Assembly (NCBI RefSeq): GCF_003865135.1
Contig: NZ_BHZC01000001.1
Span: 7,440,001 to 7,504,000, forward strand
Length of the DNA stretch: 64,000 bases
Reading direction: 5' to 3'
Source of the DNA: Streptomyces chrestomyceticus JCM 4735
GTDB lineage: Bacteria > Actinomycetota > Actinomycetes > Streptomycetales > Streptomycetaceae
This document shows, piece by piece, positions 1 to 64,000 of the stretch. Each line of letters begins with the position of its first letter. Positions within the stretch are counted from its first letter, which is position 1. Position numbers and translations under genes: made by a program. The notes under the pieces are model-generated. The model did no database searches, was not told where the DNA came from, and saw nothing but the letters and a program-made list of their open reading frames with translations.

Positions 1-1073
1 TGCGGGAACTCCTTGCGCCGCATCAGCTTCAGGGCGAAGGCCGCGTACTCGTCCAGGCCCTCCCGGTAGTCGCGGTGGAAGAGGTACTGAGACTTCAGGC
101 CCCGCAGATGGGCCATGAGCGCCGGGTTCGCGCAGTCGGACTCGGTGAAGCTGAAGGCAAGGTCGTCGAAGACGAAGCCGAGGTGGCGCGTGAGCAGGTC
201 CCAGTGGCTGCCCGCGTCGTAGGCCGTACCGCCGTAGACGGAGAAGAACCGCAGGTGGGGCGGCACTTGGGAGGGGACGCCGTGGTCCGGGCCCCGTACC
301 TCCCGCGGGCCGTGGATGTCGGCGAAATAGGCGCGGGCCACATCGTCCAGCGCGCCCAGCACCTGGCCGAACCCGGCCGGCCGCCCCCGTTCGCCGGAGT
401 GGCGGGGCACCTTGCGGGCGAGCTGGCTGATCCACGCCGTGTAGGCCCGCTGCTCGTCGGGCGAGTCACCGGTGATGATGAGGTCGGCGCCCTGGCCGTG
501 CGCGGCCGCGATGCCGAAGGCGCGGGCCATGCTCAGGTTGCACGCGTTGCAGAAGGTGGGGCGGGCGTCGGCCCGGGTGCGGTGGCCGGTCATCAGGATG
601 TCGGTGCGGTTGCGCGCCGTCACCTGGGGCGAGCGCGGGACGTCGACGGCGAAGGGCCGGACGTGGCTGCCCTCGATGAGCAGCAGCTCGCACGCGGGGT
701 CCGCATACATCCCCAGCGCTTCGTAGACCCGGTCGATGTTCTCCATCACGGCCCGCGGCATGCCCGCGTGCCAGTTGGTGGCCGCTCGGAGGGTGAACGT
801 TTCGCCGTACCGTTGCGCGGCGAACAACTGCATGCCGCGGACGAACGCCACCGTGTAACTGCTGTCCTTGCCGCCTCCGTAGGCGACCAGTACCGTCCCC
901 GTGCCCCGGGCGTGCTGGTCACGCAGCAGGCGGCGCAGGGCGTGGGCGGAGCGGCGGACCGCTTCGCGGTCGGACGGCGTGAGGTGGCCGAGGAGCCCCT
1001 CCAGGGACCGGGCCCGCAGGGCGGCCACGCCCGCACCGGGCGCAGGGTGTGTGGGACCGGCTGATTGCTTCAC
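1..1073 (-). CDS. PP-loop (AANH superfamily) ATP pyrophosphatase-like protein, C-terminus cut by window edge
   Basis: The reading frame is open from a GTG at 1071-1073 to the window edge, about 357 codons, with AGGAGG-like sequence (GGAGGA) 4-5 bases upstream. Near residue 67 the motif YGGGKDSSYT matches the PP-loop of N-type ATP pyrophosphatases (SGGxDS type), which adenylate a substrate with release of PPi. Downstream are FCNACN (a CxxC pair, possible metal or sulfur-carrying site) and ITGDSPDEQ. PP-loop enzymes include PAPS reductases, tRNA thiolases and sugar or antibiotic amidotransferases; the exact reaction cannot be named. It stands alone here, with a 370-base gap to the next gene. 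Superfamily assignment is firm; specific function is unknown. Confidence 0.8.
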   Translation of the reverse strand, partial: MKQSAGPTHPAPGAGVAALRARSLEGLLGHLTPSDREAVRRSAHALRRLLRDQHARGTGTVLVAYGGGKDSSYTVAFVRGMQLFAAQRYGETFTLRAATNWHAGMPRAVMENIDRVYEALGMYADPACELLLIEGSHVRPFAVDVPRSPQVTARNRTDILMTGHRTRADARPTFCNACNLSMARAFGIAAAHGQGADLIITGDSPDEQRAYTAWISQLARKVPRHSGERGRPAGFGQVLGALDDVARAYFADIHGPREVRGPDHGVPSQVPPHLRFFSVYGGTAYDAGSHWDLLTRHLGFVFDDLAFSFTESDCANPALMAHLRGLKSQYLFHRDYREGLDEYAAFALKLMRRKEFP

Positions 1074-1442
1074 GGGGTCCTCCGTCCACGCGGATCGCAG
1101 GTCGCGTGTCCCCTCCGCGACTTCGCCCCTCGTCAGTCCCGCGGACACCGATCGTCACGCCAAGGCGAACTCGCTCTCGCGCCCATCGTCCTCGGACAGT
1201 AGGAGCACCCGTAGGGCACGTCCAGAGAGGCCGAGGGGCGAAGAAGGCCGCGCCACCGGCCTGCGGGCCATTCTGCGCCGGGCCGCGGTGACCGCTCCGC
1301 CGGTGGCCGTCGACGCCCACCACGGAATTCCCAGGCCGAATGCCCAGGCAGGACGGGAATCCTCGCCGGTGCCGCTACCGGGCACTCCATGACCTGCGAC
1401 GCGACTCTGTCCGATACTGACCCGTAGCGGGCCGCGGCCCCC
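1074..1442. other. Intergenic stretch without a convincing gene
   Basis: About 370 bases lie between the start of the PP-loop gene and the stop of the membrane protein gene. Short open frames exist on both strands, but they have no ribosome-binding sites, weak third-position G+C bias and no family resemblance. The right part should hold the promoter of the PP-loop gene. I saw no clear hairpin or operator. Confidence 0.5.
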
Positions 1443-2537
1443 TCACTGCCGTACCTCGCTGCGGTTGATCACCGTCCGGCCCTTGGTGAGGGCGGAGAAG
1501 AGCAGGGTCAGGGCGGTGCCGGCGACGGCCCAGGCGGAGAGCACCAGCAGGGGGCCGGTCACCGCGTTGCCGTGGAAGTACGCGATGGAGCGGGCCACCC
1601 AGGTGCCCGCGCCGGGCGGCAGTGCGGGGCCGATCACGCGCCAGAAGTCCGGCAGCAGGGGGTACGGGTAGGCGCCGCCCGCGCTGGGGTTGCCGGCGAT
1701 CACCACCACGAGGATGGTCAGGCCGATGCCGACGATCCCGGCGATGGCCTGGAAGGCGAAGGTGGTGGCGCCCACCGCGAACACGATCAGCGCGCCCAGG
1801 CCCCACAGCCCGTACAGGCTGCCGGGCATGGCTCCCAGGATGGGGCCGATGACGACGGCGCCGGCCAGGCCGGTGAGGACCGAGTAGACGGCGAGCGCGG
1901 CCAGCCGGATGGCCGCCCGCTTGAGGTTGACGGGGCGGGCGCCGAAGCTGATCGCGAGGATCGCGGCGCACAGGTAGCCACCCACGCACCAGCCGACCAC
2001 CAGGTAGAACGAGGACAGGCCGCGGGTGTCGTCCTTGTCGGCGGGGGCGATGTCCTGCACCTGTACGGTGCGCTGCTGCGCCTTCTCGGCCTGGGTGACG
2101 ACCTGTTCGACGGCCTGGGACAGCGAGGCTCCGGAACCGCCGGCCACCAGCAGCTTGTCGGTGGTGCCGCGCGGATCGACGATCAGCGCGCCGTCGATGT
2201 CCCGCTCCTTGATCTGCCGTGCCGCGTCCGCCTCGGAGGAGGCCGTACGGGGGTCGAGCGGGGAGCCCGGCAGTTTGTCGAGCTGTTCGACGAGCCGGCC
2301 GCTCATCTGCTGGGGCGCGACGACCGCGAGCGGTACGTCCTTCGGCTTCGGGGAGTGGAAGGCGCCCGCGTACGACGCGATGAACAGGGCCGTCAGGGCC
2401 AGTACGCCGATCATCAGCAGGGCGGCCCGCCCCGAGATCGCGTCCTTCACCTCCCCGAGGAAGCTCCGGTCCCGGGTGTCCTGGCCCCGGGTGTCCTGGT
2501 CCCGGATACCGCGGGTGCCGTCGTCCGCCGTGGCCAT
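1443..2537 (-). CDS. YhgE/DUF3533-like ABC-2 type membrane protein
   Basis: About 364 residues with the layout of Pip/YhgE/DUF3533 proteins. A hydrophilic N-terminus precedes one transmembrane helix (ALLMIGVLALTALFIASY). An extracytoplasmic domain of about 150 residues follows, then five or six C-terminal helices. Family members resemble ABC-2 permeases without an ATPase partner; their substrates are poorly known. I chose the ATG at 2537 because GGGAG lies six bases upstream. An ATG at 2600, with AAGG four bases away, would add 21 residues. The N-terminal DQDTRGQDTRD comes from a short tandem repeat near 2470-2506. The gene is divergent from dnaE2 and shares its intergenic region. Function is inferred only at the level of a membrane exporter-like protein. 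Confidence 0.75.
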   Translation of the reverse strand: MATADDGTRGIRDQDTRGQDTRDRSFLGEVKDAISGRAALLMIGVLALTALFIASYAGAFHSPKPKDVPLAVVAPQQMSGRLVEQLDKLPGSPLDPRTASSEADAARQIKERDIDGALIVDPRGTTDKLLVAGGSGASLSQAVEQVVTQAEKAQQRTVQVQDIAPADKDDTRGLSSFYLVVGWCVGGYLCAAILAISFGARPVNLKRAAIRLAALAVYSVLTGLAGAVVIGPILGAMPGSLYGLWGLGALIVFAVGATTFAFQAIAGIVGIGLTILVVVIAGNPSAGGAYPYPLLPDFWRVIGPALPPGAGTWVARSIAYFHGNAVTGPLLVLSAWAVAGTALTLLFSALTKGRTVINRSEVRQ

Positions 2538-2710
2538 GCGCCGCTCCCTCGCCCTGTCGTGCCGAGTAGGTCTTCCGCCCTCAGGCAGGTCCTTGGTCAT
2601 CGGACCTTTTGCCCCATATCTTCCGGCGTATTGCGGATCTTCGCAGGGCGGGCGGGCTGATCGGGGCGGGGGAGTGTGCGGGGTGGGCGGAGGCGGGCGC
2701 TGTTCGAATT

Positions 2711-2726
2711 TCGTACGACTGTTCGA
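2711..2726 (+). promoter_or_regulatory. LexA (SOS) box upstream of dnaE2
   Basis: The 16-mer TCGTACGACTGTTCGA differs at one base from the actinobacterial SOS consensus TCGAAC-N4-GTTCGA. It ends 74 bases before the dnaE2 ATG, just before a possible -10 (TATGGT, about 2736-2741). A bound LexA would therefore cover the -35 region. dnaE2 genes are classic LexA targets in mycobacteria, so damage-inducible expression is expected. The site also lies in the promoter region of the divergent membrane protein gene. Confidence 0.8.
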
Positions 2727-2800
2727 GAAAAGAGTTATGGTGGATCCGCGACGGGGGACGCAGCAACGGTCAGGGGGTGTACGAGCGGCAGGAGGCGCGG

Positions 2801-5800
2801 ATGCCACGGTTCACGCATCTGCACACCGCCTCGGGGTTCTCCCTGCGGTACGGCGCCGCCCACCCGGAACGGCTCGTCGAGCGCGCCGCCGAGCGCGGCA
2901 TGGACGCCCTCGCCCTGACCGACCGGGACGGCCTCGCCGGAGCCGTCCGCTTCGCCAAGGCGGCGGCCGCGGCCGGTGTCCGCCCGCTGTTCGGCACGGA
3001 GCTGGCGGTCGCCCCGCCCGAGGACGGCCGTACGGTACCGGGCGCCGCTCCGGGGACGGCCCGGCAGCGCGGCCCGGTGCGCGGCGGCGCCTTCGTCGAC
3101 GAGTCGGCGGCCCGCGCCGTCTTCCTGGCCCGGGACGGCGCCGCCGGATGGGCCATGCTGTGCCGCCTGGTCTCGGCCGCGCACGCGGCCTCCCTGCCGG
3201 GCGACTCCGCCAAGCCCGTACTGACCTGGACCGCCCTCACCGAAGCGGTACGCGCCGGAGCGCCGGACGCGGTCACCGTCCTGCTCGGGCCCGACTCCGA
3301 GCCCGGCCGCGCGCTGGCCGCCGGGCGCCCCGACCGCGCCGCCCGGCTCCTCGCCCCCTGGCGCGAGCTGTTCGGTGACGCGCTGCGCCTGGAGGTCGTC
3401 GACCACGGCCGTACCGGCACCGGCCCCGGCTCGCTGCGCCTCGCCGCCCGCACCCTCGGCTTCGCCGTCGAACACGGCGTACGCGCCGTACTGACCAACG
3501 CCGTCCGCTACGCCGACCCCGGCCAGGGCCCGGTCGCCGACGTCCTGGACTCCGCCCGCCGCCTGATGCCGGTGGACCGGCACCGCCCGGAGGCGCGAGA
3601 CAGCGGCGAGCGGTGGCTCAAGGACGCGAACGTGATGGCCCGCGCCGCCGAGCGGATCGCCGAGGCGGCCGGCCTCGGGCGCGGCACCGCGCGGCGGCTG
3701 CTGGAGATGACCGAGGAGACGGCCGCGCGGTGCCGGGTCGACCCGGAGGACGACATCGGGCTGGGCACCGTGCACTTCCCTGAACCCCGCCTGGTCGGCG
3801 CCGCGCGCCGCACCGCCGGACGGGTGCTGCGCTCACGCTGCGCCGCCGGGATGGTGCTGCGCGGCTACGACCGGCGCCGCGCGTACTGGGAGCGGATGGA
3901 CCACGAACTGGACATCATCGAACACCACGGCTTCGCCTCGTACTTCCTCACCGTGGCCCAGGTCGTCGAGGACACCAGGGACCTGGGCATCCGGGTCACC
4001 GCGCGCGGCTCCGGCGCGGGCTCGCTGGTCAACCACCTGCTGGGCATCGCGCACGCCGACCCGGTCGAACAGCGGCTGCTGATGGAGCGCTTCCTGTCCA
4101 AGCGCCGCGCGGTGCTGCCCGACATCGACATCGACGTGGAGTCCGCGCGCCGCCTGGAGGTCTACCGCGCGATCTTCGACCGGTTCGGCACCGAGCGGGT
4201 CGCCACCGTCGCCATGCCCGAGACCTACCGGGTCCGGCACGCCGTACGGGACGTGGGCGCCGCCCTGGGCATGGACCCGGCCGAGGTGGACCGGCTGGCC
4301 AAGGCGTTCCCGCACATCCGGGCGCGCGACGCCCGCGCGGCCCTCGCCGAGCTGCCGGAGCTGCGCGGCGTGGACGCGGAGCGGTACGGGCCGATGTGGG
4401 ACCTGGTCGAGGCGCTGGACGCGCTGCCGCGCGGTATCGCCATGCACCCGTGCGGGGTGCTGCTCTCGGACGCCTCGCTGCTGGACCGCACGCCCGTCGT
4501 GCCGACCCGCGGCGAGATCCCGCACCGGGACGGCGTGGGCGGCTCCCCGCTGCCGATGTCGCAGTTCGACAAGGAGGACGTGGAGGAGATGGGGCTGCTC
4601 AAGCTGGACGTGCTGGGCGTACGGATGCAGTCCGCGATGGCGCACGCGACCGCCGAGATCGGCCGCGCCACCGGCCGTACCGTCGACCTCGACGACCCGG
4701 CGCAGGTGCCGCCCGGCGACCCCGCCACGTACGGCCTGATCCGCTCCACCGAGACGCTCGGCTGCTTCCAGATCGAGTCGCCGGGCCAGCGCGACCTGGT
4801 CGGCCGGCTCCAGCCCGCCACCTTTCACGACCTGGTGGTCGACATCTCGCTGTTCCGGCCCGGACCGGTGTCGGCCGACATGGTGCGGCCCTTCATCGAG
4901 GCCCGGCACGGCCGCAGGCCCGCCCGCTACCCGCACCCGGACCTGGAGGAGCCGCTGCGCGAGACCTACGGCGTGGTCGTCTTCCACGAGCAGATCATCG
5001 AGATCCTGCGGATCATGACCGGCTGCGACCGGGGCGAGGCGGACGAGAAGCGGCGCGCGCTGTCCAAGCCGGAGGTGCAGGGGCAGGTACGCGCCTGGTT
5101 CGTGGAGCGGACCGGGCGGCGGGGGTACACCCCCGAGGTGATCGAACGCACCTGGGAGATCGTCGAGGCGTTCGGCTCGTACGGCTTCTGCAAGGCGCAC
5201 GCGGTCGCCTTCGCGGTGCCGACGTACCAGTCCGCCTGGCTCAAGGCGCACCATCCGGCGGCCTTCTACGCCGGGCTGCTCACCCACGACCCGGGGATGT
5301 ACCCGAAGCGGCTGCTGCTGGCGGACGCGCGGCGGCGCGGGGTGCCGGTGCTGCCGCTGGACGTGAACCGGTCGGCGGTCGCTCATCGAATCGAACTGGT
5401 GTCTGATGGAGGTGAGGGGAGCGGTCCGGCGGTCTGGGGGCTGCGGCTCGCCCTCGCCGACGTGCACGGCATGAGCGAGGCCGAGGCCCGGCGCATCGAG
5501 GACGGGCAGCCCTACTCCTCGCTCCCCGACCTGTGGCAGCGGGCCCGCCCCAGCCGCCCGGTGGCCGAACGCCTCGCCCGGGTGGGCGCGCTGGACGCCT
5601 TCGGCGCCAACCGGCGCGACCTGCTGCTGCACCTCGCCGAACTGCACGGACGGCAGCGGGGCGTGGCCGAGGGGCAACTGCCCCTGGACGCGGGGGACGG
5701 CGCCGCCGCGCCCGTCGAGGCGGTCGAACCGGCCGGGCTGCCCGACCTGACCGACGTCGAGAAGCTCAGCGCCGAACTGGGCGTCCTCGGCATGGACACC

Positions 5801-6529
5801 ACCCGGCACCTGATGAGCGACCACCGGGAGTTCCTCGCGGAGCTGGGGGCGGTGCCGGCCAAGCGGCTGCGCGAGGTGGAGCACGGGGAGACGGTGCTGG
5901 TCGCCGGGGCCAAGGCGGCCACCCAGACCCCGCCGATCCGCTCCGGCCGCCGGGTCATCTTCACCACCCTCGACGACAGTACGGGCCTGGTCGACTGCGC
6001 CTTCTTCGACGATTCCCACGAGGCGTGCGCGCACACCGTCTTCCACTCCTGGCTGCTGCTCGTACGGGGCACGGTGCAACGGCGCGGGGCGCGCAGCTTC
6101 AGTGTGGTCGGCGCCGCCGCCTGGAACCTCGCCGAGCTGGCCGAACTGCGGCGCGAGGGTGGGCTGGAAGCGGTCACCGCGCGCCTCGCCGAAGAGGGCC
6201 GGGCGGGGGCGGAGCAGGCCGGTCCGGTGGAGGGCGGAGTGGCGGATGGCGCGCCGATGGACGGCGGTCCGGTAGGCGGCGGGGTGCCGCGCCGGGTGCA
6301 CAGTGAACCGGGCCGTGCGGGCTCGGCGGCGGCCGAGGCGACCTGGGCGGCGGACCGGGCTCCGGCACCGGCCGCCGCGTCCGGGGCCGGAGCGGACCCG
6401 GCGGCCGGCCGTACCATCCGGCTGGAGACCGGCTACGAGCTGCACCCCTGGGCCGACCTCCGCCCGGCGGGCGAAGGCGCCGCCACCGGGCGCAAGCTGT
6501 GGCACGCCAGCCCGGGGAGCGCGGGATGA
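2801..6529 (+). CDS. dnaE2: Error-prone DNA polymerase III alpha subunit DnaE2
   Basis: A 1242-residue DnaE-type polymerase starting MPRFTHLHTASGFS, the PHP domain start typical of DnaE2. The ATG at 2801 has AGGAGG seven bases upstream. The catalytic PDIDIDVES motif lies at about residues 440-448. Helix-hairpin-helix and clamp-binding regions follow, an OB-fold spans about 1030-1110, and the protein ends in the conserved-looking tail LWHASPGSAG. About 90 residues of Gly/Ala/Pro-rich linker near 1125-1215 make it longer than the usual ~1100 residues. DnaE2 performs translesion synthesis and damage-induced mutagenesis with ImuB. The LexA box upstream and the 4-base overlap with an ImuB-like gene support that role. 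Confidence 0.95.
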   Translation: MPRFTHLHTASGFSLRYGAAHPERLVERAAERGMDALALTDRDGLAGAVRFAKAAAAAGVRPLFGTELAVAPPEDGRTVPGAAPGTARQRGPVRGGAFVDESAARAVFLARDGAAGWAMLCRLVSAAHAASLPGDSAKPVLTWTALTEAVRAGAPDAVTVLLGPDSEPGRALAAGRPDRAARLLAPWRELFGDALRLEVVDHGRTGTGPGSLRLAARTLGFAVEHGVRAVLTNAVRYADPGQGPVADVLDSARRLMPVDRHRPEARDSGERWLKDANVMARAAERIAEAAGLGRGTARRLLEMTEETAARCRVDPEDDIGLGTVHFPEPRLVGAARRTAGRVLRSRCAAGMVLRGYDRRRAYWERMDHELDIIEHHGFASYFLTVAQVVEDTRDLGIRVTARGSGAGSLVNHLLGIAHADPVEQRLLMERFLSKRRAVLPDIDIDVESARRLEVYRAIFDRFGTERVATVAMPETYRVRHAVRDVGAALGMDPAEVDRLAKAFPHIRARDARAALAELPELRGVDAERYGPMWDLVEALDALPRGIAMHPCGVLLSDASLLDRTPVVPTRGEIPHRDGVGGSPLPMSQFDKEDVEEMGLLKLDVLGVRMQSAMAHATAEIGRATGRTVDLDDPAQVPPGDPATYGLIRSTETLGCFQIESPGQRDLVGRLQPATFHDLVVDISLFRPGPVSADMVRPFIEARHGRRPARYPHPDLEEPLRETYGVVVFHEQIIEILRIMTGCDRGEADEKRRALSKPEVQGQVRAWFVERTGRRGYTPEVIERTWEIVEAFGSYGFCKAHAVAFAVPTYQSAWLKAHHPAAFYAGLLTHDPGMYPKRLLLADARRRGVPVLPLDVNRSAVAHRIELVSDGGEGSGPAVWGLRLALADVHGMSEAEARRIEDGQPYSSLPDLWQRARPSRPVAERLARVGALDAFGANRRDLLLHLAELHGRQRGVAEGQLPLDAGDGAAAPVEAVEPAGLPDLTDVEKLSAELGVLGMDTTRHLMSDHREFLAELGAVPAKRLREVEHGETVLVAGAKAATQTPPIRSGRRVIFTTLDDSTGLVDCAFFDDSHEACAHTVFHSWLLLVRGTVQRRGARSFSVVGAAAWNLAELAELRREGGLEAVTARLAEEGRAGAEQAGPVEGGVADGAPMDGGPVGGGVPRRVHSEPGRAGSAAAEATWAADRAPAPAAASGAGADPAAGRTIRLETGYELHPWADLRPAGEGAATGRKLWHASPGSAG

Positions 6530-7602
6530 CCGGCCGGGGCGGGGCGGCCGCCGGGGCCGGGGCCTCTGCCGAGATGCTGTACGTACGGTTCCGCGCCGCC
6601 GGTGACGGCGGCCCGGACGGAGACCGGGGAGCCCCGCCCGGCGAGGAGACCTACGAACAACTCCTGCGGCTGCTCGGCCAGTTCACGCCGGTGATCGAGG
6701 CGCTGCCGCCGGACGCCGCGCTGGCCGACGTACGGGGAGCGCTGCGCTACTTCGAACGGGACGCCGCCGGCATCGCCGAACTGATCCGGCTGCGGGCGCT
6801 GGCCTGGTACGGCGTGCGGTGCACCATCGGTGTCGCCGGCAACCCGCTGCTCGCGCGGATGGCGGCGCAGGGCGCCGCGCCCGGTGAGGTGCGCCGGGTC
6901 CCCGGGGACGCCGTCGCGGACTTCCTCGACCGCAAACCGGCCGCCGCCCTGCACGGCGTCGGACCGGCGACCGCGCGCGCCCTGTGCGCGTACGGGCTGG
7001 ACAGCGTCGGGCGGATCGCCGCCGCGCCGCCCGCGACCCTGCAGCGCATCCTCGGCGCGAAGGCGGGCCGGGCGGTGTACGACAAGGCCCGCGGGATCGA
7101 CCCGAGTCCGGTCACCCCGAACGCCGCCGCCCGCTCGATCGGCGCCGAACACCGCTTCGCGCACGACGAACTGGACCCGGACCGGCGGCGGCGCGCGCTG
7201 CTCTCGCTCGCGGACGACCTCGGCGCCCGGCTGCGCGGCAGCGGCCGGGCGGCCCGCGCGCTCACCCTCACCGTGCGCTACGCCGACCGTTCCACGACGA
7301 CGCGCACCCGGCGGCTGCCCGAACCGACCGCGCACGGGCCCGCGCTGACGGACGCGGCATACGCGCTGCACGCGGCGCTCGGGCTGCAACGGGCGCGCGT
7401 CCGGTCCGTGGCGCTGCGGGCGGAGGACCTGTGCCGCGCCGAACTCGCCGCCCGGCAACTGACGTTCGACCCGGCCGAGGACAAGGCGCGCCGCATCGAG
7501 GCCGCCGTGGACCGGGCGCGGGAGCGCTTCGGCGAGGCGGCGGTCCGGCCCGCGGCGAAGCTCGCTCAGCCGTACAGCCGTTCCGCGTACCGCGGGCCGT
7601 AG
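6526..7602 (+). CDS. Catalytically degenerate Y-family DNA polymerase homologue (ImuB-like)
   Basis: 358 residues from an ATG that overlaps the dnaE2 stop (ATGA), with GGAG upstream, so translation is coupled. The fold is that of DinB/ImuB: helix-hairpin-helix LHGVGPATARALCAYGLDSV near residues 145-165, a little-finger region, and a C-terminal QLTFDP followed by KARRIEAAVDRARERFG, which corresponds to the clamp-binding region of Y-family proteins. The catalytic acidic motifs are missing: the N-terminal DMDAFF strand reads LYVRFR, and SIDEAYLDV is replaced by ALPPDAALADV. Loss of catalysis with retained clamp binding is the signature of ImuB, the adaptor that recruits DnaE2. No imuA homologue lies nearby. 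The 3' end overlaps the convergent PPOX gene by 37 bases. Confidence 0.85.
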   Translation: MTGRGGAAAGAGASAEMLYVRFRAAGDGGPDGDRGAPPGEETYEQLLRLLGQFTPVIEALPPDAALADVRGALRYFERDAAGIAELIRLRALAWYGVRCTIGVAGNPLLARMAAQGAAPGEVRRVPGDAVADFLDRKPAAALHGVGPATARALCAYGLDSVGRIAAAPPATLQRILGAKAGRAVYDKARGIDPSPVTPNAAARSIGAEHRFAHDELDPDRRRRALLSLADDLGARLRGSGRAARALTLTVRYADRSTTTRTRRLPEPTAHGPALTDAAYALHAALGLQRARVRSVALRAEDLCRAELAARQLTFDPAEDKARRIEAAVDRARERFGEAAVRPAAKLAQPYSRSAYRGP

Positions 7603-8222
7603 TGCTCCTCCAACTGCTCCAGCGGGGTGTCGGGGACCTCGACACCCTTGGCTATGCGGGCCCGTGACGGCACCGCGTCGGGCCGCCAGCTCTCCGGCTG
7701 CCACATCCGGGAGCGCAGGAACGCCTTGGAGCAGTGGTAGAAGACCTCGTCGATCTCGACGAGCAGCACCAGCCGGGGGCGGTTGCCCCGGACGACCATG
7801 GCGTCGAAGAACGGGGCGTCGCGTAGGATACGGGCGCGGCCGTTGATGCGCAGGGTGTCGCCGCGGCCCGGGACGACGTAGTCCAGCCCGACCTGCGGGT
7901 TGGCGAGGATGTTGCGGAAGCCGTCCACCCGCTTGTTGCCGGGGCGGTCCGGTATCGCGATCGTCGTGTCGTCCAGCACCGTGGTGAAACCGGCGGGGTC
8001 GCCCTTGGGGGAGACGTCGCACCGTCCCTCGGCGTCCGACGTGGCCACGTAACAGAACGGCGCGTGGGCCAGCCACTGCCGGTCCAGGTCGTGCAGCCGG
8101 TCGCGCACCTTGAACAGCGCGTGGTCGTTCGGCTCGCCGACCAGCTCCCGCAGCTCGCGCTCGGACGCGACCTCCGTGACCTGCCGGGCCCCGTCGGCCC
8201 CTGCCCACTCCCTCGTCGCCAC
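7566..8222 (-). CDS. Pyridoxamine 5'-phosphate oxidase-fold flavoprotein (MSMEG_1061-like)
   Basis: 218 residues from a GTG at 8222 preceded by GAGGGGGAG. An ATG at 8237 would add five residues. The sequence has the split-barrel flavin-binding pattern: FCYVATSDAEGRCDVSPKGDPAGF, TIAIPDRPGNKRVDGFRNILANPQVGL, and FYHCSKAFLRSRMW near the end. This matches the MSMEG_1061/PPOX subfamily, which bind FMN or F420; the substrate is unknown. It is monocistronic and converges with the ImuB-like gene, overlapping its last 37 bases. Confidence 0.85.
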   Translation of the reverse strand: MATREWAGADGARQVTEVASERELRELVGEPNDHALFKVRDRLHDLDRQWLAHAPFCYVATSDAEGRCDVSPKGDPAGFTTVLDDTTIAIPDRPGNKRVDGFRNILANPQVGLDYVVPGRGDTLRINGRARILRDAPFFDAMVVRGNRPRLVLLVEIDEVFYHCSKAFLRSRMWQPESWRPDAVPSRARIAKGVEVPDTPLEQLEEHYGPRYAERLYG

Positions 8223-8447
8223 GGCGCTCCCCCTCATCGTCAAGGTCAACTCCCTTGACTGTACGGGACACCACCGACAACCGCCTGAAGCGGCGAATTT
8301 CCGGGATTCCTCCGGCGGAACGGGAATCTCCACCGTGTGGCCCGTCGCTGAGAGATGACACGACGTGGGAAGCGCCACGGCCGCGCGCGCCTGCCGTGCT
8401 GTCACGCCGCACCACAGGGGAGTGCGGCGCGGCAGCGGGGCGCGCGA

Positions 8448-8492
8448 GGCGCCGCCGCCCCCTGAGGTGAAGGAGAAGGGGGCGGCGGCGCC
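8448..8492. terminator. Strong 15-bp hairpin downstream of the LPMO gene
   Basis: Positions 8448-8462 (GGCGCCGCCGCCCCC) are the exact reverse complement of 8478-8492, with a 15-base loop. It lies about 130 bases past the LPMO stop and 225 bases before the next gene start on the same strand. There is no U-tract, as is common for Streptomyces terminators. Confidence 0.65.
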
Positions 8493-8504
8493 GGTGTGGG
8501 GGTG

Positions 8505-8540
8505 CCCCCGCGAGGGCAGTGGGGGATGACCTCGCGGGGG
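8505..8540. terminator. Second hairpin in the LPMO-PPOX gap
   Basis: CCCCCGCGAGG at 8505-8515 pairs perfectly with 8530-8540 across a 14-base loop. The surrounding 8493-8620 stretch is rich in G-runs and holds a degenerate direct repeat (CAGTGGGGGATG at about 8517 and 8551). Together with the hairpin at 8448 it accounts for most of the 400-base gap. Confidence 0.5.
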
Positions 8541-8620
8541 GCCTGCGGGGCCAGTGGGGGATGGCCTCACAGGGCGGGCCCTGTGTGTGGGGGGAGGGCC
8601 CTGGGGAGGAAGCGTGTGGG

Positions 8621-9637
8621 TCAGCCGCGCTGTCGGGCGGCCTTGCGGCGCGCGCTCACGAGCAGGACCGAGGCGCCCAGCGCCACGACGGCCGCGCCGC
8701 CGACGGCCATCGGCGCGGTCGAGCCGTCGCCGCCGGTCTCCGCGAGGTGGCTGCCGGCCGCCTGCTGTGCACCGGCCTGCTTCGGGTCCACCTCCTTGGC
8801 CGCACCGCCGTTGGGGTGCGCCGCGTTCCCCGCGGAGGCGTCCGGTGCCTTGCCGGTGTCCCCGGCAGCCTGAGCGCCGCCGTGCGCGCCGTGGCTGCCG
8901 TGGTGCATGTGGTCGATGGTCGACTTGCCCGCTTCGGCGGCGATCTGCCGGTCGCTCGGCGCGGCCGGGGCCGACACCGCCGCGCCCTTGCCCGTACCGC
9001 CGCCCTTGCCGAAGACGACGTCCGAGCAGGTGTAGAACGCCTCGGGGCTGTCCGAGCGCTGCCAGATGCTGTAGATCAGGTGGCGGCCGGACTTGGCGGG
9101 CACCTTGCCGCCGAAGACGTAGTCGCCGTTGGTCAGCTTCGGGTTCGTGACCTTGGCGAACGGCTTGGCCTCCAGGTCGGACCACTTGAGCGGCTTGGCG
9201 GGGTCGTAGCCGTCCTTGGTGATGTACAGCTCGAAGGAGCCGCGGTGCGGGGCGGTCGCCTTGTACCGGAAGGTGTGGTCGCCCGCCTTCAGGTTCGTGG
9301 CCGGCCAGTCGGCCCGCGGCAGGTCCAGGCCCTTGTACTCGGGGGCGTTGGCGCTGCACAGCTTGCCGTCCGGGATGCGCTCCTTCGACCGGCCGCCCGC
9401 ATTGCCGTCCCGTACGCCGTTCCAGTCGTACAGGGCCTGGGTGCCGCCGGCCGCGACCATCGCCTTGCAGGCCGCGGACTTCGGGTGCTCGGGTCCCTCG
9501 GCGAAGCAGGCGGAGATCCGGCTGACCGGGTCGGTCATCGAGCCGTGGGCGACGGCCGGGGTCGCGGTGAGCGCGGTGAGCGCCAGCGGGGCGATGCCGG
9601 TCAGCGCGATCCCGGCTGCCGTGCGGCGAGCGGTCAT
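8621..9637 (-). CDS. Secreted AA10 lytic polysaccharide monooxygenase with LAXTG cell-wall sorting signal
   Basis: 338 residues; ATG at 9637 with AAGGAG nine bases upstream. A signal peptide ends ATPAVA, so the mature protein starts with His31 (HGSMTDPVSR), the N-terminal copper ligand of AA10 LPMOs. The second histidine is in TAPHRGSFELYITK (about H131), and AFYTCSDVVF supplies the axial aromatic. A Ser/Ala/Gly linker contains a His-rich patch (DHMHHGSHGAHGG). The C-terminus reads LAETG (298-302), a hydrophobic helix and RRKAARQRG, a LAXTG signal for class E sortases. AA10 enzymes oxidatively cleave chitin or cellulose. Wall anchoring is inferred from the motif. The gene is divergent from the siderophore operon. 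Confidence 0.92.
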   Translation of the reverse strand: MTARRTAAGIALTGIAPLALTALTATPAVAHGSMTDPVSRISACFAEGPEHPKSAACKAMVAAGGTQALYDWNGVRDGNAGGRSKERIPDGKLCSANAPEYKGLDLPRADWPATNLKAGDHTFRYKATAPHRGSFELYITKDGYDPAKPLKWSDLEAKPFAKVTNPKLTNGDYVFGGKVPAKSGRHLIYSIWQRSDSPEAFYTCSDVVFGKGGGTGKGAAVSAPAAPSDRQIAAEAGKSTIDHMHHGSHGAHGGAQAAGDTGKAPDASAGNAAHPNGGAAKEVDPKQAGAQQAAGSHLAETGGDGSTAPMAVGGAAVVALGASVLLVSARRKAARQRG

Positions 9638-9920
9638 CGTGGGGGTCTCCTTCGTCGGATCGGGGGAGCGGCACCGGACGGACGCTCGGCCCGGGCGGTG
9701 CGATCAGCACGCTAGCCCCGCTGAACTGCGCATTTCGGTCCGGAAGCCGGTTCGCGTTGATCTTTATGGCCCGCTTAAGGGAGACCTGAGGAGGGATTAA
9801 GACCTCGGGGTCGCAGGCGCGGGGCGAGGGGGCGAGGGCGCAAAAAGGGCAGGGGAAGGGGAGGGGTAAGGGTCCGGGAGGGACTGCGGAGGGGGCGACA
9901 CGGCGGCGGTGTGACGCGAG

Positions 9921-9952
9921 TTGACAAGGTTAGGTATGCCTAACCTAATCTT
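9921..9952 (+). promoter_or_regulatory. Promoter of the siderophore operon, probably leaderless
   Basis: TTGACA at 9921-9926 is a perfect -35. A -10 is formed by CTAATC or TAATCT (9945-9952). The GTG start at 9959 lies six to nine bases after the -10, and no Shine-Dalgarno sequence precedes it. Transcription probably starts at or next to the start codon. The iron box occupies the spacer. Confidence 0.7.
9930..9948 (+). promoter_or_regulatory. DtxR/DmdR-type iron box
   Basis: TTAGGTATGCCTAACCTAA matches 17 of 19 positions of the DtxR/IdeR/DmdR consensus TTAGGTTAGSCTAACCTAA. It lies between the -35 and -10 elements, so Fe2+-loaded repressor would block RNA polymerase. This is strong evidence that the downstream NIS operon is iron-regulated. 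Confidence 0.92.
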
Positions 9953-9958
9953 GCGCGG

Positions 9959-11239
9959 GTGAACGAGGCCGCAACCCCGAACGACGCCTGCGCGGGCCTG
10001 ATCCTCCTGGCCCGCAACCCCACCGACTCCGTCACGGAAGGCTTCCTGCCGGCCGCGGCCCGCCTCGGCCTCGCCGTGACGCTGCTGACCGACCAGCCGG
10101 ACGCCCACCGCGCGGCGTACGAGCGGTACGCGTGCGAACGGCGCGGGGGCGGGCCGTCGGCGGGAGCCCTGCCCGGCAGGCTGGAGATCGTACCGTGCGA
10201 CGTGCAGGACGTCCGCGCCGTGATCGCGCGAACCGCCGCACAGGCGGCACGCGTTGGGGCCCCTGCCGCGGTCTTCACCAACAGTGACCATCTCCAGGTC
10301 CAGGCCGCCTTGGCCGCCGACTACTTCGGGTTGCCCGGCAAGGACTGGCGGGCCGCGTTCCGCACGAAGAACAAGGCCGAACTGCGCCGCAGCCTGGCCG
10401 CCGCCGGACTGGACACCGTCCGCTCCGCCGAACTGGCGCCGGGCGACGACCCGGCCGGGCACGGCGTCCCGTACCCCGGTGTGCTCAAGCCGCGCGAAGG
10501 GGTGGCCGGCGAGGACGTCTTCCTGGTGGCGGACGACGCGGAACTGGCCACGCGGTGCGGCGAGATCCGGGCCAGGCGGCCCGGTGCCGCGCTGGTCCTG
10601 GAGGAGTACCTGGACGGCCCGCTGCACACCCTGGAAACCCTCGGCGACGGGCACGTACTGCACCCGCTGGCCTCGTTCCGTACGGACATCTCGCCGCCGC
10701 CGCACTTCATCGAGGAACGGCTGACCCTGCTCCCCGAACCGCCCGGCCCCCGCACCGGCCAGGTGCTGGAGCACTTACGCGCGCTCGGCGTCGGATTCGG
10801 CGCCTGCCACACGGAGTACGTGGATCAGGGCGGCCGGGCCCGGATCATCGAGGTCAACTACCGCGCCATCGGCGACCGGTGCGACCTCGCCCTCGCCGAA
10901 GCCCTGGACCTCCCGCTCTTCGAGCTGGTCCTCCGTACGCACCTGGGGGAGCCGCTGCCGGACGCCCTGGCCGTGCGGCGCGGCACGCGGGTGCGCATGG
11001 AGTACGTGTGCGCCGACCGGGACGGAACGCTCAAGGCGGCGCCGGAGGCACACGTACAGGAAGCGGACGGCGTCCGCCTCGACTACCGGCCCTTGCGTGA
11101 GACGGGCGAGCGGCACCCGCTGTACCGCACCAACCGGGACTTCCTCGGGGTGCTGCGGGCGACCGGCCGCGACGAAGGGCGAATCGACGCGGCCGTACGG
11201 GAGTTTCTGGCCGCCCACTGTTGGGAGATCGTGCCGTGA
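9959..11239 (+). CDS. ATP-grasp ligase of a vibrioferrin-type siderophore pathway (PvsA-like)
   Basis: 426 residues from GTG 9959 with no SD sequence, consistent with a leaderless message. The pre-ATP-grasp part contains AAVFTNSDHLQVQAALAADYFGLPGKD. ATP-grasp motifs follow: VLKPREGVAGEDVF (glycine-rich loop), LVLEEYLDGPLHTLE, and IIEVNYRAIGDRCD, with Glu and Asn as metal and ATP ligands. ATP-grasp enzymes join a carboxylate to an amine through an acyl phosphate. It is first in a four-gene operon with two NIS synthetases and a PLP decarboxylase, the order seen in vibrioferrin clusters (pvsA-B-D-E). There PvsA is thought to couple small building blocks such as alanine and 2-ketoglutarate-derived units. 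The exact substrate here is inference. Confidence 0.82.
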   Translation: MNEAATPNDACAGLILLARNPTDSVTEGFLPAAARLGLAVTLLTDQPDAHRAAYERYACERRGGGPSAGALPGRLEIVPCDVQDVRAVIARTAAQAARVGAPAAVFTNSDHLQVQAALAADYFGLPGKDWRAAFRTKNKAELRRSLAAAGLDTVRSAELAPGDDPAGHGVPYPGVLKPREGVAGEDVFLVADDAELATRCGEIRARRPGAALVLEEYLDGPLHTLETLGDGHVLHPLASFRTDISPPPHFIEERLTLLPEPPGPRTGQVLEHLRALGVGFGACHTEYVDQGGRARIIEVNYRAIGDRCDLALAEALDLPLFELVLRTHLGEPLPDALAVRRGTRVRMEYVCADRDGTLKAAPEAHVQEADGVRLDYRPLRETGERHPLYRTNRDFLGVLRATGRDEGRIDAAVREFLAAHCWEIVP

Positions 11240-13239
11240 CGGCGGTGGCGGGAGACGGCGTACCGGACACACTGCGGAGTGCGGCCCTGAAGGGCGGGCG
11301 CACGGAAAGGGACGCCCCGGAGGGCGGGGCTCCGGGGAGCGGAGCGGAAGAGGAGCTGATGCGGCGCGTGCTGAGCGCGCTGCTGCGCGAGGACGCGTAC
11401 GGGCTGCGCCGCCGCGCCGGGACGGTGCGCCGCCCGGACGGCGACTGGCTGCGGCTGGGCCTCCCGGACGGGCCGGTCCTGGTCCCGGTCGAGGCCGACG
11501 GCTTCCAGTGCGAGACCGCCGCCCGCAGGGGCGAGCTGGCGCGCGCCGACGGGACACGGGTCACTGGGGTGGACAGCATCATGGGCGTACTGCGCACCGC
11601 CGTGCCGCCCGAGGACCGGCCGGGCTTCGACGCCTTCACCGGCGAGTGCCACCAGGCGCTGGCCACCGCCCGGATGCAGGCCGCCGAGCGCGCGTCGGTG
11701 ATCGCCCGCCTCGGCCCGCACGCGGGCGGCGGCGCGTACGGCGGGAACAACGGGCATGGCGGGAACAACGGCGCGCCGGCCGGGGGAGTCCGCGGCACGG
11801 CGGCCGCCGCGTACGACGGCGACCGCGCCTGGTGCGGCCCCGGCGGCGCGCTCGACTACGACACGCTCGCCGCCTACCGCGACCACCCCGTCTACCCCAC
11901 CGGACGGGCCCGCCTCGGCCTGGACGAGGAACAGATCCGCTCCTACGCACCGGAGTTCGCCCCCGGCTTCGCGCTGCGCTGGCTGGCCCTCCCGCGCGAG
12001 GCCGTCAACGGCGACCCGGCGGCGCTGCCCGCCTGGTGGCCCGCCCCCGGGGACCTCGGCCTGCCCCGGCTGGACGGCAGCCACCTCGCCCTGCCCGTCC
12101 ACCCGCTCACCGCCGAAGGGCCGCTGGCCGAAGCGCTGCGCGTTCGCGGCCTCGAAGACGGCGCGCGGCTCGCCGACCGCGCCTGGCTGCGGGTACGGCC
12201 CACCCTCTCGATGCGGACCGTCGCCGTCACCGACGACCCGTACACCCACCTCAAACTCCCGCTCGCCACCGCCACCCTGGGCCGCCTCAACCGGCGCGGC
12301 ATGAAGCCCGGCACGCTGGTGGACGGCGCGGTGGGCCAGCGGCTGCTGGAGACCGTCGTCGACCGGCACCCGCGCTTCGCCGAGACCGTGCTCCTCGCCG
12401 ACGAGACCACCCACCTGGACGCCGGACACGACCTGCTGGCCACTCTGGTGCGCCGCTTCCCGAAGGGCAGCAGCGGTACGGCGGCGGTGTGCGGCAGCGC
12501 CGACGGGCTGAAGGGCGCGCGGAGCCTGCGCGGTCTGCGCGGGTCCAGCGGGCTGCGCGGCGCCCGGGTCGTGCCGCTGGCCGCGCTCGCCGCCCGGATG
12601 CCGGACGGCTCACTCGTCGCCGACGACCTCGCCCGCCGCTTCTACGGCGGCGACCTGCTCGCCCTTCTCGACGCTTACCTGACGCTCCTCCTGGACTGGC
12701 ACACCACCCTCTTCGCGTACGGCATCGCGCTGGAGTCGCACCAGCAGAACACCTCCCTCGTCCTGGACGAGGTGGCCGGGCGCCCGCGCCTGCGCCTGCT
12801 GCTCAAGGACAACGACGGGCCGCGGGTGAACACCGTACGGCTGGCCGCCGTCCTGGGCGGGGACGCCGCCGACCTGTGCGGCTTCGACGACCGGCGCATC
12901 CTGGTGGGCGGCGACGCGCCGGTGGCCGACGTCTTCGCCACCATCACCGTCCACCTGTGCGCCGGGGCCCTCGCCTTCGAACTGGCCCGGCTCGGCCGCG
13001 CGCCGCTGCCGGTCCTGCTCGGGCAGCTCAGAGCGCGGCTCACAGAGGCCGTCGACCGGCTGGAAGCCGCCCCCGGCGCTGCCGCCGCCGTCCTGCGCCA
13101 CCGCGTCCTGGACGCCGACCGGCTGCCGGTCAAGGCCATGGTCACGGCCGGCAGCCTGCTGTCGAAACGCCGGTCGGGGGCGTCGGACATCAACAAGTTC
13201 TACGTCACCGGGCCGAACTACCTGACGCCGGGCCGGTGA
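11236..13239 (+). CDS. IucA/IucC family NIS siderophore synthetase (PvsB-like)
   Basis: 667 residues from GTG 11236, overlapping the ATP-grasp gene by four bases (GTGA), with GGGAG eight bases upstream. IucA/IucC motifs are visible: LALPVHPLTAEGPL, LSMRTVAVTDDPYTHLKLPLATATLGRLNRRG, ALESHQQNTSLVLD and LLLKDNDGPRVN, the last being the acidic metal/ATP site. A FhuF-like C-terminal half follows. NIS synthetases adenylate a citrate carboxyl group and condense it with an amine or alcohol. In the vibrioferrin scheme PvsB and PvsD act on citrate and its partner amine. Its N-terminal region is divergent from common IucA/IucC sequences, and a Gly/Asn-rich insert (YGGNNGHGGNNG) sits near residue 170. 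Confidence 0.88.
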   Translation: MTAVAGDGVPDTLRSAALKGGRTERDAPEGGAPGSGAEEELMRRVLSALLREDAYGLRRRAGTVRRPDGDWLRLGLPDGPVLVPVEADGFQCETAARRGELARADGTRVTGVDSIMGVLRTAVPPEDRPGFDAFTGECHQALATARMQAAERASVIARLGPHAGGGAYGGNNGHGGNNGAPAGGVRGTAAAAYDGDRAWCGPGGALDYDTLAAYRDHPVYPTGRARLGLDEEQIRSYAPEFAPGFALRWLALPREAVNGDPAALPAWWPAPGDLGLPRLDGSHLALPVHPLTAEGPLAEALRVRGLEDGARLADRAWLRVRPTLSMRTVAVTDDPYTHLKLPLATATLGRLNRRGMKPGTLVDGAVGQRLLETVVDRHPRFAETVLLADETTHLDAGHDLLATLVRRFPKGSSGTAAVCGSADGLKGARSLRGLRGSSGLRGARVVPLAALAARMPDGSLVADDLARRFYGGDLLALLDAYLTLLLDWHTTLFAYGIALESHQQNTSLVLDEVAGRPRLRLLLKDNDGPRVNTVRLAAVLGGDAADLCGFDDRRILVGGDAPVADVFATITVHLCAGALAFELARLGRAPLPVLLGQLRARLTEAVDRLEAAPGAAAAVLRHRVLDADRLPVKAMVTAGSLLSKRRSGASDINKFYVTGPNYLTPGR

Positions 13240-13402
13240 CCGCCTCCCCGGTTCCGTGCCCGGTGCCCGGCGTGCCACCCGTCCGGGCCCACTGACGGGT
13301 CACAGGCCCGAAGGCCCCGGAGACACCCCCCACCGTCCCCCGTGTCCGGGCCCACACCCCCTCCCAGGTATCCGCTCCCCACCCCCTGTTGGAGTCCCCG
13401 CA

Positions 13403-15187
13403 ATGCCCCTCGCCCCCTCCCGCACCACCGGCACGGACGACCGCACGCTCCCCCTCACGGCCGACGAACCCGTCGCCCACACCCTCCTCAACTGCCTGCT
13501 GCGCGAGATCTGCGGCCCGGAACGGCAGACCGCCGTGTCCGGTACGCACCTGCTGCTCCGGCTGCCGCGCTGCGGCGAACTCCTGCGGGTCGGCCTGCGC
13601 CGCGTCTCGCTCACCGGGGCGCACCGCTTCACCGGCCCGGCCGGGCGGTGGCGCGACGGCGGCTGGCACACACTGGGCTGGGAGGAACTGGCCGCGTGCG
13701 CGCAGCGGGAGCTGGAGCTGCGGACGGGCGTACGGAACGAAGAATTCCGGGCGCAGGTCGCGTCGAGCCACGCGGGCGTCGCCGCCGCCCTGGAACACGC
13801 CGCCGCCCCCGGCCGGGCGGGCAGCCGGGGCACCGGCCCGCACGCCCGCTACCTGCGCTCCGAACAGTCGCTGCTGTTCGGCCACCGCTTCCACCCGACG
13901 CCCAAGTCCCGCACCGGCAGCCCCGCCGACTGGGCTCGCTACGCGCCCGAGGCCGGCGCCCGCTTCCCCCTGCGCCACCTGGCCGTACGCGCCGACCGGG
14001 TACGCGAGGAGGCCGCCACCCCCGCCGCCCTGACCGCGCTGGACCGGCAGGGCGAGGTGCCCGACGGCTACCGGCTGCTGCCCGCGCACCCCTGGCAGTA
14101 CGCCATGCTCCGCGCGCACCCCGCCCTGCGGGACGCCGTACGGCGCGGCGACGTGCTCGACCTGGGGGAGCGCGGTGACGCCTTCGCGCCCACCGCGTCC
14201 GTCCGCACGCTCTACGACGGCCGGGACTTCCTCAAGTTCAGCCTCAACACCCGCATCACCAACTGCGTACGCAAGAACGCCGACTACGAACTGCGCGGCG
14301 CCGTCGCCCTCACCCGCCACCTGGAACCCGTCGCCACCGCCCTCGCCGCCCGCTTCCCCGGCTGCGACCTGCTGCGGGAGCCCGGCTACCGCACCGTGGA
14401 CGTGGGCGACCGGGAGCTGGCCGAAGGGCTCGGCGTCATCGTCAGGGAAGGACTGGACGCACGGCTGCGGCCCGGCGTCACCCCGCTGCTGGCCGCCGCC
14501 GTCGCCGACGAACACCCGTCGAGCGACGCCCAGTTCGGCGAGCTGCTGCGCGGCGCCGACCCGGTGGCGGCGCTGGGCTGGTGGGACGCGTACCTCTCGC
14601 TGCTCGTACCGCCCGTGCTGGCCGCCTACTTCGACCACGGCGTGGTCCTCGAACCGCACCTCCAGAACGTCGTCCTCGGCGTCGACGCCCTCGGCATGCC
14701 CGTCCAGGCACTCTTCCGCGATCTGGAGGGCACCAAGCTGCTGCCCGGCCCGCACACCGCGTTCCTCGACAGCCTGCCAGGGGACGTGGCCCGGCCCCTC
14801 GTCCACGGACCGCGGCGCGGCTGGGGCCGGGTCGTCTACTGCCTGCTGGTCAACCACCTCTCCGAGACGGCCGCCGCCGTCGCCGACCGGCATCCGGGGC
14901 TGGAGGGCGAACTCTGGCGCGCCGTACGCGGAGTGCTGCGCGAACGGAGCGCCGCACACGGCGAACCGGCCGAACTCCGTGCCCTGCTGGCCGGCGCGCC
15001 GCTGCCCGCCAAGGCCAACCTGCTGACGCGGTGGGGACGCGCGGCGGACCGGGAGGCGGGGTACGTGCACATCACCTCGCCCGTCGGCCCCGGCACGGCG
15101 AGCGGTACGGTGTCCGACGGCCTGGCCGCGCCCCGCTCGCGCGCCGCATCGCGGGCCGCTTTCCCCCGTCCCCGGAGCACCTCATGA
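13403..15187 (+). CDS. IucA/IucC family NIS siderophore synthetase (PvsD-like)
   Basis: 594 residues; ATG 13403 with GGAG eight bases upstream, after a 163-base gap in the operon. Conserved NIS motifs: LLFGHRFHPTPKSRTG (ATP-binding HPxxKSR), LLPAHPWQY, FLKFSLNTRITNCVRKN, VVLEPHLQNVVLGVD and LFRDLEGTKLL. These are more canonical than in the preceding synthetase. It condenses a citrate-type carboxylate with an amino or hydroxy partner during siderophore assembly. The stop overlaps the next ATG (ATGA), so translation is coupled. No terminator is visible in the 13240-13402 gap, so I take it as one operon. Confidence 0.9.
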   Translation: MPLAPSRTTGTDDRTLPLTADEPVAHTLLNCLLREICGPERQTAVSGTHLLLRLPRCGELLRVGLRRVSLTGAHRFTGPAGRWRDGGWHTLGWEELAACAQRELELRTGVRNEEFRAQVASSHAGVAAALEHAAAPGRAGSRGTGPHARYLRSEQSLLFGHRFHPTPKSRTGSPADWARYAPEAGARFPLRHLAVRADRVREEAATPAALTALDRQGEVPDGYRLLPAHPWQYAMLRAHPALRDAVRRGDVLDLGERGDAFAPTASVRTLYDGRDFLKFSLNTRITNCVRKNADYELRGAVALTRHLEPVATALAARFPGCDLLREPGYRTVDVGDRELAEGLGVIVREGLDARLRPGVTPLLAAAVADEHPSSDAQFGELLRGADPVAALGWWDAYLSLLVPPVLAAYFDHGVVLEPHLQNVVLGVDALGMPVQALFRDLEGTKLLPGPHTAFLDSLPGDVARPLVHGPRRGWGRVVYCLLVNHLSETAAAVADRHPGLEGELWRAVRGVLRERSAAHGEPAELRALLAGAPLPAKANLLTRWGRAADREAGYVHITSPVGPGTASGTVSDGLAAPRSRAASRAAFPRPRSTS

Positions 15188-16452
15188 TCACCGAGCTGGC
15201 CGCGCGCCAGGTGGACCTCCTCACGGCCGGACACCCGTGCCCCGGCGGCGCACTCGACGGCCCGCTGCCCGCCTACGTCTACGACTTGTCCGACCTGGAC
15301 GCCCACGCGGCCGCCGTACGGGCCGCGCTGCCGCCCGCCGTCGAGCTGTACTACGCGGCCAAGGCCAACCCGGACCCGCATCTGCTGCGGACCCTGGCCC
15401 CGTACATCGACGGCTGCGAGGTCTCCTCGGCTGGCGAGGCCGCCCACGTCCGCGCGGCCGTGCCCGCGCTGCCGCTGGCCTTCGGCGGGCCGGGGAAGAC
15501 CGAGGCGGAACTGCGGGCCGCCCTCGACCTGGGCGTCGAACGCTTCCACCTGGAGAGCGAGCACGAACTGCGGATGCTCGCCGCCCTCGCCGGGGAGACC
15601 GGCCGGACCGCCGACGTGCTGCTCCGCGTCAACCTGCCGCTCGGCGCGGGTGTGACGGCGGGCGCCGCCCTCGCGATGGGCGGCCGGGCCACCCCCTTCG
15701 GCCTCGACCCGGCGCGCGCGGAACACTGCCTGCCGCTGCTCTGCGACGGGCCGCTGCGGCTGCGCGGCATCCACGCCCACCTGGCCAGCGGCCTGGACGC
15801 GCCCGCCCAACTGGTCCTCGCCGCCCGCATCACCGAATGGGCCCGGCACTTCGCCGCCCGGCACGGCCACTCCCTGTGCGAGGTCGGCCTCGGCGGCGGC
15901 ATGGCGGTCGACTACACGCGTCCGGACACCCGTTTCGACTGGGCGGAGTACGGCACCGGGCTCGCCGAGCTGGCCGACCGCTACCCCGAGTTCACCCTGC
16001 GCATCGAGCCGGGCCGGGCGCTGACCGCCTACTGCGGCTGGTACGTGACCGAAGTCCTGGACGTCAAGCACAGCCACGGCGAAGCCTTCGCCGTACTGCG
16101 CGGAGGCACCCACCACCTGCGCACTCCGGTGGCCAAGGGGCACGACCACCCCTTCGTCGTCCTGCCCGTCGAGGAGTGGACCCGTCCCTGGCCGCGTCCG
16201 GGCGCACACGGGCAGGAGGTCACCCTCGCGGGGCAACTGTGCACCCCCAAGGACGTACTGGCGCGCCGGGTCCCGGTCGCCCACCTGCGCGCCGGCGACC
16301 GGGTCGCCTTCGCACTGGCCGGCGCGTACGCCTGGAACATCTCGCACCACGACTTCCTGATGCACCCGCCGCCGGCCTTCCACCACGTGGGTGGTCCGGC
16401 CGTCCCGGGCCCGCGGGGCGGCGCCGCTGCCCGTGCCCGGCGCCGCCCCTGA
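15184..16452 (+). CDS. Type III PLP-dependent amino acid decarboxylase (PvsE-like)
   Basis: 422 residues; ATG 15184 overlaps the previous stop, and GGAG lies six bases upstream. Fold-type III markers: YYAAKANPDPHLL with the PLP lysine near residue 60, HLESEHEL, GIHAHLASG, CEVGLGGGMAVDY, RIEPGRALTAYCGWYV and QLCTPKDVL with the active-site cysteine. These enzymes (ornithine/diaminopimelate decarboxylase class, including SbnH and PvsE) decarboxylate an amino acid or an amino acid already joined to citrate. In vibrioferrin, PvsE makes the ethanolamine moiety by decarboxylating a serine unit. It ends five bases from the convergent roadblock gene, and no exporter or receptor gene follows. Confidence 0.9.
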   Translation: MITELAARQVDLLTAGHPCPGGALDGPLPAYVYDLSDLDAHAAAVRAALPPAVELYYAAKANPDPHLLRTLAPYIDGCEVSSAGEAAHVRAAVPALPLAFGGPGKTEAELRAALDLGVERFHLESEHELRMLAALAGETGRTADVLLRVNLPLGAGVTAGAALAMGGRATPFGLDPARAEHCLPLLCDGPLRLRGIHAHLASGLDAPAQLVLAARITEWARHFAARHGHSLCEVGLGGGMAVDYTRPDTRFDWAEYGTGLAELADRYPEFTLRIEPGRALTAYCGWYVTEVLDVKHSHGEAFAVLRGGTHHLRTPVAKGHDHPFVVLPVEEWTRPWPRPGAHGQEVTLAGQLCTPKDVLARRVPVAHLRAGDRVAFALAGAYAWNISHHDFLMHPPPAFHHVGGPAVPGPRGGAAARARRRP

Positions 16453-16457
16453 CCGGG

Positions 16458-16886
16458 TCAGATGTCCAGTTCGCCTTCGATGCGCCGGAGCTGGTGCCGG
16501 GCCATGGCGAGGTTGGACCGCCCCTTGTCGAGCGCCAGATAGAGGAACAGGCCGCTGCTGTTACGGGACTTCAGCAGCCGGATGAGGTGGTACTGCGTGC
16601 CGAGGGTGATCAGGATGTCCTCGATCTCGTCCTTGAGGCCGAGCATCTCCATGGTGCGCACCTTGGCCCGCACGACGTCGGTGTTGCCGGCCGTGGCGAC
16701 GGACAGGTCCAAATCCTTGCCGCCGCCCAGGGTGCCGAGCGCCATGCCGCTTCCGTAGTCGACCAGGGCCACGCCCAGGGCGCCTTCTATGCCGGTCATC
16801 GCTTCCTTGAGGGCCGTCTCAGTGTTGATCATGGGAGTCGTCCGTGCCTTTCGTCCGTGCGGGGAGCGGGGGGTGGTCCGGTTCAT
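16458..16886 (-). CDS. Roadblock/LC7 domain protein
   Basis: About 142 residues from the ATG at 16886. This ATG overlaps the upstream stop (ATGA) and has AGGAG eleven bases before it. A start at 16832 (MINTETALKEAM, 124 residues) gives the more typical N-terminus but lacks an SD. The domain reads IEGALGVALVDYGSGMALGTLGG, with ILITLGTQYHLIRLL and LFLYLALDKGRSNLAMARHQL. Roadblock proteins dimerise and act as GAP/GEF-like partners of small GTPases such as MglA and the conservon GTPases. It is the last gene of a four-gene operon in which no GTPase is encoded, so its partner must lie elsewhere. Confidence 0.88.
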   Translation of the reverse strand: MNRTTPRSPHGRKARTTPMINTETALKEAMTGIEGALGVALVDYGSGMALGTLGGGKDLDLSVATAGNTDVVRAKVRTMEMLGLKDEIEDILITLGTQYHLIRLLKSRNSSGLFLYLALDKGRSNLAMARHQLRRIEGELDI

Positions 16887-17281
16887 GGTCGGGTGTTCTC
16901 CTGTGGTCCCGGGGCGCCTTCGATCAGCGCGCCGATGCGGGTGCTGGACCGGCGCGCTTCCAGGCGCAGCCGGCCGACGTTGGCCTGCGGCGCGGTCACC
17001 AGGGCCAGCGCGGCCGAGGGGCCCGCGGTGTAGGCACCCACCCAGCCGTGGTCCGCGCGGACCAGGAGTTCGTGGGCGGTGCCGTGCCCGGCCGCCGCGG
17101 CCAGGTGCAGGGCGGCCCGCAGCGCGTCCGCGGTACGGGGCCCCAGGGGATGCTGGACGGTGCCGGAGACGTCCCTGGCCAGCACCCGGCCGTCGTCGTC
17201 CACGACCAGCGCTCCGGTCACCTGGGCGACGCAGGCCCGCAGTCGCTCCAGCTCACCGGTGAGCTCGGCCTCTGTCGCCAT
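16883..17281 (-). CDS. Roadblock/LC7-like domain protein
   Basis: 132 residues; ATG at 17281 with AAGGA upstream. It contains VTGALVVDDDGRVLARDVSG, AGHGTAHELLVRADHGWVGAYTAG and ALALVTAPQANVGRLRLEARRSSTRIG, the pattern of roadblock/LC7 domains (beta-hairpin, helix, beta-hairpin, helix). It is coupled to the downstream roadblock gene by a 4-base overlap, so the two products could form heterodimers. The DNA upstream of 17281 stays open in frame but looks non-coding. Confidence 0.8.
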   Translation of the reverse strand: MATEAELTGELERLRACVAQVTGALVVDDDGRVLARDVSGTVQHPLGPRTADALRAALHLAAAAGHGTAHELLVRADHGWVGAYTAGPSAALALVTAPQANVGRLRLEARRSSTRIGALIEGAPGPQENTRP

Positions 17282-17357
17282 GACGTGCTTCCTTCCGAAG
17301 AGGCGACGCGCTACACGCTTCACGGCGGTGCTCCGCCGGCGACGGAGCGGGGTGACT

Positions 17358-18170
17358 TCACAGACGGGCCTCCAGTGCGTCACGGACGCGCCGCAGCAGG
17401 GCGACGTCGGGCGGGTCCGGGGGGCCCGGCGCCGGTGGGCGCCCGCCGCCCGGGTGGCCGGGCGGGCGGTCGTCGGACGGCGGTTCGGAGGGGCGGAGGA
17501 CGAGCAGGCCCGCCACGGCGAGACGCCGCACCTCCAGGAGTACGTGGAAGGCCGGCCGCCCCAGTTCACGGGCGATGGCGGCGGGGGTACGCGTCCCGTC
17601 GGCGAGGGCCAGCACGGCTGCCAGACGTACCGGCACTCCGGGGCCCGTGGCCGGCCGGCGCAGGACGGGCGCGGTGTCGATCTCCGGTCCCGGCCACCGC
17701 CCGTCCAGCAGCCGTCTGCGCCGCCGCGTCTCGCGCAGCACCCGGTCCGCCGCCACGGAGCGCTGCCGGCCGCCGCCTTCCCGTACGAAGCCGTGCTGGA
17801 AACGGGACGGGCCGCTGCGCGGAGCCAGCGCGAAGAACGCGGCGTCGAAGAGCGCGGTCAGCCACCACACCTCGGCCTGACCCGGGGACAGCAAGCCCTC
17901 CTTGACCAGGCGGCAGGGCACGTGGTCGGGGATCCCCGCCCGTTCGAGCGCCTCGTCCCACACGGCGCGCGGCACCCGTCTCCCCGTGGTGAGCAGCACC
18001 TCCAGCCCGGGGGAGGCCGGGCTCTCGGCATGCACGACGCGGCCACTCACCAGGTAGAGCGTGCCGGGGCCGCACTGGAGCGCGCCGGTGGCGTGCGCCT
18101 CGGCCAGGCGCGACAGCATCGAGGGGCGCCGGGCCAGCGGCGCCGGTGCCACCGGCGGTGCGGTGCTCAT
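17358..18170 (-). CDS. DUF4388/PATAN-like N-terminal domain protein
   Basis: 270 residues from the ATG at 18170, which overlaps the upstream stop (ATGA). The first third (GALQCGPGTLYLVSGRVVHAES followed by GLEVLLTTGRRV) resembles DUF4388 domains of bacterial signalling proteins. A later segment (LAAVLALADGTRTPAAIARELG, then HVLLEVRRLAVAGLLVL) looks like a winged helix. The C-terminus is Pro/Gly-rich. DUF4388 proteins often accompany roadblock and MglA-type modules, which fits its place between roadblock genes. A regulatory or scaffold role is inferred; no enzyme motif is visible. Confidence 0.65.
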   Translation of the reverse strand: MSTAPPVAPAPLARRPSMLSRLAEAHATGALQCGPGTLYLVSGRVVHAESPASPGLEVLLTTGRRVPRAVWDEALERAGIPDHVPCRLVKEGLLSPGQAEVWWLTALFDAAFFALAPRSGPSRFQHGFVREGGGRQRSVAADRVLRETRRRRRLLDGRWPGPEIDTAPVLRRPATGPGVPVRLAAVLALADGTRTPAAIARELGRPAFHVLLEVRRLAVAGLLVLRPSEPPSDDRPPGHPGGGRPPAPGPPDPPDVALLRRVRDALEARL

Positions 18171-18556
18171 GCCAGGGCCAACTGCCCGGCCACGCCCTCC
18201 AGGCGGAGACGGGCCAGCGCGAGGTTGCCGGAGGTGCGGTCGAGCCAGAGGTGCAGGAGCACGCTGTGGCCCGCGCCGGGGTCCACGAAGCGCACCAGGT
18301 GGTACCCGCTGCGGGTGGTGACGATCAGGTCCTCGACCGGCAGGGCGGGCACCGGAGCCGCGTTCTCGGCGAAGACGGCGGCCCCCATCACCAGCCGGGC
18401 CAGTTCGGCCGCTTCGGCGGCGGCCGCCTCGGCCCCGCCCGGGGCCCGCTCACCGACCGACTCCAGTGCGAACCCGCACGTCCAGTCCACGAGCGCGGCG
18501 CCCCGCGCCCCGGGCACGCTCATGGCCTCCAGCAGGCACACTTCGATACCGGGCAC
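18167..18556 (-). CDS. Roadblock/LC7-like domain protein, first gene of the roadblock operon
   Basis: 129 residues from GTG 18556 with GGAGAGGAG five bases upstream, a very strong SD. The sequence VPGARGAALVDWTCGFALESVG, then LVMGAAVFAENAAPVPALPVEDLIVTTRSGYHLVRFV and LLHLWLDRTSGNLALARLRLEGV, parallels the roadblock gene at 16458, including the closing NLALAR/NLAMAR helix, so the two are probably paralogues. It overlaps the DUF4388-like gene by four bases. The 200 bases upstream (18557-18757) hold the promoter, shared back to back with nothing obvious. Confidence 0.75.
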   Translation of the reverse strand: MPGIEVCLLEAMSVPGARGAALVDWTCGFALESVGERAPGGAEAAAAEAAELARLVMGAAVFAENAAPVPALPVEDLIVTTRSGYHLVRFVDPGAGHSVLLHLWLDRTSGNLALARLRLEGVAGQLALA

Positions 18557-18757
18557 GCGAACTCCTCTCCTGACGCGCCGGTCGGCGCACCCGGCTTTGC
18601 GGGTGACGAGGAGGCTACGCAGACGGCCGGGCCCGCCAGGGGAACTGGCACTTTCCCGCGGAACTTGTTCCGCACCCACAGGAGTGCGCCCGGAGTTGTT
18701 CGGTTCCTGACAGGTTTCGGGTTCCGAAAGACGCCGCCCCCGTCGGCGCCGGGCACC

Positions 18758-19687
18758 CTACGGGTGCGACAGGTCCCGGACGCAGTGCCACTCGGCGGCG
18801 AACGGCCGGTATCCCAGCGCGGCGTTGACGGCGAGCATCGGGGCGTTCCCGGCGTCGTTGGCCGTGAAAGCCTCCGTGCAGCAGGCGTCCCGGGCCCGGC
18901 GCAGGGAGTCCGTCTTGGCGAGCCTGGCCAGCCCCCGGCCCCGATAGGCGCGGCGGGTGCCGGTCATCTGCGAGCCGTAGCGCCCCCGCCCGTCCGTGCC
19001 GGCCAGGCTGAACGACGCGATCTCCCCGTCGACCGTCACCACCGTCGTCAGGTCCAGATCGATGTCCGGCTGCTCCCAGGTGTGGACGATCCAGTCCTCG
19101 TACGTCATCGCGTCGACGGTCAGGTCGTCCGGCTCGTCCGCCGTGACCTCGGCGTCCGCCGCGAACAGCGGGCGGGGATCGGCACCGAAGTCGGCGGCGG
19201 TCCGCAGCTCCGTACCGGGCGGCAGGCTCGCGGGCAGCGGCGGCAGGACGGCGTGGACGAGGTCGAGGCGGAGGTGGCGGGCCAGGCGCAGGCGGCGGTA
19301 GCCGCGGCGTTCGGCGAACGCCAGCGAGCGCGGGTCGTCCCGCGGGTAGGCGTGCAGACGGGTGACCCCGAGGCCCGCCAGGTGGTCCTCCGCCGCGTCG
19401 AGCAGGGCGCGGCCCGCGCCCAGCCCGAGGTGTCCGCGATCCACCAGCAGCGCGACGACGCCCTGCCCGGCCGTACTGCTGTCGTGCCGGACGCTCGCCT
19501 TCACGACGCCGGCGATCCGGCCGCCGGCCTCGGCGACGAACACCCGCAACCGCCGGGCGGCGGGCGCCTCGGCGACTTCCCAGGCGACGGACTGCGGGGT
19601 CGAGATGCAGTAGGCCAGCGCCCGGCGCCGCAGCTCGCTGACGTCCCGGGCATCGGAGCGGTGGAAGGGCCGCACAGTGACAGTCAT
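18758..19687 (-). CDS. Double-domain GNAT acetyltransferase
   Basis: 309 residues from the ATG at 19687 (MTVTVRPFHRSDARDVSEL); no clear SD. Two GNAT folds are seen. In the first, VALLVDRGHLGLGAGRALLDAAEDHL carries the acetyl-CoA loop. In the second, TGTRRAYRGRGLARLAKTDSLRRAR carries a canonical R-x-x-G-R-G-L loop, and the protein ends with APMLAVNAALGYRPFAAEW. This architecture occurs in mycothiol synthase-like and Eis-like actinobacterial acetyltransferases, but the substrate cannot be read from the sequence. It is monocistronic. Confidence 0.85.
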   Translation of the reverse strand: MTVTVRPFHRSDARDVSELRRRALAYCISTPQSVAWEVAEAPAARRLRVFVAEAGGRIAGVVKASVRHDSSTAGQGVVALLVDRGHLGLGAGRALLDAAEDHLAGLGVTRLHAYPRDDPRSLAFAERRGYRRLRLARHLRLDLVHAVLPPLPASLPPGTELRTAADFGADPRPLFAADAEVTADEPDDLTVDAMTYEDWIVHTWEQPDIDLDLTTVVTVDGEIASFSLAGTDGRGRYGSQMTGTRRAYRGRGLARLAKTDSLRRARDACCTEAFTANDAGNAPMLAVNAALGYRPFAAEWHCVRDLSHP

Positions 19688-19903
19688 CAGCGGGACGGTA
19701 CGCCCACCGCCCGGACGCCGCCTCCGAATATCCCGGGGCAGACACCACCGCACGGCCGGGCCGGAACGGCGCTGGCGGACCGGGCCCCGGTGTGCGTCCC
19801 GGCACGACATGTGCGGCCCTGCGGACACGGCGGGCGCCGCTGACGCACAATGGGGGCGACCCACCCCTGCGTCTCTCGCAACCCCCGTACCAGGAGCGCC
19901 ACC

Positions 19904-20302
19904 GTGGCCGTCCAGCAAGCGCCGCCCCTGCGGCTGACCATCGACCCGGACGCGGCGGACGCGCCGTTCGAACAGGTCCGGGCCCAGATCGCCGGTCAGG
20001 CCCGGGCCGGCGGGCTGCCGGTCGGCCGCAAACTGCCCACCGTACGCGGCCTCGCCGAACAGCTCGGGCTGGCCGCCAACACCGTCGCCAAGGCCTACCG
20101 GGCCCTGGAGACGGACGGCGTGATCGAGACGCGGGGACGCAACGGCACCTTCGTCGCGGCGGCCGGCGAGGCGGCCGACAAGGAAGCCGCGGCGGCCGCC
20201 GCCTCCTACGCCCGGCGCGCCCGCCGCCTCGGCCTGGACCACGCCGCCGCCCGCACCGCCGTCACGGACGCCCTGCGCGCGGCCTACGGGGACGACGTAT
20301 GA
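19904..20302 (+). CDS. Short GntR-family regulator (YtrA-like)
   Basis: 132 residues from GTG 19904 with AGGAG seven bases upstream. A single winged helix occupies residues 20-80: PFEQVRAQIAGQARAGGLPVGRKLPTVRGLAEQLGLAANTVAKAYRALETDGVIETRGRNGTFV. A short Ala-rich helical tail follows in place of a large effector domain. This is the YtrA-type layout, usually controlling a neighbouring transporter or itself. It is translationally coupled (ATGA) to the VOC gene downstream. Confidence 0.9.
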   Translation: MAVQQAPPLRLTIDPDAADAPFEQVRAQIAGQARAGGLPVGRKLPTVRGLAEQLGLAANTVAKAYRALETDGVIETRGRNGTFVAAAGEAADKEAAAAAASYARRARRLGLDHAAARTAVTDALRAAYGDDV

Positions 20303-20726
20303 CCGCCCTCGCCCGCGTCCAGTGCATCGCCCTGGACTGCCCCGACCCGATGCGGCTCGCCCGCTTCTACGCCGAGCTGCTCGGCGGCGAGATCAACCGC
20401 CCGACCTCCCTCTGGACCACCGACGACGACTGGACCACCCTGCACACCGAAAGCGGCACGGTCCTCGCCTTCCAGCGCGCCCCCGGCCACCGCCCGCCCC
20501 GCTGGCCGGACCCGGAGTCCCCCAGCAGTCCCACCTGGACCTCGGCGTGCACGACCTGGAAGCCGCGCACCGGCAGGTGCTCGCCGCGGGCGGCACCCTG
20601 CTCGACGCCACCCACGGCGACGGCCCGCACGGCTTCCGGGTCTACGCCGACCCCGCCGGGCACCCCTTCTGCCTCGTGCGGGAACGGCCCGGGGACGACC
20701 GGGCGCACGGGAAGAGCACGGCGTGA
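20299..20726 (+). pseudogene. VOC (glyoxalase/bleomycin resistance) family protein, frameshifted
   Basis: The gene starts at ATG 20299, overlapping the GntR stop. Frame 1 encodes VQCIALDCPDPMRLARFYAELLGG and DDDWTTLHTESGTVLAFQ up to WPDPES, then turns to nonsense. The matching second half (HLDLGVHDLEAAHRQV, GGTLLDATHGDGPHGFRVYADPAGHPFCLV) is in another frame and ends at 20726. Adding one C to the five-C run at 20519-20523 restores a continuous VOC protein of about 142 residues (DPESPQQSHLDL). The intact protein would have two beta-alpha-beta-beta-beta modules. The break may be a sequencing error rather than true decay. Confidence 0.85.
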
Positions 20727-20760
20727 CGGGCACCTGGGCACGCCCCGCCCCGCGCGTCGC

Positions 20761-21117
20761 TCAACGCAGCCAGGCGGGGTGGCCCTTGGGCCGGGGAAGG
20801 CCGGGGTACGGGGCCGGGTAGGCGACGCGCGTGACGATGTGGCAGTGGTTGCACCACCACAGGCAGCCGTCCGCGTCCACGTCGTCCCCTTCGCACGCCA
20901 TGCAGGTGTCGCCCGCGACGTTGGCGGCCACGCCGCGGTGGTTGCCGTTGGCCATCCGCCGCTCGTACGCCGACCGTTCCGCCCCGTAGCAGCGCAGGCA
21001 CAGCCCCTCGTTGAGGCCCGGCAGCTTCACCGTGTCCTGGCCGCACCGGCACAGCAGCACGCCGACATGGCGCGGGTCCAAGCCGACCGGTCCGCCGCGC
21101 GGCCTTCCTTGACTCAT
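20761..21117 (-). CDS. Small Cys-rich zinc-ribbon protein
   Basis: 118 residues from the ATG at 21117 with GGGGAGAGG seven bases upstream. Eight cysteines form four CxxC or CxC pairs (LCRCGQD, LCLRCYG, CMACEG, CNHC), together with nearby histidines. This suggests two zinc-binding ribbons. The C-terminus contains VAYPAPYPGLPRPKGHPAW. No enzyme motif is visible, and the role is unknown; it could be a nucleic-acid or protein-binding adaptor. The gene stands between two frameshifted genes but is itself intact. Confidence 0.75.
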   Translation of the reverse strand: MSQGRPRGGPVGLDPRHVGVLLCRCGQDTVKLPGLNEGLCLRCYGAERSAYERRMANGNHRGVAANVAGDTCMACEGDDVDADGCLWWCNHCHIVTRVAYPAPYPGLPRPKGHPAWLR

Positions 21118-21225
21118 GCCGGAACCTCTCCCCTCAGCCGAGGCTCCCATCGTCCTCTCCGCCGCGCGCCGCCGCCGGACTTTGGGCAGATCAGCCGACG
21201 GGCAGCCCGGCCGGCGCCCCCGCCG

Positions 21226-22346
21226 CTACAGATACAGCCCCGCGTCCGCGCCCGAGTCCTGCGCCGGGACCGCCGCGGGGCCGGTGCCCCGGCGCAGCGC
21301 GTACAGCTCCGCCAGGGTCGCCCCGTCCCGGCCGACGCCGTCCTCCTTGCCCAGCCAGCGCACCGCTTCGGACCGGCTCAGCGGGCCCACCTCGATCCGG
21401 GCCATGCAGCGGCCGGGCCGTACCACCGCGGGGTGCATCCGTTCCAGGTCCTCGTTGGTCGTCACCCCGACCAGGACGTTGCGGCCCTGGCCCAGCAGCC
21501 CGTCCGTCAGGTTCAGCAGCCGGGACAGCGCCTGCCCCGCCGTGTGCTTGGCCTCGCCGCGGATCAGCTCGTCACAGTCCTCAAGCAGGAGCAGCCGCCA
21601 GCGGCCCTTGCCCGCCGCGTCGTCCTCGCCGATGGCGATGTCCATCAGGTAGCCGATGTCGTTGAAGAGGCGTTCCGGGTCCAGGACGCAGTCGACCTGG
21701 CACCAGTCGCGCCAGGAGCGGGCCAGGGTGCGCAGCGCGGAGGTCTTGCCCGTACCGGGCGGCCCGTGCAGCAACAGCAGCCGTCCGGAGATCTCCTCCG
21801 GCGCGACCTTCATCAGCCGGTCGAGGGCCTCGGCCACCGGCGCGGTGTAGTTGGGGCGGATCTCGTCCCAGGTGCCGGCGGAGATCTGCCGGGTGGTGCG
21901 GTGCGGGCCGCGCCGGGGGAGAGGTACCAGAAGCCCATCGAGACGTTCTCCGGCTGCGGCTCCGGCTCGTCCTCGGCGCCGTCGGCGGACTGGCCCAGCA
22001 CCTTCTGGGCCAGTTCGTCGGTGGTGGCCGTGACGGTCACGTCCGCGCCGCGGTTCCACCGCGACACCAGCAGGGTGAAGCCGTCGCCCTCGGCGAGGGT
22101 CGCGCTGCGGTCCTCGTCGCGGGCCGAGCGCAGCACCTTGGCGCCGGGCGGCAGCAGCGTCAGACCGGATTTGACCCGGTCGACCGAGCGGCTGCGCGCG
22201 TACGGCTGCTCGCCGCTGGCGAACCGCCCGAGGAACAGGGCGTCGACGACATCGGACGGCGAATCGCTGTCGTCCATGTTCAGACGGATCGGGAGGGACT
22301 CCTCGGCGGGGGACGGCTGGACGCGGTCGGCACACATGACCACCAT
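21226..22346 (-). pseudogene. AAA+ ATPase with DUF5925-like N-terminus, frameshifted
   Basis: The N-terminal half starts near 22346 (or 22337) and reads DVVDALFLGRFASGEQPYARS to MGFWYLSP in one frame. The C-terminal half continues in another frame: RRGPHRTTRQIS, Walker A GPPGTGKTSA, Walker B LLLLEDCDEL, sensor and arginine finger TTNEDLERMHPAVVRPGR. One extra C in the five-C run at 21915-21919 (G on the + strand) joins them into an ATPase of about 373 residues. All catalytic motifs are intact, so the break may be a basecalling error. The family is an AAA+ class common in Streptomyces, of unknown role. Confidence 0.85.
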
Positions 22347-22492
22347 GATCCGGCAACAGCACCCGCCGCGTACACGGAATTTCCCCTGTCAACGGCTCTT
22401 TCTCCGAGAAGTCCGGCCGCAGGCGGACCGGCCCTGCGCACTTCCCGGGAAACCGGCCGTCCGGCCCGCGAAGCTGGCTAGGCTGGCCCGTT

Positions 22493-23920
22493 GTGGGACG
22501 TCATGGGGAACGTCACGGTGGGGGCCGGCACGGCGGTACGGGAGCGGCGCGGTCGCCGCACCCGGCGGACGGCGGGCGGGGCCGCAGGTTCCGCAACCGT
22601 TCCCGGGCCACCGCCCTGCTCGCGACGGGCGTGGCGGTGCTGGCCATGGCGCTGGCGATGTGCGGGTTCCCGCCGGAGGACGGCGCCGTCCGGCGGGCCG
22701 CCGGTTCGCCCGCCGCGCAGGTCGGCTGGGGTTTCACGCACACCGAGTACAGCGCGGACCGCGGGGAGGAGCAGGCCACCGCGAGCGCCGACCGGCTGCT
22801 GTCCGCCGACCCGATGCCGCAGAACCAGCACATCATGGGCTGGGGCGCGCAGAATCCCGAACCGAGCCCGGGGAAGTACGACTTCAAGGAGCTGGACAGC
22901 CGAGTCGACCTGATCCGCCGGACCGGCGGCACGCCCGTACTGACACTGTGCTGCGCCCCGGACTGGATGAAGGGCGGCCGGGCGGGCGAGACGGACTGGA
23001 GCCGGCTGGAGAAGGCGCCGAGCCCGGAGCACTACGCGGACTTCGCCGCGCTGGCCGGGACCATCGCCCGCCGCTACCCGGACATCCGGCACTTCATCGT
23101 CTGGAACGAGCTGAAGGGCTTCTTCGACGAGGCCAGGAACCGCTGGGACCACGAGGGCTACACCCGCCTGTACAACATGGTCTACCGGGAGCTGAAGAAG
23201 GCCGACAAGAACAACCTGGTGGGCGGCCCGTACGCGGTCATGGACAGCTACGCGCCCGGCGACGACACCTACGCCTCCGACGTCAAGGGCCCGTGGGGCA
23301 GCCTGGACCGGCGCACCGTCGACGCCGTCGAGTACTGGAACGAGCACAAGGCGGGCGCGGACTTCGTCGTCGTGGACGGCTCCAGCTACACCAAGGACGA
23401 CACGTACGTCCCCGACGCGTTCACCGCCACCCGCAAGTTCGCCGACGTCGGGCGCTGGCTGCGGCGGACGACCGGCCTGCCGCTGTGGTGGGCGGAGTGG
23501 TACGTCGAGGTCGCCGACCGCAACGACGACCGCCGCGGCTGGAGCGAGCCGCGCCGCACCGCCACCCAGGCGAGCGCGCTGATCTCCATGGCCGAGGGCG
23601 GCGCCACCAGCGGCTTCTACTGGAACCCGCAGAACGAGGGCGCCGACTGCCCCGGCTGTCTGTGGCGCAGCACCGAACTCCGGGACGGCGGCGGCAAGCT
23701 GCCCATGATGGACCTGCTGTCCCGCTTCTCGCGCGCGTTCCCGCCCGGTACGTCCTACGAGCGGGTCGACGTGGCCGCGGCCGGCCGGGCGGACGTGCGC
23801 GTCCTGGGCGACGACGAGGACGTCCTGGTCGTCAACGTCCGTGACCGTCCCGTCCGGACGACGGTGGACGGCAAGCCCGTCACCCTGGACGCGTACGGCG
23901 TCCAGTGGCTGAAGCGCTGA
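22493..23920 (+). CDS. Secreted GH39-like glycoside hydrolase (beta-xylosidase-type TIM barrel)
   Basis: 475 residues from GTG 22493. No SD is seen; TAGGCT at 22479-22484 could be a -10 for a leaderless message. An N-terminal membrane segment (TALLATGVAVLAMALAMCGF) is followed by a TIM barrel: VGWGFTHTEYSADRG, GTPVLTLCCAPDWMKGG, HFIVWNELKGFFDEA with the Asn-Glu acid/base pair of clan A enzymes, LPLWWAEWYVEV with the likely nucleophile Glu, and GATSGFYWNPQNEG. This matches GH39-type enzymes acting on beta-linked polysaccharides. It converges with a polysaccharide assembly locus three bases away, so it may trim that polymer. Confidence 0.82.
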   Translation: MGRHGERHGGGRHGGTGAARSPHPADGGRGRRFRNRSRATALLATGVAVLAMALAMCGFPPEDGAVRRAAGSPAAQVGWGFTHTEYSADRGEEQATASADRLLSADPMPQNQHIMGWGAQNPEPSPGKYDFKELDSRVDLIRRTGGTPVLTLCCAPDWMKGGRAGETDWSRLEKAPSPEHYADFAALAGTIARRYPDIRHFIVWNELKGFFDEARNRWDHEGYTRLYNMVYRELKKADKNNLVGGPYAVMDSYAPGDDTYASDVKGPWGSLDRRTVDAVEYWNEHKAGADFVVVDGSSYTKDDTYVPDAFTATRKFADVGRWLRRTTGLPLWWAEWYVEVADRNDDRRGWSEPRRTATQASALISMAEGGATSGFYWNPQNEGADCPGCLWRSTELRDGGGKLPMMDLLSRFSRAFPPGTSYERVDVAAAGRADVRVLGDDEDVLVVNVRDRPVRTTVDGKPVTLDAYGVQWLKR

Positions 23921-23923
23921 CGC

Positions 23924-26900
23924 TCACGACATCGTCACGAACCGCTGCACGAGCGCGACCAGGAACACCAGGAGCAGCGGCAGGGTGAACCAGAAGGAAC
24001 TCTGCATCCACCGCAGCTTGCGCACGCTCGGCCGCACCGCCACCCGCACCACTTCACGGGCCCCGAGCAGCAGGATCAGCGCACCGGCCGCCAGCGCGCC
24101 GACGACCGACCACGACGTCCACGTGATGCGCGGTCCGGCCGGGCCGGGGGCCGGCTCGTCCACCGGCCCCGGCGGCTGCTGCTTCAGTTCGTACAGCGCC
24201 GCGTGCGCGTTGCCCATCACGCGGCGCAGCTCCGGACGCTGGTCCAAGGCCGTACGCAGCCGCTGCTCCCAGGTGGCGGCGTACCCGGAACCCAGGCGCA
24301 GCGACTCCGCCTGGGCGCGGTTGACCATGAAGTAGGAGTGCGGCCCGGCGTCGCGCAGCGCGTCGACGACCGAGTCGGTGAGCACCGGGTCGCGCGGGGC
24401 GAGGACGGGGACGTACTGCACCCGTTCCATGTCCTTCGCGCCCCACGGGATGGCCGGGGTGACGTCGTTGACCGTGTCGTTGGACGGCCAGAGCAGCCGT
24501 GCCGTGGGCCGGTCGTGCGCGTAGACGTAGTCCATCGCGGCGACCTCGCCCGGCCGGACGCGCTCGAACGGTTCGTTGCCCCAGCGCGCCACCAGGAAGC
24601 CGGTCATCAGCACCACGCCGGTCAGCAGGGCGGCGAGCGGGCCCAGGCCCCGGCGGGTGCCGGCGGCGCGCGGGAACAGCGCGAGCGCGCCGAGGACACA
24701 GGCGCCGGGCAGCGCGAACATGAACACCCGCAGCGCCATCTCGCCGCCGTAGGACTGCATCCCGAAGGCGAGGAACGGCACGAACGTCAGCACCAGCAGC
24801 GACCGTTCGGAGAACCCGGCGGCGCGCCGCCGCAGCACACCCCAGCAGGCCAGCGCCAGCACCCCGCCGGCCAGCGCCACCCGCGTGTACAGCACCAGCT
24901 TGTGGATGCTGTCGCCGGTGCCGATGCGGCCGGTGACGGACGAGGAGACATTGCCGCCGATGCCGCCCACGCCGCCGAACAGTTCGTCGAAGTGCCCGGA
25001 CCAGTACGGCTCGGCGAGGAAGCCGACCCAGACCACGACCACCACGCCGAACAGCAGCGGCAGCCCGTACAGCGACGTCCGGCGGACCAGCACCAGGAAG
25101 GTCAGCACGCCCAGCATCACGAACGGGGTGAGCTGGTGGCCCGCCACGGACGCGGTGAACAGCAGGGCCAGCACGGACAGCAGCGCCACCTGCTGTCCCC
25201 GACCGGCCGGCGCGACCTCCGCCTCGCCGGGCCAGCGCTTGCCGCGCAGCACCCGTGGATCGCGGAACCACACCAACAGGATCGCCGCGAAGACCAGGTA
25301 GAGCAGGTAGGTGAAGCCCTGCGGGGAGAAGTAGTCCTGGCCGACCCAGCCGCAGAGCGCGAACAGCCATGCCGCGCTCCACTTCGCGCGCCAGCCCGCC
25401 CGTACGGACTTCAGCAGCAGGAACACCGGGGCCAGATACAGAAGCTGGATGGCCAGCGGCCACCAGCGCAGTACCTCGGTGAAGTCCGTGACACCGCACG
25501 CCTCGGCGAGGAACTGCGCCGCCGCGAAGAATCCGGGCCAGCTCCAGCGCGCGTCCAGGTCGGGCACGGCGGTGCCGGTCCGGTCGATGTAGTCCAGGAA
25601 GCCCAGATGCTGCCAGGCGGTCGGGAAGCGCGGCTCGGCCTCCAGGACGGCGGGCAGCGCGTGCAGGGCCACCACGGTCAGGATCAGGACGGCCGCCAGC
25701 AGGACCCGCCGGGGCCGGGACAGCCACAGGGCCGAGGCGAAGGCCAGCACGAGCAGAACGGCGCCCAGCAGGGTCGCCGCGGGCAGCACGCTGATCAGGC
25801 CGAGCCCGCCCATCCGGTCCAGGTCCGCGTCGTTCATGCCGCGCAGCGGCAGCCAGAACAGCAAGAGGGCAGCGCTCAGCAGTACCCAGATGCCGAGGTC
25901 GGGGCGGTCGCCCAGCCGGGCCGTGAGGCGGGTGCCGAGCGGGCCGGGGGCCGTGAGCCGGGCTTTGAGAGAAGCGGAGGCGGTGCGTCGGGGGGCGGGC
26001 GCGTCGGCGGGTGCGGACGGGGCCGGGGCGGAGCGGTCCGGCGGCTCGTCCTCCGTCGGCGCCGGGGCCGGTTCCGCCCGGTACATCTTCGTGGGCGCGG
26101 CGGGCGCGGCGGGCGCGACCGGCCCGGCAGGCACCGGCCGTTCCGTACCGGCGTCCCCGTCGTCCTGCGCCCAGGACGGCGCCGGCGGCCGGACGTCGGG
26201 CCGGCGTTCCATGTGGTCGAAGTCCACGTGCAGCCCCAGCGGCACCGTGTCCACGTCCCGCAGCGCCCGCCGTGCCCAACTGGGCCGGTGCGGCACCGCG
26301 CCGTCCGCGCCCTCCGCCGTCTCCGGCTTGCGGTCCGGCATCAGCGGTACGGCGGTGTCCGGGCGGGGCGCCCGCGCGTCCCCCAGGTCGCCGTTGACCG
26401 CCAGGTCCGCCAGGTCCCCGTCCGGCGCCAGCCCCTCGGCGGGCGCCCGCGTCAACGGTGCGGAGGGGCGCCCCTTGAGGATGCGGTACAGCTTGACGGA
26501 CGCGATCGAGACGATCACCGCCAGGCTGGAGATCTCCGCGACGCCCGCGCCGGTCAGCCCCATCCTCGGCAGCAGCAGCACCGTCAGCCCGAGGACCAGG
26601 GCGCACAGCAGGCCCTGCATGTACGCCAGTCCGGACGTACGGCTCTGGGCGCGCAGCACCGCGAAGTAGACCTCCATCACGACGCGCAGCGCGGCGCCCA
26701 CCGCGAACAAGCGCAGCAGCGGGGTGGCGGCGTCCGCATACCCCTGGCCGAAGACGGCGAGGATGTACGGCGCACACACGAAGAGGAAGAGGCAGACCGG
26801 AATCATGATCCGGGCCATCCGGCGCAGCGCGGCCCGGGTGTTCTCGGCCAGCCGGGCCGGGTCGTGCGAGCCCTCCACGGTCAGCGAGGCGCCCATGTTG

Positions 26901-27808
26901 ATGGCGAGCAGGTTGACCGTGCCGCCGATGGTGGTGGTGATGTAGAAGTACGCGTTGTCGGCGGAGCTGACCTGGGAGGCGACCAGCACCGGCACCAGGT
27001 AGACGACGGCCAGCGAGAACAGCGAACCGGTGTAGTCGCCGGCCAGGAAGCGGCCCATCTCGCGCAGCGACGGCGGCCGGGCGGTGCGCTCGGTGGCCTT
27101 GACGTGCCGGGGCACCAGCCGCCGGAACACCAGCCAGCCCAGCGGCAGCACGGACACTCCGATGGCGGCGACCCAGGAGACGAAGACGCCAGCCGTCGGG
27201 ATCGCCGTGGCGAACACGATCAGCAGCCCTAGCTTGACCGTGGAGAACACCAGGTTGCCGACCGGCACCCACAGCGCGCTGCGCAGCCCGGTCAGCACCC
27301 CGTCCTGGAGGGTCAGCACCGACCAGGCGATCACCGCGACGACGAACCCGAGCCCGTGGACCGGCCCGTGCAGGAAGCGGTACGAGGGCCCCCACAGGTT
27401 CAGGGTGAGCAGGAAGACCGTCGCGGCCAGCGCGACGACCACCGAACTGCCCAGGTACGTACGGAGGACCAGCCGCCCGGTGGCCCGGCCCGCGATCGGG
27501 ATGTAGCGGGCCAGCGCGCCGGTCAGCGTCAGCGAGGTCAGCCCCGCCAGCAGCTTCATCGCGGCGATGGCCGCCGAGCCCTGGCCGACCGCGGACTCCG
27601 TGTAGTACCGGGCCGCGACCAGCCAGAACCCCAGACCGAGCAGCCCGGAGATGCCGGTGTTCAGCATCAGCGCGTAGGCGTTGCGGAAAAGCTGGCTGCC
27701 CCCGCCGCCCGTCCCGCCGGGCCCCAGGCCGCCGAACAGGCGTCGCCGCCCGCCCCCGGCCGGTTCCCGTTCCGTGCGCCGCTCGGTCCGGGTGGTCGTG
27801 TCAGACAC
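23924..27808 (-). CDS. Fusion of a Wzx/MATE-type polysaccharide flippase and a polytopic glycosyltransferase-like membrane domain
   Basis: 1294 residues from GTG 27808, overlapping the deacetylase stop. Residues about 30-450 are a 12-14 helix flippase of the MVF/MATE superfamily (LFRNAYALMLNTGISGLLGLGFW, then GRFLAGDYTGSLFSLAVVYLVPVL and VFGQGYADAATPLLRLFAVG). A Pro/Ala-rich cytoplasmic linker of about 150 residues follows. Residues about 640-1290 form a second polytopic part with large loops (WQHLGFLDYIDRTG, CGWVGQDYFSPQGFTYLLY, GHQLTPFVMLG), resembling GT-C-like or O-antigen-ligase-type membrane proteins. The fusion would link export of lipid-linked sugars to their transfer. The flippase part is firm; the second activity is inference. 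Confidence 0.8.
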   Translation of the reverse strand: MSDTTTRTERRTEREPAGGGRRRLFGGLGPGGTGGGGSQLFRNAYALMLNTGISGLLGLGFWLVAARYYTESAVGQGSAAIAAMKLLAGLTSLTLTGALARYIPIAGRATGRLVLRTYLGSSVVVALAATVFLLTLNLWGPSYRFLHGPVHGLGFVVAVIAWSVLTLQDGVLTGLRSALWVPVGNLVFSTVKLGLLIVFATAIPTAGVFVSWVAAIGVSVLPLGWLVFRRLVPRHVKATERTARPPSLREMGRFLAGDYTGSLFSLAVVYLVPVLVASQVSSADNAYFYITTTIGGTVNLLAINMGASLTVEGSHDPARLAENTRAALRRMARIMIPVCLFLFVCAPYILAVFGQGYADAATPLLRLFAVGAALRVVMEVYFAVLRAQSRTSGLAYMQGLLCALVLGLTVLLLPRMGLTGAGVAEISSLAVIVSIASVKLYRILKGRPSAPLTRAPAEGLAPDGDLADLAVNGDLGDARAPRPDTAVPLMPDRKPETAEGADGAVPHRPSWARRALRDVDTVPLGLHVDFDHMERRPDVRPPAPSWAQDDGDAGTERPVPAGPVAPAAPAAPTKMYRAEPAPAPTEDEPPDRSAPAPSAPADAPAPRRTASASLKARLTAPGPLGTRLTARLGDRPDLGIWVLLSAALLLFWLPLRGMNDADLDRMGGLGLISVLPAATLLGAVLLVLAFASALWLSRPRRVLLAAVLILTVVALHALPAVLEAEPRFPTAWQHLGFLDYIDRTGTAVPDLDARWSWPGFFAAAQFLAEACGVTDFTEVLRWWPLAIQLLYLAPVFLLLKSVRAGWRAKWSAAWLFALCGWVGQDYFSPQGFTYLLYLVFAAILLVWFRDPRVLRGKRWPGEAEVAPAGRGQQVALLSVLALLFTASVAGHQLTPFVMLGVLTFLVLVRRTSLYGLPLLFGVVVVVWVGFLAEPYWSGHFDELFGGVGGIGGNVSSSVTGRIGTGDSIHKLVLYTRVALAGGVLALACWGVLRRRAAGFSERSLLVLTFVPFLAFGMQSYGGEMALRVFMFALPGACVLGALALFPRAAGTRRGLGPLAALLTGVVLMTGFLVARWGNEPFERVRPGEVAAMDYVYAHDRPTARLLWPSNDTVNDVTPAIPWGAKDMERVQYVPVLAPRDPVLTDSVVDALRDAGPHSYFMVNRAQAESLRLGSGYAATWEQRLRTALDQRPELRRVMGNAHAALYELKQQPPGPVDEPAPGPAGPRITWTSWSVVGALAAGALILLLGAREVVRVAVRPSVRKLRWMQSSFWFTLPLLLVFLVALVQRFVTMS

Positions 27809-28613
27809 GGCTTCCGTGCACCTTCCCCACTGCCTTGGCCGCCTGACGGGCCCTGCGGACCACGGCGTATCCCTTGGTGAGTGCCCGCTCCCGGGCGAAG
27901 TACCGGCCCACGGCCCGGCCCTCCACCAGCCGCGCGAACTCCTCGGTGGCGGTGTCGCGCCGTACCGTCAGCCGGGTCAGCGCGTACGGGCCCTGGCAGC
28001 GGCCCGCCAGGGCGTTGTTCACCGCCAGCGACTGCCGGAAGCCCGCACCGCGCACCGCCCGCCGCACCCGACGGCTGGAATGGCCGTAGGGGTAGGCGAA
28101 CGACACCGGGGGAGCCCCCAGTTCGTCGGCGACGAGGTGCTTGCAGCGGGTGACCTCGGACCACAGGCGGTCGTCGGACACCTGGTCCAGTTGCGGGTGG
28201 GTGTGGCTGTGACCGCCGATCTCCAGTCCGGCGGCGGCCAGTTCACGCGTCTGGTCCCAGTCCAGCATGGTGTCCAGGGCACCCCCGGTGTCGTACGGGC
28301 CGCGCAGCCAGCCGGTCGAGACGAACAGGGTGGCCGTGAACCCGTACCCGGACAGCACGGGCAGGGCGTGCCGGTGCACGCCCTCGTAGCCGTCGTCGAA
28401 GGTGATCAGCACCGGCCGCTCGGGCAGCGGCCGGCCGCCCCGCCACGCCGCCCCCAGCTCTGCGGTGGTCAGCGGGGTGAAGCCGCGGTCGTCCAGTACG
28501 GCCATCTGCTCGGCGAACGCCTGCGGGGTCACGGACAGGTCCAGCGCGGCGGGCGAGGGCGCGTGCGCGATCGCGTGGTACATCAGGATCGGCACCGTGC
28601 ACGGTGTGGTCAT
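27801..28613 (-). CDS. Polysaccharide deacetylase (NodB homology domain, CE4)
   Basis: 270 residues; ATG 28613 overlaps the upstream stop (ATGA). NodB motifs are all present: LITFDDGYEG (catalytic Asp and metal Asp), GGHSHTHPQLDQ (metal His-x-x-x-His), and VSFAYPYGHSS. An N-terminal PILMYHAIA is typical of PgaB/IcaB-like enzymes. It removes N-acetyl groups from a cell-surface amino sugar polymer, or from a lipid-linked intermediate since no signal peptide is seen. Its place between the glycosyltransferases and the flippase fusion supports a role in polymer assembly. Confidence 0.9.
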   Translation of the reverse strand: MTTPCTVPILMYHAIAHAPSPAALDLSVTPQAFAEQMAVLDDRGFTPLTTAELGAAWRGGRPLPERPVLITFDDGYEGVHRHALPVLSGYGFTATLFVSTGWLRGPYDTGGALDTMLDWDQTRELAAAGLEIGGHSHTHPQLDQVSDDRLWSEVTRCKHLVADELGAPPVSFAYPYGHSSRRVRRAVRGAGFRQSLAVNNALAGRCQGPYALTRLTVRRDTATEEFARLVEGRAVGRYFARERALTKGYAVVRRARQAAKAVGKVHGSRV

Positions 28614-29749
28614 GCCACCGCCCCCTCGTCGCCCGGGGCCGCGGGCCCGCCGCCGCCCGTCCGGGAGGCCGCGGGGACCGTCGCCCCGGCCGGTTCGTGC
28701 GGGCCCGCGGGTTCCCGGGCCGTACCTCCCGTCCCGTCCGGCACGGGCACTACCACGAAGCCGCTGCGGCCCACCGTCCGCCGGTCGCGCCGCGCCCGCA
28801 GGCTGCCGAACGCGTAGCCGAACGCGGTGGCGGACACCCCGGCGACGATCGCGCCCGCCCGGCCGGCGCCACCGGGCCGCCGCAGCAGCGCGTCGCGCAC
28901 ACCGCGCGCGACGCCCGCCGGGAGCACCCGGGTCGCGTAGCGCCGCTCCGTCGACAGCCCCTCCCGCGCGCCCACGCTGCGGGTCACCAGCGCCTTGGAC
29001 AGGCCCTCCGCGTACGTACGGGAACGGAAGTACGCGAAGCGCTCCCGGCCCGGCGGCACCCGGTGGTGGATCACCGACCGGTCGTCGACCAGCAGCACGG
29101 CGTCCGGCACCGCGCGGGCCAGCCGGATGCACAGCTCGGTCTCCTCGCAGCCCAGCGGCCGTTTCCCGGCGTCTCTGCCGATGCCGGTGGCGAACCCGCC
29201 GGCGATCTCGAACGCCTCCCTCCGGAAGGAGGCGTTGCCGCCCAGGACGTTGCGGACGCGCACGGTGTGCGGGCCGCCGGTGCCGTCGGGGAACAGCCCC
29301 CGGTACGCGCAGCCCACCACCCAGTCGAACTCCTCGGGGAACCAGGCCGGCCGGCGCCCGGAGGCCCACACCGGCTCGGTCCGGCCGCCGACGGCCAGCA
29401 CCCGGGGGTCGGCGTACCCCTCGGCGAAGTGCAGCAGCCAGTCGCGTTCGGCCACCGCGTCGTCGTCCAGGAAGGCGATCACCTCACCCGTGGACTCCGC
29501 GACGCCGGTGTTGCGCCCGGCGGACAGGCCGCGCGGACCGGCGTTGGCCAGGACGCGGACCGGGCCGGCCGGTCCGGGTGACGCGAAACGTTCCCTCAGC
29601 CGGTCCAGCAGGGCCGGATTGTGGTCGACCACGAGCAGCAGCTCATGGGCCGGATGGGACTGGCCGTGCACCGAGGCCACCGCGGCGAGGATGTCGTCCC
29701 AGCGGTCCTCGGTGTACGCGCAGACGACCACGGAGACGCGGACGCTCAA
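28610..29749 (-). CDS. Family 2 glycosyltransferase
   Basis: 379 residues from TTG 29749 with GGGAGAGG upstream; the TTG overlaps the previous stop (TTGA). The GT-A fold is clear: VSVVVCAYTEDRWDDILAAVASV, GRNTGVAESTGEVIAFLDDDAVAE with the D-x-D metal site, NVLGGNASFRREAFEIAGGF, and CEETELCIRL, the catalytic ED-x-E-like motif. The C-terminal 60 residues are Pro/Gly/Thr-rich and probably disordered. It transfers a sugar from a nucleotide donor, probably to the lipid-linked glycan flipped by the fusion protein. Specificity is unknown. Confidence 0.9.
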   Translation of the reverse strand: MSVRVSVVVCAYTEDRWDDILAAVASVHGQSHPAHELLLVVDHNPALLDRLRERFASPGPAGPVRVLANAGPRGLSAGRNTGVAESTGEVIAFLDDDAVAERDWLLHFAEGYADPRVLAVGGRTEPVWASGRRPAWFPEEFDWVVGCAYRGLFPDGTGGPHTVRVRNVLGGNASFRREAFEIAGGFATGIGRDAGKRPLGCEETELCIRLARAVPDAVLLVDDRSVIHHRVPPGRERFAYFRSRTYAEGLSKALVTRSVGAREGLSTERRYATRVLPAGVARGVRDALLRRPGGAGRAGAIVAGVSATAFGYAFGSLRARRDRRTVGRSGFVVVPVPDGTGGTAREPAGPHEPAGATVPAASRTGGGGPAAPGDEGAVA

Positions 29750-30561
29750 GACGCCTCTCCCGTGATCATGGCGGGGCGGGCGGGGCGCCGGTGGCGGGTG
29801 CTGCGCTCGCGCAGTATCACCTTCAGGACCCGGAACCCGTCCCGTACGGCGCGCAGGTTGCTCACGCCGTGGATGCGGTTGTACTCGTGGCTGGGGATCT
29901 CCTGCACCTTCAGACCGGCCTTGACCACGCGGATGTTCATCAGCGTCTCGACCTCGAACCCGTTGCAGTCCAGGGCGATCCGGTCCAGGCAGTGCCGCCA
30001 GAAGGCGTTGTAGCCGTAGCACAGGTCGGTGTAGCGGGCGCCGAACTTGGCGTTGACCACGGTGGTCAGCACCCGGTTGCCCAGCTTGCGCACCGGCGTC
30101 ATGTCGTCGGTGCCGCCGCCGTTGGCGAACCGCGAGCCCTTGGCGAAGTCCGCGCCCCCCACCAGCGCGGAGACATAGCTGACGATCTCGGCGCCGTCCG
30201 CCGAGCCGTCCGCGTCGACCATCACGATGATGTCGCCGGTGCAGGCGGCGAATCCGCTGATCAGGGCGTCCCCCTTGCCCTTGCCGCGCTGTTCGACGAC
30301 CTTGACGTCCGGCCGCAGTTCCCGCGCCACCGCGACCGTGTCGTCGGTGGAATTCCCGTCCACCAGGACGACTTCGTGTATCCACTCCGGAAGTGTCTTG
30401 AAGACGTACGGAAGATTCTCCGCCTCGTTCATGGCGGGTATGACGACACTGACCGGCGGAGCTATGGCCAGATGCGAGGAAACGGGACGGTATTGTCCCT
30501 CGGCGCGCACCGGCGTCAACGGCTTCTGATCCGTTTCCGCGGAGTGGAGAAAAGAACTCAT
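29746..30561 (-). CDS. Dolichyl-phosphate mannosyltransferase-like family 2 glycosyltransferase
   Basis: 271 residues; ATG 30561 with AGGGA nine bases upstream. Motifs: SVVIPAMNEAENLPYVF, EVVLVDGNSTDDTV, GKGKGDALISGFAACTGDIIVMVDADGS (D-x-D) and GFEVETLMNIRVVKAGLKVQEIPSHEY. This is the DPM1/polyprenyl-phosphate glycosyltransferase pattern, without C-terminal membrane helices. It probably loads a sugar onto polyprenyl phosphate at the start of the pathway. It is the first gene of the coupled set GT2-GT2-deacetylase-flippase; a 387-base untranslated region with a hairpin lies upstream. Confidence 0.9.
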   Translation of the reverse strand: MSSFLHSAETDQKPLTPVRAEGQYRPVSSHLAIAPPVSVVIPAMNEAENLPYVFKTLPEWIHEVVLVDGNSTDDTVAVARELRPDVKVVEQRGKGKGDALISGFAACTGDIIVMVDADGSADGAEIVSYVSALVGGADFAKGSRFANGGGTDDMTPVRKLGNRVLTTVVNAKFGARYTDLCYGYNAFWRHCLDRIALDCNGFEVETLMNIRVVKAGLKVQEIPSHEYNRIHGVSNLRAVRDGFRVLKVILRERSTRHRRPARPAMITGEAS

Positions 30562-30948
30562 GAGTCTGTTTCCCTCTCGTCCGGTGGGCCGCCCACCCCC
30601 GGGCGGCCCGGATGGGTATCCGGTTCGAAAGGGGGGTTCACACCCCGTTCACGACGGCAAAGATCTTTCGCCGGGTGCACAGGGTGAGCTGGCATGCGTG
30701 TTTACGGCCGCGCGGCACGTGTCCCGATGATCGGCGGTGGTTCTCGGCATGTGAAGATCGGACACGGCACCCCCCTACCGCGCCCCGCCCCGGGCCCTGT
30801 CGCGGCGCTTGAGCCCTCCCCTGGAGCCGCCTTGCATGACGTGCCGGTGCGGGTGGTGTACGACGGTATTGATGACTGGGACTCTATGGCAATACCTCGA
30901 CCTCGCATCCCGTTCTGGGTCATTGGCGGATATGGAGCGGTCCGTTGA
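30562..30948. other. 387-base gap between the glycosyltransferase operon and the CelD-like gene
   Basis: Both neighbours are on the minus strand, so this holds the promoter and leader of the glycosyltransferase operon and the 3' end of the CelD transcript. A 9-bp hairpin lies at 30586-30609. The stretch 30840-30930 is unusually A/T-rich for this DNA (for example TATTGATGACTGGGACTCTA), which would suit a promoter. I see no credible gene. Confidence 0.5.
30586..30609 (-). promoter_or_regulatory. Leader hairpin before the glycosyltransferase operon
   Basis: GGGCCGCCC at 30586-30594 pairs perfectly with 30601-30609 across a six-base loop (ACCCCC). It starts 24 bases upstream of the ATG at 30561, just before the SD. 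It could be an operator, an attenuator or an RNA structure affecting translation; none is proven. Confidence 0.45.
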
Positions 30949-32046
30949 TCAGCCGCGCGACCGGATTCGGCCCATCCGTTTGAGGAGGCGATCGGCCGGC
31001 CCGAACAATTCCGGCCGGGACACCACCGTGTTGCGCAAAGCCCGCACCGGGACGCGGTGTGCGCGATGGCACAGCGCGACCGGATGGCGGTGCCGTGACA
31101 CCCATCCCTCGGAAACGGTCAGTTCACGCGTCTTGAGGCAGTCCTTGTACTGTTTTTCACCACGTCCCAGATCGATGTAGGAGATCCCTTCGGCGGCGGC
31201 CCCTTCGGCCATGTGCAGATGCAGCACCAGGCCCGGTGAGAATTTCGCGTACGCCGGGTCGTAGGCGGGGAACCAGCAGGACAGCACCCGCTCGGAGCGG
31301 ATGCCGAAGTGCGCGGCGACCGGCGTGTCGCCCGCGTAGAGCACCGACAGCAGACCGGCGAAGGACCCGTTGCGGGTGTGGAAGAGCTGGTCGACGAGGT
31401 GGACGATCCAGGGGTGGGCGAAGCGGTCGCTCCGCCCCGTCCTGCGGTACTGCGCCGACTTCCAGTCGAGCAGCCGGTGCAGCACCGCCGGGTCCCGTTC
31501 GTCGTGCACGTACCGCACCGGGCCGACCTCCCGGCCCAGCTTGCGCTCCTTGGTCCGGGTCCGGCGGGTGAACTTCGGGGAGTTCGCCAGCAGCCACGTC
31601 AGATACGCCTCGTACCCCTGGTCCAGGTCGATGACGGGGGAGGGGAAGCTGTGCACCGGCACCGTCTCGAACGGCTTCTGGCCCTCCACCAGGTGGTCGA
31701 ACTCCAGCACCGACAGCCCGCAGGCCTGCAGCAGTTCGTGGGAGTCCCACTGGAAGCCGGGCCGGTGCACCAGGCCCTGGGCGTCGGAGACGCCCAGCCC
31801 GATCGCCCGCCCGACGCCCAGCGCCGAGCGCTGGAAGGGCAGGAAGGCGGCCGGCCGGCCGTCCTCCCGGATCACCGCGATGCGTACCCCCCGTCGGCAG
31901 CGGCCGACGGCGAGGGCGAACTCGGGTGCGAGGAAAGGATTGGCCAACTGGGGTGTGCCCAGCAGATGGGCCTGTGACTGCACCGCGCTCCACGCCGCCC
32001 GGTCGGTGCCGTTGAGTTCACCCGGGCGGTACACGCTGATGTCCAC
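30949..32046 (-). CDS. CelD/BcsL-like GNAT acyltransferase (FemAB-type fold)
   Basis: 365 residues from GTG 32046, one base after the upstream stop. The sequence has the CelD/BcsL and FemAB-like pattern: HLLGTPQLANPFLAPEFALAVG, IREDGRPAAFLPFQRS, GFQWDSHELLQACGL, then in the second half SFAGLLSVLYAGDTPVAAHFG, CWFPAYDPAYAKFSPGLVLHLHMAE and ISYIDLGRGEKQYKDCL. These proteins are linked to acylation of surface polysaccharides such as cellulose, or to peptidoglycan-type aminoacyl transfer. The neighbourhood favours polymer modification. A longer start at 32100 would overlap the upstream gene and is less likely. Confidence 0.82.
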   Translation of the reverse strand: MDISVYRPGELNGTDRAAWSAVQSQAHLLGTPQLANPFLAPEFALAVGRCRRGVRIAVIREDGRPAAFLPFQRSALGVGRAIGLGVSDAQGLVHRPGFQWDSHELLQACGLSVLEFDHLVEGQKPFETVPVHSFPSPVIDLDQGYEAYLTWLLANSPKFTRRTRTKERKLGREVGPVRYVHDERDPAVLHRLLDWKSAQYRRTGRSDRFAHPWIVHLVDQLFHTRNGSFAGLLSVLYAGDTPVAAHFGIRSERVLSCWFPAYDPAYAKFSPGLVLHLHMAEGAAAEGISYIDLGRGEKQYKDCLKTRELTVSEGWVSRHRHPVALCHRAHRVPVRALRNTVVSRPELFGPADRLLKRMGRIRSRG

Positions 32047-32047
32047 G

Positions 32048-32569
32048 TCAGTTCGTCCGACTTCCCCGTCCACGGGCGCCGCTGTGCCGGCGCCGCACAC
32101 TGACCGCTAGGAACACGATGCCGCTGAGCACGGCGACGGCCACGACTCCGCCCCGCGCCGACCAGATGTGCAGCGCGAGCATGGCCTGGGCGACCAGCAG
32201 GTCCGCCGCGACGGCCGCGGCCCCCGCGACGACGGCCCTGCTGAGCGGGTCGAGCCGGCCCAGCGCGGTGGCGACGGCCGCGGCGGGCGCCAGCACCAGG
32301 AAGAAGAGGGTGCAGGGCGCGCGCAGCGGCGAGGCGATGTCGGCGAGCGCCAGGAAGGCGCCCACGGCTCCCACGGCCACGGCCGCCCCGGCCAGTACGG
32401 GTGCCGAGTCGGCGCGCAGCCGCCCGCCGCCCCGGCCGTCCGCGCCCGGCCCGGGGCCACCCGGCTCCGGGCCGCCTGGACCGTCGCCTCCCGGACCGCC
32501 GTACGCGGGCCCGTCGCCGACGGCTCTGCCGCCGTCCGATGTGTTGCCGTTGATGGTCTTGATGTGCAT
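32048..32569 (-). CDS. Small integral membrane protein
   Basis: 173 residues from the ATG at 32569 (MHIKTINGNTSDGG). An earlier ATG at 32611 is possible, and neither has a strong SD. A Gly/Pro-rich cytoplasmic N-terminus of about 55 residues precedes four transmembrane helices (VLAGAAVAVGAVGAFLALADI, LFFLVLAPAAAVATALG, VVAGAAAVAADLLVAQAML, GVVAVAVLSGIVFLAVSVR). It resembles the DUF-type membrane partners found in Streptomyces exopolysaccharide loci, but I cannot name the family. It is probably cotranscribed with the CelD-like gene (1-base gap). Confidence 0.7.
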   Translation of the reverse strand: MHIKTINGNTSDGGRAVGDGPAYGGPGGDGPGGPEPGGPGPGADGRGGGRLRADSAPVLAGAAVAVGAVGAFLALADIASPLRAPCTLFFLVLAPAAAVATALGRLDPLSRAVVAGAAAVAADLLVAQAMLALHIWSARGGVVAVAVLSGIVFLAVSVRRRHSGARGRGSRTN

Positions 32570-32925
32570 TGGCAGCTTTGCCCCCCAGAACCGCCTGATG
32601 CCGGGCTTCAATGTCGCGCAGCGGGCGCGGGGGCGTCAAGACGCGAAGAAGGTGTGAACGGGCCATGTCCAGCACATGGTTGGGCCCTGGCCGCCACGTG
32701 ACGGGGAGGGGCGCCGGGGCGGCCCGGCCGGATCGCAGCGGTGGCGGGCCCCGGCGCGCCGGTGTGCCTCCGGTCGGACGATGGGTATGTCATATACGCG
32801 TCATGCCGATGCCGCGACACGTCCACCGAGATCACCCGTGATCGTGAGAAAGCGTGTCAACACTTCCCGTACCGGATGGGTCCTGCTACATCAGGAGTGG
32901 CAGAGATCCTGCTCAGGGAGGTTCC
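32570..32925. other. Divergent promoter region between the membrane protein and the lipase
   Basis: This 356-base gap separates divergent genes. The stretch near 32784-32905 is less G/C-rich (ATGTCATATACGCGTCATGC, CTACATCAGG) and probably carries the lipase promoter; TTGACA occurs on the minus strand near 32856-32861. I see no convincing open reading frame with an SD. Confidence 0.45.
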
Positions 32926-33729
32926 ATGAGACTGTCCCGACGCGCGACGACGGCGTCCGCGTTCCTCGTCACCACGGCGCTCGCGCTCTCCTGCGCGAGC
33001 GCCGCCGTGTCCGCACCCCGGCCGAAGGCCACCGACTACGTGGCCCTCGGCGACTCCTACTCCTCAGGTGTGGGGGCGGGCAGCTACGACAGCGGCAGCG
33101 GCTCCTGCAAGCGCAGCACCAGGGCGTACCCGGCCCTCTGGGCCGCCGCCCACAAGCCCGCATCCTACCACTTCACGGCCTGTTCCGGCGCCCGCACGGG
33201 CGATGTGGTGGCCAACCAGCTCGCCCCGCTCAACTCCGGCACGGACCTGGTGAGCATCACCATCGGCGGCAACGACGCGGGCTTCGCCGACACCATGACC
33301 ACCTGCGCCCTCCAGGGCGAGACCGCCTGCCTGAACCGCGTCGCCACGGCCCGCGCCTACGTCAAGCAGACCCTGCCCGGCAAGCTGGACCAGGTGTACG
33401 ACGCCATCGACGGCAAGGCGCCCGCCGCCCGGGTCGTCGTCCTCGGCTACCCCCGCTTCTACAAGCTCGGCAGTTGCTCCGTCGGCCTCTCGGAGAAGTC
33501 CCGTGCGGCGATCAACGCCGCCGCCGACGACATCAACGCCGTCACCGCCAAGCGCGCCGCCGACCACGGCTTCACCTTCGCAGACGTCAACACGACCTTC
33601 GCCGGGCACGAGATCTGCTCCTCGGCCCCCTGGCTGCACAGTGTGACCCTCCCGGTGGAGAACTCCTACCACCCCACCGCCAACGGCCAGTCCAAGGGCT
33701 ACCTGCCCGTCTTCGACTCCGCCGCCTGA
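32926..33729 (+). CDS. Secreted GDSL/SGNH family lipase/esterase
   Basis: 267 residues; ATG 32926 with AGGGAGG four bases upstream. A signal peptide (MRLSRRATTASAFLVTTALALSC) precedes the mature enzyme. SGNH blocks: ALGDSYSSGVGAGSY (nucleophile Ser), the block II region TACSGARTGDVV, ITIGGNDAGF (block III Asn), and SYHPTANGQ (block V His). Paired cysteines (SGSCKR/TACSG, TTCA/TACL, SCSV/EICS) suggest three disulfides, as in Streptomyces lipases of the SCO1725 and S. rimosus type. It hydrolyses acyl esters outside the cell. A clear terminator follows. Confidence 0.95.
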   Translation: MRLSRRATTASAFLVTTALALSCASAAVSAPRPKATDYVALGDSYSSGVGAGSYDSGSGSCKRSTRAYPALWAAAHKPASYHFTACSGARTGDVVANQLAPLNSGTDLVSITIGGNDAGFADTMTTCALQGETACLNRVATARAYVKQTLPGKLDQVYDAIDGKAPAARVVVLGYPRFYKLGSCSVGLSEKSRAAINAAADDINAVTAKRAADHGFTFADVNTTFAGHEICSSAPWLHSVTLPVENSYHPTANGQSKGYLPVFDSAA

Positions 33730-33751
33730 CCCCGCCCCGCCCCCCTCAGGA

Positions 33752-33778
33752 GAAGTCCCGCCCGCCGGGTGGGGCTTC
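33752..33778 (+). terminator. Bidirectional terminator between lipase and kinase genes
   Basis: GAAGTCCCGCCC (33752-33763), a three-base loop and GGGTGGGGCTTC (33767-33778) form a 12-bp RNA stem with two G-U wobbles, followed by TTCC. The two flanking genes converge here. Confidence 0.85.
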
Positions 33779-33806
33779 TTCCGCGTTCGGGGGCTTGGCG
33801 CCGCCG

Positions 33807-35300
33807 CTAGGTTCGCGGACTGGCGTCGTAGCCCGTGCCGGTCGCTCCGCCGTCCGTGGCCCCGCCCGTGGCCGAACCGGCGGAGGTCGTGGGAGCCGAC
33901 GTGGTCGGCGCGGTGGTGGTGGGGTACCCGGTCGTCGGCGGCCGGTCCGTCGTACGGGGCGGGGTGGTGGGGTAGGTGCGGCCGGGCGAGGTGGTGCCGG
34001 GGTACGTACGGCCGGGAGTCGTGGCGGCCGGGGGAGTGGTGGCGGACGACGCGCCGCCGGAAGCCGACTGTCCCGGGGAGGAAGCCCCGCCGCCCGTGCC
34101 GCCTCCGCCGCCGTCGCCGGTGCCGCCTCCGGAACCGCCGCCCGTCGTACTGCCCGGCGTACGGGCCGGTGTGCCGCCGTCGTCCAGCAGCGCGTACGCC
34201 ACTCCGCCCGCCGCCAGCAGGGCGAGCAACGCCCCCGCCACCAGCAGCCGGACCGAGCGCCGGCGGCGCCGCTCGGCCTCCCGGTCGGCCGCGGTCGTCG
34301 TCGTGGTGTCCCCGCCCGGCGTTCCGGCCGGCGGGCCCGGTATCGGCGTCGGGGGTCCGTACCCGTACCCGGCGGCCGGGTGATCGGCGGTGACCGTCGG
34401 CGGCTGACCGGGCGGCACCACGACCGTGGGCGTCGCGTCACCGGCCGCCACCGCCTCCAGCATCCCCTGCGCCTCGGCCGCGTCCAGGCGCTCCTGCGGC
34501 TCCTTGCGCAGCAGCCCTTCCAGTACGGGCGCCAGCGGGCCCGCACGGCGGGGCGGCGGCAACTCCTCGTCGACCACCGCGCGCAGCGTGGTCAGCGGGG
34601 TGTCCTGGCGGAACGGCGACTGCCCCTCCACCGCCGCGTACAGCGTCACGCCCAGCGACCACAGGTCCGACTCCGGGCCCGCCGGCCGGCCCAGCGCCCG
34701 CTCCGGCGCCAGGAACTCCGGTGACCCCACCAGCTCGCCGGTCAGCGTGAGCGCGGCGGAGCCCGCCACCCGCGCGATGCCGAAATCGGTCAGTACCACC
34801 CGGCCGTCGTTGGACAGCAGGACGTTGCCCGGCTTCACGTCCCGGTGCAGCACGCCCGCCGTGTGCGCGACCCGCAGCGCGGCCAGTACCTGCGCCCCGA
34901 TGCCCGCGGCCCGGGCGGGCGTCATCGGGCCCTCCGCGTCCAGGACCTCGGCCAGCGACAGCCCGCGCACCAGCTCCATGACGATCCACGGCCGCCCGTC
35001 CTCGGACACCACGTCGAAGACGGTCACCACGTTGCGGTGCGAGATACGGGCCGCGGCCCGGCCCTCCCGCTCCAGCCGCGTGTACAGCAACTGCTCCTCG
35101 CGGTCCGTCAGGTCGCGCGGCGCCCGTACCTCCTTGACGGCGACCTCGCGGGCCAGCACCTCGTCCCGGGCCCGCCACACCACGCCCATACCGCCCCGGC
35201 CCAGTTGGCCGGCCAGCCGGTAGCGCCCCGCCAGCAGCCGTCCGCCGCCCCCGCCGCCCGGCGGGCCGCCGGTTTCCGTACTGTCAGGACCCTCGCTCAT
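33807..35300 (-). CDS. Membrane-anchored Hanks-type Ser/Thr protein kinase
   Basis: 497 residues; ATG 35300 with GAGGGGGG six bases upstream. The kinase domain covers about 25-285: GQLGRGGMGVVWRARD (P-loop), EVAVKEVRAP (Lys), VLHRDVKPGNVLL (catalytic loop), VVLTDFGIARV, SPEFLAPERA and DLWSLGVTLYAAVEGQ. A Pro-rich juxtamembrane region precedes a transmembrane helix (LLVAGALLALLAAGGVAYAL). The outer ~130 residues are low-complexity Gly/Ser/Thr/Pro with no PASTA repeats, so the sensor part may contact the wall. It stands alone and converges with the lipase gene. Confidence 0.93.
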   Translation of the reverse strand: MSEGPDSTETGGPPGGGGGGRLLAGRYRLAGQLGRGGMGVVWRARDEVLAREVAVKEVRAPRDLTDREEQLLYTRLEREGRAAARISHRNVVTVFDVVSEDGRPWIVMELVRGLSLAEVLDAEGPMTPARAAGIGAQVLAALRVAHTAGVLHRDVKPGNVLLSNDGRVVLTDFGIARVAGSAALTLTGELVGSPEFLAPERALGRPAGPESDLWSLGVTLYAAVEGQSPFRQDTPLTTLRAVVDEELPPPRRAGPLAPVLEGLLRKEPQERLDAAEAQGMLEAVAAGDATPTVVVPPGQPPTVTADHPAAGYGYGPPTPIPGPPAGTPGGDTTTTTAADREAERRRRRSVRLLVAGALLALLAAGGVAYALLDDGGTPARTPGSTTGGGSGGGTGDGGGGGTGGGASSPGQSASGGASSATTPPAATTPGRTYPGTTSPGRTYPTTPPRTTDRPPTTGYPTTTAPTTSAPTTSAGSATGGATDGGATGTGYDASPRT

Positions 35301-35344
35301 GGACGAGCCCCCCTCGCGAAAGAGCGATGCGGTGGAAACGTACC

Positions 35345-36892
35345 TCAACCCAGCGTGGTTGCCGCCCCTTTGAGCAACAATCCGCAGCCGAGCAGCAGGA
35401 CGACGGAGGCGGTGCCGACGGGAGCCAGCCGGTGCGCGGCGGCCAGCAGCCGCGCACCGGCCCCCCGCCCGGCGGTCCCTCGGCCGCCGAGCCGCAGGGT
35501 CAGCCGGACGGCGAACAGCCCGGCCGCGGCCAGCGTCGCGGCCAGCCCCGCGCCGTACGCCACGACCAGCAGGAACCCGAACCACGCCTGGCCGAGCGCC
35601 GCGGCGCCGACCAGGACCACCACGGCGGAGGGGCTCGGCACCAGCCCGCCGGCGAAGCCCAGCAGGACGATGCCGCGGAGGCCGGGGCGGGTGGGGTGAT
35701 GGTGGTGGCTGTGGGTGTGCTGATGGCCGTGTTGGTGCCCGTGCCCGTGGTGCTGCTCGTGTTCCTGTTTATGGCTGTGGCTGTGGCTGTGGTCGTGGTC
35801 ATGGCTGTGGCCGTGGGAGTGCTCGCCCCCGTGCCGCCGCTGCCGCAGGGCCCGGCGCAGCAGTACGGCCCCCGCCCCGGCCACCAGCGCCCCGCTGGCC
35901 ACCCCGAGCCACGCCACCACGGAGGGCGCGGCGGCCGACCCCGCCGCGATCAGCGCCCCCAGCGCGAAGACCCCGAGGGTGTGCGTCACGGTCACCGACA
36001 GGCCCAGCGCCAGCACGTCCCGCCGCGAGCTCCGCCCGCCCGCCGCCGCCGCGGCCATCATCGTCTTGCCGTGCCCCGGCGCGAGCGCGTGCAGTGCGCC
36101 GAGCAGCAGCGCCGCGCCGAGCGCCAGCGCCGCGAAGGCGGGGGTCAGTTCGTGGCGGGCGACGAGTCCGGTCAGTGCCTGGGCCCAGCGGTCCGCGCCA
36201 CGCGGCAGGACGGACCCGGCGGGCGGGGCGGCGGCGGGTGCGCCGTCCGCCTCGGACAGCGCCGGTCCGCCCGGTACGGCCCGTACGGCTGCCGAGCGGC
36301 GGTCGGGCGGTGACGCCAGCACCTCCTGCGGGTACGTGGTCAGCCGCCGGGAGGCCGACGCCGTGGGCACGTCGGACGCGGTGAGCCGGGTCCGGTCGCC
36401 CTGGGCCGTGACCTCCCGCCAGCCGGGTGCGCCGTCGCCCTCCGCCGCGCGGAACCGCAGCGCGGCCCGCCCGTCCGAGGGCAGCCGCGCCGCCAGCCGG
36501 CACTCCAGGCGCAGCGTCGGCAGCCCCGCCTGGCCGGGCCGGGTGACGGCCGTGGCATCCGTGGACCGCAGCGGCTCCCGGCGCCCGTCCACGGTCAGCC
36601 CGCTGCCGCGCGCCGCCGTCGCACACCGTTCCCGGGCCCAGCCCGCCAGTTCGGCGCGGCTCAGCGTCCCGTTGCCGTCCCCGTCGATACGGGGCTTCTG
36701 CTGGGCGGCGGGGACCTCCGCGAGGTCCTCGACATGGTCGACGCGCAGCGCGCCGGGCCGGACGACCAGCCCGTCGTACTGGCTGACGGTGAAGTTGCCC
36801 AGCGGGTGCGCGCTCGCGGAACCGGCCGGGACGAGCAGCAGCAGGACGGCCGCGAGCGCCACGGCCACCAGGGCGGTTGCCCGCCGGGTCAC
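35345..36892 (-). CDS. NicO-family nickel/cobalt transporter with extracytoplasmic domain and His-rich loop
   Basis: 515 residues from GTG 36892, overlapping the TPR gene stop (GTGA). A signal peptide ends SAHPLGNF. An N-terminal extracytoplasmic region of about 230 residues contains RIDGDGNGTLSRAEL, an EF-hand-like loop. NicO helices follow with GALHALAPGHGKTMMAA, the family signature. A cytoplasmic or inter-helix loop then carries about 17 histidines in HSHGHSHDHDHSHSHSHK and later clusters. Three or more helices end the protein. NicO/RcnA proteins move Ni2+ or Co2+, usually outward. It is the last gene of an operon with DUF4331 and TPR proteins. Confidence 0.88.
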   Translation of the reverse strand: MTRRATALVAVALAAVLLLLVPAGSASAHPLGNFTVSQYDGLVVRPGALRVDHVEDLAEVPAAQQKPRIDGDGNGTLSRAELAGWARERCATAARGSGLTVDGRREPLRSTDATAVTRPGQAGLPTLRLECRLAARLPSDGRAALRFRAAEGDGAPGWREVTAQGDRTRLTASDVPTASASRRLTTYPQEVLASPPDRRSAAVRAVPGGPALSEADGAPAAAPPAGSVLPRGADRWAQALTGLVARHELTPAFAALALGAALLLGALHALAPGHGKTMMAAAAAGGRSSRRDVLALGLSVTVTHTLGVFALGALIAAGSAAAPSVVAWLGVASGALVAGAGAVLLRRALRQRRHGGEHSHGHSHDHDHSHSHSHKQEHEQHHGHGHQHGHQHTHSHHHHPTRPGLRGIVLLGFAGGLVPSPSAVVVLVGAAALGQAWFGFLLVVAYGAGLAATLAAAGLFAVRLTLRLGGRGTAGRGAGARLLAAAHRLAPVGTASVVLLLGCGLLLKGAATTLG

Positions 36893-38235
36893 CGTCCGGC
36901 CTCCAGGGCGGCGAGCGCGGACCGGGCCGCGGCCGCGCCGGTGGGCGAGAAGCCGGGGTCCAGGCGCAGCGCGGCGGACAGGTCGCGACGGGCGTCGGCG
37001 GTCCGGCCGAGCGCGCGCTCGATCATGCCGCGGTGGTAGAGGAACGCCGCGTCCCGGAATCCTGGCGCGGCGGCGCGCTCGGCGTAGGGGAGGGCTGCCC
37101 GGTCCTGGCCGGTCCGGTGCAGGGCCCAGGCCAGGGCGTCGGCGGTGTGCACGGTGTGGCGGCGGGACCACTCGGCGCGTGCCGCGCGCAGGGCGGCCTG
37201 GCGGTCACCGTGGTCGGCTTCGACCAGGGCGGTTTCCAGGTCGACGGCCACGCCGTTGGCGCGCGCGAGGTCTGCCCAGGTCCCGGCCAGGGTGTACTGG
37301 CGCTGGGCGACGGCCCGTTCGCCGCGCGCTTCGTAGACCTCGCCGAGCGCGGCCAAGGGGCCCGGCAGCGGGTAGCGGCGTACAACTTCGCGCAGTTCGC
37401 GGGCCGCCGTGCCCAGTTGGCCGCGCGCTGCGTAGGTGCGTGCCCGGCCCTCCAAGGCGGGCAGGTGTCCGGGCACGGCGCGCAGCGCAGCCGCGTAGTG
37501 CCGCAGAGCTTGCGGGTACTGGCCCTGAGCGCGCGCCAGATTGCCGAGGGCCGTGGCGACGTACGCGATGTCGTCGGGCCGCCCGGCGGAGCGCAGAGCC
37601 AGGTCCAGCACTTTCCGGGCGCCGTCGGCGTCGCCGTGCAGCTCCCGCACGTACGCGAGCCGGGTGAAGGCCGGCAGGCCGGGGTGCACCGCGTCGGCGT
37701 GCCGCGCCGCCGCGAGCGCCGCTTGGTAGCGGCCCAGCTCGACCAGCGCGTCCACACGGACCGCCAGCCCCCGTTCGCTGTACGGATTCACCGCGAGCGC
37801 GGCGTCCGCGTCCCGCAGCGCGGCACGGAAGTCGTGCCGCGCCGCGGCGAGCGCGCCCCGGCCCGCCAGCCCGGCGTCGTTGCCCTGCGGGCGCAGCGCC
37901 AGCGAGCGGCCGAGGGCGCGTTCGGCCTGCGGGTAGCGGGTCGGGTCCCCGGTCGTCCGGGCCTGCTCGACGTAGGCGGCGCCGAGCTGTGCCCAGCCGC
38001 GCCAGTCCCCGGGCCGCGCGCGCAACCGCGCCTGGAGGGCGGTCACGGCGCCGGCCGTCGTGCCGCGGCCCACGGGGACGTCGGACGACGGCGGCGCGGG
38101 CACGAGGGCGGGTGCCCGGCCGCCGTCATCGCCCAGCGCGAGCCCGCCGACGGTGATCCCGCACGCGAGGAGCACGGTCCCGACGGCGGCGGCCAGCCGG
38201 CCGCGCACGCTCCTGGGCGCCTTGGGGTGTTTCAA
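36889..38235 (-). CDS. TPR-repeat protein with N-terminal membrane anchor
   Basis: 448 residues from TTG 38235, whose TTGA overlaps the DUF4331 stop; GAGGG lies seven bases upstream. One N-terminal hydrophobic helix (LAAAVGTVLLACGITVGGLALG) is followed by about ten TPR-like helical pairs, such as DWRGWAQLGAAYVEQAR, LGRYQAALAAARHADAVHP, LGNLARAQGQYPQALRHY and FLYHRGMIERALGRTADAR. It is probably an extracytoplasmic scaffold. Coupling at both ends places it between a DUF4331 surface protein and a NicO transporter, so it may assemble them. Confidence 0.85.
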   Translation of the reverse strand: MKHPKAPRSVRGRLAAAVGTVLLACGITVGGLALGDDGGRAPALVPAPPSSDVPVGRGTTAGAVTALQARLRARPGDWRGWAQLGAAYVEQARTTGDPTRYPQAERALGRSLALRPQGNDAGLAGRGALAAARHDFRAALRDADAALAVNPYSERGLAVRVDALVELGRYQAALAAARHADAVHPGLPAFTRLAYVRELHGDADGARKVLDLALRSAGRPDDIAYVATALGNLARAQGQYPQALRHYAAALRAVPGHLPALEGRARTYAARGQLGTAARELREVVRRYPLPGPLAALGEVYEARGERAVAQRQYTLAGTWADLARANGVAVDLETALVEADHGDRQAALRAARAEWSRRHTVHTADALAWALHRTGQDRAALPYAERAAAPGFRDAAFLYHRGMIERALGRTADARRDLSAALRLDPGFSPTGAAAARSALAALEAGR

Positions 38236-39884
38236 CGTCCGGCCCTCGACCGCCGGTTGGCGCGCAGCCACAGCAGTCCGACGCCGACGAGCACCAGTCC
38301 GGCGGTGCCCGCCGAGGCCGACGCGATCAGTACCGTGTCGTCGTCACCGGTACCGCTGTCCTGCGGACGCAGCCCGACCTGGAGGCGGGCGGACTGGTTC
38401 GTCGAGCCCTGGCCGCTCCCGTTCGTGCTGTCGCCGCCGTTCTTCTTCGCCAGCGGCCCCTCGGAGCCGGAGGTGGGCAGCGCCAGGTACGGGAAGGTCT
38501 TCCCGAAGGGCCGGTCGTTGGCGTCGACCGCGTCCCCCAGGTCGTTCTTCTGCCCGACCAGCTCGCCCTCGACGACCTGGAGCGAGATGTCCACGACGTC
38601 GTCGGTGAGCCGCCGGCCGTTCGGGTAGCCCGCGTTGTCCCCGTCCAGGACGCCGAGGCGCTTGGGCTGGTCGGTGGGCTGGATGGAGGTGTTCAGCCGC
38701 AGCGCCTCGGCGGGGCGGACGTTGGGCGGCTGGTTGAGCTTGGGCACGCCGGTCAGGAACGCCTGGATCAGGTCCTTGCGGGGCAGTGCCGGTGCCTTGA
38801 TCCCGTAGATCTTCTCGATCAGCCGGGCCAGCTCGGGGTCGGTGACGTACTTCAGGAACTGCGCGTCGTTCCACGGCGCCGACGCGTTGAAGCGGTCCTT
38901 GTCCTTGACCGGGACGACCAGCTCGTTGACGAGCGGGTTGGCCAGCCGGGACACCTGGGACCAGCCGCCGGAGGCGTTCTTGCGCTGGGTGGTGGACCAG
39001 ACGCCGATCACCGGCTGCGCGGCGGACTGCCGCAGGGTGCTCGTCGGCACCTGGAGGGCGACGGACTGCACGTTGTAGCCCGCGAGGGTGTCCCGGCCGA
39101 CCTCCGAGAGGTCACCGCCGTACAGCAGGTCGAAGGCGCGCAGGTCCAGGAAGAACGGGTCGTCCGCCTGGCCCGCGAAGGACTTCGCACCGCCCGCGAC
39201 CGGGCGGACCGCCTGGTCCCGCAGCTTCTGGTAGTCCGGCATCGACGCCTTGCCGACGTTGGAGGGCGCGGCGATCAGGTTGTCGGCGACCTTCGTGCTG
39301 GAGACGACCTTCTGGTCCTTCAGCCGCAGCAGGTCGATGTCGTACGTCTGGTAGAAGTTCAGGTCCTTGTCGTCGAGGGACGTGACCTGGCCGGTGTTGT
39401 AGAGGAACGTGTCACCGCTGCGGTAGTTGTCCTTGAACGTCCAGCGGTAGATCAGGTCGCCCTGTCCGTCCCCGTCGCTGTCCACGTGCACGTCGTACTG
39501 GGCGTCGGTGGCGAACTTGTAGAAGTTCGGGCCGCCCGCGGGCTCCGCGAACGGCCACCAGTTCACCGTCAGCGTCGTGGTGTCCGGCTTGTCGGGGCTC
39601 TGGTAGGCGTACACGTCCGTGGTGTCGTACTCCGGCTGCCCGGAGATCTGCGGTGCCTCCCGGTGGCTGGAGGCCTGCGCCGAGCGGAGCGAGAGCGGCC
39701 CCGCGGCCGCGCCCGCGATGCCCGCGGTGGCCAGCGAGCCGCACGCCAGTACGGCGATGGTCCGGCGGCTCCTGAGCCTGCCCCTCTTCCCGGGCTTCCC
39801 GGGCTTCCCGGGCTTCCCGGGCTTCCCGGGCTTCCCGGCCTCTCCGGGCCCGGGTTCCTGCACGTCCTGCGTGGTGGCGGTCAT
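38232..39884 (-). CDS. DUF4331 secreted, membrane-anchored protein
   Basis: 550 residues; ATG 39884 with GGAGG nine bases upstream. A basic Gly-Lys-Pro repeat (encoded by six 9-bp repeats) precedes a signal sequence (RRTIAVLACGSLATAGIAGAAAG). The mature part begins SSHREAPQISGQPEYDTTDVYAYQSPD, the DUF4331 hallmark, with HVDSDGDGQGD and GDTFLYNTGQVTSL later. A C-terminal helix and RANRRSRAGR anchor it in the membrane. DUF4331 has no assigned biochemical role. The operon (TPR, NicO) and the divergent SigK/RskA pair suggest a stress- or metal-linked envelope function, which is inference. Confidence 0.9.
   Translation of the reverse strand: MTATTQDVQEPGPGEAGKPGKPGKPGKPGKPGKRGRLRSRRTIAVLACGSLATAGIAGAAAGPLSLRSAQASSHREAPQISGQPEYDTTDVYAYQSPDKPDTTTLTVNWWPFAEPAGGPNFYKFATDAQYDVHVDSDGDGQGDLIYRWTFKDNYRSGDTFLYNTGQVTSLDDKDLNFYQTYDIDLLRLKDQKVVSSTKVADNLIAAPSNVGKASMPDYQKLRDQAVRPVAGGAKSFAGQADDPFFLDLRAFDLLYGGDLSEVGRDTLAGYNVQSVALQVPTSTLRQSAAQPVIGVWSTTQRKNASGGWSQVSRLANPLVNELVVPVKDKDRFNASAPWNDAQFLKYVTDPELARLIEKIYGIKAPALPRKDLIQAFLTGVPKLNQPPNVRPAEALRLNTSIQPTDQPKRLGVLDGDNAGYPNGRRLTDDVVDISLQVVEGELVGQKNDLGDAVDANDRPFGKTFPYLALPTSGSEGPLAKKNGGDSTNGSGQGSTNQSARLQVGLRPQDSGTGDDDTVLIASASAGTAGLVLVGVGLLWLRANRRSRAGR
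39786..39839 (-). repeat. Six tandem copies of a 9-bp repeat (CTTCCCGGG)
   Basis: The repeats are in frame and encode (Gly-Lys-Pro)n before the signal peptide of the DUF4331 protein. The last copy ends CTTCCCGGC. Copy number changes would lengthen or shorten the basic N-region without breaking the frame. Confidence 0.9.
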
Positions 39885-39933
39885 CGCCTCGGTCCTCCCC
39901 CTCGGATGGGCCGGACGGGCCGGCCTGGTAGCA

Positions 39934-39962
39934 CCGGTACGGCGGCGCTTCTGCCGTACCGG
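39934..39962. promoter_or_regulatory. Perfect 10-bp inverted repeat upstream of the DUF4331 operon
   Basis: CCGGTACGGC at 39934-39943 and its complement at 39953-39962 flank a nine-base loop. The site lies 50-78 bases before the DUF4331 ATG and 137 bases before the sigma factor gene. It could be a divergent operator or a leader hairpin. Confidence 0.5.
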
Positions 39963-40098
39963 CGCTGTGGCGGCTATTCGGGGCCGCGCGCCGTGCGGAT
40001 GGGTACGGATTTCGCGCGCGCCGGGCGCGCCCCGCGAAACCGGGGCCCGCCGGACCGGTCCGCCGCGCGTCTCGCCCCGAATCCACCCCGGCGGGACA

Positions 40099-40698
40099 AT
40101 GACCGGTCGGCACGGGAACGGGGTGAGCCGCGTGGACTCCAGAACGGGCGCAGGGCGCGGCGCCGAGGTGTTGCTGCCCCTGATCGCACGGGGTGACCAC
40201 GGCGCTTTCGAAGAGCTGTACGACCTGGTGTCGCCCCCGGTCTTCGGCATGGCCCGGCGGGTCCTGCGGGACACCGCCCAGGCCGAGGAGGTGACGCAGG
40301 AAGTGCTGCTGGAGATCTGGCGGCGGGCCGGGCGCTACGACCCGGGACGCGGCAGCGCGCTGTCGTGGATCCTCACCCTCGCCCACCGCCGGGCGGTGGA
40401 CCGGGTGCGGGCGGCGCGGGCCGCGAGCGAGCGCGAGGAACGGGCCGCGCGGCGGGGCGCGGTGGCCGTCTTCGACGAGGTGGCCGAGGAGGTCGAGGGC
40501 TCCTTCGAACGGGAGTGGGTCCGCCGGTGCCTGGAGCGGCTCACCGCGTTGCAGCGGCAGTCGGTCACGCTGGTGTACTACGACGGCTACACCCACCGGG
40601 AGGCGGCGCGTCGGCTGGCCGTACCGCTCGGCACGGTCAAGTCCCGGCTGCGCGACGGGCTGGCGCGGCTGCGGGACTGCCTGGCGGGTGCCGTATGA
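40099..40698 (+). CDS. ECF RNA polymerase sigma factor, SigK (ECF19)-like
   Basis: 199 residues from ATG 40099; GTG codons at 40123 and 40132 are alternative starts, and none has a strong SD. Region 2: LIARGDHGAFEELYDLVSPPVFGMARRVLRDTAQAEEVTQEVLLEIWRR in pieces, with GSALSWILTLAHRRAVDRVRA. Region 4: LERLTALQRQSVTLVYYDGYTHREAARRLAVPLGTVKSRLRDGLARLRD. The pattern fits the SigK group, which is held by RskA-type anti-sigma factors. The anti-sigma gene follows with a 4-base overlap. It is divergent from the DUF4331-TPR-NicO operon, its likely target. Confidence 0.92.
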   Translation: MTGRHGNGVSRVDSRTGAGRGAEVLLPLIARGDHGAFEELYDLVSPPVFGMARRVLRDTAQAEEVTQEVLLEIWRRAGRYDPGRGSALSWILTLAHRRAVDRVRAARAASEREERAARRGAVAVFDEVAEEVEGSFEREWVRRCLERLTALQRQSVTLVYYDGYTHREAARRLAVPLGTVKSRLRDGLARLRDCLAGAV

Positions 40699-41555
40699 GC
40701 CGCCGCCCGCCGTACGCGGCCCTCCGGGAGGCGTGGCGCGCCGGACGCCGGGGCACCCACGCCCTGGCCGCCCCGTACGCCCTCGACGCCCTCGGCCCAC
40801 GCGAACGCCGCCGCTTCGAGCGGCACTTGCGCCGCTGCCCGGACTGCGCGGCCGAACTGCGCGTCCTCACCGAGGACGCCACCTGGCTCGCCCGCGCCGC
40901 CGCCCGTCCCGCCCCCGGCGCACTGCGCTCCCGGGTGCTGGCGGCCGCCCTCGCCACCCCGCAGGAGGCCGCGGCAGAACCGGAATCCACTCCTCCGGCT
41001 TCCGCGCGTACGGCGCGTGCGCCGGAGCCCGGAACCGAGCGCGCCCGCCTGCGCCTGCGCCTGCCCGCCCGGTTCGGCCCCCGCGTCGCCGCGGCGGTCA
41101 CCGCGCTGAGCCTCGTCCTCAGCGCGCTGCTCGCCCTCCAGCTCGCCCGTACGGACACCGAACTGGACCGGCAGCGCGCGGTGACCCAGGCCGTGAACGC
41201 CGTCCTGGCCGCGCCGGACGCGCTGGCCGTCTCCGGCCGCCCGATCGGCGGCCGGTCACTGAGCGCGGTCGAATCGGTCGCCATGAACCAGGCCGTGGTG
41301 AACGCCGCAGGACTGCCCCCGCCGCCCGACGGGTACGCGTACCAGCTCTGGCGGATGCGGGACGGCCTCGCCACCGCCCGCCCGGCCGCGATGCTGCCGT
41401 ACGACCGGGGGTCCCGCACCGCGGGCCCCGCCGTCGTACGTGATCTTCGGCACGGCGGCACCGGGCGGGCGGACCGGCTGGCGGTCACCCTGGAGCCGGC
41501 CGGCGGCTCGGTCAGGCCCACGACCTCGGTACTCATCCAACTCGCCCTCGGGTGA
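40695..41555 (+). CDS. Anti-sigma factor, RskA-like with zinc-type ASD
   Basis: 286 residues; ATG 40695 overlaps the sigma gene stop. The N-terminal anti-sigma domain has LAAPYALDALGPRERRRFERHLRRCPDCAAEL, including H-x3-C-x2-C. A single transmembrane helix (VAAAVTALSLVLSALLALQLA) follows a Pro/Ala-rich linker. The outer RskA domain contains VSGRPIGGRSLSAVESVAMNQAVVNAAGLPPPPDGYAYQLWRM. Regulated proteolysis of such proteins releases the sigma factor in response to envelope signals. The signal is unknown. Confidence 0.92.
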   Translation: MSRRPPYAALREAWRAGRRGTHALAAPYALDALGPRERRRFERHLRRCPDCAAELRVLTEDATWLARAAARPAPGALRSRVLAAALATPQEAAAEPESTPPASARTARAPEPGTERARLRLRLPARFGPRVAAAVTALSLVLSALLALQLARTDTELDRQRAVTQAVNAVLAAPDALAVSGRPIGGRSLSAVESVAMNQAVVNAAGLPPPPDGYAYQLWRMRDGLATARPAAMLPYDRGSRTAGPAVVRDLRHGGTGRADRLAVTLEPAGGSVRPTTSVLIQLALG

Positions 41556-41688
41556 CAGAGATCCGTAAGGTGGCGTCAACGTCGGTGTGCGGGAGGTGAA
41601 TACCGGTGACCGGGCCGCGCGCGTGTCGCGGGAGAGAGATAGGGTTACCCTGCCCGGGCCGGGTGCCCTCGTACGGGTGGGGAGTGTC

Positions 41689-41952
41689 ATGGAACAGATA
41701 ACAATGCGCAGCAGGCCACGAGTGCCTGCCATCAGTTGCGGGAGCGGCGCGTCCAGCGCGCGGCTCGACCGCCATCTCGCGGTGCTGGGCGGACCCGCCG
41801 TCCCGCACCGGGAGACGGAGGGCGCGACATCGTTGATGCAGGAGCTCACTGCTCGTGATCACCGGCGCAGCAGGACGAGCCGCGGCGCCAGGGTGTCGCT
41901 GTTCGCACCGCTGCGCAGGCTGCGTCGGTCGCTCTTCGGCGGCCACGGCTGA
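41689..41952 (+). CDS. Small basic hypothetical protein
   Basis: 87 residues from ATG 41689 with GGGGAG four bases upstream. The sequence MEQITMRSRPRVPAISCGSG continues to LDRHLAVLGGPAVP and ends in the strongly basic amphipathic tail LFAPLRRLRRSLFGGHG. I recall similar short proteins in Streptomyces but cannot name a family. The frame can be extended to 41587, but no SD supports this. A possible -10 (TAGGGT, 41640-41645) lies upstream inside the palindrome AGGGTTACCCT. It may be membrane-associated; function unknown. Confidence 0.6.
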   Translation: MEQITMRSRPRVPAISCGSGASSARLDRHLAVLGGPAVPHRETEGATSLMQELTARDHRRSRTSRGARVSLFAPLRRLRRSLFGGHG

Positions 41953-41985
41953 GGTTCGGCCGGACGACGTACCGTTCCCGGTCCC

Positions 41986-43262
41986 TCAGGCGACCACACC
42001 GTCCCGGCGCAGCGCTGCGATCCGCTCGCTCGTCAGACCCAGAGCGCTCAGCAGCGCGTCGGTGTGTTCCCCGAGGGCCGGGACGTCCCCCATCACCGGC
42101 CCCGCGCTCCCGGGCAGCGTGACCGGCGGCAGCAGCGCCCGCAGCGGCCCGGCCGGTGACCCCACCTCCCGCCAGCGGTCCCGCGCCGCGAACTGCGGAT
42201 GCCCGGCCAGCTCCGCCACCCCGTTCAGCCGCGCACAGGCGATCCCCGCCGCCTCCAGCCGCCGTACGGCCTCCTCGACGCCCATCCCGGCCAGCGCCTC
42301 ACCCACCACCTCGTCCGTCTTGTCCCGGTTGCCGACGCGCGCCACATTCGTCGCGAACGCCGGATCCGCGGCCAGCTCGGGCCGTTCCAGCACCTGCCGC
42401 GCCAGCCGCTGCCACTCCCGGTCGTTCTGCACGGACACCAGCACCGGCCGCCCGTCCGCCGTCGGATAGGCGTTGTACGGCGCGATGACGGCGTGCGCGA
42501 CCCCCGTGCGCGCGGGGGTGTGCCCCCGTACATCCCGAAGTACAGCGGATGCCCCAGCCACTCGGCCAGCGCGTCCAGCAGCGCCACCTCCACCGGGCCG
42601 CCGCGCCCGGTCGTGCCGCGGCGCAGCAGCGCGGCCAGCACGCCGGAGAACGCGTACATCGCCGCCGCGATGTCCGCCGCCGGTATCCCGGCCTTCGCGG
42701 GCTCCTCCGGCGTCCCGGTCAGCGAGACGAGCCCGGCCTCGCACTGCACGAGCATGTCGTAGGCCCGTTTGTGCGCGTACGGGCCGTCGGGGCCGTAGCC
42801 GGAGATGTCGACGGCGACCAGGCGCGGGTACCGGGCGCACAGCGCCGCCGCGTCGAGCCCGAGCCGGGCGGCCGCGCCGTGCGCCAGGTTCTGCACGAAC
42901 ACGTCGGCGTCGGCGAGCAGTTGTTCCAGCAGCGCGCGCCCGCGCGGGTCCTTCAGGTCCAGCGCCAGGGACTCCTTGCCGCGGTTGGCCCACACGAAGT
43001 GCGAGGCCAGGCCGTGTACGGAGGTGTCGTAGCCCCGGGCGAAGTCACCGCCGTCCGGCCGCTCGACCTTGATCACCCGGGCGCCGAGGTCGGCCAGTTG
43101 CCGGGTCGCGAACGGCGCGGCCACGGCCTGCTCGACGGCGACGACGGTGATGCCTTCCAGGGGCGGTGGCTCCGGGGTGCGGTGCGTGGTGGTGTGGTCC
43201 GCGGCCGAGTGGTCCGTGGCGGTGTGGCCCGCGTTCGCGTCGCTCGTGGTCGTGTCGTCCAT
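41986..43262 (-). pseudogene. CaiB/BaiF family (class III) CoA-transferase, frameshifted
   Basis: It starts at ATG 43262 (MDDTTTSDANAGH). The N-terminal frame shows LEGITVVAVEQAVAAPFATRQLADLGARVIKVE, FVWANRGKESLALDLKDP, and KRAYDMLVQCEAGLVSLTGTP with the catalytic Asp. After LYFGMYGG the frame is lost. The C-terminal part (TGVAHAVIAPYNAYPTADGRPVLVSVQNDREW to the stop at 41986) is in another frame. One extra base in the five-C run at 42514-42518 (G on +) restores TPPARTGVAHAV and a protein of about 425 residues. These enzymes move CoA between organic acids. The break may be an error rather than inactivation. Confidence 0.87.
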
Positions 43263-43320
43263 GGTCGGAGCACCTACCCGCCGCCGCGCGCCGGGCAACG
43301 CGCCGGGGCGCACGGCCGCG

Positions 43321-44595
43321 TCACAACAGGGCGAACTGCCCCTCCGGGCCCTCCTCGTGGTGATCCAGGACGGAGGCCGGGCGGCGGGCCGCGGCAGGCG
43401 GCGGCAGCACCCCCGCCGCGCGCAGCTCGGACGCCTCGACGCGGGGCCCGTCCGCCGTCCGCCGGTGCACGTCCTCCAGCGCCGGGCGCAGTTCGGCCGC
43501 CAGCGCCAGCACCGTGATCAGCTCCAGCAGTTCGGTGGTCCACTCCTGGGGCCAGGCCGCGGGCCGCACCGCCTCCAGGCTGCCCGGCTCGGCCACCGCG
43601 GCCGTACGCCGCTCGAACCACGCCTCCAGCACGGGCACACCGCCCGCCTCGGCCTCCCAGGCCGCCCGCGGTACGGGGGAGACCCGGCCGGGGCCGAGGA
43701 GCAGCGCCTCCTCGTCCGGCAGGTAGGAGATGCCGTCGGGCAGTCCGCGGACGGGCAGCGGAGCCCGTACGTAGGGCCGTCGGCCGCCGGGCATCCGAGG
43801 GCGGTCACCGGCGCGCGCCCCGTACGCCGTCCCGTCACCCCGCGCGCCCCTCGTCTGGAGCCACAGCAGCCGCTCGCCCAGCCCCACCCCGTCCTCCCAC
43901 ACCCCGGCGTCGGCGGTCAGCGGTACGACGGCGCCGGACGGCGTGGACCGGGCGCTCGCCACCGTCCAGGCCAGCACCTCGGCGGCGCCCACCGGCCGGT
44001 CCAGACGCCGGGCCAGCACGTCCGCCAGTCCGGGCGCCAGGTTGGGTTCGCAGCCGCCGGGCCGCCGGTAGAGGGGCCGGATGCGGCCGGGGCGCCCGGC
44101 CGGTGACCGGCCGTCCGGCAGCAGCGCGGAGGCGACCAGCGCCGGCCCCGCCGTCTGCGGCACGTGCCCCAGCTCCACCACGAAGACCTGCCGCCCGTCC
44201 GCGACCCGCCACAACTCCGGCCGGGCACTGTCGATCAGCCGGTGGTCGGGCAGCAGCCACTGCTGGTCGTACGGGCCGTGCAGCACGCGCACCGGCTCGG
44301 GGCACGGCCCGCCGGTGTGCGCGAGGCGGCCGGTGGGGGTGGCCTGGCCGGGCAACTGGGGGACGGCCGTGCGCAGCGTACGGGCGCGGCTGGGCCGGAA
44401 CAGCCGCTCGCGCGCCGCGTCGTCCCCGGCCGCGTGCAGCGCCGTCCAGCGGGCCCGCAGGGAGGCGGCGTCCGGGGCCATGACCCAGCCGCGGCCGAGC
44501 CGCAGCGGCGCCGCCGACCAGGGCATCAGGTCGTCGAGCCGGGGCGCCGCCGCGAGCCTGCCGCCGCCGCTCCCCGTCGCCTGTGTCACCGTCAC
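43321..44595 (-). CDS. Orphan C-terminal module of type ISP restriction/modification enzymes
   Basis: 424 residues from GTG 44595 with GGGAGGG seven bases upstream. The sequence (LDDLMPWSAAPLRLGRGWVMAPDAASLRARW, FRPSRARTLRTAVPQLPGQ, RVLHGPYDQQWLLPDHRLIDSARPELWRV and DGISYLPDEEALLLGPGRV) matches, as I recall it, the stand-alone proteins annotated as type ISP restriction/modification enzyme in Streptomyces. It corresponds to the C-terminal target-recognition part. No helicase, nuclease or methyltransferase motif is present in it or beside it, so it cannot act as a complete R-M system. Its real role is unknown. Confidence 0.65.
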   Translation of the reverse strand: MTVTQATGSGGGRLAAAPRLDDLMPWSAAPLRLGRGWVMAPDAASLRARWTALHAAGDDAARERLFRPSRARTLRTAVPQLPGQATPTGRLAHTGGPCPEPVRVLHGPYDQQWLLPDHRLIDSARPELWRVADGRQVFVVELGHVPQTAGPALVASALLPDGRSPAGRPGRIRPLYRRPGGCEPNLAPGLADVLARRLDRPVGAAEVLAWTVASARSTPSGAVVPLTADAGVWEDGVGLGERLLWLQTRGARGDGTAYGARAGDRPRMPGGRRPYVRAPLPVRGLPDGISYLPDEEALLLGPGRVSPVPRAAWEAEAGGVPVLEAWFERRTAAVAEPGSLEAVRPAAWPQEWTTELLELITVLALAAELRPALEDVHRRTADGPRVEASELRAAGVLPPPAAARRPASVLDHHEEGPEGQFALL

Positions 44596-44795
44596 GCGGT
44601 CGCCCTCCCTGGACCTTCGGTGCGCTCGGTTCGCTGGAGGCATCGTAACGGCGGCGGCCGGACGCGGTCTTTTGCGAGTGATCACCGGGGGGTACGGTCC
44701 AGGCCGTACGCCGTGCCGCCGTGCGCCCGTGCAGCGGACCGCCGTACGCCGTACCCCGTACGCCCGTGCCGCCGCCGTCCGCCGGGAGGAGCGCC

Positions 44796-46157
44796 ATGAC
44801 CGCCACGCAGCTCACCGGGGCGCGGGCGGGAGCCCGGCTGGACCGGCTGCCGCCGTCCCGCTGGCACCGCCGCCTCACCTTCACCGTGGGCATCGGTGCC
44901 TTCTTCGACCTCTACGAGATCTTCCTCGGCGGGGTGCTGGCCGCGGTGCTCGCCGAGCACTGGCACCTGGACCACACCGCCAAGTCGTGGGTGATCGCCG
45001 CCGGGTTCCTCGGCATGTTCGTGGGCGCCAATGTGCTCTCCGTGCTCGCGGACCGGTTCGGACGGCGCCGGATGTTCCTGGTCAATCTGGGCGCGTACTC
45101 CCTGTGTTCGCTGCTCTGCGCCTTCGCGCCGAACGCCGAGTGGCTGATCGCGCTGCGCTTCCTGGCCGGGCTCGGCCTCGGTGCCGAACTAGTCCTGGTG
45201 GACACCTACCTGGCCGAGTTCCTGCCACGCGCGGTCCGCGGCCGCTACATCGCCTGGGCCTACACCTTCGGCTTCCTCGGCGTGCCGGTGGCCGCCTTCG
45301 TCGGCGCGCGCCTGGTCGCCACCCGCGAGCTGTTCGGTGTCGAGGGCTGGCGGTGGCTGCTGGTGGCCGGCGCCCTGGGCGCGGCGTTCATCCAGCTCAT
45401 GCGTGCCCGGCTGCCCGAGTCGCCGCGCTGGCTCGCCGTGCACGGCCGCGAGGAGGAGGCCGCGCGGATCGTCACGGACATCGAGGAGCGTGTCGCGCGG
45501 GAGACCGGCGACACCCTGCCGTCGGTCGCGGTGGCGGCGGAAGTGCCGCAGCGCCGTGTCCCGCTGGGCGAGATGTTCCGCGGTGACTACCGGCGCCGTA
45601 CGGTCATGTGGTGGCTCTTCCAGGTGCTCCAGACCGTGGGCTACTACGGTTTCGGCTCGCTGGCGCCGGTCGTCCTGACCGCCAAGGGCCACACCGTCAC
45701 CGCGTCGCTGAGCTACGCCGCGCTCAGTTTCTGCGGCTATCCGATCGGTTCGGCCCTGTCCGTACCGCTCATCGACCGGATCGAGCGCAAGACACTGATC
45801 ATCGCCTCCGCACTGGGCATGGCCGGGTGCGGCCTGGCCTTCGGCTTCGCCGACGCGGGGTGGCTGATCGTGGGCGCCGGCTTCGCGCTCACCGTGTGCA
45901 GCAACGTCTTCTCCAACGCCTTCCACGTCTACCAGACCGAGATCTTCCCCACCGGCCTGCGCAGCAGCGCCATCGGCATCGCCTACTCGCTGTCCCGGCT
46001 CACCTCGGTGATCCTGCCGTTCGTCGCGCTGACCGTGCTGGCGGACCTCGGGCCCGGTGCCGTCTTCATAGGATCGGCGGTACTGATGGTGCTGCTGTGC
46101 CTGGATGTGGCACTGCTGGGCCCGCGCAGTACGGGACGCAGCCTGGAGCGGATCTGA
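44796..46157 (+). CDS. MFS transporter of the sugar/aromatic-acid porter type
   Basis: 453 residues; ATG 44796 with GGAGGA five bases upstream. Twelve helices with MFS signatures: ADRFGRRRMFLVN after helix 2, RFLAGLGLGAELVLVDTYLAEFLPRAVRGR in the helix 4-5 region (the sugar porter-type R-x-G-R), PESPRWLAVHGREEEA in the central loop, and IERKTLI. N-terminal helix 1 has GIGAFFDLYEIFLGG, like the AAHS and NaiP-type organic acid carriers. It probably imports an organic acid or sugar with protons; the substrate is unknown. The 200 bases upstream are repetitive (GCCGTACGCC motifs). A strong terminator follows. Confidence 0.88.
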   Translation: MTATQLTGARAGARLDRLPPSRWHRRLTFTVGIGAFFDLYEIFLGGVLAAVLAEHWHLDHTAKSWVIAAGFLGMFVGANVLSVLADRFGRRRMFLVNLGAYSLCSLLCAFAPNAEWLIALRFLAGLGLGAELVLVDTYLAEFLPRAVRGRYIAWAYTFGFLGVPVAAFVGARLVATRELFGVEGWRWLLVAGALGAAFIQLMRARLPESPRWLAVHGREEEAARIVTDIEERVARETGDTLPSVAVAAEVPQRRVPLGEMFRGDYRRRTVMWWLFQVLQTVGYYGFGSLAPVVLTAKGHTVTASLSYAALSFCGYPIGSALSVPLIDRIERKTLIIASALGMAGCGLAFGFADAGWLIVGAGFALTVCSNVFSNAFHVYQTEIFPTGLRSSAIGIAYSLSRLTSVILPFVALTVLADLGPGAVFIGSAVLMVLLCLDVALLGPRSTGRSLERI

Positions 46158-46172
46158 GGGGGCGCCCTGAAG

Positions 46173-46203
46173 GCGGGCGGGCCGGCGGACCGGCACCGCC
46201 CGC
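46173..46203. terminator. Bidirectional terminator between MFS and hydrolase genes
   Basis: GCGGGCGGGCCGG (46173-46185), loop CGGA, then CCGGC-A-CCGCCCGC (46190-46203) make a 13-bp stem with one bulged A. Genes converge from both sides (stops at 46157 and 46209). Confidence 0.85.
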
Positions 46204-46208
46204 GATGC

Positions 46209-47087
46209 TCAGAGAATGACCTGGTCCGAGCGGGTTTCCAGGCGGGCGATCGCCTTGCGGCAGGCGCCGGCGAACTTCTTGAACTCGTCGTTGGTGCTGC
46301 CGGGGCGCCCGTCCATCGTGTCCTTGTCGAAGAAGGACGCGCGCAGTTCGGTGCTGAGTTCGAGCTGGCCGCCCTTGCCGAGCATGGTGCGGTTGCAGGG
46401 GTTGGCGGGGTTGACTCCGGCCAGGTCCGGGAAGTCGTCGCCGTCCACCGTCTTGAAGTGCTTGCCCAGCTCCTCGTGCAGCAGCTTCTTGAACGCGGCG
46501 TTCAGGCCGCCGACCACGACCACCTTGGGGTCCTGGCCGCTGCGGACACCGGCCTGCTCGGCGGTGCAGCCGTGCAGACTGAGGACGTTGAGACTGGAGG
46601 CCGCCATGGAGAGCGCGACATGGTCGTCGCAGTGCTTCGCGGTGACGTGCAGGTCGCGGTTGGAGCCCAGGTTCATGCTGGGCAGCCGCAGTCCCTCGAA
46701 CATCCAGTAGTCGTACACCGGCTCACCCGGGAAGAGCGCCTCCAGGGTGTGGGGCCAGTAGCCCGCGATGCCCAGGCACAGCTCGGAGGTGCCCTTCTCG
46801 ATGCCGCCGCCGTGCAGCGCCATGATCGTCGTGCGGTGGTACGGGTGTCTCTCTCCCTGCTCGTTGTCGAGCAGCTCATGCCGTCTGTAACGGCGCGCGA
46901 ACTGGATGCCCTCCTGACCGGAGAGCTTCTTGTACAGATCCGTGTTGGTGTCGTACACGTCCTTGTCGGACGTGGCGTGGGCCAGGGTGGCCCCCATGCC
47001 CGTGACCAGGGGGGTGCTGCTGATGGCTGCCGCGCCGAGCGCGGCGGTGAGGACCGTACGACGGTTGATGGGTGACATGTCGCACAT
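46209..47087 (-). CDS. Tat-type secreted poly-gamma-glutamate hydrolase family protein
   Basis: 292 residues from ATG 47087 (alternatives at 47105 and 47078). A twin-arginine-like signal is seen: MSPINRRTVLTAALGAAAIS. The mature part has TIMALHGGGIEKGTSELCLGIAG, DLHVTAKHCDDHVALSMAAS, NVLSLHGCTAEQAG and VVVGGLNAAFKKLLHEEL, the metal-binding His/Glu pattern of phage-type poly-gamma-glutamate hydrolases (PghP family). It should cut gamma-linked polyglutamate outside the cell. It is a single gene, separated by 60 bases from the GntR regulator stop. Confidence 0.88.
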   Translation of the reverse strand: MCDMSPINRRTVLTAALGAAAISSTPLVTGMGATLAHATSDKDVYDTNTDLYKKLSGQEGIQFARRYRRHELLDNEQGERHPYHRTTIMALHGGGIEKGTSELCLGIAGYWPHTLEALFPGEPVYDYWMFEGLRLPSMNLGSNRDLHVTAKHCDDHVALSMAASSLNVLSLHGCTAEQAGVRSGQDPKVVVVGGLNAAFKKLLHEELGKHFKTVDGDDFPDLAGVNPANPCNRTMLGKGGQLELSTELRASFFDKDTMDGRPGSTNDEFKKFAGACRKAIARLETRSDQVIL

Positions 47088-47147
47088 CTTCACCTGCTCC
47101 GTCATCGGCGCCCACACCGGGGTGGGTTCCGGCGAACCGCGGCCGGA

Positions 47148-47897
47148 TCAGTGCGCGTCCAGCGTCACCGTGAAGGAGAAACGATCGCCCCGGTAGTGGA
47201 TCAGGGCCACGTCCACCACCCGCCCCTCCTGGTCGTAGGTGATGCCCGTGTAGTGCAGGATCGGGCTGAGCAGCGGCACCTGGAGCAGCCGGGCGGTCTC
47301 CGGGTCGGCCAGCCGCGCCTCGACCGTGTCCGTGATGCGGGCGATGGCCACGCCCACCGCGTCCCGCAGCACCTTCGTCATCGGCCAGCGCTCCAGGTCA
47401 GCGGGGTCCACGCGGGCGGCGACGTCGGGGTGCAGGAAGTTCCGCGCGTGGTTCGTCGGCTCGCCGGTCTTCGCGTCGCCGCGCAGCCTGCGGTACGCGG
47501 CCACCTCCGCCAGACCGGGGAAGTACTCCGCCAGCTCGGACGGCACGGCGGCCGGGCCGTGCCCCAGCAGTTCGGTCCGCATACCGGACTGCTGGGCCAC
47601 GATCGCGTCCACCGAACCGAGCAGCCGCACCGGCGCCCCGCGCCGCGCGCTCGGCTCGATGAACGTGCCGCGCCTGCGGTGCCGGCTGATCAGCCCCTCC
47701 GTCTCCAGCTCCTTGAGCGCCTGGCGCATGGTCAGCACGCTCACGCCGTAGTGCGCGGCGAGCGCGTCCTCGGTCGGCAGGCGCAGCGGGGCGCCGGGGG
47801 AGCGGCCGAGTATGGACGCGCGCAGCGACTGCGAGACCTGGTACCACAGCGGCAGCTTGCGGTTCAGGTCCAGCGAGTCGGGGGCGAAGGTGGTCAC
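47148..47897 (-). CDS. GntR/HutC-family regulator with UTRA effector domain
   Basis: 249 residues; GTG 47897 with GGAG five bases upstream. Winged helix at about 15-80: LPLWYQVSQSLRASILG, LPTEDALAAHYGVSVLTMRQALKELETEGLISRHRRRGTFI. The UTRA effector domain (about 100-245) contains LLSPILHYTGITYDQEGRVVDVALIHYRGDRFSF. HutC-type regulators bind small metabolites and usually control the adjacent catabolic gene. Here the neighbour upstream on the same strand is homogentisate dioxygenase, so control of tyrosine catabolism is a reasonable guess. Confidence 0.93.
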   Translation of the reverse strand: MTTFAPDSLDLNRKLPLWYQVSQSLRASILGRSPGAPLRLPTEDALAAHYGVSVLTMRQALKELETEGLISRHRRRGTFIEPSARRGAPVRLLGSVDAIVAQQSGMRTELLGHGPAAVPSELAEYFPGLAEVAAYRRLRGDAKTGEPTNHARNFLHPDVAARVDPADLERWPMTKVLRDAVGVAIARITDTVEARLADPETARLLQVPLLSPILHYTGITYDQEGRVVDVALIHYRGDRFSFTVTLDAH

Positions 47898-47909
47898 GGC
47901 GGCTCCGTA

Positions 47910-47981
47910 TCAGGGGCCGGACGGTTCCCGGCCGGCTCTGTGTTCTCAGAGGCCGGACGGTCCCCGGTCGGCCCGGTGCTC
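47910..47981. repeat. Two tandem 36-bp imperfect repeats between hmgA and the GntR gene
   Basis: Positions 47910-47945 and 47946-47981 are about 83% identical (6 differences in 36), both starting TCAG-GGCCGGACGGT-like. A third partial copy begins exactly at the hmgA stop codon (TCAGGG, 47982). This looks like local duplication of DNA at the hmgA 3' end. It could also be a binding region for the regulator downstream. Confidence 0.6.
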
Positions 47982-49307
47982 TCAGGGACGGAAGTGGCGC
48001 TCAAGACCCTGCCACACGCCGTCGTAGCCGCTCTGCAGGTGGTCGGCGCCGGCCGCCTGCCCGGTGAGGGTGACCGGCCAGCGGGTCTCGAACATGAACG
48101 CCAGCCCGTCGTCGATCTTCTGCGGCTTCAGCTCCGCCGCGCTGGCCCGGTCGAAGGTCTCCCGGTCGGGGCCGTGCGCGGACATCATGTTGTGCAGCGA
48201 GCCGCCGCCCGGGACGAAGCCCTCCGCCTTGGCGTCGTAGGCGCCCTCGATCAGCCCCATGTACTCGCTCATCACGTTCCGGTGGAAGTACGGCGGCCGG
48301 AAGGTGTCCTCGCCGACCAGCCAGCGCGGCGCGAAGACCACGAAGTCCACGCCCGCCAGGCCGGGGGTGTCGGACGGCGAGGTCAGCACGGTGAAGATCG
48401 AGGGGTCCGGGTGGTCGTAGCTGATCGAGCCGATGACGTTGAAGCGGCGCAGGTCGTAGACGTACGGGACGTGGTTGCCGTGCCAGGCCACGACGTCCAG
48501 CGGCGAGTGGTCGTAGGTCGCCTGCCAGAGGTTGCCGCAGAACTTGTTGACGACCTCGTAGGAGCCTTCCTCGTCCTCGTACGCGGCGGTCGGCGCGAGG
48601 AAGTCCCGGGCGTTGGCCAGGCCGTTGGCGCCGATCGGGCCGAGGTCGGGAAGCTGGAAGGGCTGCCCGTAGTTCTCGCAGACGTAGCCGCGCGCGGTGG
48701 CGTCCAGCAGCTCGACGCGGAAGCGGACGCCGCGCGGGATCAGCGCGACGTGCCCCGGTTCGGCGCGCAGCAGGCCCAGTTCGGTACGGATCAGCAGACC
48801 GCCGTGCTCGGGCACGATCAGCAGTTCGCCGTCCGCGTCGCTGAACACCCGGCGGTCCATGGAGGTGTTGGCGTGGTAGAGGTGGATCGCCATGCCGGTG
48901 CGCTGGGTGGCGTCGCCGTTGCCGCCCAGGGTCCAGAGCCCGGCCAGGAAGTCGGTGGGGGCCTCGGGTGCGGGCAGCGGGTTCCAGCGCAGGCGGTTGG
49001 GGTCCGGCGCGGTCTCGGTGAAGGGCGCGCCGCGCAGCGCGCCGTTGTCCACCCGCGTGAACGCCGGGTGCGCGGCGGACGGGCGGACGCGGTAGAGCCA
49101 CGTACGGCGGTTGTGGGCGCGCGGCTCGGTGAACGCCGAACCGCTCAGTTGCTCCGCGTACAGACCCAGGGGCGCGCGCTGCGGGGAGTTGCGGCCCACC
49201 GGCAGGGCGCCGGTGACCGCCTCCGAGCTGTGTTCGTTGCCGAAGCCCGAGGAGTACGCGAGTCCCTCGGCCGTCTTCCTCGCCCGCTCGTTGCCCGTGC
49301 CTGTCAT
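47982..49307 (-). CDS. hmgA: Homogentisate 1,2-dioxygenase
   Basis: 441 residues; ATG 49307 with GGGAG six bases upstream. It begins [15 protein letters not shown], the family start, and contains [75 protein letters not shown] and [29 protein letters not shown], with the His and Glu iron ligands ([10 protein letters not shown]), then [14 protein letters not shown]. It opens homogentisate to maleylacetoacetate in tyrosine and phenylalanine breakdown. Maleylacetoacetate isomerase and fumarylacetoacetase are not adjacent. A palindromic site sits just upstream. Confidence 0.97.
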
Positions 49308-49336
49308 CGCGCGCTCCCGCCGCTCAAGGGGGTCCA

Positions 49337-49364
49337 GCAATCCTATGGAGGACCTTAGGATTGC
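49337..49364 (-). promoter_or_regulatory. Palindromic operator upstream of hmgA
   Basis: GCAATCCTA (49337-49345) and TAGGATTGC (49356-49364) are perfect 9-bp arms around a ten-base spacer. The site lies 30-57 bases upstream of the hmgA ATG, over the probable promoter. It does not resemble the usual GntR/HutC operator. The wide spacing fits an Lrp/AsnC, IclR or MarR-type dimer. Confidence 0.75.
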
Positions 49365-49591
49365 GGGCCCGGCCCGTCAACGGAAACTCTCGGCCACCCG
49401 GCGGAAGGCGGGCGCGGAACCGCTCCGGAGCGGTCCCCGGCCGCCGGACCGGCCGGACAGTCGCTCGCACAGCCCGCTGTTTTGCTCGTATTGCTCGCGC
49501 GTCAAGACCTTGTTAACGAAAGTTTCGGCCACCTACCGTCGCCTCGACCGCCGTCCCGGGCGGTGTTCGAAGGCGAACGTGAGGTACCCCC

Positions 49592-51115
49592 ATGCTGACA
49601 GTCCTCGGATTCGTCATGATCGCCACCTTCCTGGTGCTGATCATGACGAAGAAGATGTCGCCGATGGCAGCGCTCATCCTGATCCCCGCGCTCTTCTGCG
49701 TCCTGGTGGGCCAGGGGGCGCACCTGGGCGCGTACGTCCTCAAGGGCGTGGGCGACCTGGCGCCGACCGCCGCGATGCTGATGTTCGCCATCATCTACTT
49801 CGGCGTGATGATCGACGTAGGGCTGTTCGACCCGGTCGTCCGGGGCATCCTGCGGTTCTGCAAGGCGGACCCGGTCCGGGTCGTGGTCGGCACCGCGCTG
49901 CTCGCCGCGATCGTCTCGCTGGACGGCGACGGCTCCACCACCTTCATGATCACGGTGTCCGCGCTCTACCCGCTCTACCGCCGCCTGAAGATGAGCCTGG
50001 TGGTCATGACGGGCGTCGCCGCCACCGCCAACGGCGTGATGAACACCGTCCCGTGGGGCGGCCCGACCGCCCGCGCCGCCACCGCCCTCAAGCTGGACGC
50101 CGGCGACATCTTCGTCCCCATGGTCCCGGCGCTGGCCACCGGCCTGGTCGCGGTCTTCCTGCTCGCGTACGTCCTCGGGCGCCGCGAGCGCAAGCGGCTC
50201 GGCCTGCTCACGCTCGACGACGCGGGCACCGCGGCCGGGCGTGCGGTGCCGGCCGGGGAGCCGGTGCTCGCCGCGGCGACCGGGGGCTTCGGGGCCCGGG
50301 TCCGTACGACCGTCCTGCGGACGGCGGCCCCGCGGACGGCGAAGGCGCGTCCCGCGGCGGCCGGTGGCGGAAACGGCGGCGCGGTTTCCGCGGACCCCGC
50401 GACCGTCGACGCGGCCCCCGGAACCAGTGCCGCGGCCCACGGAACCGACGGCCCGGCCCCCGACACCGACGACCTCCAGGGCCTGGACCCGCACCGCGCC
50501 ACCCTGCGCCCCAAGCTCTACTGGTTCAACGCCGCCCTCACCGTCGCCCTGCTGGTCCTCCTCGTCCTCCAGACCCTCCCCATCCCGGTGCTCTTCCTCC
50601 TCGGCGCCGCCACCGCGCTCACCGTCAACTTCCCCCGCATGACGGACCAGAAGGCCCGGATCGCCGCCCACGCCGAGAACGTCCTGAACGTCTCCGGCAT
50701 GGTCTTCGCCGCCGCCGTCTTCACCGGCGTCCTCACCGGCACCGGCATGGTCGCGCACATGGCCCGCTGGCTCGTCGACGGCATCCCGGACGCGCTCGGC
50801 CCGCACATGGGCATCGTCACCGGCGTCCTGAGCATCCCGCTCACGTACTTCATGTCCAACGACGGCTTCTACTTCGGCATCGTCCCGATCCTCGCCGAGG
50901 CGGGCGCCGCGCACGGCGTCGGCGCCCTGGAGATCGCCCGCGCCTCCCTCGTCGGCCAGGCCCTGCACATGTCCAGCCCGCTCGTCCCCGCCGTCTACGT
51001 CCTCGTCGGCATGGCGAAGGTGGAGTTCGGCGACCACACCCGCTTCACCGTGAAATGGGCGGTGCTGACCTCCCTGGTCGTCCTCGCGGCCGGCCTGCTG
51101 TACGGGATCATCTGA
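49592..51115 (+). CDS. CitMHS family citrate-metal:proton symporter
   Basis: 507 residues; ATG 49592 preceded by GAGG. About twelve helices in two halves: MLTVLGFVMIATFLVLIMTKKMSPMAALILIPALF, SLDGDGSTTFMITVSALYPLYRRLKMS, NGVMNTVPWGGPTARAATALK, and in the second half YFMSNDGFYFGIVPILAEAG and GQALHMSSPLVPAVYVLVGMA. These match CitM/CitH carriers that import citrate bound to Mg2+, Ca2+ or Fe3+. A long Ala/Gly/Pro-rich central loop (about residues 215-300) is larger than usual. A MFS gene follows after three bases, so they are probably cotranscribed. Confidence 0.93.
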   Translation: MLTVLGFVMIATFLVLIMTKKMSPMAALILIPALFCVLVGQGAHLGAYVLKGVGDLAPTAAMLMFAIIYFGVMIDVGLFDPVVRGILRFCKADPVRVVVGTALLAAIVSLDGDGSTTFMITVSALYPLYRRLKMSLVVMTGVAATANGVMNTVPWGGPTARAATALKLDAGDIFVPMVPALATGLVAVFLLAYVLGRRERKRLGLLTLDDAGTAAGRAVPAGEPVLAAATGGFGARVRTTVLRTAAPRTAKARPAAAGGGNGGAVSADPATVDAAPGTSAAAHGTDGPAPDTDDLQGLDPHRATLRPKLYWFNAALTVALLVLLVLQTLPIPVLFLLGAATALTVNFPRMTDQKARIAAHAENVLNVSGMVFAAAVFTGVLTGTGMVAHMARWLVDGIPDALGPHMGIVTGVLSIPLTYFMSNDGFYFGIVPILAEAGAAHGVGALEIARASLVGQALHMSSPLVPAVYVLVGMAKVEFGDHTRFTVKWAVLTSLVVLAAGLLYGII

Positions 51116-51118
51116 CCC

Positions 51119-52504
51119 GTGGACGCCGCGACGTCCGGCCGGGGCTGGCTGCTGCGCCTGGTCCTCACCTTCACCTTCGCGCAGGCCGCGGTGAGCATGG
51201 CCCGGCCCGCCGTCTCCTACCGGGCGCTCGCGCTCGGCGCCGACGAGCGGGCGGTCGGCGTGATCACGGCGGTGTACGCGCTGCTCCCGCTGCTGGTGGC
51301 CGTACCGCTCGGCCGCCGCACCGACCACGGCCGCTGCGCCCCGCTGCTGGTCGCCGGCGTCGCGCTGATCGCGGGCGGCTGCGCGCTCAGCGGCGTGGCG
51401 GGCTCGCTGCCCGCGATGGCCGCCTGGAGCGGGGTGATGGGCCTGGGCCACCTGTGCTTCGTCATCGGGGCCCAGTCCATCGTCGCCCGCCGCAGCGCCC
51501 CGGACGAACGCGACCGCAACTTCGGCCACTTCACCATCGGCGCCTCCCTCGGCCAACTCGCCGGCCCGGCCGCCGCCGGACTCGTCGTCTCCGAGCACGA
51601 CGGCGCGATGGCGGCCACCAGCGCCACCGCGCTCCTGGCCGCGGGCGGCCTCGCCGCCTTCTCCTACCTGTCCCTGTGGCGCCTCGAACACCGCCCGGCC
51701 ACCGCCGCCGGGGTCACACGCCCCGCCCGGGGCCGTACGAAAGCGGCGGCCGGTACGCCGGTACGGAGCGCTCGGGGACGTACAACACCGGCGGCCGGTA
51801 CGCCGGCTCGAAGCGCCATGAGTGCCCGGATACGTACACAACCGGCGGCCCGCACCCCCGTACGGAGCATCCTGGCCACCCGGGGCGTCGCGGCCGGCAT
51901 CTTCATGAGCCTCGCGGTGCTCTCCGCGACCGACATCCTCACCGCCTACCTCCCCGTCATCGGCGAGGACCGGGGCATCGCGCCCGCCACCGTCGGGCTC
52001 CTGCTCAGCCTGCGCGCGGCGGCCACGGTCGCCTGCCGGCTGGTCATGACGCCCATGATCCGGCTGCTCGGACGCACCGCCCTGATGGCGGGCAGTTGCG
52101 CGCTCGCGGGCCTGCTGTGCGCCGGGCTGGCCCTGCCCGCGCCGGTCCGGGTGCTGGCCGTGATGCTCGGCGTCCTCGGCTTCTGCCTCGGAGTCGGCCA
52201 GCCGCTGTCCATGACCACGGTCGTCCAGGCGGCCCCGGCGGCGGCCCGCAGCACGGCGCTCGCCCTGCGCCTGACCGGCAACCGTCTCGGCCAGGTCGCG
52301 GCACCCGCGACAGCGGGCCTGCTGGCCGGACTGGCCGGTACCGCGGCGCCTTTCGCGCTGCTCGGTGTCCTGCTCCTGGCCTCGGCAGCCGTGGCCGTCC
52401 GCCCGGCGCGCAAGGAGTCCGGGCCCCGGTGTCCGGAACACGCCGACAGCCCCCACGGGCCCGCGACGCCCGCCCCCGACGACGAACCTCGCGCCACCCG
52501 GTGA
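51119..52504 (+). CDS. MFS transporter with repetitive basic central loop
   Basis: 461 residues from GTG 51119, three bases after the CitMHS stop; the SD is weak. Twelve helices, with LPLLVAVPLGRRTDHGRCAPLLVAG and SIVARRSAPDERDRNFGHFTIGASLGQLAGP in the N-half and VLGFCLGVGQPLSMTTVVQAAPAAARSTALALRLTGNRLGQV in the C-half, like drug-efflux MFS proteins. The cytoplasmic loop (about residues 200-250) has three degenerate copies of a 15-16 residue unit (ARGRTKAAAGTPVRS type), echoed in the DNA at about 51730-51870. Substrate unknown; export with, or regulation by, citrate is speculative. Confidence 0.85.
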   Translation: MDAATSGRGWLLRLVLTFTFAQAAVSMARPAVSYRALALGADERAVGVITAVYALLPLLVAVPLGRRTDHGRCAPLLVAGVALIAGGCALSGVAGSLPAMAAWSGVMGLGHLCFVIGAQSIVARRSAPDERDRNFGHFTIGASLGQLAGPAAAGLVVSEHDGAMAATSATALLAAGGLAAFSYLSLWRLEHRPATAAGVTRPARGRTKAAAGTPVRSARGRTTPAAGTPARSAMSARIRTQPAARTPVRSILATRGVAAGIFMSLAVLSATDILTAYLPVIGEDRGIAPATVGLLLSLRAAATVACRLVMTPMIRLLGRTALMAGSCALAGLLCAGLALPAPVRVLAVMLGVLGFCLGVGQPLSMTTVVQAAPAAARSTALALRLTGNRLGQVAAPATAGLLAGLAGTAAPFALLGVLLLASAAVAVRPARKESGPRCPEHADSPHGPATPAPDDEPRATR

Positions 52505-52529
52505 AGACCCGTCCCCGTCGCACTATCGT
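52501..52529 (+). promoter_or_regulatory. Possible leaderless promoter of the methyltransferase gene
   Basis: GTGAAG (52501-52506) and TATCGT (52524-52529) are 17 bases apart, and the ATG at 52536 falls seven bases after the -10. No SD is present, which fits a leaderless transcript. The -35 overlaps the MFS stop codon. Confidence 0.5.
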
Positions 52530-52535
52530 GACCCC

Positions 52536-53306
52536 ATGCCGGACCCGCCGTTGGCACGGTTCTTCGACCAACTCGCCCCGACGTACGACCTGCTGTACCC
52601 GGACTGGCCCACCGCCGTGGCCCAGCAGGGCCGCGCCCTCGACGGCCACCTGCGCGCCGCGCTCGGCGACCGCGCGCACCGGGTCCTGGACTGCGCCTGC
52701 GGCATCGGCACCCAAGCGATCGGCCTGGCCGCGGCCGGTCACGCCGTCACCGGCACCGACCTGAGCCCGGTCGCGGCGGCCCGCGCCACGGCCGAGGCGG
52801 CCGCCCGCGGCCTGCGCCTGCCGACCGCCGCCGCCGACATGCGGAACCTCCCGTTCCGCGACGCCCTCTTCGACGCGGTGGTGTGCGCGGACAACTCCCT
52901 GGCCCTCCTCACCACCCCCGAGTCGGTACGCGCGGCCCTCGGCTCCATGCGACGGGTGCTGCGTCCCGGCGGCCAACTCCTCCTCGGCATGCGCGCCTAC
53001 GAGGAAGCCCGCCGCGAACACCCCGAGGTACTGCCGGCCCGCGTCACCCGCACCCCCGGCGGCGGCCGGGCCGTCACGCTCCAACTGTGGGAGTGGCACG
53101 ACGACGGGGAGCACTACGACTTCGACCTCGTCCAACTGCTGCCGCGCGGCACCACCTGGGAGGTGCACAGCCGCCGCGCGACCTCCTGGGCCCTGACCCG
53201 GGCCCAGGTCACCGCCTTCGTCACGGCAGCCGGTTTCGAGCACCTGGCCTGGCACGATCCGGAGGAGGGCGGCTACTTCCAGCCGCTGCTGACGGCTCGC
53301 CGTTGA
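52536..53306 (+). CDS. Class I SAM-dependent methyltransferase
   Basis: 256 residues from ATG 52536. Motif I is VLDCACGIGTQAIGLAAAGHAVTGTDLSP; motif II is FDAVVCADNSLALL; and SMRRVLRPGGQLLLGMR is motif III. The closing VTAFVTAAGFEHLAWHDPEEGGYFQPLLTARR resembles UbiE/glycine-sarcosine-type small-molecule methyltransferases. The substrate cannot be told. No SD is visible, and a promoter-like pair lies at 52501-52529. Confidence 0.9.
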   Translation: MPDPPLARFFDQLAPTYDLLYPDWPTAVAQQGRALDGHLRAALGDRAHRVLDCACGIGTQAIGLAAAGHAVTGTDLSPVAAARATAEAAARGLRLPTAAADMRNLPFRDALFDAVVCADNSLALLTTPESVRAALGSMRRVLRPGGQLLLGMRAYEEARREHPEVLPARVTRTPGGGRAVTLQLWEWHDDGEHYDFDLVQLLPRGTTWEVHSRRATSWALTRAQVTAFVTAAGFEHLAWHDPEEGGYFQPLLTARR

Positions 53307-53344
53307 GTCCGCCGGGCTCACCGGCATGCGGCACGAAGGGTGCG

Positions 53345-53641
53345 TCAGGCCGGCCCGTGGACGACGAGCCGGTTCCGCTCCCCGTCGAAGATGCCGGCCA
53401 GAACGGCGGCCTCCTGTCGGTTCCCGTCGAAAAGACCCCGCCGATCGACGTGCACGACCAGGGCATCGTGACTGTCGATCACCTCGGAGATGCCGCGGGT
53501 CTCGATCGTGTCCGACCATGCGTCCAGGTTCCGGCCGAACCACTCCGGCAGCCCGCACGGCCCGCTCACCGCGTCCCAGAAGTCGTTGAGTGTCTCGATC
53601 GGCAGACCGCGCAGGTCGACGTTCAGCTCGCTGTCCGTCAT
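53345..53641 (-). CDS. Barstar-family ribonuclease inhibitor-like protein
   Basis: 98 residues from ATG 53641 (MTDSELNVDLRGLPIETLNDFW). The barstar pattern is clear: a first beta strand and helix, then CGLPEWFGRNLDAWSDTI, where the GRNLDAW motif forms the RNase-binding helix, and RNRLVVHGPA at the end. Barstar binds and blocks barnase-type RNases; orphan homologues are common in Streptomyces. No barnase-like gene lies nearby, so it could be immunity against foreign toxins. Confidence 0.85.
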   Translation of the reverse strand: MTDSELNVDLRGLPIETLNDFWDAVSGPCGLPEWFGRNLDAWSDTIETRGISEVIDSHDALVVHVDRRGLFDGNRQEAAVLAGIFDGERNRLVVHGPA

Positions 53642-53730
53642 CGCAGCAGAGTAACCAGGCTCACGGGGAGCCACTCACCGGTCGAAGGGACAGGCCCTGG
53701 CCGCGACGCGAACATCAGCCGTGGCGGCGG

Positions 53731-53892
53731 TCAACAGCGCAAGCCGACGACGCCCCAGCCGCGGCGCTCCGCCTCCGTGACCACCTCTCCCCAGTCGGTG
53801 AGGAAGCCGGCGAACGACTCGAAGGTCGTGATCCACCCGTCGGGCTCCACGCTCGGCCAGTCCACGACCAGTACCTCTGTCCCGACGCCCAT
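53731..53892 (-). CDS. Very small acidic protein (53 residues)
   Basis: ATG at 53890-53892, stop TGA at 53731-53733. The product MGVGTEVLVVDWPSVEPDG followed by FESFAGFLTDWGEVVTEAERRGWGVVGLRC is acidic, rich in Trp and has sensible codon choice. It reads like an immunity-type or regulatory small protein, but I do not recognise the family. The SD is weak. It sits next to the barstar-like gene on the same strand, 89 bases upstream of its start. Confidence 0.5.
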   Translation of the reverse strand: MGVGTEVLVVDWPSVEPDGWITTFESFAGFLTDWGEVVTEAERRGWGVVGLRC

Positions 53893-53980
53893 CAGCTCAG
53901 CGTAGGGCGGAAAAACTGGGCTTCGCGGACCGGCTGCGGTGGCTCTCCCCCGGTGGCCGGTAAGAAGCCTGGCGCCGGAA

Positions 53981-53997
53981 AACTACCACCGCTAGTT
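53981..53997 (+). promoter_or_regulatory. TetR-type operator A1 (upstream of aldehyde dehydrogenase)
   Basis: AACTACCACCGCTAGTT is an inverted repeat (AAACTA..TAGTTT with one more base each side). Its reverse complement differs by a single base from the site at 59553-59569, between the divergent TetR and acyl-CoA dehydrogenase genes. It ends 57 bases before the aldehyde dehydrogenase GTG. Confidence 0.85.
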
Positions 53998-54054
53998 TGG
54001 GGCGGCGAGTACCTTCGGGCTCACGGACAGCAGCCGGCACGGGAGGGCGACGAC

Positions 54055-55473
54055 GTGAAGCAGCATGACGCCATATACATCGACGGGAGCTGGCGGCCCG
54101 CCGCCGGGCCGGACACCATCGACGTCGTGAACCCGGCCGACGAACGGGTCATCGGCACCGTCCCCGCCGGGACCGCCCAGGACGTGGACGCCGCCGTACG
54201 GGCCGCCCGCGCCGCCCTGCCCGGCTGGGCCCGCACCGCGCCCGCCGAGCGTGCCGCCCGGCTGACCGCGCTGCGCGACCAGCTCGCCGGGCGTGCCCAG
54301 GAGATCGCCGAGACGATCACCGCCGAGCTGGGCGCGCCGCTGGCGTTCAGCAAGGCGGTGCAGGCCGCCGTCCCGGTCGTGGTGGCCGGCTCGTACGCCG
54401 AACTGGCCGCCTCGTACGCCTTCGAGGAGAAGATCGGCACCTCCACCGTCCTGCACGAACCGGTCGGTGTGGTCGGCGCCATCACCCCCTGGAACTACCC
54501 CCTGCACCAGATCGTCGCCAAGGTGGCCCCGGCGCTCGCCGCGGGCTGCACGGTCGTCCTCAAGCCCGCCGAGAACACCCCGCTGGTCGCTCAGCTCTTC
54601 GCCGAGTGCGTGGACGCGGCGGGCGTGCCGGCCGGTGTCTTCAACCTCGTCACCGGGCTCGGCCCGGTCGCGGGGCAGGCGCTGGCCGAGCACCCGGACG
54701 TCGACCTGGTCTCCTTCACCGGATCGACCGCCGTGGGCAAGAAAGTCGGCGCGCTGGCCGGCGCCGCCGTGAAGCGCTGCGCCCTCGAACTCGGCGGCAA
54801 GTCCGCCAACGTGGTGCTGCCCAGCGCCGACCTGGGCAAGGCCGTCGGCGTCAACATCGCCAACGTCATGGCCAACTCCGGCCAGACGTGCAGCGCCTGG
54901 ACCCGGCTGCTGGTCCCCGCCGACCGGTACGACGAGGCACTGGAACTGGCCGCGGCGGCCATCGCCAAGTACGTGCCGGGCGACCCGCTGGACGGTGCCA
55001 GCCGCCTCGGCCCGGTCGTCAGCGCCGCCCAGCGCGACCGCGTCCGCGGCTACATCGAACGCGGCATCGAGGAGGGCGCCCGGGTCGTCGCGGGCGGCCC
55101 GGACGCCCCCGAGGGCCGCGAGCGCGGCTACTACGTCCGCCCGACCCTCTTCGCCGACGTCACGCCCGGTATGACCATCGCCCAGGAGGAGATCTTCGGC
55201 CCGGTCGTCGCGGCACTCCCGTACGCGGACGAGGAAGAGGCCGTACGGATCGCCAACGGCACGGTCTACGGCCTGGCCGGCGCGGTCTGGGCCGGCGACG
55301 AGGACGAGGCGGTCGCCTTCGCGAAGCGCCTGGACACCGGCCAGGTCGACATCAACGGCGGACGCTTCAACCCGCTCGCGCCGTTCGGCGGCTACAAGCA
55401 GTCCGGCATCGGCCGGGAACTGGGCCCGCACGGCCTGAGCGAGTACCTCCAGACCAAGTCCCTCCAGCTCTGA
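54055..55473 (+). CDS. NAD(P)-dependent aldehyde dehydrogenase
   Basis: 472 residues from GTG 54055 with GGGAGGG seven bases upstream. ALDH motifs: AITPWNYPLHQIVAKVAPALAAGCTVVLKPAENTP (cofactor site), FTGSTAVGKKVG, ALELGGKSANVVL with the general base Glu, NSGQTCSAWTRLLVP with the nucleophile Cys, QEEIFGPVVAALPY, and GGYKQSGIGRELGPHGLSEYLQTKSLQL at the end. It oxidises an aldehyde to the acid. The zinc alcohol dehydrogenase gene follows by 64 bases, so the pair would turn an alcohol into an acid. The operator upstream ties it to the TetR at 58877. Confidence 0.95.
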   Translation: MKQHDAIYIDGSWRPAAGPDTIDVVNPADERVIGTVPAGTAQDVDAAVRAARAALPGWARTAPAERAARLTALRDQLAGRAQEIAETITAELGAPLAFSKAVQAAVPVVVAGSYAELAASYAFEEKIGTSTVLHEPVGVVGAITPWNYPLHQIVAKVAPALAAGCTVVLKPAENTPLVAQLFAECVDAAGVPAGVFNLVTGLGPVAGQALAEHPDVDLVSFTGSTAVGKKVGALAGAAVKRCALELGGKSANVVLPSADLGKAVGVNIANVMANSGQTCSAWTRLLVPADRYDEALELAAAAIAKYVPGDPLDGASRLGPVVSAAQRDRVRGYIERGIEEGARVVAGGPDAPEGRERGYYVRPTLFADVTPGMTIAQEEIFGPVVAALPYADEEEAVRIANGTVYGLAGAVWAGDEDEAVAFAKRLDTGQVDINGGRFNPLAPFGGYKQSGIGRELGPHGLSEYLQTKSLQL

Positions 55474-55537
55474 GCCCACCGGCCCGGGCGGCCGCCCTGC
55501 CCGTACCGCCCGCCGTACCCGAAGGAGCCGCATCCGT

Positions 55538-56620
55538 ATGACCCGTGCCGCCGTACTGACCGCCGTGGGCGCCCCGCTGGAGGTCGCCGAGATCGAACTG
55601 CCCGGCCCCGGCCCGGGCCAGGTGCGCATCCGTCTGGCGGCGGCCGGCGTCTGCCACTCCGACCTGTCCCTGTCCGACGGAACCCTGCGGCAGCCCGCGC
55701 CCGCCGTCCTCGGGCACGAGGGAGCGGGCACCGTCACCGCCGTCGGCGCGGGCGTCGACACCCTCGCCCCCGGCGACCAGGTCGTCCTGAACTGGGCCCC
55801 CTCCTGCGGGAACTGTCACTTCTGCGGGCTGGCCGAACCCTGGCTGTGCGCCGACGCCGGAAAGGCGGCGGGCGTCCCGTACGCCACGCTCGCCGCCGAC
55901 GGCAGCGACCTCTACCCCGGCCTCGGTACCGCGGTCTTCGCCGAGGAGACGGTCGTACCGGCCCACGCGGCACTGCCGCTGCCGCCCGGCGTGCCGCTCA
56001 CCGACGCGGCACTGCTGGGCTGCGCCGTACTGACCGGCTGGGGCGCCGTCCACCACAGCGCGCGGGTACGGGCGGGGGAGTCGGTGGCGGTGTTCGGCGC
56101 GGGCGGCGTGGGCCTGGCCACCCTCCAGGCCGCGCGGATCGCGGGCGCGGGCCCGATCGTGGCCGTGGACGTGTCACCGGCCAAGGAAGAACTGGCGCGC
56201 GCGGCAGGCGCCACCGCATTCCTCCTCGCCTCCGACGACATCGCCAAACGCATCCGCAAGCTCACCGGCGGACACGGCGCGGACGTCGCGATCGAGTGCG
56301 TGGGCCGGGCGGACACCATCCGTACGGCCTGGTCGTCCACCCGGCGCGGCGGACGCACCACCGTCGTCGGCATCGGCGGCCAGGACCAGCAGGTCACCTT
56401 CTCCGCCCTGGAACTCTTCTACTTCGGCCGCACCCTCTCCGGCTGCGTCTACGGCAACAGCGACCCGGCCGCCGACCTGCCCCGCATCGCCGAACACGTC
56501 CGCAGCGGCGCACTCGACCTGTCGGCCATGGTCACCGGACACATCGCCCTCGACGACATCCCCGCCGCCTTCCAGGCGATGCGCGACGGCAGGGGAGGCC
56601 GCGCCCTGGTCGTCTTCTGA
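55538..56620 (+). CDS. Zinc-dependent alcohol dehydrogenase (MDR family)
   Basis: 360 residues; ATG 55538 with AAGGAG ten bases upstream. Catalytic zinc ligands CHSDLS and GHEGAG, structural zinc cysteines CGNCHFCGLAEPWLC, and the Rossmann motif VAVFGAGGVGLATLQAARIAGAGPIVAVD are all present. The MDR class with NDMA/mycothiol-type features acts on primary or aromatic alcohols. Together with the aldehyde dehydrogenase it would oxidise an alcohol to a carboxylate, feeding acyl-CoA chemistry encoded 3 kb away under the same operator. Confidence 0.94.
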   Translation: MTRAAVLTAVGAPLEVAEIELPGPGPGQVRIRLAAAGVCHSDLSLSDGTLRQPAPAVLGHEGAGTVTAVGAGVDTLAPGDQVVLNWAPSCGNCHFCGLAEPWLCADAGKAAGVPYATLAADGSDLYPGLGTAVFAEETVVPAHAALPLPPGVPLTDAALLGCAVLTGWGAVHHSARVRAGESVAVFGAGGVGLATLQAARIAGAGPIVAVDVSPAKEELARAAGATAFLLASDDIAKRIRKLTGGHGADVAIECVGRADTIRTAWSSTRRGGRTTVVGIGGQDQQVTFSALELFYFGRTLSGCVYGNSDPAADLPRIAEHVRSGALDLSAMVTGHIALDDIPAAFQAMRDGRGGRALVVF

Positions 56621-56642
56621 CCCGGCGGCACACCGCGCCGGG
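56621..56642. terminator. Short hairpin just after the alcohol dehydrogenase stop
   Basis: CCCGGCG (56621-56627) and CGCCGGG (56636-56642) form a 7-bp stem directly after the stop codon. It could end the aldehyde/alcohol dehydrogenase transcript; no U-tract follows. Confidence 0.5.
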
Positions 56643-56737
56643 CCGGCGGTCGGCGGCATCGTCCGCCTCGACCGGGCCGGGTGCTCGCAGCTTGCGCAGT
56701 TCGGAAAGGCTTGCGGTGAAGTCAGCCATGTCCCCCG

Positions 56738-57586
56738 CTATCCCCGTTCTGTGTCGTTCCGGCGGTCCGACTCGGCCTCGCGCGCCTGGACCACATCCCG
56801 GTAGGCCGCGATGACCGGCTCATGACGGGCGCGGCTCTCCCGTTTGGCGTGCCTGCCGCGCCGAATCCAGTGGCTGCCGAGCAGCAGTCCGCCCGCTGCG
56901 AGAACATGCCCCAGCACGTACGCCGACCAGTCGTCCCCCTTGGTGAAGCCGCCCGGCAGCGAGCCGTTGAGCCAGGCCGCGCCCACGGCGATCGCGGTGA
57001 AGGCGCCGACCATGAGGGCGAATGTCGCCGCCACGACGAGCCGGTCCCTCTTGGCGCGCAGTCTGCGGACGCCGTCCTCCGCCGTCTTGAGGGTCGCTTC
57101 GTCCAGTGGGTCGAAGCCGTCGCGTTCGCGCGACCAGGCGGCGAGCTGGCGCGCCGCGGCGCTCTGCCGCAATTCCTCGGGGCGGGGGCCACCCCGGACA
57201 TCCAGGGCCTCTGTGGAGCCTGGCCGGGTGCCCTTCCGGTAGAAGAGCCACAGACCTTTGGCCCCGTGCGTCTGCCGGGCGAGACCCACCTCGTCCGCCA
57301 CGGTTTCGGCTTCGGCTGTGGTGAGGCCGGGGAATTCCCCCGGGGTGATCCGTACGTGCCCCCGAGCGTTCGGTGCCCGCGTCCGCAGCTCTTTCTTCAG
57401 CTCCGCCACTTGTTCGGCCCGCGGAAGTTTCGCTCGCTGCCGTCGGGTGTCCCATGCGGCGTACAGGGCGAACGCGGCGTACAGGCCGGCGAGGACCCAG
57501 ACCCACCAGGGAAATCCCCACCCGACATCCGCGCCGGGGGGAGCCGCCAGTGGAAGGCGGCACGGGTGGCCACCGCAGAAGGCCAT
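56738..57586 (-). CDS. Membrane protein of unknown function
   Basis: 282 residues; ATG 57586 with GGGGAG six bases upstream. One N-terminal helix (WGFPWWVWVLAGLYAAFALYAAW) is followed by about 150 soluble residues with charged helices (RAEQVAELKKELRTRAP, then TTAEAETVADEVGLARQTHGAKGLWLFYRKG) and two more helices (LVVAATFALMVGAFTAIAVGAAWL, YVLGHVLAAGGLLLGSHWI). A charged tail closes it. I do not recognise the family. A short ATG-initiated frame (MADFTASLSELRKL) lies just downstream at 56729 and may be a truncated partner. Confidence 0.7.
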   Translation of the reverse strand: MAFCGGHPCRLPLAAPPGADVGWGFPWWVWVLAGLYAAFALYAAWDTRRQRAKLPRAEQVAELKKELRTRAPNARGHVRITPGEFPGLTTAEAETVADEVGLARQTHGAKGLWLFYRKGTRPGSTEALDVRGGPRPEELRQSAAARQLAAWSRERDGFDPLDEATLKTAEDGVRRLRAKRDRLVVAATFALMVGAFTAIAVGAAWLNGSLPGGFTKGDDWSAYVLGHVLAAGGLLLGSHWIRRGRHAKRESRARHEPVIAAYRDVVQAREAESDRRNDTERG

Positions 57587-57709
57587 GCGTTTCTCCCCGG
57601 TCGACAAACAGAGCTCTGCTCTTCCGCCGACCAGACTTCCCGGCACACCGGCTTCGAAAGTACACGAAGCATGATCTGCGCCGTGCGGGGCTCCGGCAGC
57701 CCAGGCGCG

Positions 57710-58741
57710 TTAAACCGACGTGGACGAGGTCGGCGAGGCCGGAGCGGCCACCGGCGTCGGCTCCCCGCCGGCCCGTAGGCGCGGGAACGCCGGGGCCGCC
57801 GCCAGGAAGACGAGGGTGACCAGGACGAACGGCCAGGTGAACGCGTGGCCTCCGGAGGGGGCGGTGAGGGCGGTCACGGCCGGGGTCAGGGCCGTCGCTG
57901 CGGCCGCTCCCGTCACCGCGTACGCCGCGGTCCGGCGGGCGGCCGGCAGGAAGACGCCGCACAGGGCCATGGCGACCAGCACCGCGTTGTAGCCCGCCGC
58001 GCCGGACGCGATCTGCGCCGCGGGCGCGCCCAGCGCCCAGGCGGTGCCGGTGCCGGTCAGGCTGCCCAGGCATGCCATCGCCCCGGCGGTGCGGTTCGCG
58101 AGGAAGATGCCGACGAGGAAGAGGGCGCCGACGTACCACTGCGGCATGAAGAAGATCTGGGCGACGTCGGCGAACAGCCCGTGCCACAGGTCGGTGAACG
58201 ACAGCGCGTACGGCGGGCCGGCCGGCCGGGGCAGGGCCGCCGGGGGCGCGGCCTGGTGCCAGAGGTGTGCGAAACCCGGTGCCGCGAGCGTCAGCGCGCT
58301 CGCCACCAGGCAGAACGGGAGGGTGAGCGTGGGCAGTTGCCGGCTGCCCAGAACGCGTGCGACGGCGGCGGTGACGACCGTGACCAGTACGCTGCCGCCC
58401 ACCGCCAGCAGGGCGGTGGACAGGTGCCCGGCACCCAGGAAGACCGCCGAACCGACGGCCACCAGGCAGGCGTTGAAACCTTCCAGTCCGGCGGTGATCC
58501 GTTCGCGGTCCACGCCGAGCAGGTGCGCCGTGGCCGTGCCCGTCGCGGTGCCGAGGAGCCCGTACAGGCCGTACGCCCAGCCCGCCGCGCACAGCGCGAC
58601 CGAGAAGACCGCGCCGGTGACCGCGCTCGGCAGGAAGTCGACCTGGGCCTGGCCGCGCAGGACGTGGACGAGGTGCCGGGTCCGGCGGTGCCGGGTCCAC
58701 GGCGCGCTCCGGTCCCGTACCGCGGTGATCAGGTCACGCAC
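57710..58741 (-). CDS. Urea transporter (UT family)
   Basis: 343 residues from GTG 58741 with GGGGAG five bases upstream. Ten helices in two homologous halves. The first carries GLEGFNACLVAVGSAVF and LPTLTLPFCLVASALTL; the second carries GAAGYNAVLVAMALCGVFL and FTWPFVLVTLVFLAAAPAF. The paired G-x-N-A/C-L and L-P-x-T-x-P-F motifs are the selectivity filter of UT/Yut channels. It conducts urea, perhaps to a urease encoded elsewhere. A 9-bp hairpin lies upstream. Confidence 0.9.
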   Translation of the reverse strand: MRDLITAVRDRSAPWTRHRRTRHLVHVLRGQAQVDFLPSAVTGAVFSVALCAAGWAYGLYGLLGTATGTATAHLLGVDRERITAGLEGFNACLVAVGSAVFLGAGHLSTALLAVGGSVLVTVVTAAVARVLGSRQLPTLTLPFCLVASALTLAAPGFAHLWHQAAPPAALPRPAGPPYALSFTDLWHGLFADVAQIFFMPQWYVGALFLVGIFLANRTAGAMACLGSLTGTGTAWALGAPAAQIASGAAGYNAVLVAMALCGVFLPAARRTAAYAVTGAAAATALTPAVTALTAPSGGHAFTWPFVLVTLVFLAAAPAFPRLRAGGEPTPVAAPASPTSSTSV

Positions 58742-58777
58742 GTCGTCTCCCCTCGGGCGCGGACTTGCCGGCGGGCG

Positions 58778-58798
58778 GGGTACGCCGGGGGCGTACCC
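58778..58798 (-). promoter_or_regulatory. Inverted repeat upstream of the urea transporter gene
   Basis: GGGTACGCC (58778-58786) and its complement GGCGTACCC (58790-58798) are separated by three G residues, 36 bases before the GTG. It could be an operator (nitrogen regulator), the end of the TetR transcript (stop at 58877 on the same strand), or a leader hairpin. Confidence 0.5.
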
Positions 58799-58876
58799 GT
58801 ACCGCACCGTGCCGGGACGTCCCGGGCGGATGCACTTTACATCTACCTTCGGGGTGGTGGGGCGGCGGCTGCGGAA

Positions 58877-59533
58877 CTACGTCCGGGGCGGTGGGGCAGC
58901 GGCCGGGTGACGCAGTGCCAGTCCGTCGACCAGTGCCAGCAGGCCCGTCTCGAACGCCCCCTCGTCCACCCGCTGCTGATGCTCGGCGAGCAGGTGGGCC
59001 TGGCCCAGGTGCGGGTAGTCGGCCGGGTCGTAGGCGCTCGGGTCGTCCACGAAACCGCGCGCGAAGGAGCCCAGCGCGGAGCCCGCGACGAAGTACCGGA
59101 CCATGGCGCAGATCCGGGTCGCCTGGGCCGGTGGCCAGCCGGCCTCCACCATGCCGCCGAAGGCCGCGTCGGCCATCTTCAGGCCGGCCGGGCGGCGGCC
59201 GGGGCCCTGGGCGAGGAACGGGACGATGTGGGGGTGCGCGGCGAGCGCCGCGCGGTAGGAGCGGGCCCAGGCCAGCAGACCGGTCCGCCAGTCCGTGCCG
59301 GTGGCGAGGGCCGAGACGTCCACCTCGGCGATCACGGTGTCGGCGACCGCGTCCAGGATGCCGTCCTTGGTCGTGAAGTGGTTGTAGAGGGATGGCCCGC
59401 TGACGCCCAGTTCGGCGGCCAGCCGCCGGGTGGACAGGGCGGCCAGGCCCTCCGCGTCGATGAGCGCGAGGGCGGTGGTGACGATGCGCTCCCGGCTCAG
59501 GAGGGGCTTGCGGGGTCGGGCCATGCCGCACAT
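58877..59533 (-). CDS. TetR-family repressor of the dehydrogenase regulon
   Basis: 218 residues from ATG 59533; ATG 59524 (MARPRKPLLSRERI) is an alternative, and neither has an SD. N-terminal HTH: LAALSTRRLAAELGVSGPSLYNHFTTKDGILDAV, the TetR class. The C-terminal part (TGLLAWARSYRAALAAHPHIVPFLAQG) fits the TetR_C ligand domain. It is divergent from the acyl-CoA dehydrogenase gene, and operator A2 lies between them. The same operator occurs at 53981 before the aldehyde dehydrogenase, so it probably represses both and itself. The ligand may be an acyl-CoA or aldehyde. Confidence 0.9.
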   Translation of the reverse strand: MCGMARPRKPLLSRERIVTTALALIDAEGLAALSTRRLAAELGVSGPSLYNHFTTKDGILDAVADTVIAEVDVSALATGTDWRTGLLAWARSYRAALAAHPHIVPFLAQGPGRRPAGLKMADAAFGGMVEAGWPPAQATRICAMVRYFVAGSALGSFARGFVDDPSAYDPADYPHLGQAHLLAEHQQRVDEGAFETGLLALVDGLALRHPAAAPPPRT

Positions 59534-59552
59534 AGTAGAGCTGCCGCTGGAA

Positions 59553-59569
59553 AACTAGCAGTGGTAGTT
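59553..59569. promoter_or_regulatory. TetR-type operator A2 between tetR and acyl-CoA dehydrogenase
   Basis: AACTAGCAGTGGTAGTT matches the reverse complement of the site at 53981-53997 in 16 of 17 positions. It ends 60 bases before the acyl-CoA dehydrogenase ATG and starts 20 bases from the tetR ATG. Confidence 0.88.
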
Positions 59570-59629
59570 ATCGAGTCGTCCGGCTGTTCCGGGCCGCCCG
59601 GCTGCCGTCTCCCTCCCCAAGGGGCCTTG

Positions 59630-60781
59630 ATGAACCTGGAGCTCAGCGAGGAGCAGGCTGCCGCCCGGCAGCTCGCCGAGGACTTCGTCGACCGTGAGAT
59701 CACCCCGCACGCCGCCGCCTGGGACCGCGCCGAACGCGTCGACCGGGGCATCGTGAAGAAGCTCGGCGAGGTCGGCTTCCTCGGCCTGGCGGTCCCCGAG
59801 GAGTACGGCGGCTCCGGCGGTGACCACCTCACCTACGCGCTGGTGACCGAGGAACTGGGCCGTGGCGACTCCGCGGTGCGCGGCATCGTCTCCGTCTCCC
59901 TGGGGCTGGTCGCCAAGACGGTCGCGGCCTGGGGCAGCGAGGAGCAGAAGCGGCGGTGGCTGCCGCCGCTGACCTCCGGTGAGGCCGTCGGCTGCTTCGG
60001 CCTGACCGAGCCAGGCACCGGCTCGGACGCCGGGAACCTGACCACCCGTGCCGTACGGGACGGTGACTCCTACGTCGTCAACGGCAGCAAGATGTTCATC
60101 ACCAACGGCACCTGGGCCGACGTGGTGCTGCTCTTCGCGCGTACCGGCGGCGCCCCCGGCCACAAGGGGGTGAGTGCCTTTCTCGTCCCCACGGACACGC
60201 CCGGCCTGGAGCGCCGGGAGATCCACGGCAAGCTGGGGCTGCGCGGCCAGGCCACCGCCGAACTGGTGCTGCAGGACGTACGGGTGCCGGCGGACGCCCT
60301 GCTGGCCCCGGAGGGGAAAGGTTTCTCCGTCGCGATGTCGGCCCTGGCCAAGGGGCGGATGTCGGTCGCCGCCGGCTGCGTGGGCATCGCGCGGGCCGCG
60401 CTGGACGCCGCCGTCGGCCACGCCACGGAGCGCGAGCAGTTCGGCCGGACCATCGCCCACCATCAACTCGTGCAGGAGCTGCTCACCGACATCGCCGTCG
60501 ACGTGGACGCCGCGCGCCTGCTGACCTGGCGGGTCGCCGACCTGATCGACCGCGGCGAACCGTTCGCCACCGAGGCGTCCAAGGCGAAGCTGTTCGCCTC
60601 CGAGGCGGCGGTACGCGCCGCGAACAACGCGCTCCAGGTCTTCGGCGGCTACGGCTACATCGACGAGTACCCGGTCGGCAAGCTCCTGCGCGACGCCCGG
60701 GTGATGACCCTGTACGAGGGCACCAGCCAGATCCAGAAGCTGGTCATCGGGCGGGCCCTCACCGGGGTGTCGGCGTTCTGA
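59630..60781 (+). CDS. Acyl-CoA dehydrogenase
   Basis: 383 residues; ATG 59630 with AAGGGG five bases upstream. FAD and acyl-CoA motifs: LGLAVPEEYGGSGGDHLTYALVTEELGRGD, CFGLTEPGTGSDAGNLTTRAVRDGDSYVVNGSKMFITNG, KLGLRGQATAELVLQDVRVPADALL, REQFGRTIAHHQLVQELLTD, and LQVFGGYGYIDEYPVGKLLRDARVMTLYEGTSQIQKLVIGRAL with the catalytic Glu in YEGTSQ. It dehydrogenates an acyl-CoA at the alpha-beta bond. A MaoC hydratase 900 bases further could act next. Confidence 0.95.
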   Translation: MNLELSEEQAAARQLAEDFVDREITPHAAAWDRAERVDRGIVKKLGEVGFLGLAVPEEYGGSGGDHLTYALVTEELGRGDSAVRGIVSVSLGLVAKTVAAWGSEEQKRRWLPPLTSGEAVGCFGLTEPGTGSDAGNLTTRAVRDGDSYVVNGSKMFITNGTWADVVLLFARTGGAPGHKGVSAFLVPTDTPGLERREIHGKLGLRGQATAELVLQDVRVPADALLAPEGKGFSVAMSALAKGRMSVAAGCVGIARAALDAAVGHATEREQFGRTIAHHQLVQELLTDIAVDVDAARLLTWRVADLIDRGEPFATEASKAKLFASEAAVRAANNALQVFGGYGYIDEYPVGKLLRDARVMTLYEGTSQIQKLVIGRALTGVSAF

Positions 60782-60820
60782 GCGATTCCGGACGCCCCCC
60801 CACACCCCGTCCCGGCGGTT

Positions 60821-60835
60821 CTAAGCGCTTGCTCA
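60821..60835. promoter_or_regulatory. TetR-type operator B1 upstream of the second tetR
   Basis: CTAAGCGCTTGCTCA is the exact reverse complement of 61587-61601. It ends 65 bases before the ATG at 60901, where autoregulation would be expected. Confidence 0.85.
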
Positions 60836-60900
60836 CCGGCGGGGTAAGGTGTTCGGTCCGTCGCGGATGGCCCGCGAGGGACCGAGGATCGGGGTGCGCG

Positions 60901-61527
60901 ATGGTCACGGAGGCGGAGCAGGCGGACGGCTCGGCGGAGGACTGGGCCGACGTGTCCCCGGAAGCGGCCCGCCGTCTGGTCCGCGCCGCCGTCGAGGCGT
61001 TCGCCGAGCGCGGCTACCACGCCACCACCACCCGCGACATCGCGGGCCGGGCCGGCATGAGCCCCGCCGCGCTCTACATCCACTACAGGACCAAGGAAGA
61101 GCTGCTCTTCCGGATCAGCGGCATCGGCCACGAGAAGGCCCTGCGGATCATGGAGGAGGCGGCCGGTGCCGACGGCAGTCCCGCCGAGCGGCTCGCCGCC
61201 GCCGTCCGCACCTTCGCGTGCTGGCACGCCCGGCATCACACCACCGCCCGGGTCATCCAGTACGAGCTGCAGGCGCTGAGCGAGGAGCACTACGCGCACG
61301 TGGCCGGCCTGCGGCGGCGTACCGACCGTTCGCTGCGCGGCATCCTCCAGGACGGCGCCGACGCCGGGGAGTTCACGGTCGGCGACGTACCGGGCACGAC
61401 GCTCGCGGTGCTGTCGCTGTGTGTGGACGTGGCCCGCTGGTTCTCCGCCGAGGGCGCCCGTACGCCCGAGGAGGTGGGCGAGCTGTATGCCGGGCTGGTG
61501 CTGCGGATGGTCGGCGCGCGGCCGTAG
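60901..61527 (+). CDS. TetR-family regulator (KstR/FadR-like)
   Basis: 208 residues; ATG 60901 with GGATCGGGG upstream. HTH: RRLVRAAVEAFAERGYHATTTRDIAGRAGMSPAALYIHYRTKEELLFRI, typical of TetR regulators of lipid metabolism. The ligand domain contains VRTFACWHARHHTTARVIQYELQALSEEHYAHVAGLRRRTD. Identical 15-base sites precede this gene and the MaoC gene, so it probably controls itself and the hydratase. It is tandem with the acyl-CoA dehydrogenase gene. Confidence 0.92.
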   Translation: MVTEAEQADGSAEDWADVSPEAARRLVRAAVEAFAERGYHATTTRDIAGRAGMSPAALYIHYRTKEELLFRISGIGHEKALRIMEEAAGADGSPAERLAAAVRTFACWHARHHTTARVIQYELQALSEEHYAHVAGLRRRTDRSLRGILQDGADAGEFTVGDVPGTTLAVLSLCVDVARWFSAEGARTPEEVGELYAGLVLRMVGARP

Positions 61528-61586
61528 GGGCGGCAGGGACCGTAGGGGCCGCAGGGCATTGACACGGGAGGGCTCGCCGCACATGC

Positions 61587-61601
61587 TGAGCAAGCGCTTA
61601 G
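61587..61601. promoter_or_regulatory. TetR-type operator B2 upstream of the MaoC gene
   Basis: TGAGCAAGCGCTTAG is identical, in reverse orientation, to the site at 60821-60835. It lies 57 bases before the MaoC ATG. The core AAGCGCTT is palindromic. Confidence 0.88.
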
Positions 61602-61658
61602 TCGGTGGCGGGCCGATGGCACGGCCCGCGTCTGCGGAGCCTGAGGAGGCATACGGAC

Positions 61659-62120
61659 ATGGCAGAGCCCCGGGTGTTCGGCTCGCTCGACGCACTGCGG
61701 AACGCGGTCGGCGAGGACCTCGGCACCAGTGACTGGCTGGAGATCGACCAGAAGCGGATCGATCTGTTCGCCGACGCCACCGGCGACCACCAGTGGATCC
61801 ACGTCGACCCGGAGCGGGCCGCGGCCGGGCCGTTCGGCGCCACCATCGCGCACGGATACCTCACGCTGGCGCTGCTGCCCGCCCTCGTACCGCAGTTGCT
61901 GCGGGTCGACAACGTCAAGATGGGCATCAACTACGGCGTCGACAAGGTCCGGTTCCCCGCCCCCGTCCCGGTCGGCTCGCGGGTGCGGGCGACGGCCCGT
62001 ATCGCGGGCGTGACGGAGGTGTCCGGCGGCGTGCAGCTCGCGACGACGGTGACCGTCGAACGCGAGGGCGGCGGGAAGCCGGTCTGCGTCGCGGAGACGC
62101 TCAGCCGCTTCTACCTGTGA
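61659..62120 (+). CDS. MaoC-family (R)-specific enoyl-CoA hydratase-like protein
   Basis: 153 residues; ATG 61659 with GAGGAGG nine bases upstream. Hot-dog fold with the hydratase motif LFADATGDHQWIHVDPERA (catalytic Asp/His), then GATIAHGYLTLALLPALVPQL and INYGVDKVRFPAPVPVGSRVRA. It resembles actinobacterial MaoC/NodN enoyl-CoA hydratases, adding water to a trans-2-enoyl-CoA. Its operator links it to the TetR at 60901. It could act after the acyl-CoA dehydrogenase at 59630. Confidence 0.92.
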   Translation: MAEPRVFGSLDALRNAVGEDLGTSDWLEIDQKRIDLFADATGDHQWIHVDPERAAAGPFGATIAHGYLTLALLPALVPQLLRVDNVKMGINYGVDKVRFPAPVPVGSRVRATARIAGVTEVSGGVQLATTVTVEREGGGKPVCVAETLSRFYL

Positions 62121-62227
62121 CCCGGTGCCGGGCGGCCAACGGGCCGCCGCCGGACGGGCACCCGCGCCGCCCGTGGCCGGGCGCATCCCCGCAGCCCACC
62201 GGGCCTGCCCACGGTTAGGGTTGTGCC

Positions 62228-62821
62228 GTGCCCCAGCTTCCTCACAAGGTCCACGAGCTCACGGTCGGCCAGCTCTCCGCGCGGAGCGGCGCGGCGGTCT
62301 CGGCCCTGCACTTCTACGAGTCCAAGGGGCTGATCAGCAGCACCCGGACCGCGGGCAACCAGCGCCGCTACACCCGCGACGCGCTGCGCCGGGTCGCGTT
62401 CGTCCGCGCCGCCCAGCGGGTCGGCATCCCGCTCGCCGTCATCCGTGACGCGCTCGCCGAGCTGCCCGACGAGCGCACGCCCAACCGGGACGACTGGGCC
62501 CGGCTCTCCGAGGTCTGGCGCGAGGAGCTGGAGGAGCGCATCACCCAGCTCGTCGAGCTGCGCGACCGGCTGACCGACTGCATCGGCTGCGGCTGCCTGT
62601 CCCTGCAGACCTGCGCGCTGTCGAACCCGTACGACGAACTCGGCGAACAGGGCCCGGGGGCGCGGCGGCTGCGGGTGGACCGGACCGGCGGGCCGTCCCG
62701 GGCGCGCGGTGGCGCCTCCGGGGCCGGTACGGGGGAGGGGCGCCGGGGCGGCGGGACCCGAGAAGCCGGTACGGCGGATGAGGCGGGCGCGCGCGACGGG
62801 GACCGCTGCGCGCGCCGCTGA
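62228..62821 (+). CDS. soxR: Redox-sensitive MerR-family regulator SoxR
   Basis: 197 residues from GTG 62228. No SD; TAGGGT at 62216-62221 could be the -10 of a leaderless message. Mer[54 protein letters not shown]. The dimer helix is followed by [12 protein letters not shown], the CX2CXCX5C [2Fe-2S] cluster site that defines SoxR. The tail of about 50 Gly/Arg/Ala-rich residues is unusual. Streptomyces SoxR responds to redox-active antibiotics; no SoxR box is visible here, so targets lie elsewhere. Confidence 0.95.
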
Positions 62822-62853
62822 CGCTCACCACGCCCCGGGCAGCGCACCCCGGA

Positions 62854-64000
62854 TCACCACACGTCGGGCTTGCGGCCCGCCCACGGCCGCGCCTCCTCAA
62901 GCTGCGCGGAGAGCGCGACGAGCGTCGCGTCCTCCCCGTACCGCCCGCCGAGCATGACACCGATCGGCAGGCCCGCCGCGTTCCAGTGCAGCGGGATGCT
63001 CACCGCGGGCTGACCGGTGGCGTTGTACAGCGGCGTGTACGGGGTGAAGGCGCCGACGGCGGCGAACTCGGCCTGCGGGTCCGCGTCGTTGCGCAGCTCG
63101 CCGACGCGCGGCGGCGGCTTGGCGACCGTCGGGGTAAGCACCACGTCGAACCCGCCGTCCCGCGGCATCACCTGGTCGGCGATAAGCTGCCCCAGCATCC
63201 GGAACGCGTACAGCGACCGCGCGTACTCGACGGCCGGGATCTGCGCGCCACGCGCCCGCAGATAGCGGGTCAGCGGCATCAGGTCCGCCTCGTCCCGCGG
63301 CGGCACCGGGCGGCCGGCGGCGATCACCGACCAGACGCGGGTGAAGGCGAGCCGGGAGCTGTCGTCGGCGGGCAGCGTCAGCGCGTCGACCTCGTGGCCG
63401 AGGTCCGTGAGGAGCGCGGCCGTCTCCATGACGGCGGCCCGGCAGTCCGGGTGCACCTCGCTGCCGGGGAAGGGCACGTCGACCAGCCAGCCGATGCGCA
63501 GTCGCCCCGGGGCGCGCCCGGCGTACGCGGTGTACGTCTCGCCCGGCGGCAGCGCGGGCGCCGCGTACGGGTCGCCGGGCATCGGGCCGGCCATCGCGTC
63601 CAGCAGCGCGGCGGCGTCCGCGACCGTACGGGCGAGCGGGCCCGAGGTGCCCACGCCCGTCACGTCGTGGAGCAGCGGCCCGGAACTGATCAGGCCGCGG
63701 CTCGGCTTGATGCCGTAGAGACCGCAGACCGAGGCCGGGATGCGGATGGAGCCGCCGCCGTCGCTGCCCTGCGCCACGGGGGCCAGCCCGCCGGCCACCG
63801 CGGCGGCGGCGCCACCGCTCGAACCGCCCGCCGAACGCTCCAGGTCCCACGGGGTGCGGGCGGGCGGCGCGAGGAGGTTCTCCGTGTAGCAGGGCAGGCC
63901 GAACTCCGGGGTGTTGGTCTTGCCGAGCAGGATCGTGCCGGCCCGGCGCAGCTTGGTGACGACATGGTCGTCGATCTGCGCCACGTTGCCGGCCAGCGTC
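62854..64000 (-). CDS. Amidase signature family enzyme, N-terminus outside the window
   Basis: 382 residues of the C-terminal part are visible; the frame is open to the right edge ([21 protein letters not shown]). Motifs: [71 protein letters not shown] with the cis-Ser and nucleophile Ser of the Ser-cisSer-Lys triad; the Lys lies upstream of the edge. The later [26 protein letters not shown] closing segment ([19 protein letters not shown]) is typical. It hydrolyses amides, exact substrate unknown. An ATG at 63984 is internal, not the true start. Confidence 0.92.

Follow-up and report, generated by a model that had tools for sequence, protein, structure and literature searches.

The four-gene operon at positions 9959-16452 is best read as belonging to the pvs (vibrioferrin-type) family of NRPS-independent siderophore pathways, in a reduced form that lacks transporters, an interpretation to which we assign a probability of about 0.68. 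The operon lies in a window, by which we mean the whole 64,000-nucleotide stretch that was analysed, from Streptomyces chrestomyceticus JCM 4735. Its four co-directional genes, all on the plus strand and here called A, B, D and E, encode PvsA-, PvsB-, PvsD- and PvsE-type enzymes. It is the missing transport that looks novel; the pathway type itself is already known. The features of the region are as follows:

9921-9926, plus strand: possible -35 element, TTGACA, as read from the sequence
9930-9948, no strand assigned: iron box TTAGGTATGCCTAACCTAA, palindromic, between two possible promoter hexamers
9946-9951, plus strand: possible -10 element, TAATCT, read in the same way
9959-11239, plus strand: gene A, PvsA-type ATP-grasp ligase (P0001), 426 aa, GTG start at 9959
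11236-13239, plus strand: gene B, PvsB-type IucA/IucC synthetase (P0002), 667 aa, start uncertain (11236 or alternatively 11245)
13240-13402, no strand assigned: gap between B and D, 163 bp, the site of the pvsC MFS exporter gene in relatives
13403-15187, plus strand: gene D, PvsD/AcsD-type IucA/IucC synthetase (P0003), 594 aa
15184-16452, plus strand: gene E, PvsE-type PLP decarboxylase (P0004), 422 aa

The preliminary description of this DNA had proposed a pvs-type gene set in coupled A-B-D-E order behind a 17/19 iron box. The gene set and its order are borne out, as the four enzyme types follow the pvsA-B-(C)-D-E order of the clusters from Vibrio, Pantoea, Piscirickettsia, Cupriavidus and Rhodococcus. 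The coupling holds for A-B and D-E, which overlap by 4 bp each, and fails for B-D, since these genes are 163 bp apart. The iron box was also upheld. It matches 17 of 19 positions of the iron-box consensus used, with two mismatches on the minus strand and three on the plus strand, and we take it to be of the IdeR/DmdR type. No match with three or fewer mismatches was found in 100 shuffled sequences, and the pattern gave 31 strand-matches genome-wide compared with none for a reversed control pattern. At the loci of relatives (numbered with an L), a box ending 9-10 nucleotides upstream of the start codon is also present in L051, L053, L054, L057, L058 and L088, the last of which has unusual gaps and may be frameshifted. 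A box with up to five mismatches was found within 450 bp of gene A in 48 of 51 reduced loci, while the control gave 0 of 51. A consensus promoter scan with 16-18 nucleotide spacing found no promoters here because the TTGACA and TAATCT hexamers are separated by 19 nucleotides. The putative -10 element would place the transcript start near the GTG at 9959, and the operon mRNA is thus possibly leaderless. Judging from the box, the four genes would be under iron-responsive control.

All four reading frames are intact, and the motifs of the pvs family are conserved. P0001 had no Pfam family at an E value of 0.001, most of its listed relatives carry the ATP-grasp domain PF13535, and its PDB matches include L-amino-acid ligases. 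P0002 and P0003 both contain IucA_IucC (88 and 172 bits) and FhuF (48 and 120 bits) domains in Pfam, and P0004 carries Orn/DAP/Arg decarboxylase domains. The proteins were compared with outside homologues from Vibrio fortis, Pantoea soli, Piscirickettsia, Cupriavidus necator pHG1 and Rhodococcus. The PvsA-type protein is 48% identical to those of C. necator pHG1 and Rhodococcus, 35% to that of Pantoea (which is annotated as PvsA), 33% to that of V. fortis and 30% to that of Piscirickettsia. For the PvsB-type protein the values are 37-39% (Cupriavidus and Rhodococcus), 34% (Vibrio and Pantoea) and 31% (Piscirickettsia), and the PvsD- and PvsE-type proteins are 28-48% and 40-56% identical to their five outside homologues. 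Within the set compared, each protein scores best against its positional homologue rather than against non-equivalent families. The comparison with PvsA, B, D and E that had been suggested earlier, with Vibrio represented by V. fortis, therefore matches every protein to its counterpart. The first synthetase, which had been called divergent, appears so against solved IucA/IucC proteins only; against the five outside PvsB proteins it is an ordinary PvsB. Elsewhere in the genome there are three other IucA/IucC matches, DesD at 7.345 Mb and two at 2.56 Mb.

In the route that these enzymes would be expected to follow, an iron-loaded regulator would leave the box at 9930-9948 during iron shortage, and the four genes would be transcribed. 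The PvsD- and PvsE-type enzymes would convert citrate and serine into a citryl-ethanolamine half, the PvsA-type ligase would couple a keto acid with an amino acid (2-oxoglutarate and alanine in the case of vibrioferrin), and connecting the two halves would fall to the PvsB-type synthetase. Vibrioferrin or a compound close to it would result. The enzymes share only 33-45% identity with those of Vibrio, which leaves room for a different amine, amino acid or keto acid. The strongest alternative, which we hold to be possible but clearly the less probable, is built on this low identity: the operon may make a different citrate-based carboxylate, in which the amino acid, the amine or the keto acid is exchanged, and hence a siderophore that is new but built to the same plan. 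The gene trees are consistent with this, as the actinobacterial sequences form a branch separate from Vibrio and Pantoea. Cupriavidus is placed with the actinobacteria in one tree and with Piscirickettsia (support 52) in the other; L070, which has A and B only, was excluded from the trees and also from the locus classification below. Against a different product, the motifs and the gene set are unchanged, and no obvious amine-supply gene was seen among the scanned neighbours with a Pfam match, which cover part of the ORFs within about 8 kb on each side. These neighbours are polymerase, PNPOx, LPMO, Roadblock, acetyltransferase, GntR, AAA and glycosyl-hydrolase-like proteins; three small proteins among the ORFs scanned had no Pfam match.

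The absence of pvsC and of adjoining uptake genes, both stated in the preliminary description, was confirmed, and the search that it proposed for an exporter elsewhere in the genome was carried out. No PvsC-like stretch was found in the B-D gap or in the window (E 1e-6), no pvsC remnant was recognisable within 13240-13402, and no PvsC-like exporter was matched genome-wide at E 1e-10 among the 66 of 90 candidates that were scored, 66 being the number scored in any genome with more candidates than that. On the candidates scored, relocation of pvsC was rejected: none of the 22 reduced-form genomes, this one included, yielded a copy, compared with 6 of 6 full-form controls that have the exporter. 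Two MFS genes of the window, at 44796-46157 and 51119-52504, were also rejected as exporters for the operon; they lie 28 and 35 kb from it and give ordinary MFS matches. No Peripla_BP_2 binding protein is encoded within the 64-kb window, and the closest relative in the genome of the full-form binding protein is 47% identical and lies 3.6 Mb away.

Many relatives have a full form of the cluster consisting of ABC importer genes, A, B, an MFS exporter gene, D and E. The B-D interval measures 1180-1294 bp in 18 full-form loci, and the intervening Streptomyces gene is a PvsC homologue, 33-48% identical to five outside PvsC proteins. The locus sample was not random (matches from a Streptomyces survey plus the best 80 of 519 relatives) and, after removal of six duplicates, comprised 117 loci, including one from Embleya and one from Nonomuraea. 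Nine were left unclassified: three with an exporter and a short upstream region, two without an exporter and with a short upstream region, three missing D or E, and L165, whose pvsC is probably intact since its two matching stretches share a frame and are separated by an insert. With cut-offs for "intact" chosen by us (300 aa for the exporter and 250 aa for the binding protein), the remaining 108 loci comprised 55 with both the exporter and the adjacent binding protein, 4 with the exporter only, 40 with neither, 6 with an exporter fragment and no binding protein, 1 with fragments of both, and 2 with a binding protein fragment and no exporter; L158, L170 and L190 were scored as having a binding protein that is 46-48% identical to the query. 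An intact exporter is therefore missing from 49 of 108 loci, all of which keep the production genes, and 9 of these 49 contain transport gene remnants. An adjacent intact binding protein was present in none of the 49, compared with 55 of the 59 loci with an exporter.

Exporter state changed at least 19 times (22 if regain is barred), as counted on the gene tree, with L088 and L157 (truncated E) dropped by a 300-aa filter. In 13 independent pairs, the exporter and the binding protein changed jointly in 10-11 and oppositely in none (p of about 0.001). Most simply, the ancestral cluster was equipped with an ABC importer and an MFS exporter of its own; repeated loss appears to have removed these transport genes and spared those for production, although some of these apparent losses could instead reflect regain by horizontal transfer. 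The importer and exporter would likewise have gone from the lineage of the window, as in many other Streptomyces, so that release and re-uptake would proceed via other systems or be dispensable.

A second alternative, which we regard as doubtful, would place the reduced operon outside classical uptake, with the product serving as an intracellular iron buffer, or being released and its iron passed to desferrioxamine or general importers. The joint and frequent absence of exporter and adjacent importer, with biosynthesis and iron box retained, points in this direction, as do two features of this genome, its DesD gene and several Peripla_BP_2 binding proteins encoded no more than about 1 kb from iron boxes. 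Streptomyces commonly carry desferrioxamine genes, however, and their presence discriminates little between the readings, while another MFS exporter together with the 47% identical paralogous binding protein would preserve the classical role.

That the operon is a decaying leftover that makes nothing is very improbable. The loss of uptake and exporter genes and the remnants mentioned above would fit such decay, as would the higher median dN/dS of D in reduced than in full pairs (0.285 compared with 0.189), but the four frames and their motifs are intact, the iron box is kept ahead of A in most reduced loci, and the medians of 0.20-0.29 in 13 reduced sister pairs are close to those of 0.19-0.24 in 17 full pairs. 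For the pair formed with L051, the window gave dN/dS values of 0.33 for A, 0.34 for B, 0.28 for D and 0.15 for E. Four mixed sister pairs, which stand outside the reduced/full comparison, had medians of 0.25, 0.31, 0.18 and 0.20. The biosynthetic genes are thus under constraint in the relatives and in the window-L051 pair. An achromobactin- or staphyloferrin B-type pathway is hardly credible: the best solved matches of P0003 and P0004 are AcsD (E 2.7e-71) and 6knh ("probable diaminopimelate decarboxylase protein", E 1.1e-84; presumably the staphyloferrin B decarboxylase SbnH), but those pathways rely on three IucA/IucC synthetases and lack a PvsA-type ligase, whereas this operon combines a PvsA relative with two synthetases.

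In the usual account of siderophore evolution, production is lost and uptake kept. Here, 49 of 108 loci have the production genes with neither an intact neighbouring exporter nor an intact adjacent binding protein. As a tentative proposal drawn from gene content, many Streptomyces lineages may make an iron-controlled vibrioferrin-type chelator uncoupled from dedicated export and import; if true, this would be the reverse of a siderophore cheater, which retains uptake and drops production. Full-set clusters occur in close relatives, and such natural pairs offer a way to test whether dedicated transport is needed.

A survey of 295 Streptomyces genomes found a close PvsA relative in 70 of them, including this one. 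A phylum-wide search at E 1e-40 detected it in 3 of 396 genomes, all three from Streptomyces and one of them the present genome, and the family is therefore thin outside Streptomyces in that sample; copies outside the genus occur in Embleya, Nonomuraea, Rhodococcus and Cupriavidus. The earlier suggestion that the pathway was unreported in Streptomyces is not supported, because the family is present in about a quarter of the sampled genomes, the avsA-D genes of S. avermitilis have been described in the excerpted text as a "vibrioferrin-like" polyhydroxycarboxylate siderophore cluster (PMC9394381), and the excerpt of a secondary-metabolite region table for the S. tunisialbus genome has the entry "Siderophore, Vibrioferrin, 18%" (PMC7385001). 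The literature excerpts contained no proof of a Streptomyces vibrioferrin. Vibrioferrin has been tentatively identified in soil, according to a further excerpt (PMC7527475), and Streptomyces is a possible source of it.

In terms of known systems, the operon shares with Vibrio pvsABCDE the A, B, D and E homologues, their order and their motifs (compared through V. fortis and P. soli plasmid copies, with identities of 33-49%), and differs in having no pvsC and no adjoining receptor or ABC genes. S. avermitilis avsA-D (SAVERM_7320-7323) consists, in the excerpted annotation, of three "siderophore synthetase components" followed by a decarboxylase, with no transporter listed there; its orthology to the window operon rests on that published annotation. 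S. avermitilis was absent from the best 80 relatives, which are those that were named and retained. The clusters of C. necator H16 pHG1 and Rhodococcus oxybenzonivorans pRB29 (A 48%, B 37-39%, D 38-48% and E 53-56% identical) have, unlike the operon described here, an MFS gene and a receptor or binding protein. An aldolase/citrate lyase-family gene is present in the C. necator, Pantoea and Rhodococcus clusters and was not found among the scanned neighbours of this operon, a point against the favoured reading. The full-form L115 and L138 differ from the window in the two features checked, the binding protein and the exporter, both of which they have. In the full-form Streptomyces loci L052, L063 and L069, A, B, D and E are 57-74% identical to those of the window and in the same order, with permeases, an ATPase and a binding protein encoded before A, and PvsC between B and D.

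The four open reading frames of the operon, their domains and the iron box upstream were all present as the preliminary description had claimed, and the window PvsA-type protein showed 96-97% identity to proteins named Streptomyces chrestomyceticus, which places the host in Streptomyces, close to that species. The window covers 7440001-7504000 of one 9,377,418-bp contig. The gene order also held, and its coupling in part, with the departure that B and D are separated by 163 bp. The first synthetase, earlier called divergent, is ordinary when compared with PvsB, and its oddness arises only against the solved IucA/IucC proteins. The operon and the other features considered are as follows:

2777-7602: DNA polymerase III alpha-type protein (1250 aa), then an IMS (Y-family polymerase-like) protein
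8621-9637, strand opposite to the operon, upstream: LPMO_10 lytic polysaccharide monooxygenase
9930-9948: iron box
9959-16452, forward strand: A, B, D and E genes
46209-47105: Poly-gamma-glutamate hydrolase family protein (PF05908)
49592-52504: CitMHS citrate-transporter family gene, MFS gene directly after
Window's genome, G000:C1:2559695-2564015: two further IucA/IucC synthetases (L002 and L003; best match of L003, aerobactin synthase IucA)

The polymerase III alpha-type and IMS pair resembles an error-prone repair pair, and a gene similar to the LPMO gene (cluster.12) adjoins several related clusters. Nothing was found linking the CitMHS/MFS pair to the operon, and the L002/L003 synthetases possibly represent a second Streptomyces NIS pathway.

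The presence of transport genes was compared in a first sample of 43 loci, consisting of 40 Streptomyces stretches and three from a plasmid collection. An MFS gene lay between B and D in 18/43, and a binding-protein gene preceded A in 17 of these 18; none of the 25 loci without the MFS gene had a binding-protein gene nearby. Three full-form loci (L052, L056 and L060), whose A proteins are 67-70% identical to that of the window, form one well-supported clade with it; because these relatives are full-form, loss of the transport genes in the lineage of the window is the most parsimonious reading. The suggestion that an exporter be sought elsewhere in the genome was followed, and genome-wide searches detected one in 0/22 reduced-form genomes and in 6/6 full-form control genomes. 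The same counts were obtained for a binding protein at ≥64% identity, with weaker paralogues (up to 52%) occurring in full-form and reduced-form genomes alike. Directly upstream of the cluster in 26/43 loci (e.g. L062-L069) there is a divergent gene whose C-terminal cysteine motif resembles that of FhuF on visual inspection, and a 50% homologue of this gene lies at position 2007962 of the window's genome.

The comparison was enlarged with 80 named loci, the best 80 of 519 relatives, which included reduced (S. scabiei 87.22, S. coeruleorubidus ATCC 13740) and full-form members (S. canus, S. viridochromogenes NRRL 3413). Removal of duplicates left 117 loci, and the states of both exporter and binding protein were called in 108, of which 55 had both and four the exporter only. 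The remaining 49 had no intact exporter, and none of them kept an intact binding protein. Recognisable transport-gene fragments persisted in nine of the 49: pvsC in seven (30 to 162 aa) and the binding-protein gene in three, one locus having both. The pvsC fragments between B and D in L150, L143 and L148 (162, 82 and 41 aa) look like stages of exporter loss; no pvsC or binding-protein remnant was found in the window. A tree built for 111 loci plus 4 outgroups from concatenated A, B, D and E required at least 19 changes of exporter state, or 22 losses with regain barred. Among 13 independent exporter-differing pairs on supported branches, the binding protein differed likewise in 10 or 11, a count that varies with how the pairs are drawn, and oppositely in 0 (sign test, p 0.001-0.002); a first run with 43 rows had given agreement in 5/6 pairs (p 0.06).

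The existence of exporter-only loci and the lack of binding-protein-only loci (0) suggests that the uptake genes go before the exporter, although four cases are few. Because A and B sit between the two lost blocks, losing both takes either a pair of deletions or a replacement, and this must have recurred in many lineages. In the first sample, a box with ≤4 mismatches lay within 400 bp before A in 21/25 loci without the MFS gene versus 0/18 with it. In the larger set, 34/51 reduced loci had a box within 450 bp of A at ≤4 mismatches and 48/51 at ≤5 (reversed control pattern, 0/51), while 52/55 full-form loci had none at ≤4 mismatches in the 450 bp region before A. In 50/55 full-form loci the best box lay 4.0-5.0 kb upstream of A, about the start of the importer genes, so that deletion of the importer would place the old box beside A. 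Exporter-only loci had a box before A in 0/4 cases at ≤4 mismatches and in 3/4 at 5.

The biosynthetic genes are still constrained in reduced loci. Median dN/dS values for A, B, D and E were 0.25, 0.27, 0.29 and 0.20 in 13 reduced sister pairs and 0.23, 0.24, 0.19 and 0.19 in 17 full pairs, and 0.33, 0.34, 0.28 and 0.15 for the window against the locus L051; going by the medians, constraint on D appears slightly looser among the reduced pairs. Transport may have passed to other systems, or else the product may do without a dedicated transporter. Takeover is easily imagined, because the window's genome has a DesD gene 105 kb upstream and encodes roughly twelve Peripla_BP_2 binding proteins, of which several lie no more than ~1 kb from an iron box.

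AcsD, which condenses citrate with serine, was the best solved-structure match of the window PvsD-type protein. Of 48 PvsB rows aligned, 21 were displayed, and 20 of these carry the PvsB-type motif pair E(S/A)(N/H)QQN then KD(N/H)D, which we take to be catalytic from work on AcsD-type enzymes; the exception is L097 with PQN. From the AcsD match and general background, D and E are assigned the citrate-serine half, which they would make together. This differs from the division of labour in a review (PMC5577590, as far as its accessible text goes), in which PvsE decarboxylates free serine and PvsA makes the ester; there the proposed building blocks of vibrioferrin are ethanolamine, alanine, 2-oxoglutarate and citrate, and the specific Pvs enzyme functions were without tests at its date.

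Matches to the window PvsA-type protein at E 1e-20 were obtained in 74/295 Streptomyces genomes; four were discarded as other ATP-grasp proteins (30-35% identical), leaving 70/295 with a PvsA relative, the window's genome counted. At E 1e-40, a phylum-wide sample gave 3/396, namely the window's genome and two of the same genus. In literature naming both vibrioferrin and Streptomyces, with subscription papers largely outside coverage, no proven Streptomyces vibrioferrin was found, and mostly open-access literature on NI-siderophores and siderophore-exporter loss yielded no report of the joint exporter/importer absence. Streptomyces sp. GQFP (L068/L124) is full-form, carrying both exporter and importer, and its genome paper, in the part available, cites a vibrioferrin gene paper.

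The window proteins matched position for position those of five annotated plasmid-borne clusters.

Identity of the window proteins to those of plasmid-borne clusters
Rhodococcus: A 48%, B 39%, D 48%, E 56%
Cupriavidus necator pHG1: A 48%, B 37%, D 38%, E 53%
Pantoea (A annotated 'siderophore biosynthesis protein PvsA'): A 35%, B 34%, D 34%, E 49%
Vibrio fortis: A 33%, B 34%, D 33%, E 45%
Piscirickettsia: A 30%, B 31%, D 28%, E 40%

In all five of these clusters B and D are separated by an MFS gene, which the window operon lacks at that place. The preliminary description knew of no characterised Streptomyces vibrioferrin pathway, but the avs cluster of S. avermitilis has already been published as vibrioferrin-like and, according to the published annotation in the accessible part of that paper (PMC9394381), has the same four-gene make-up as the window operon.
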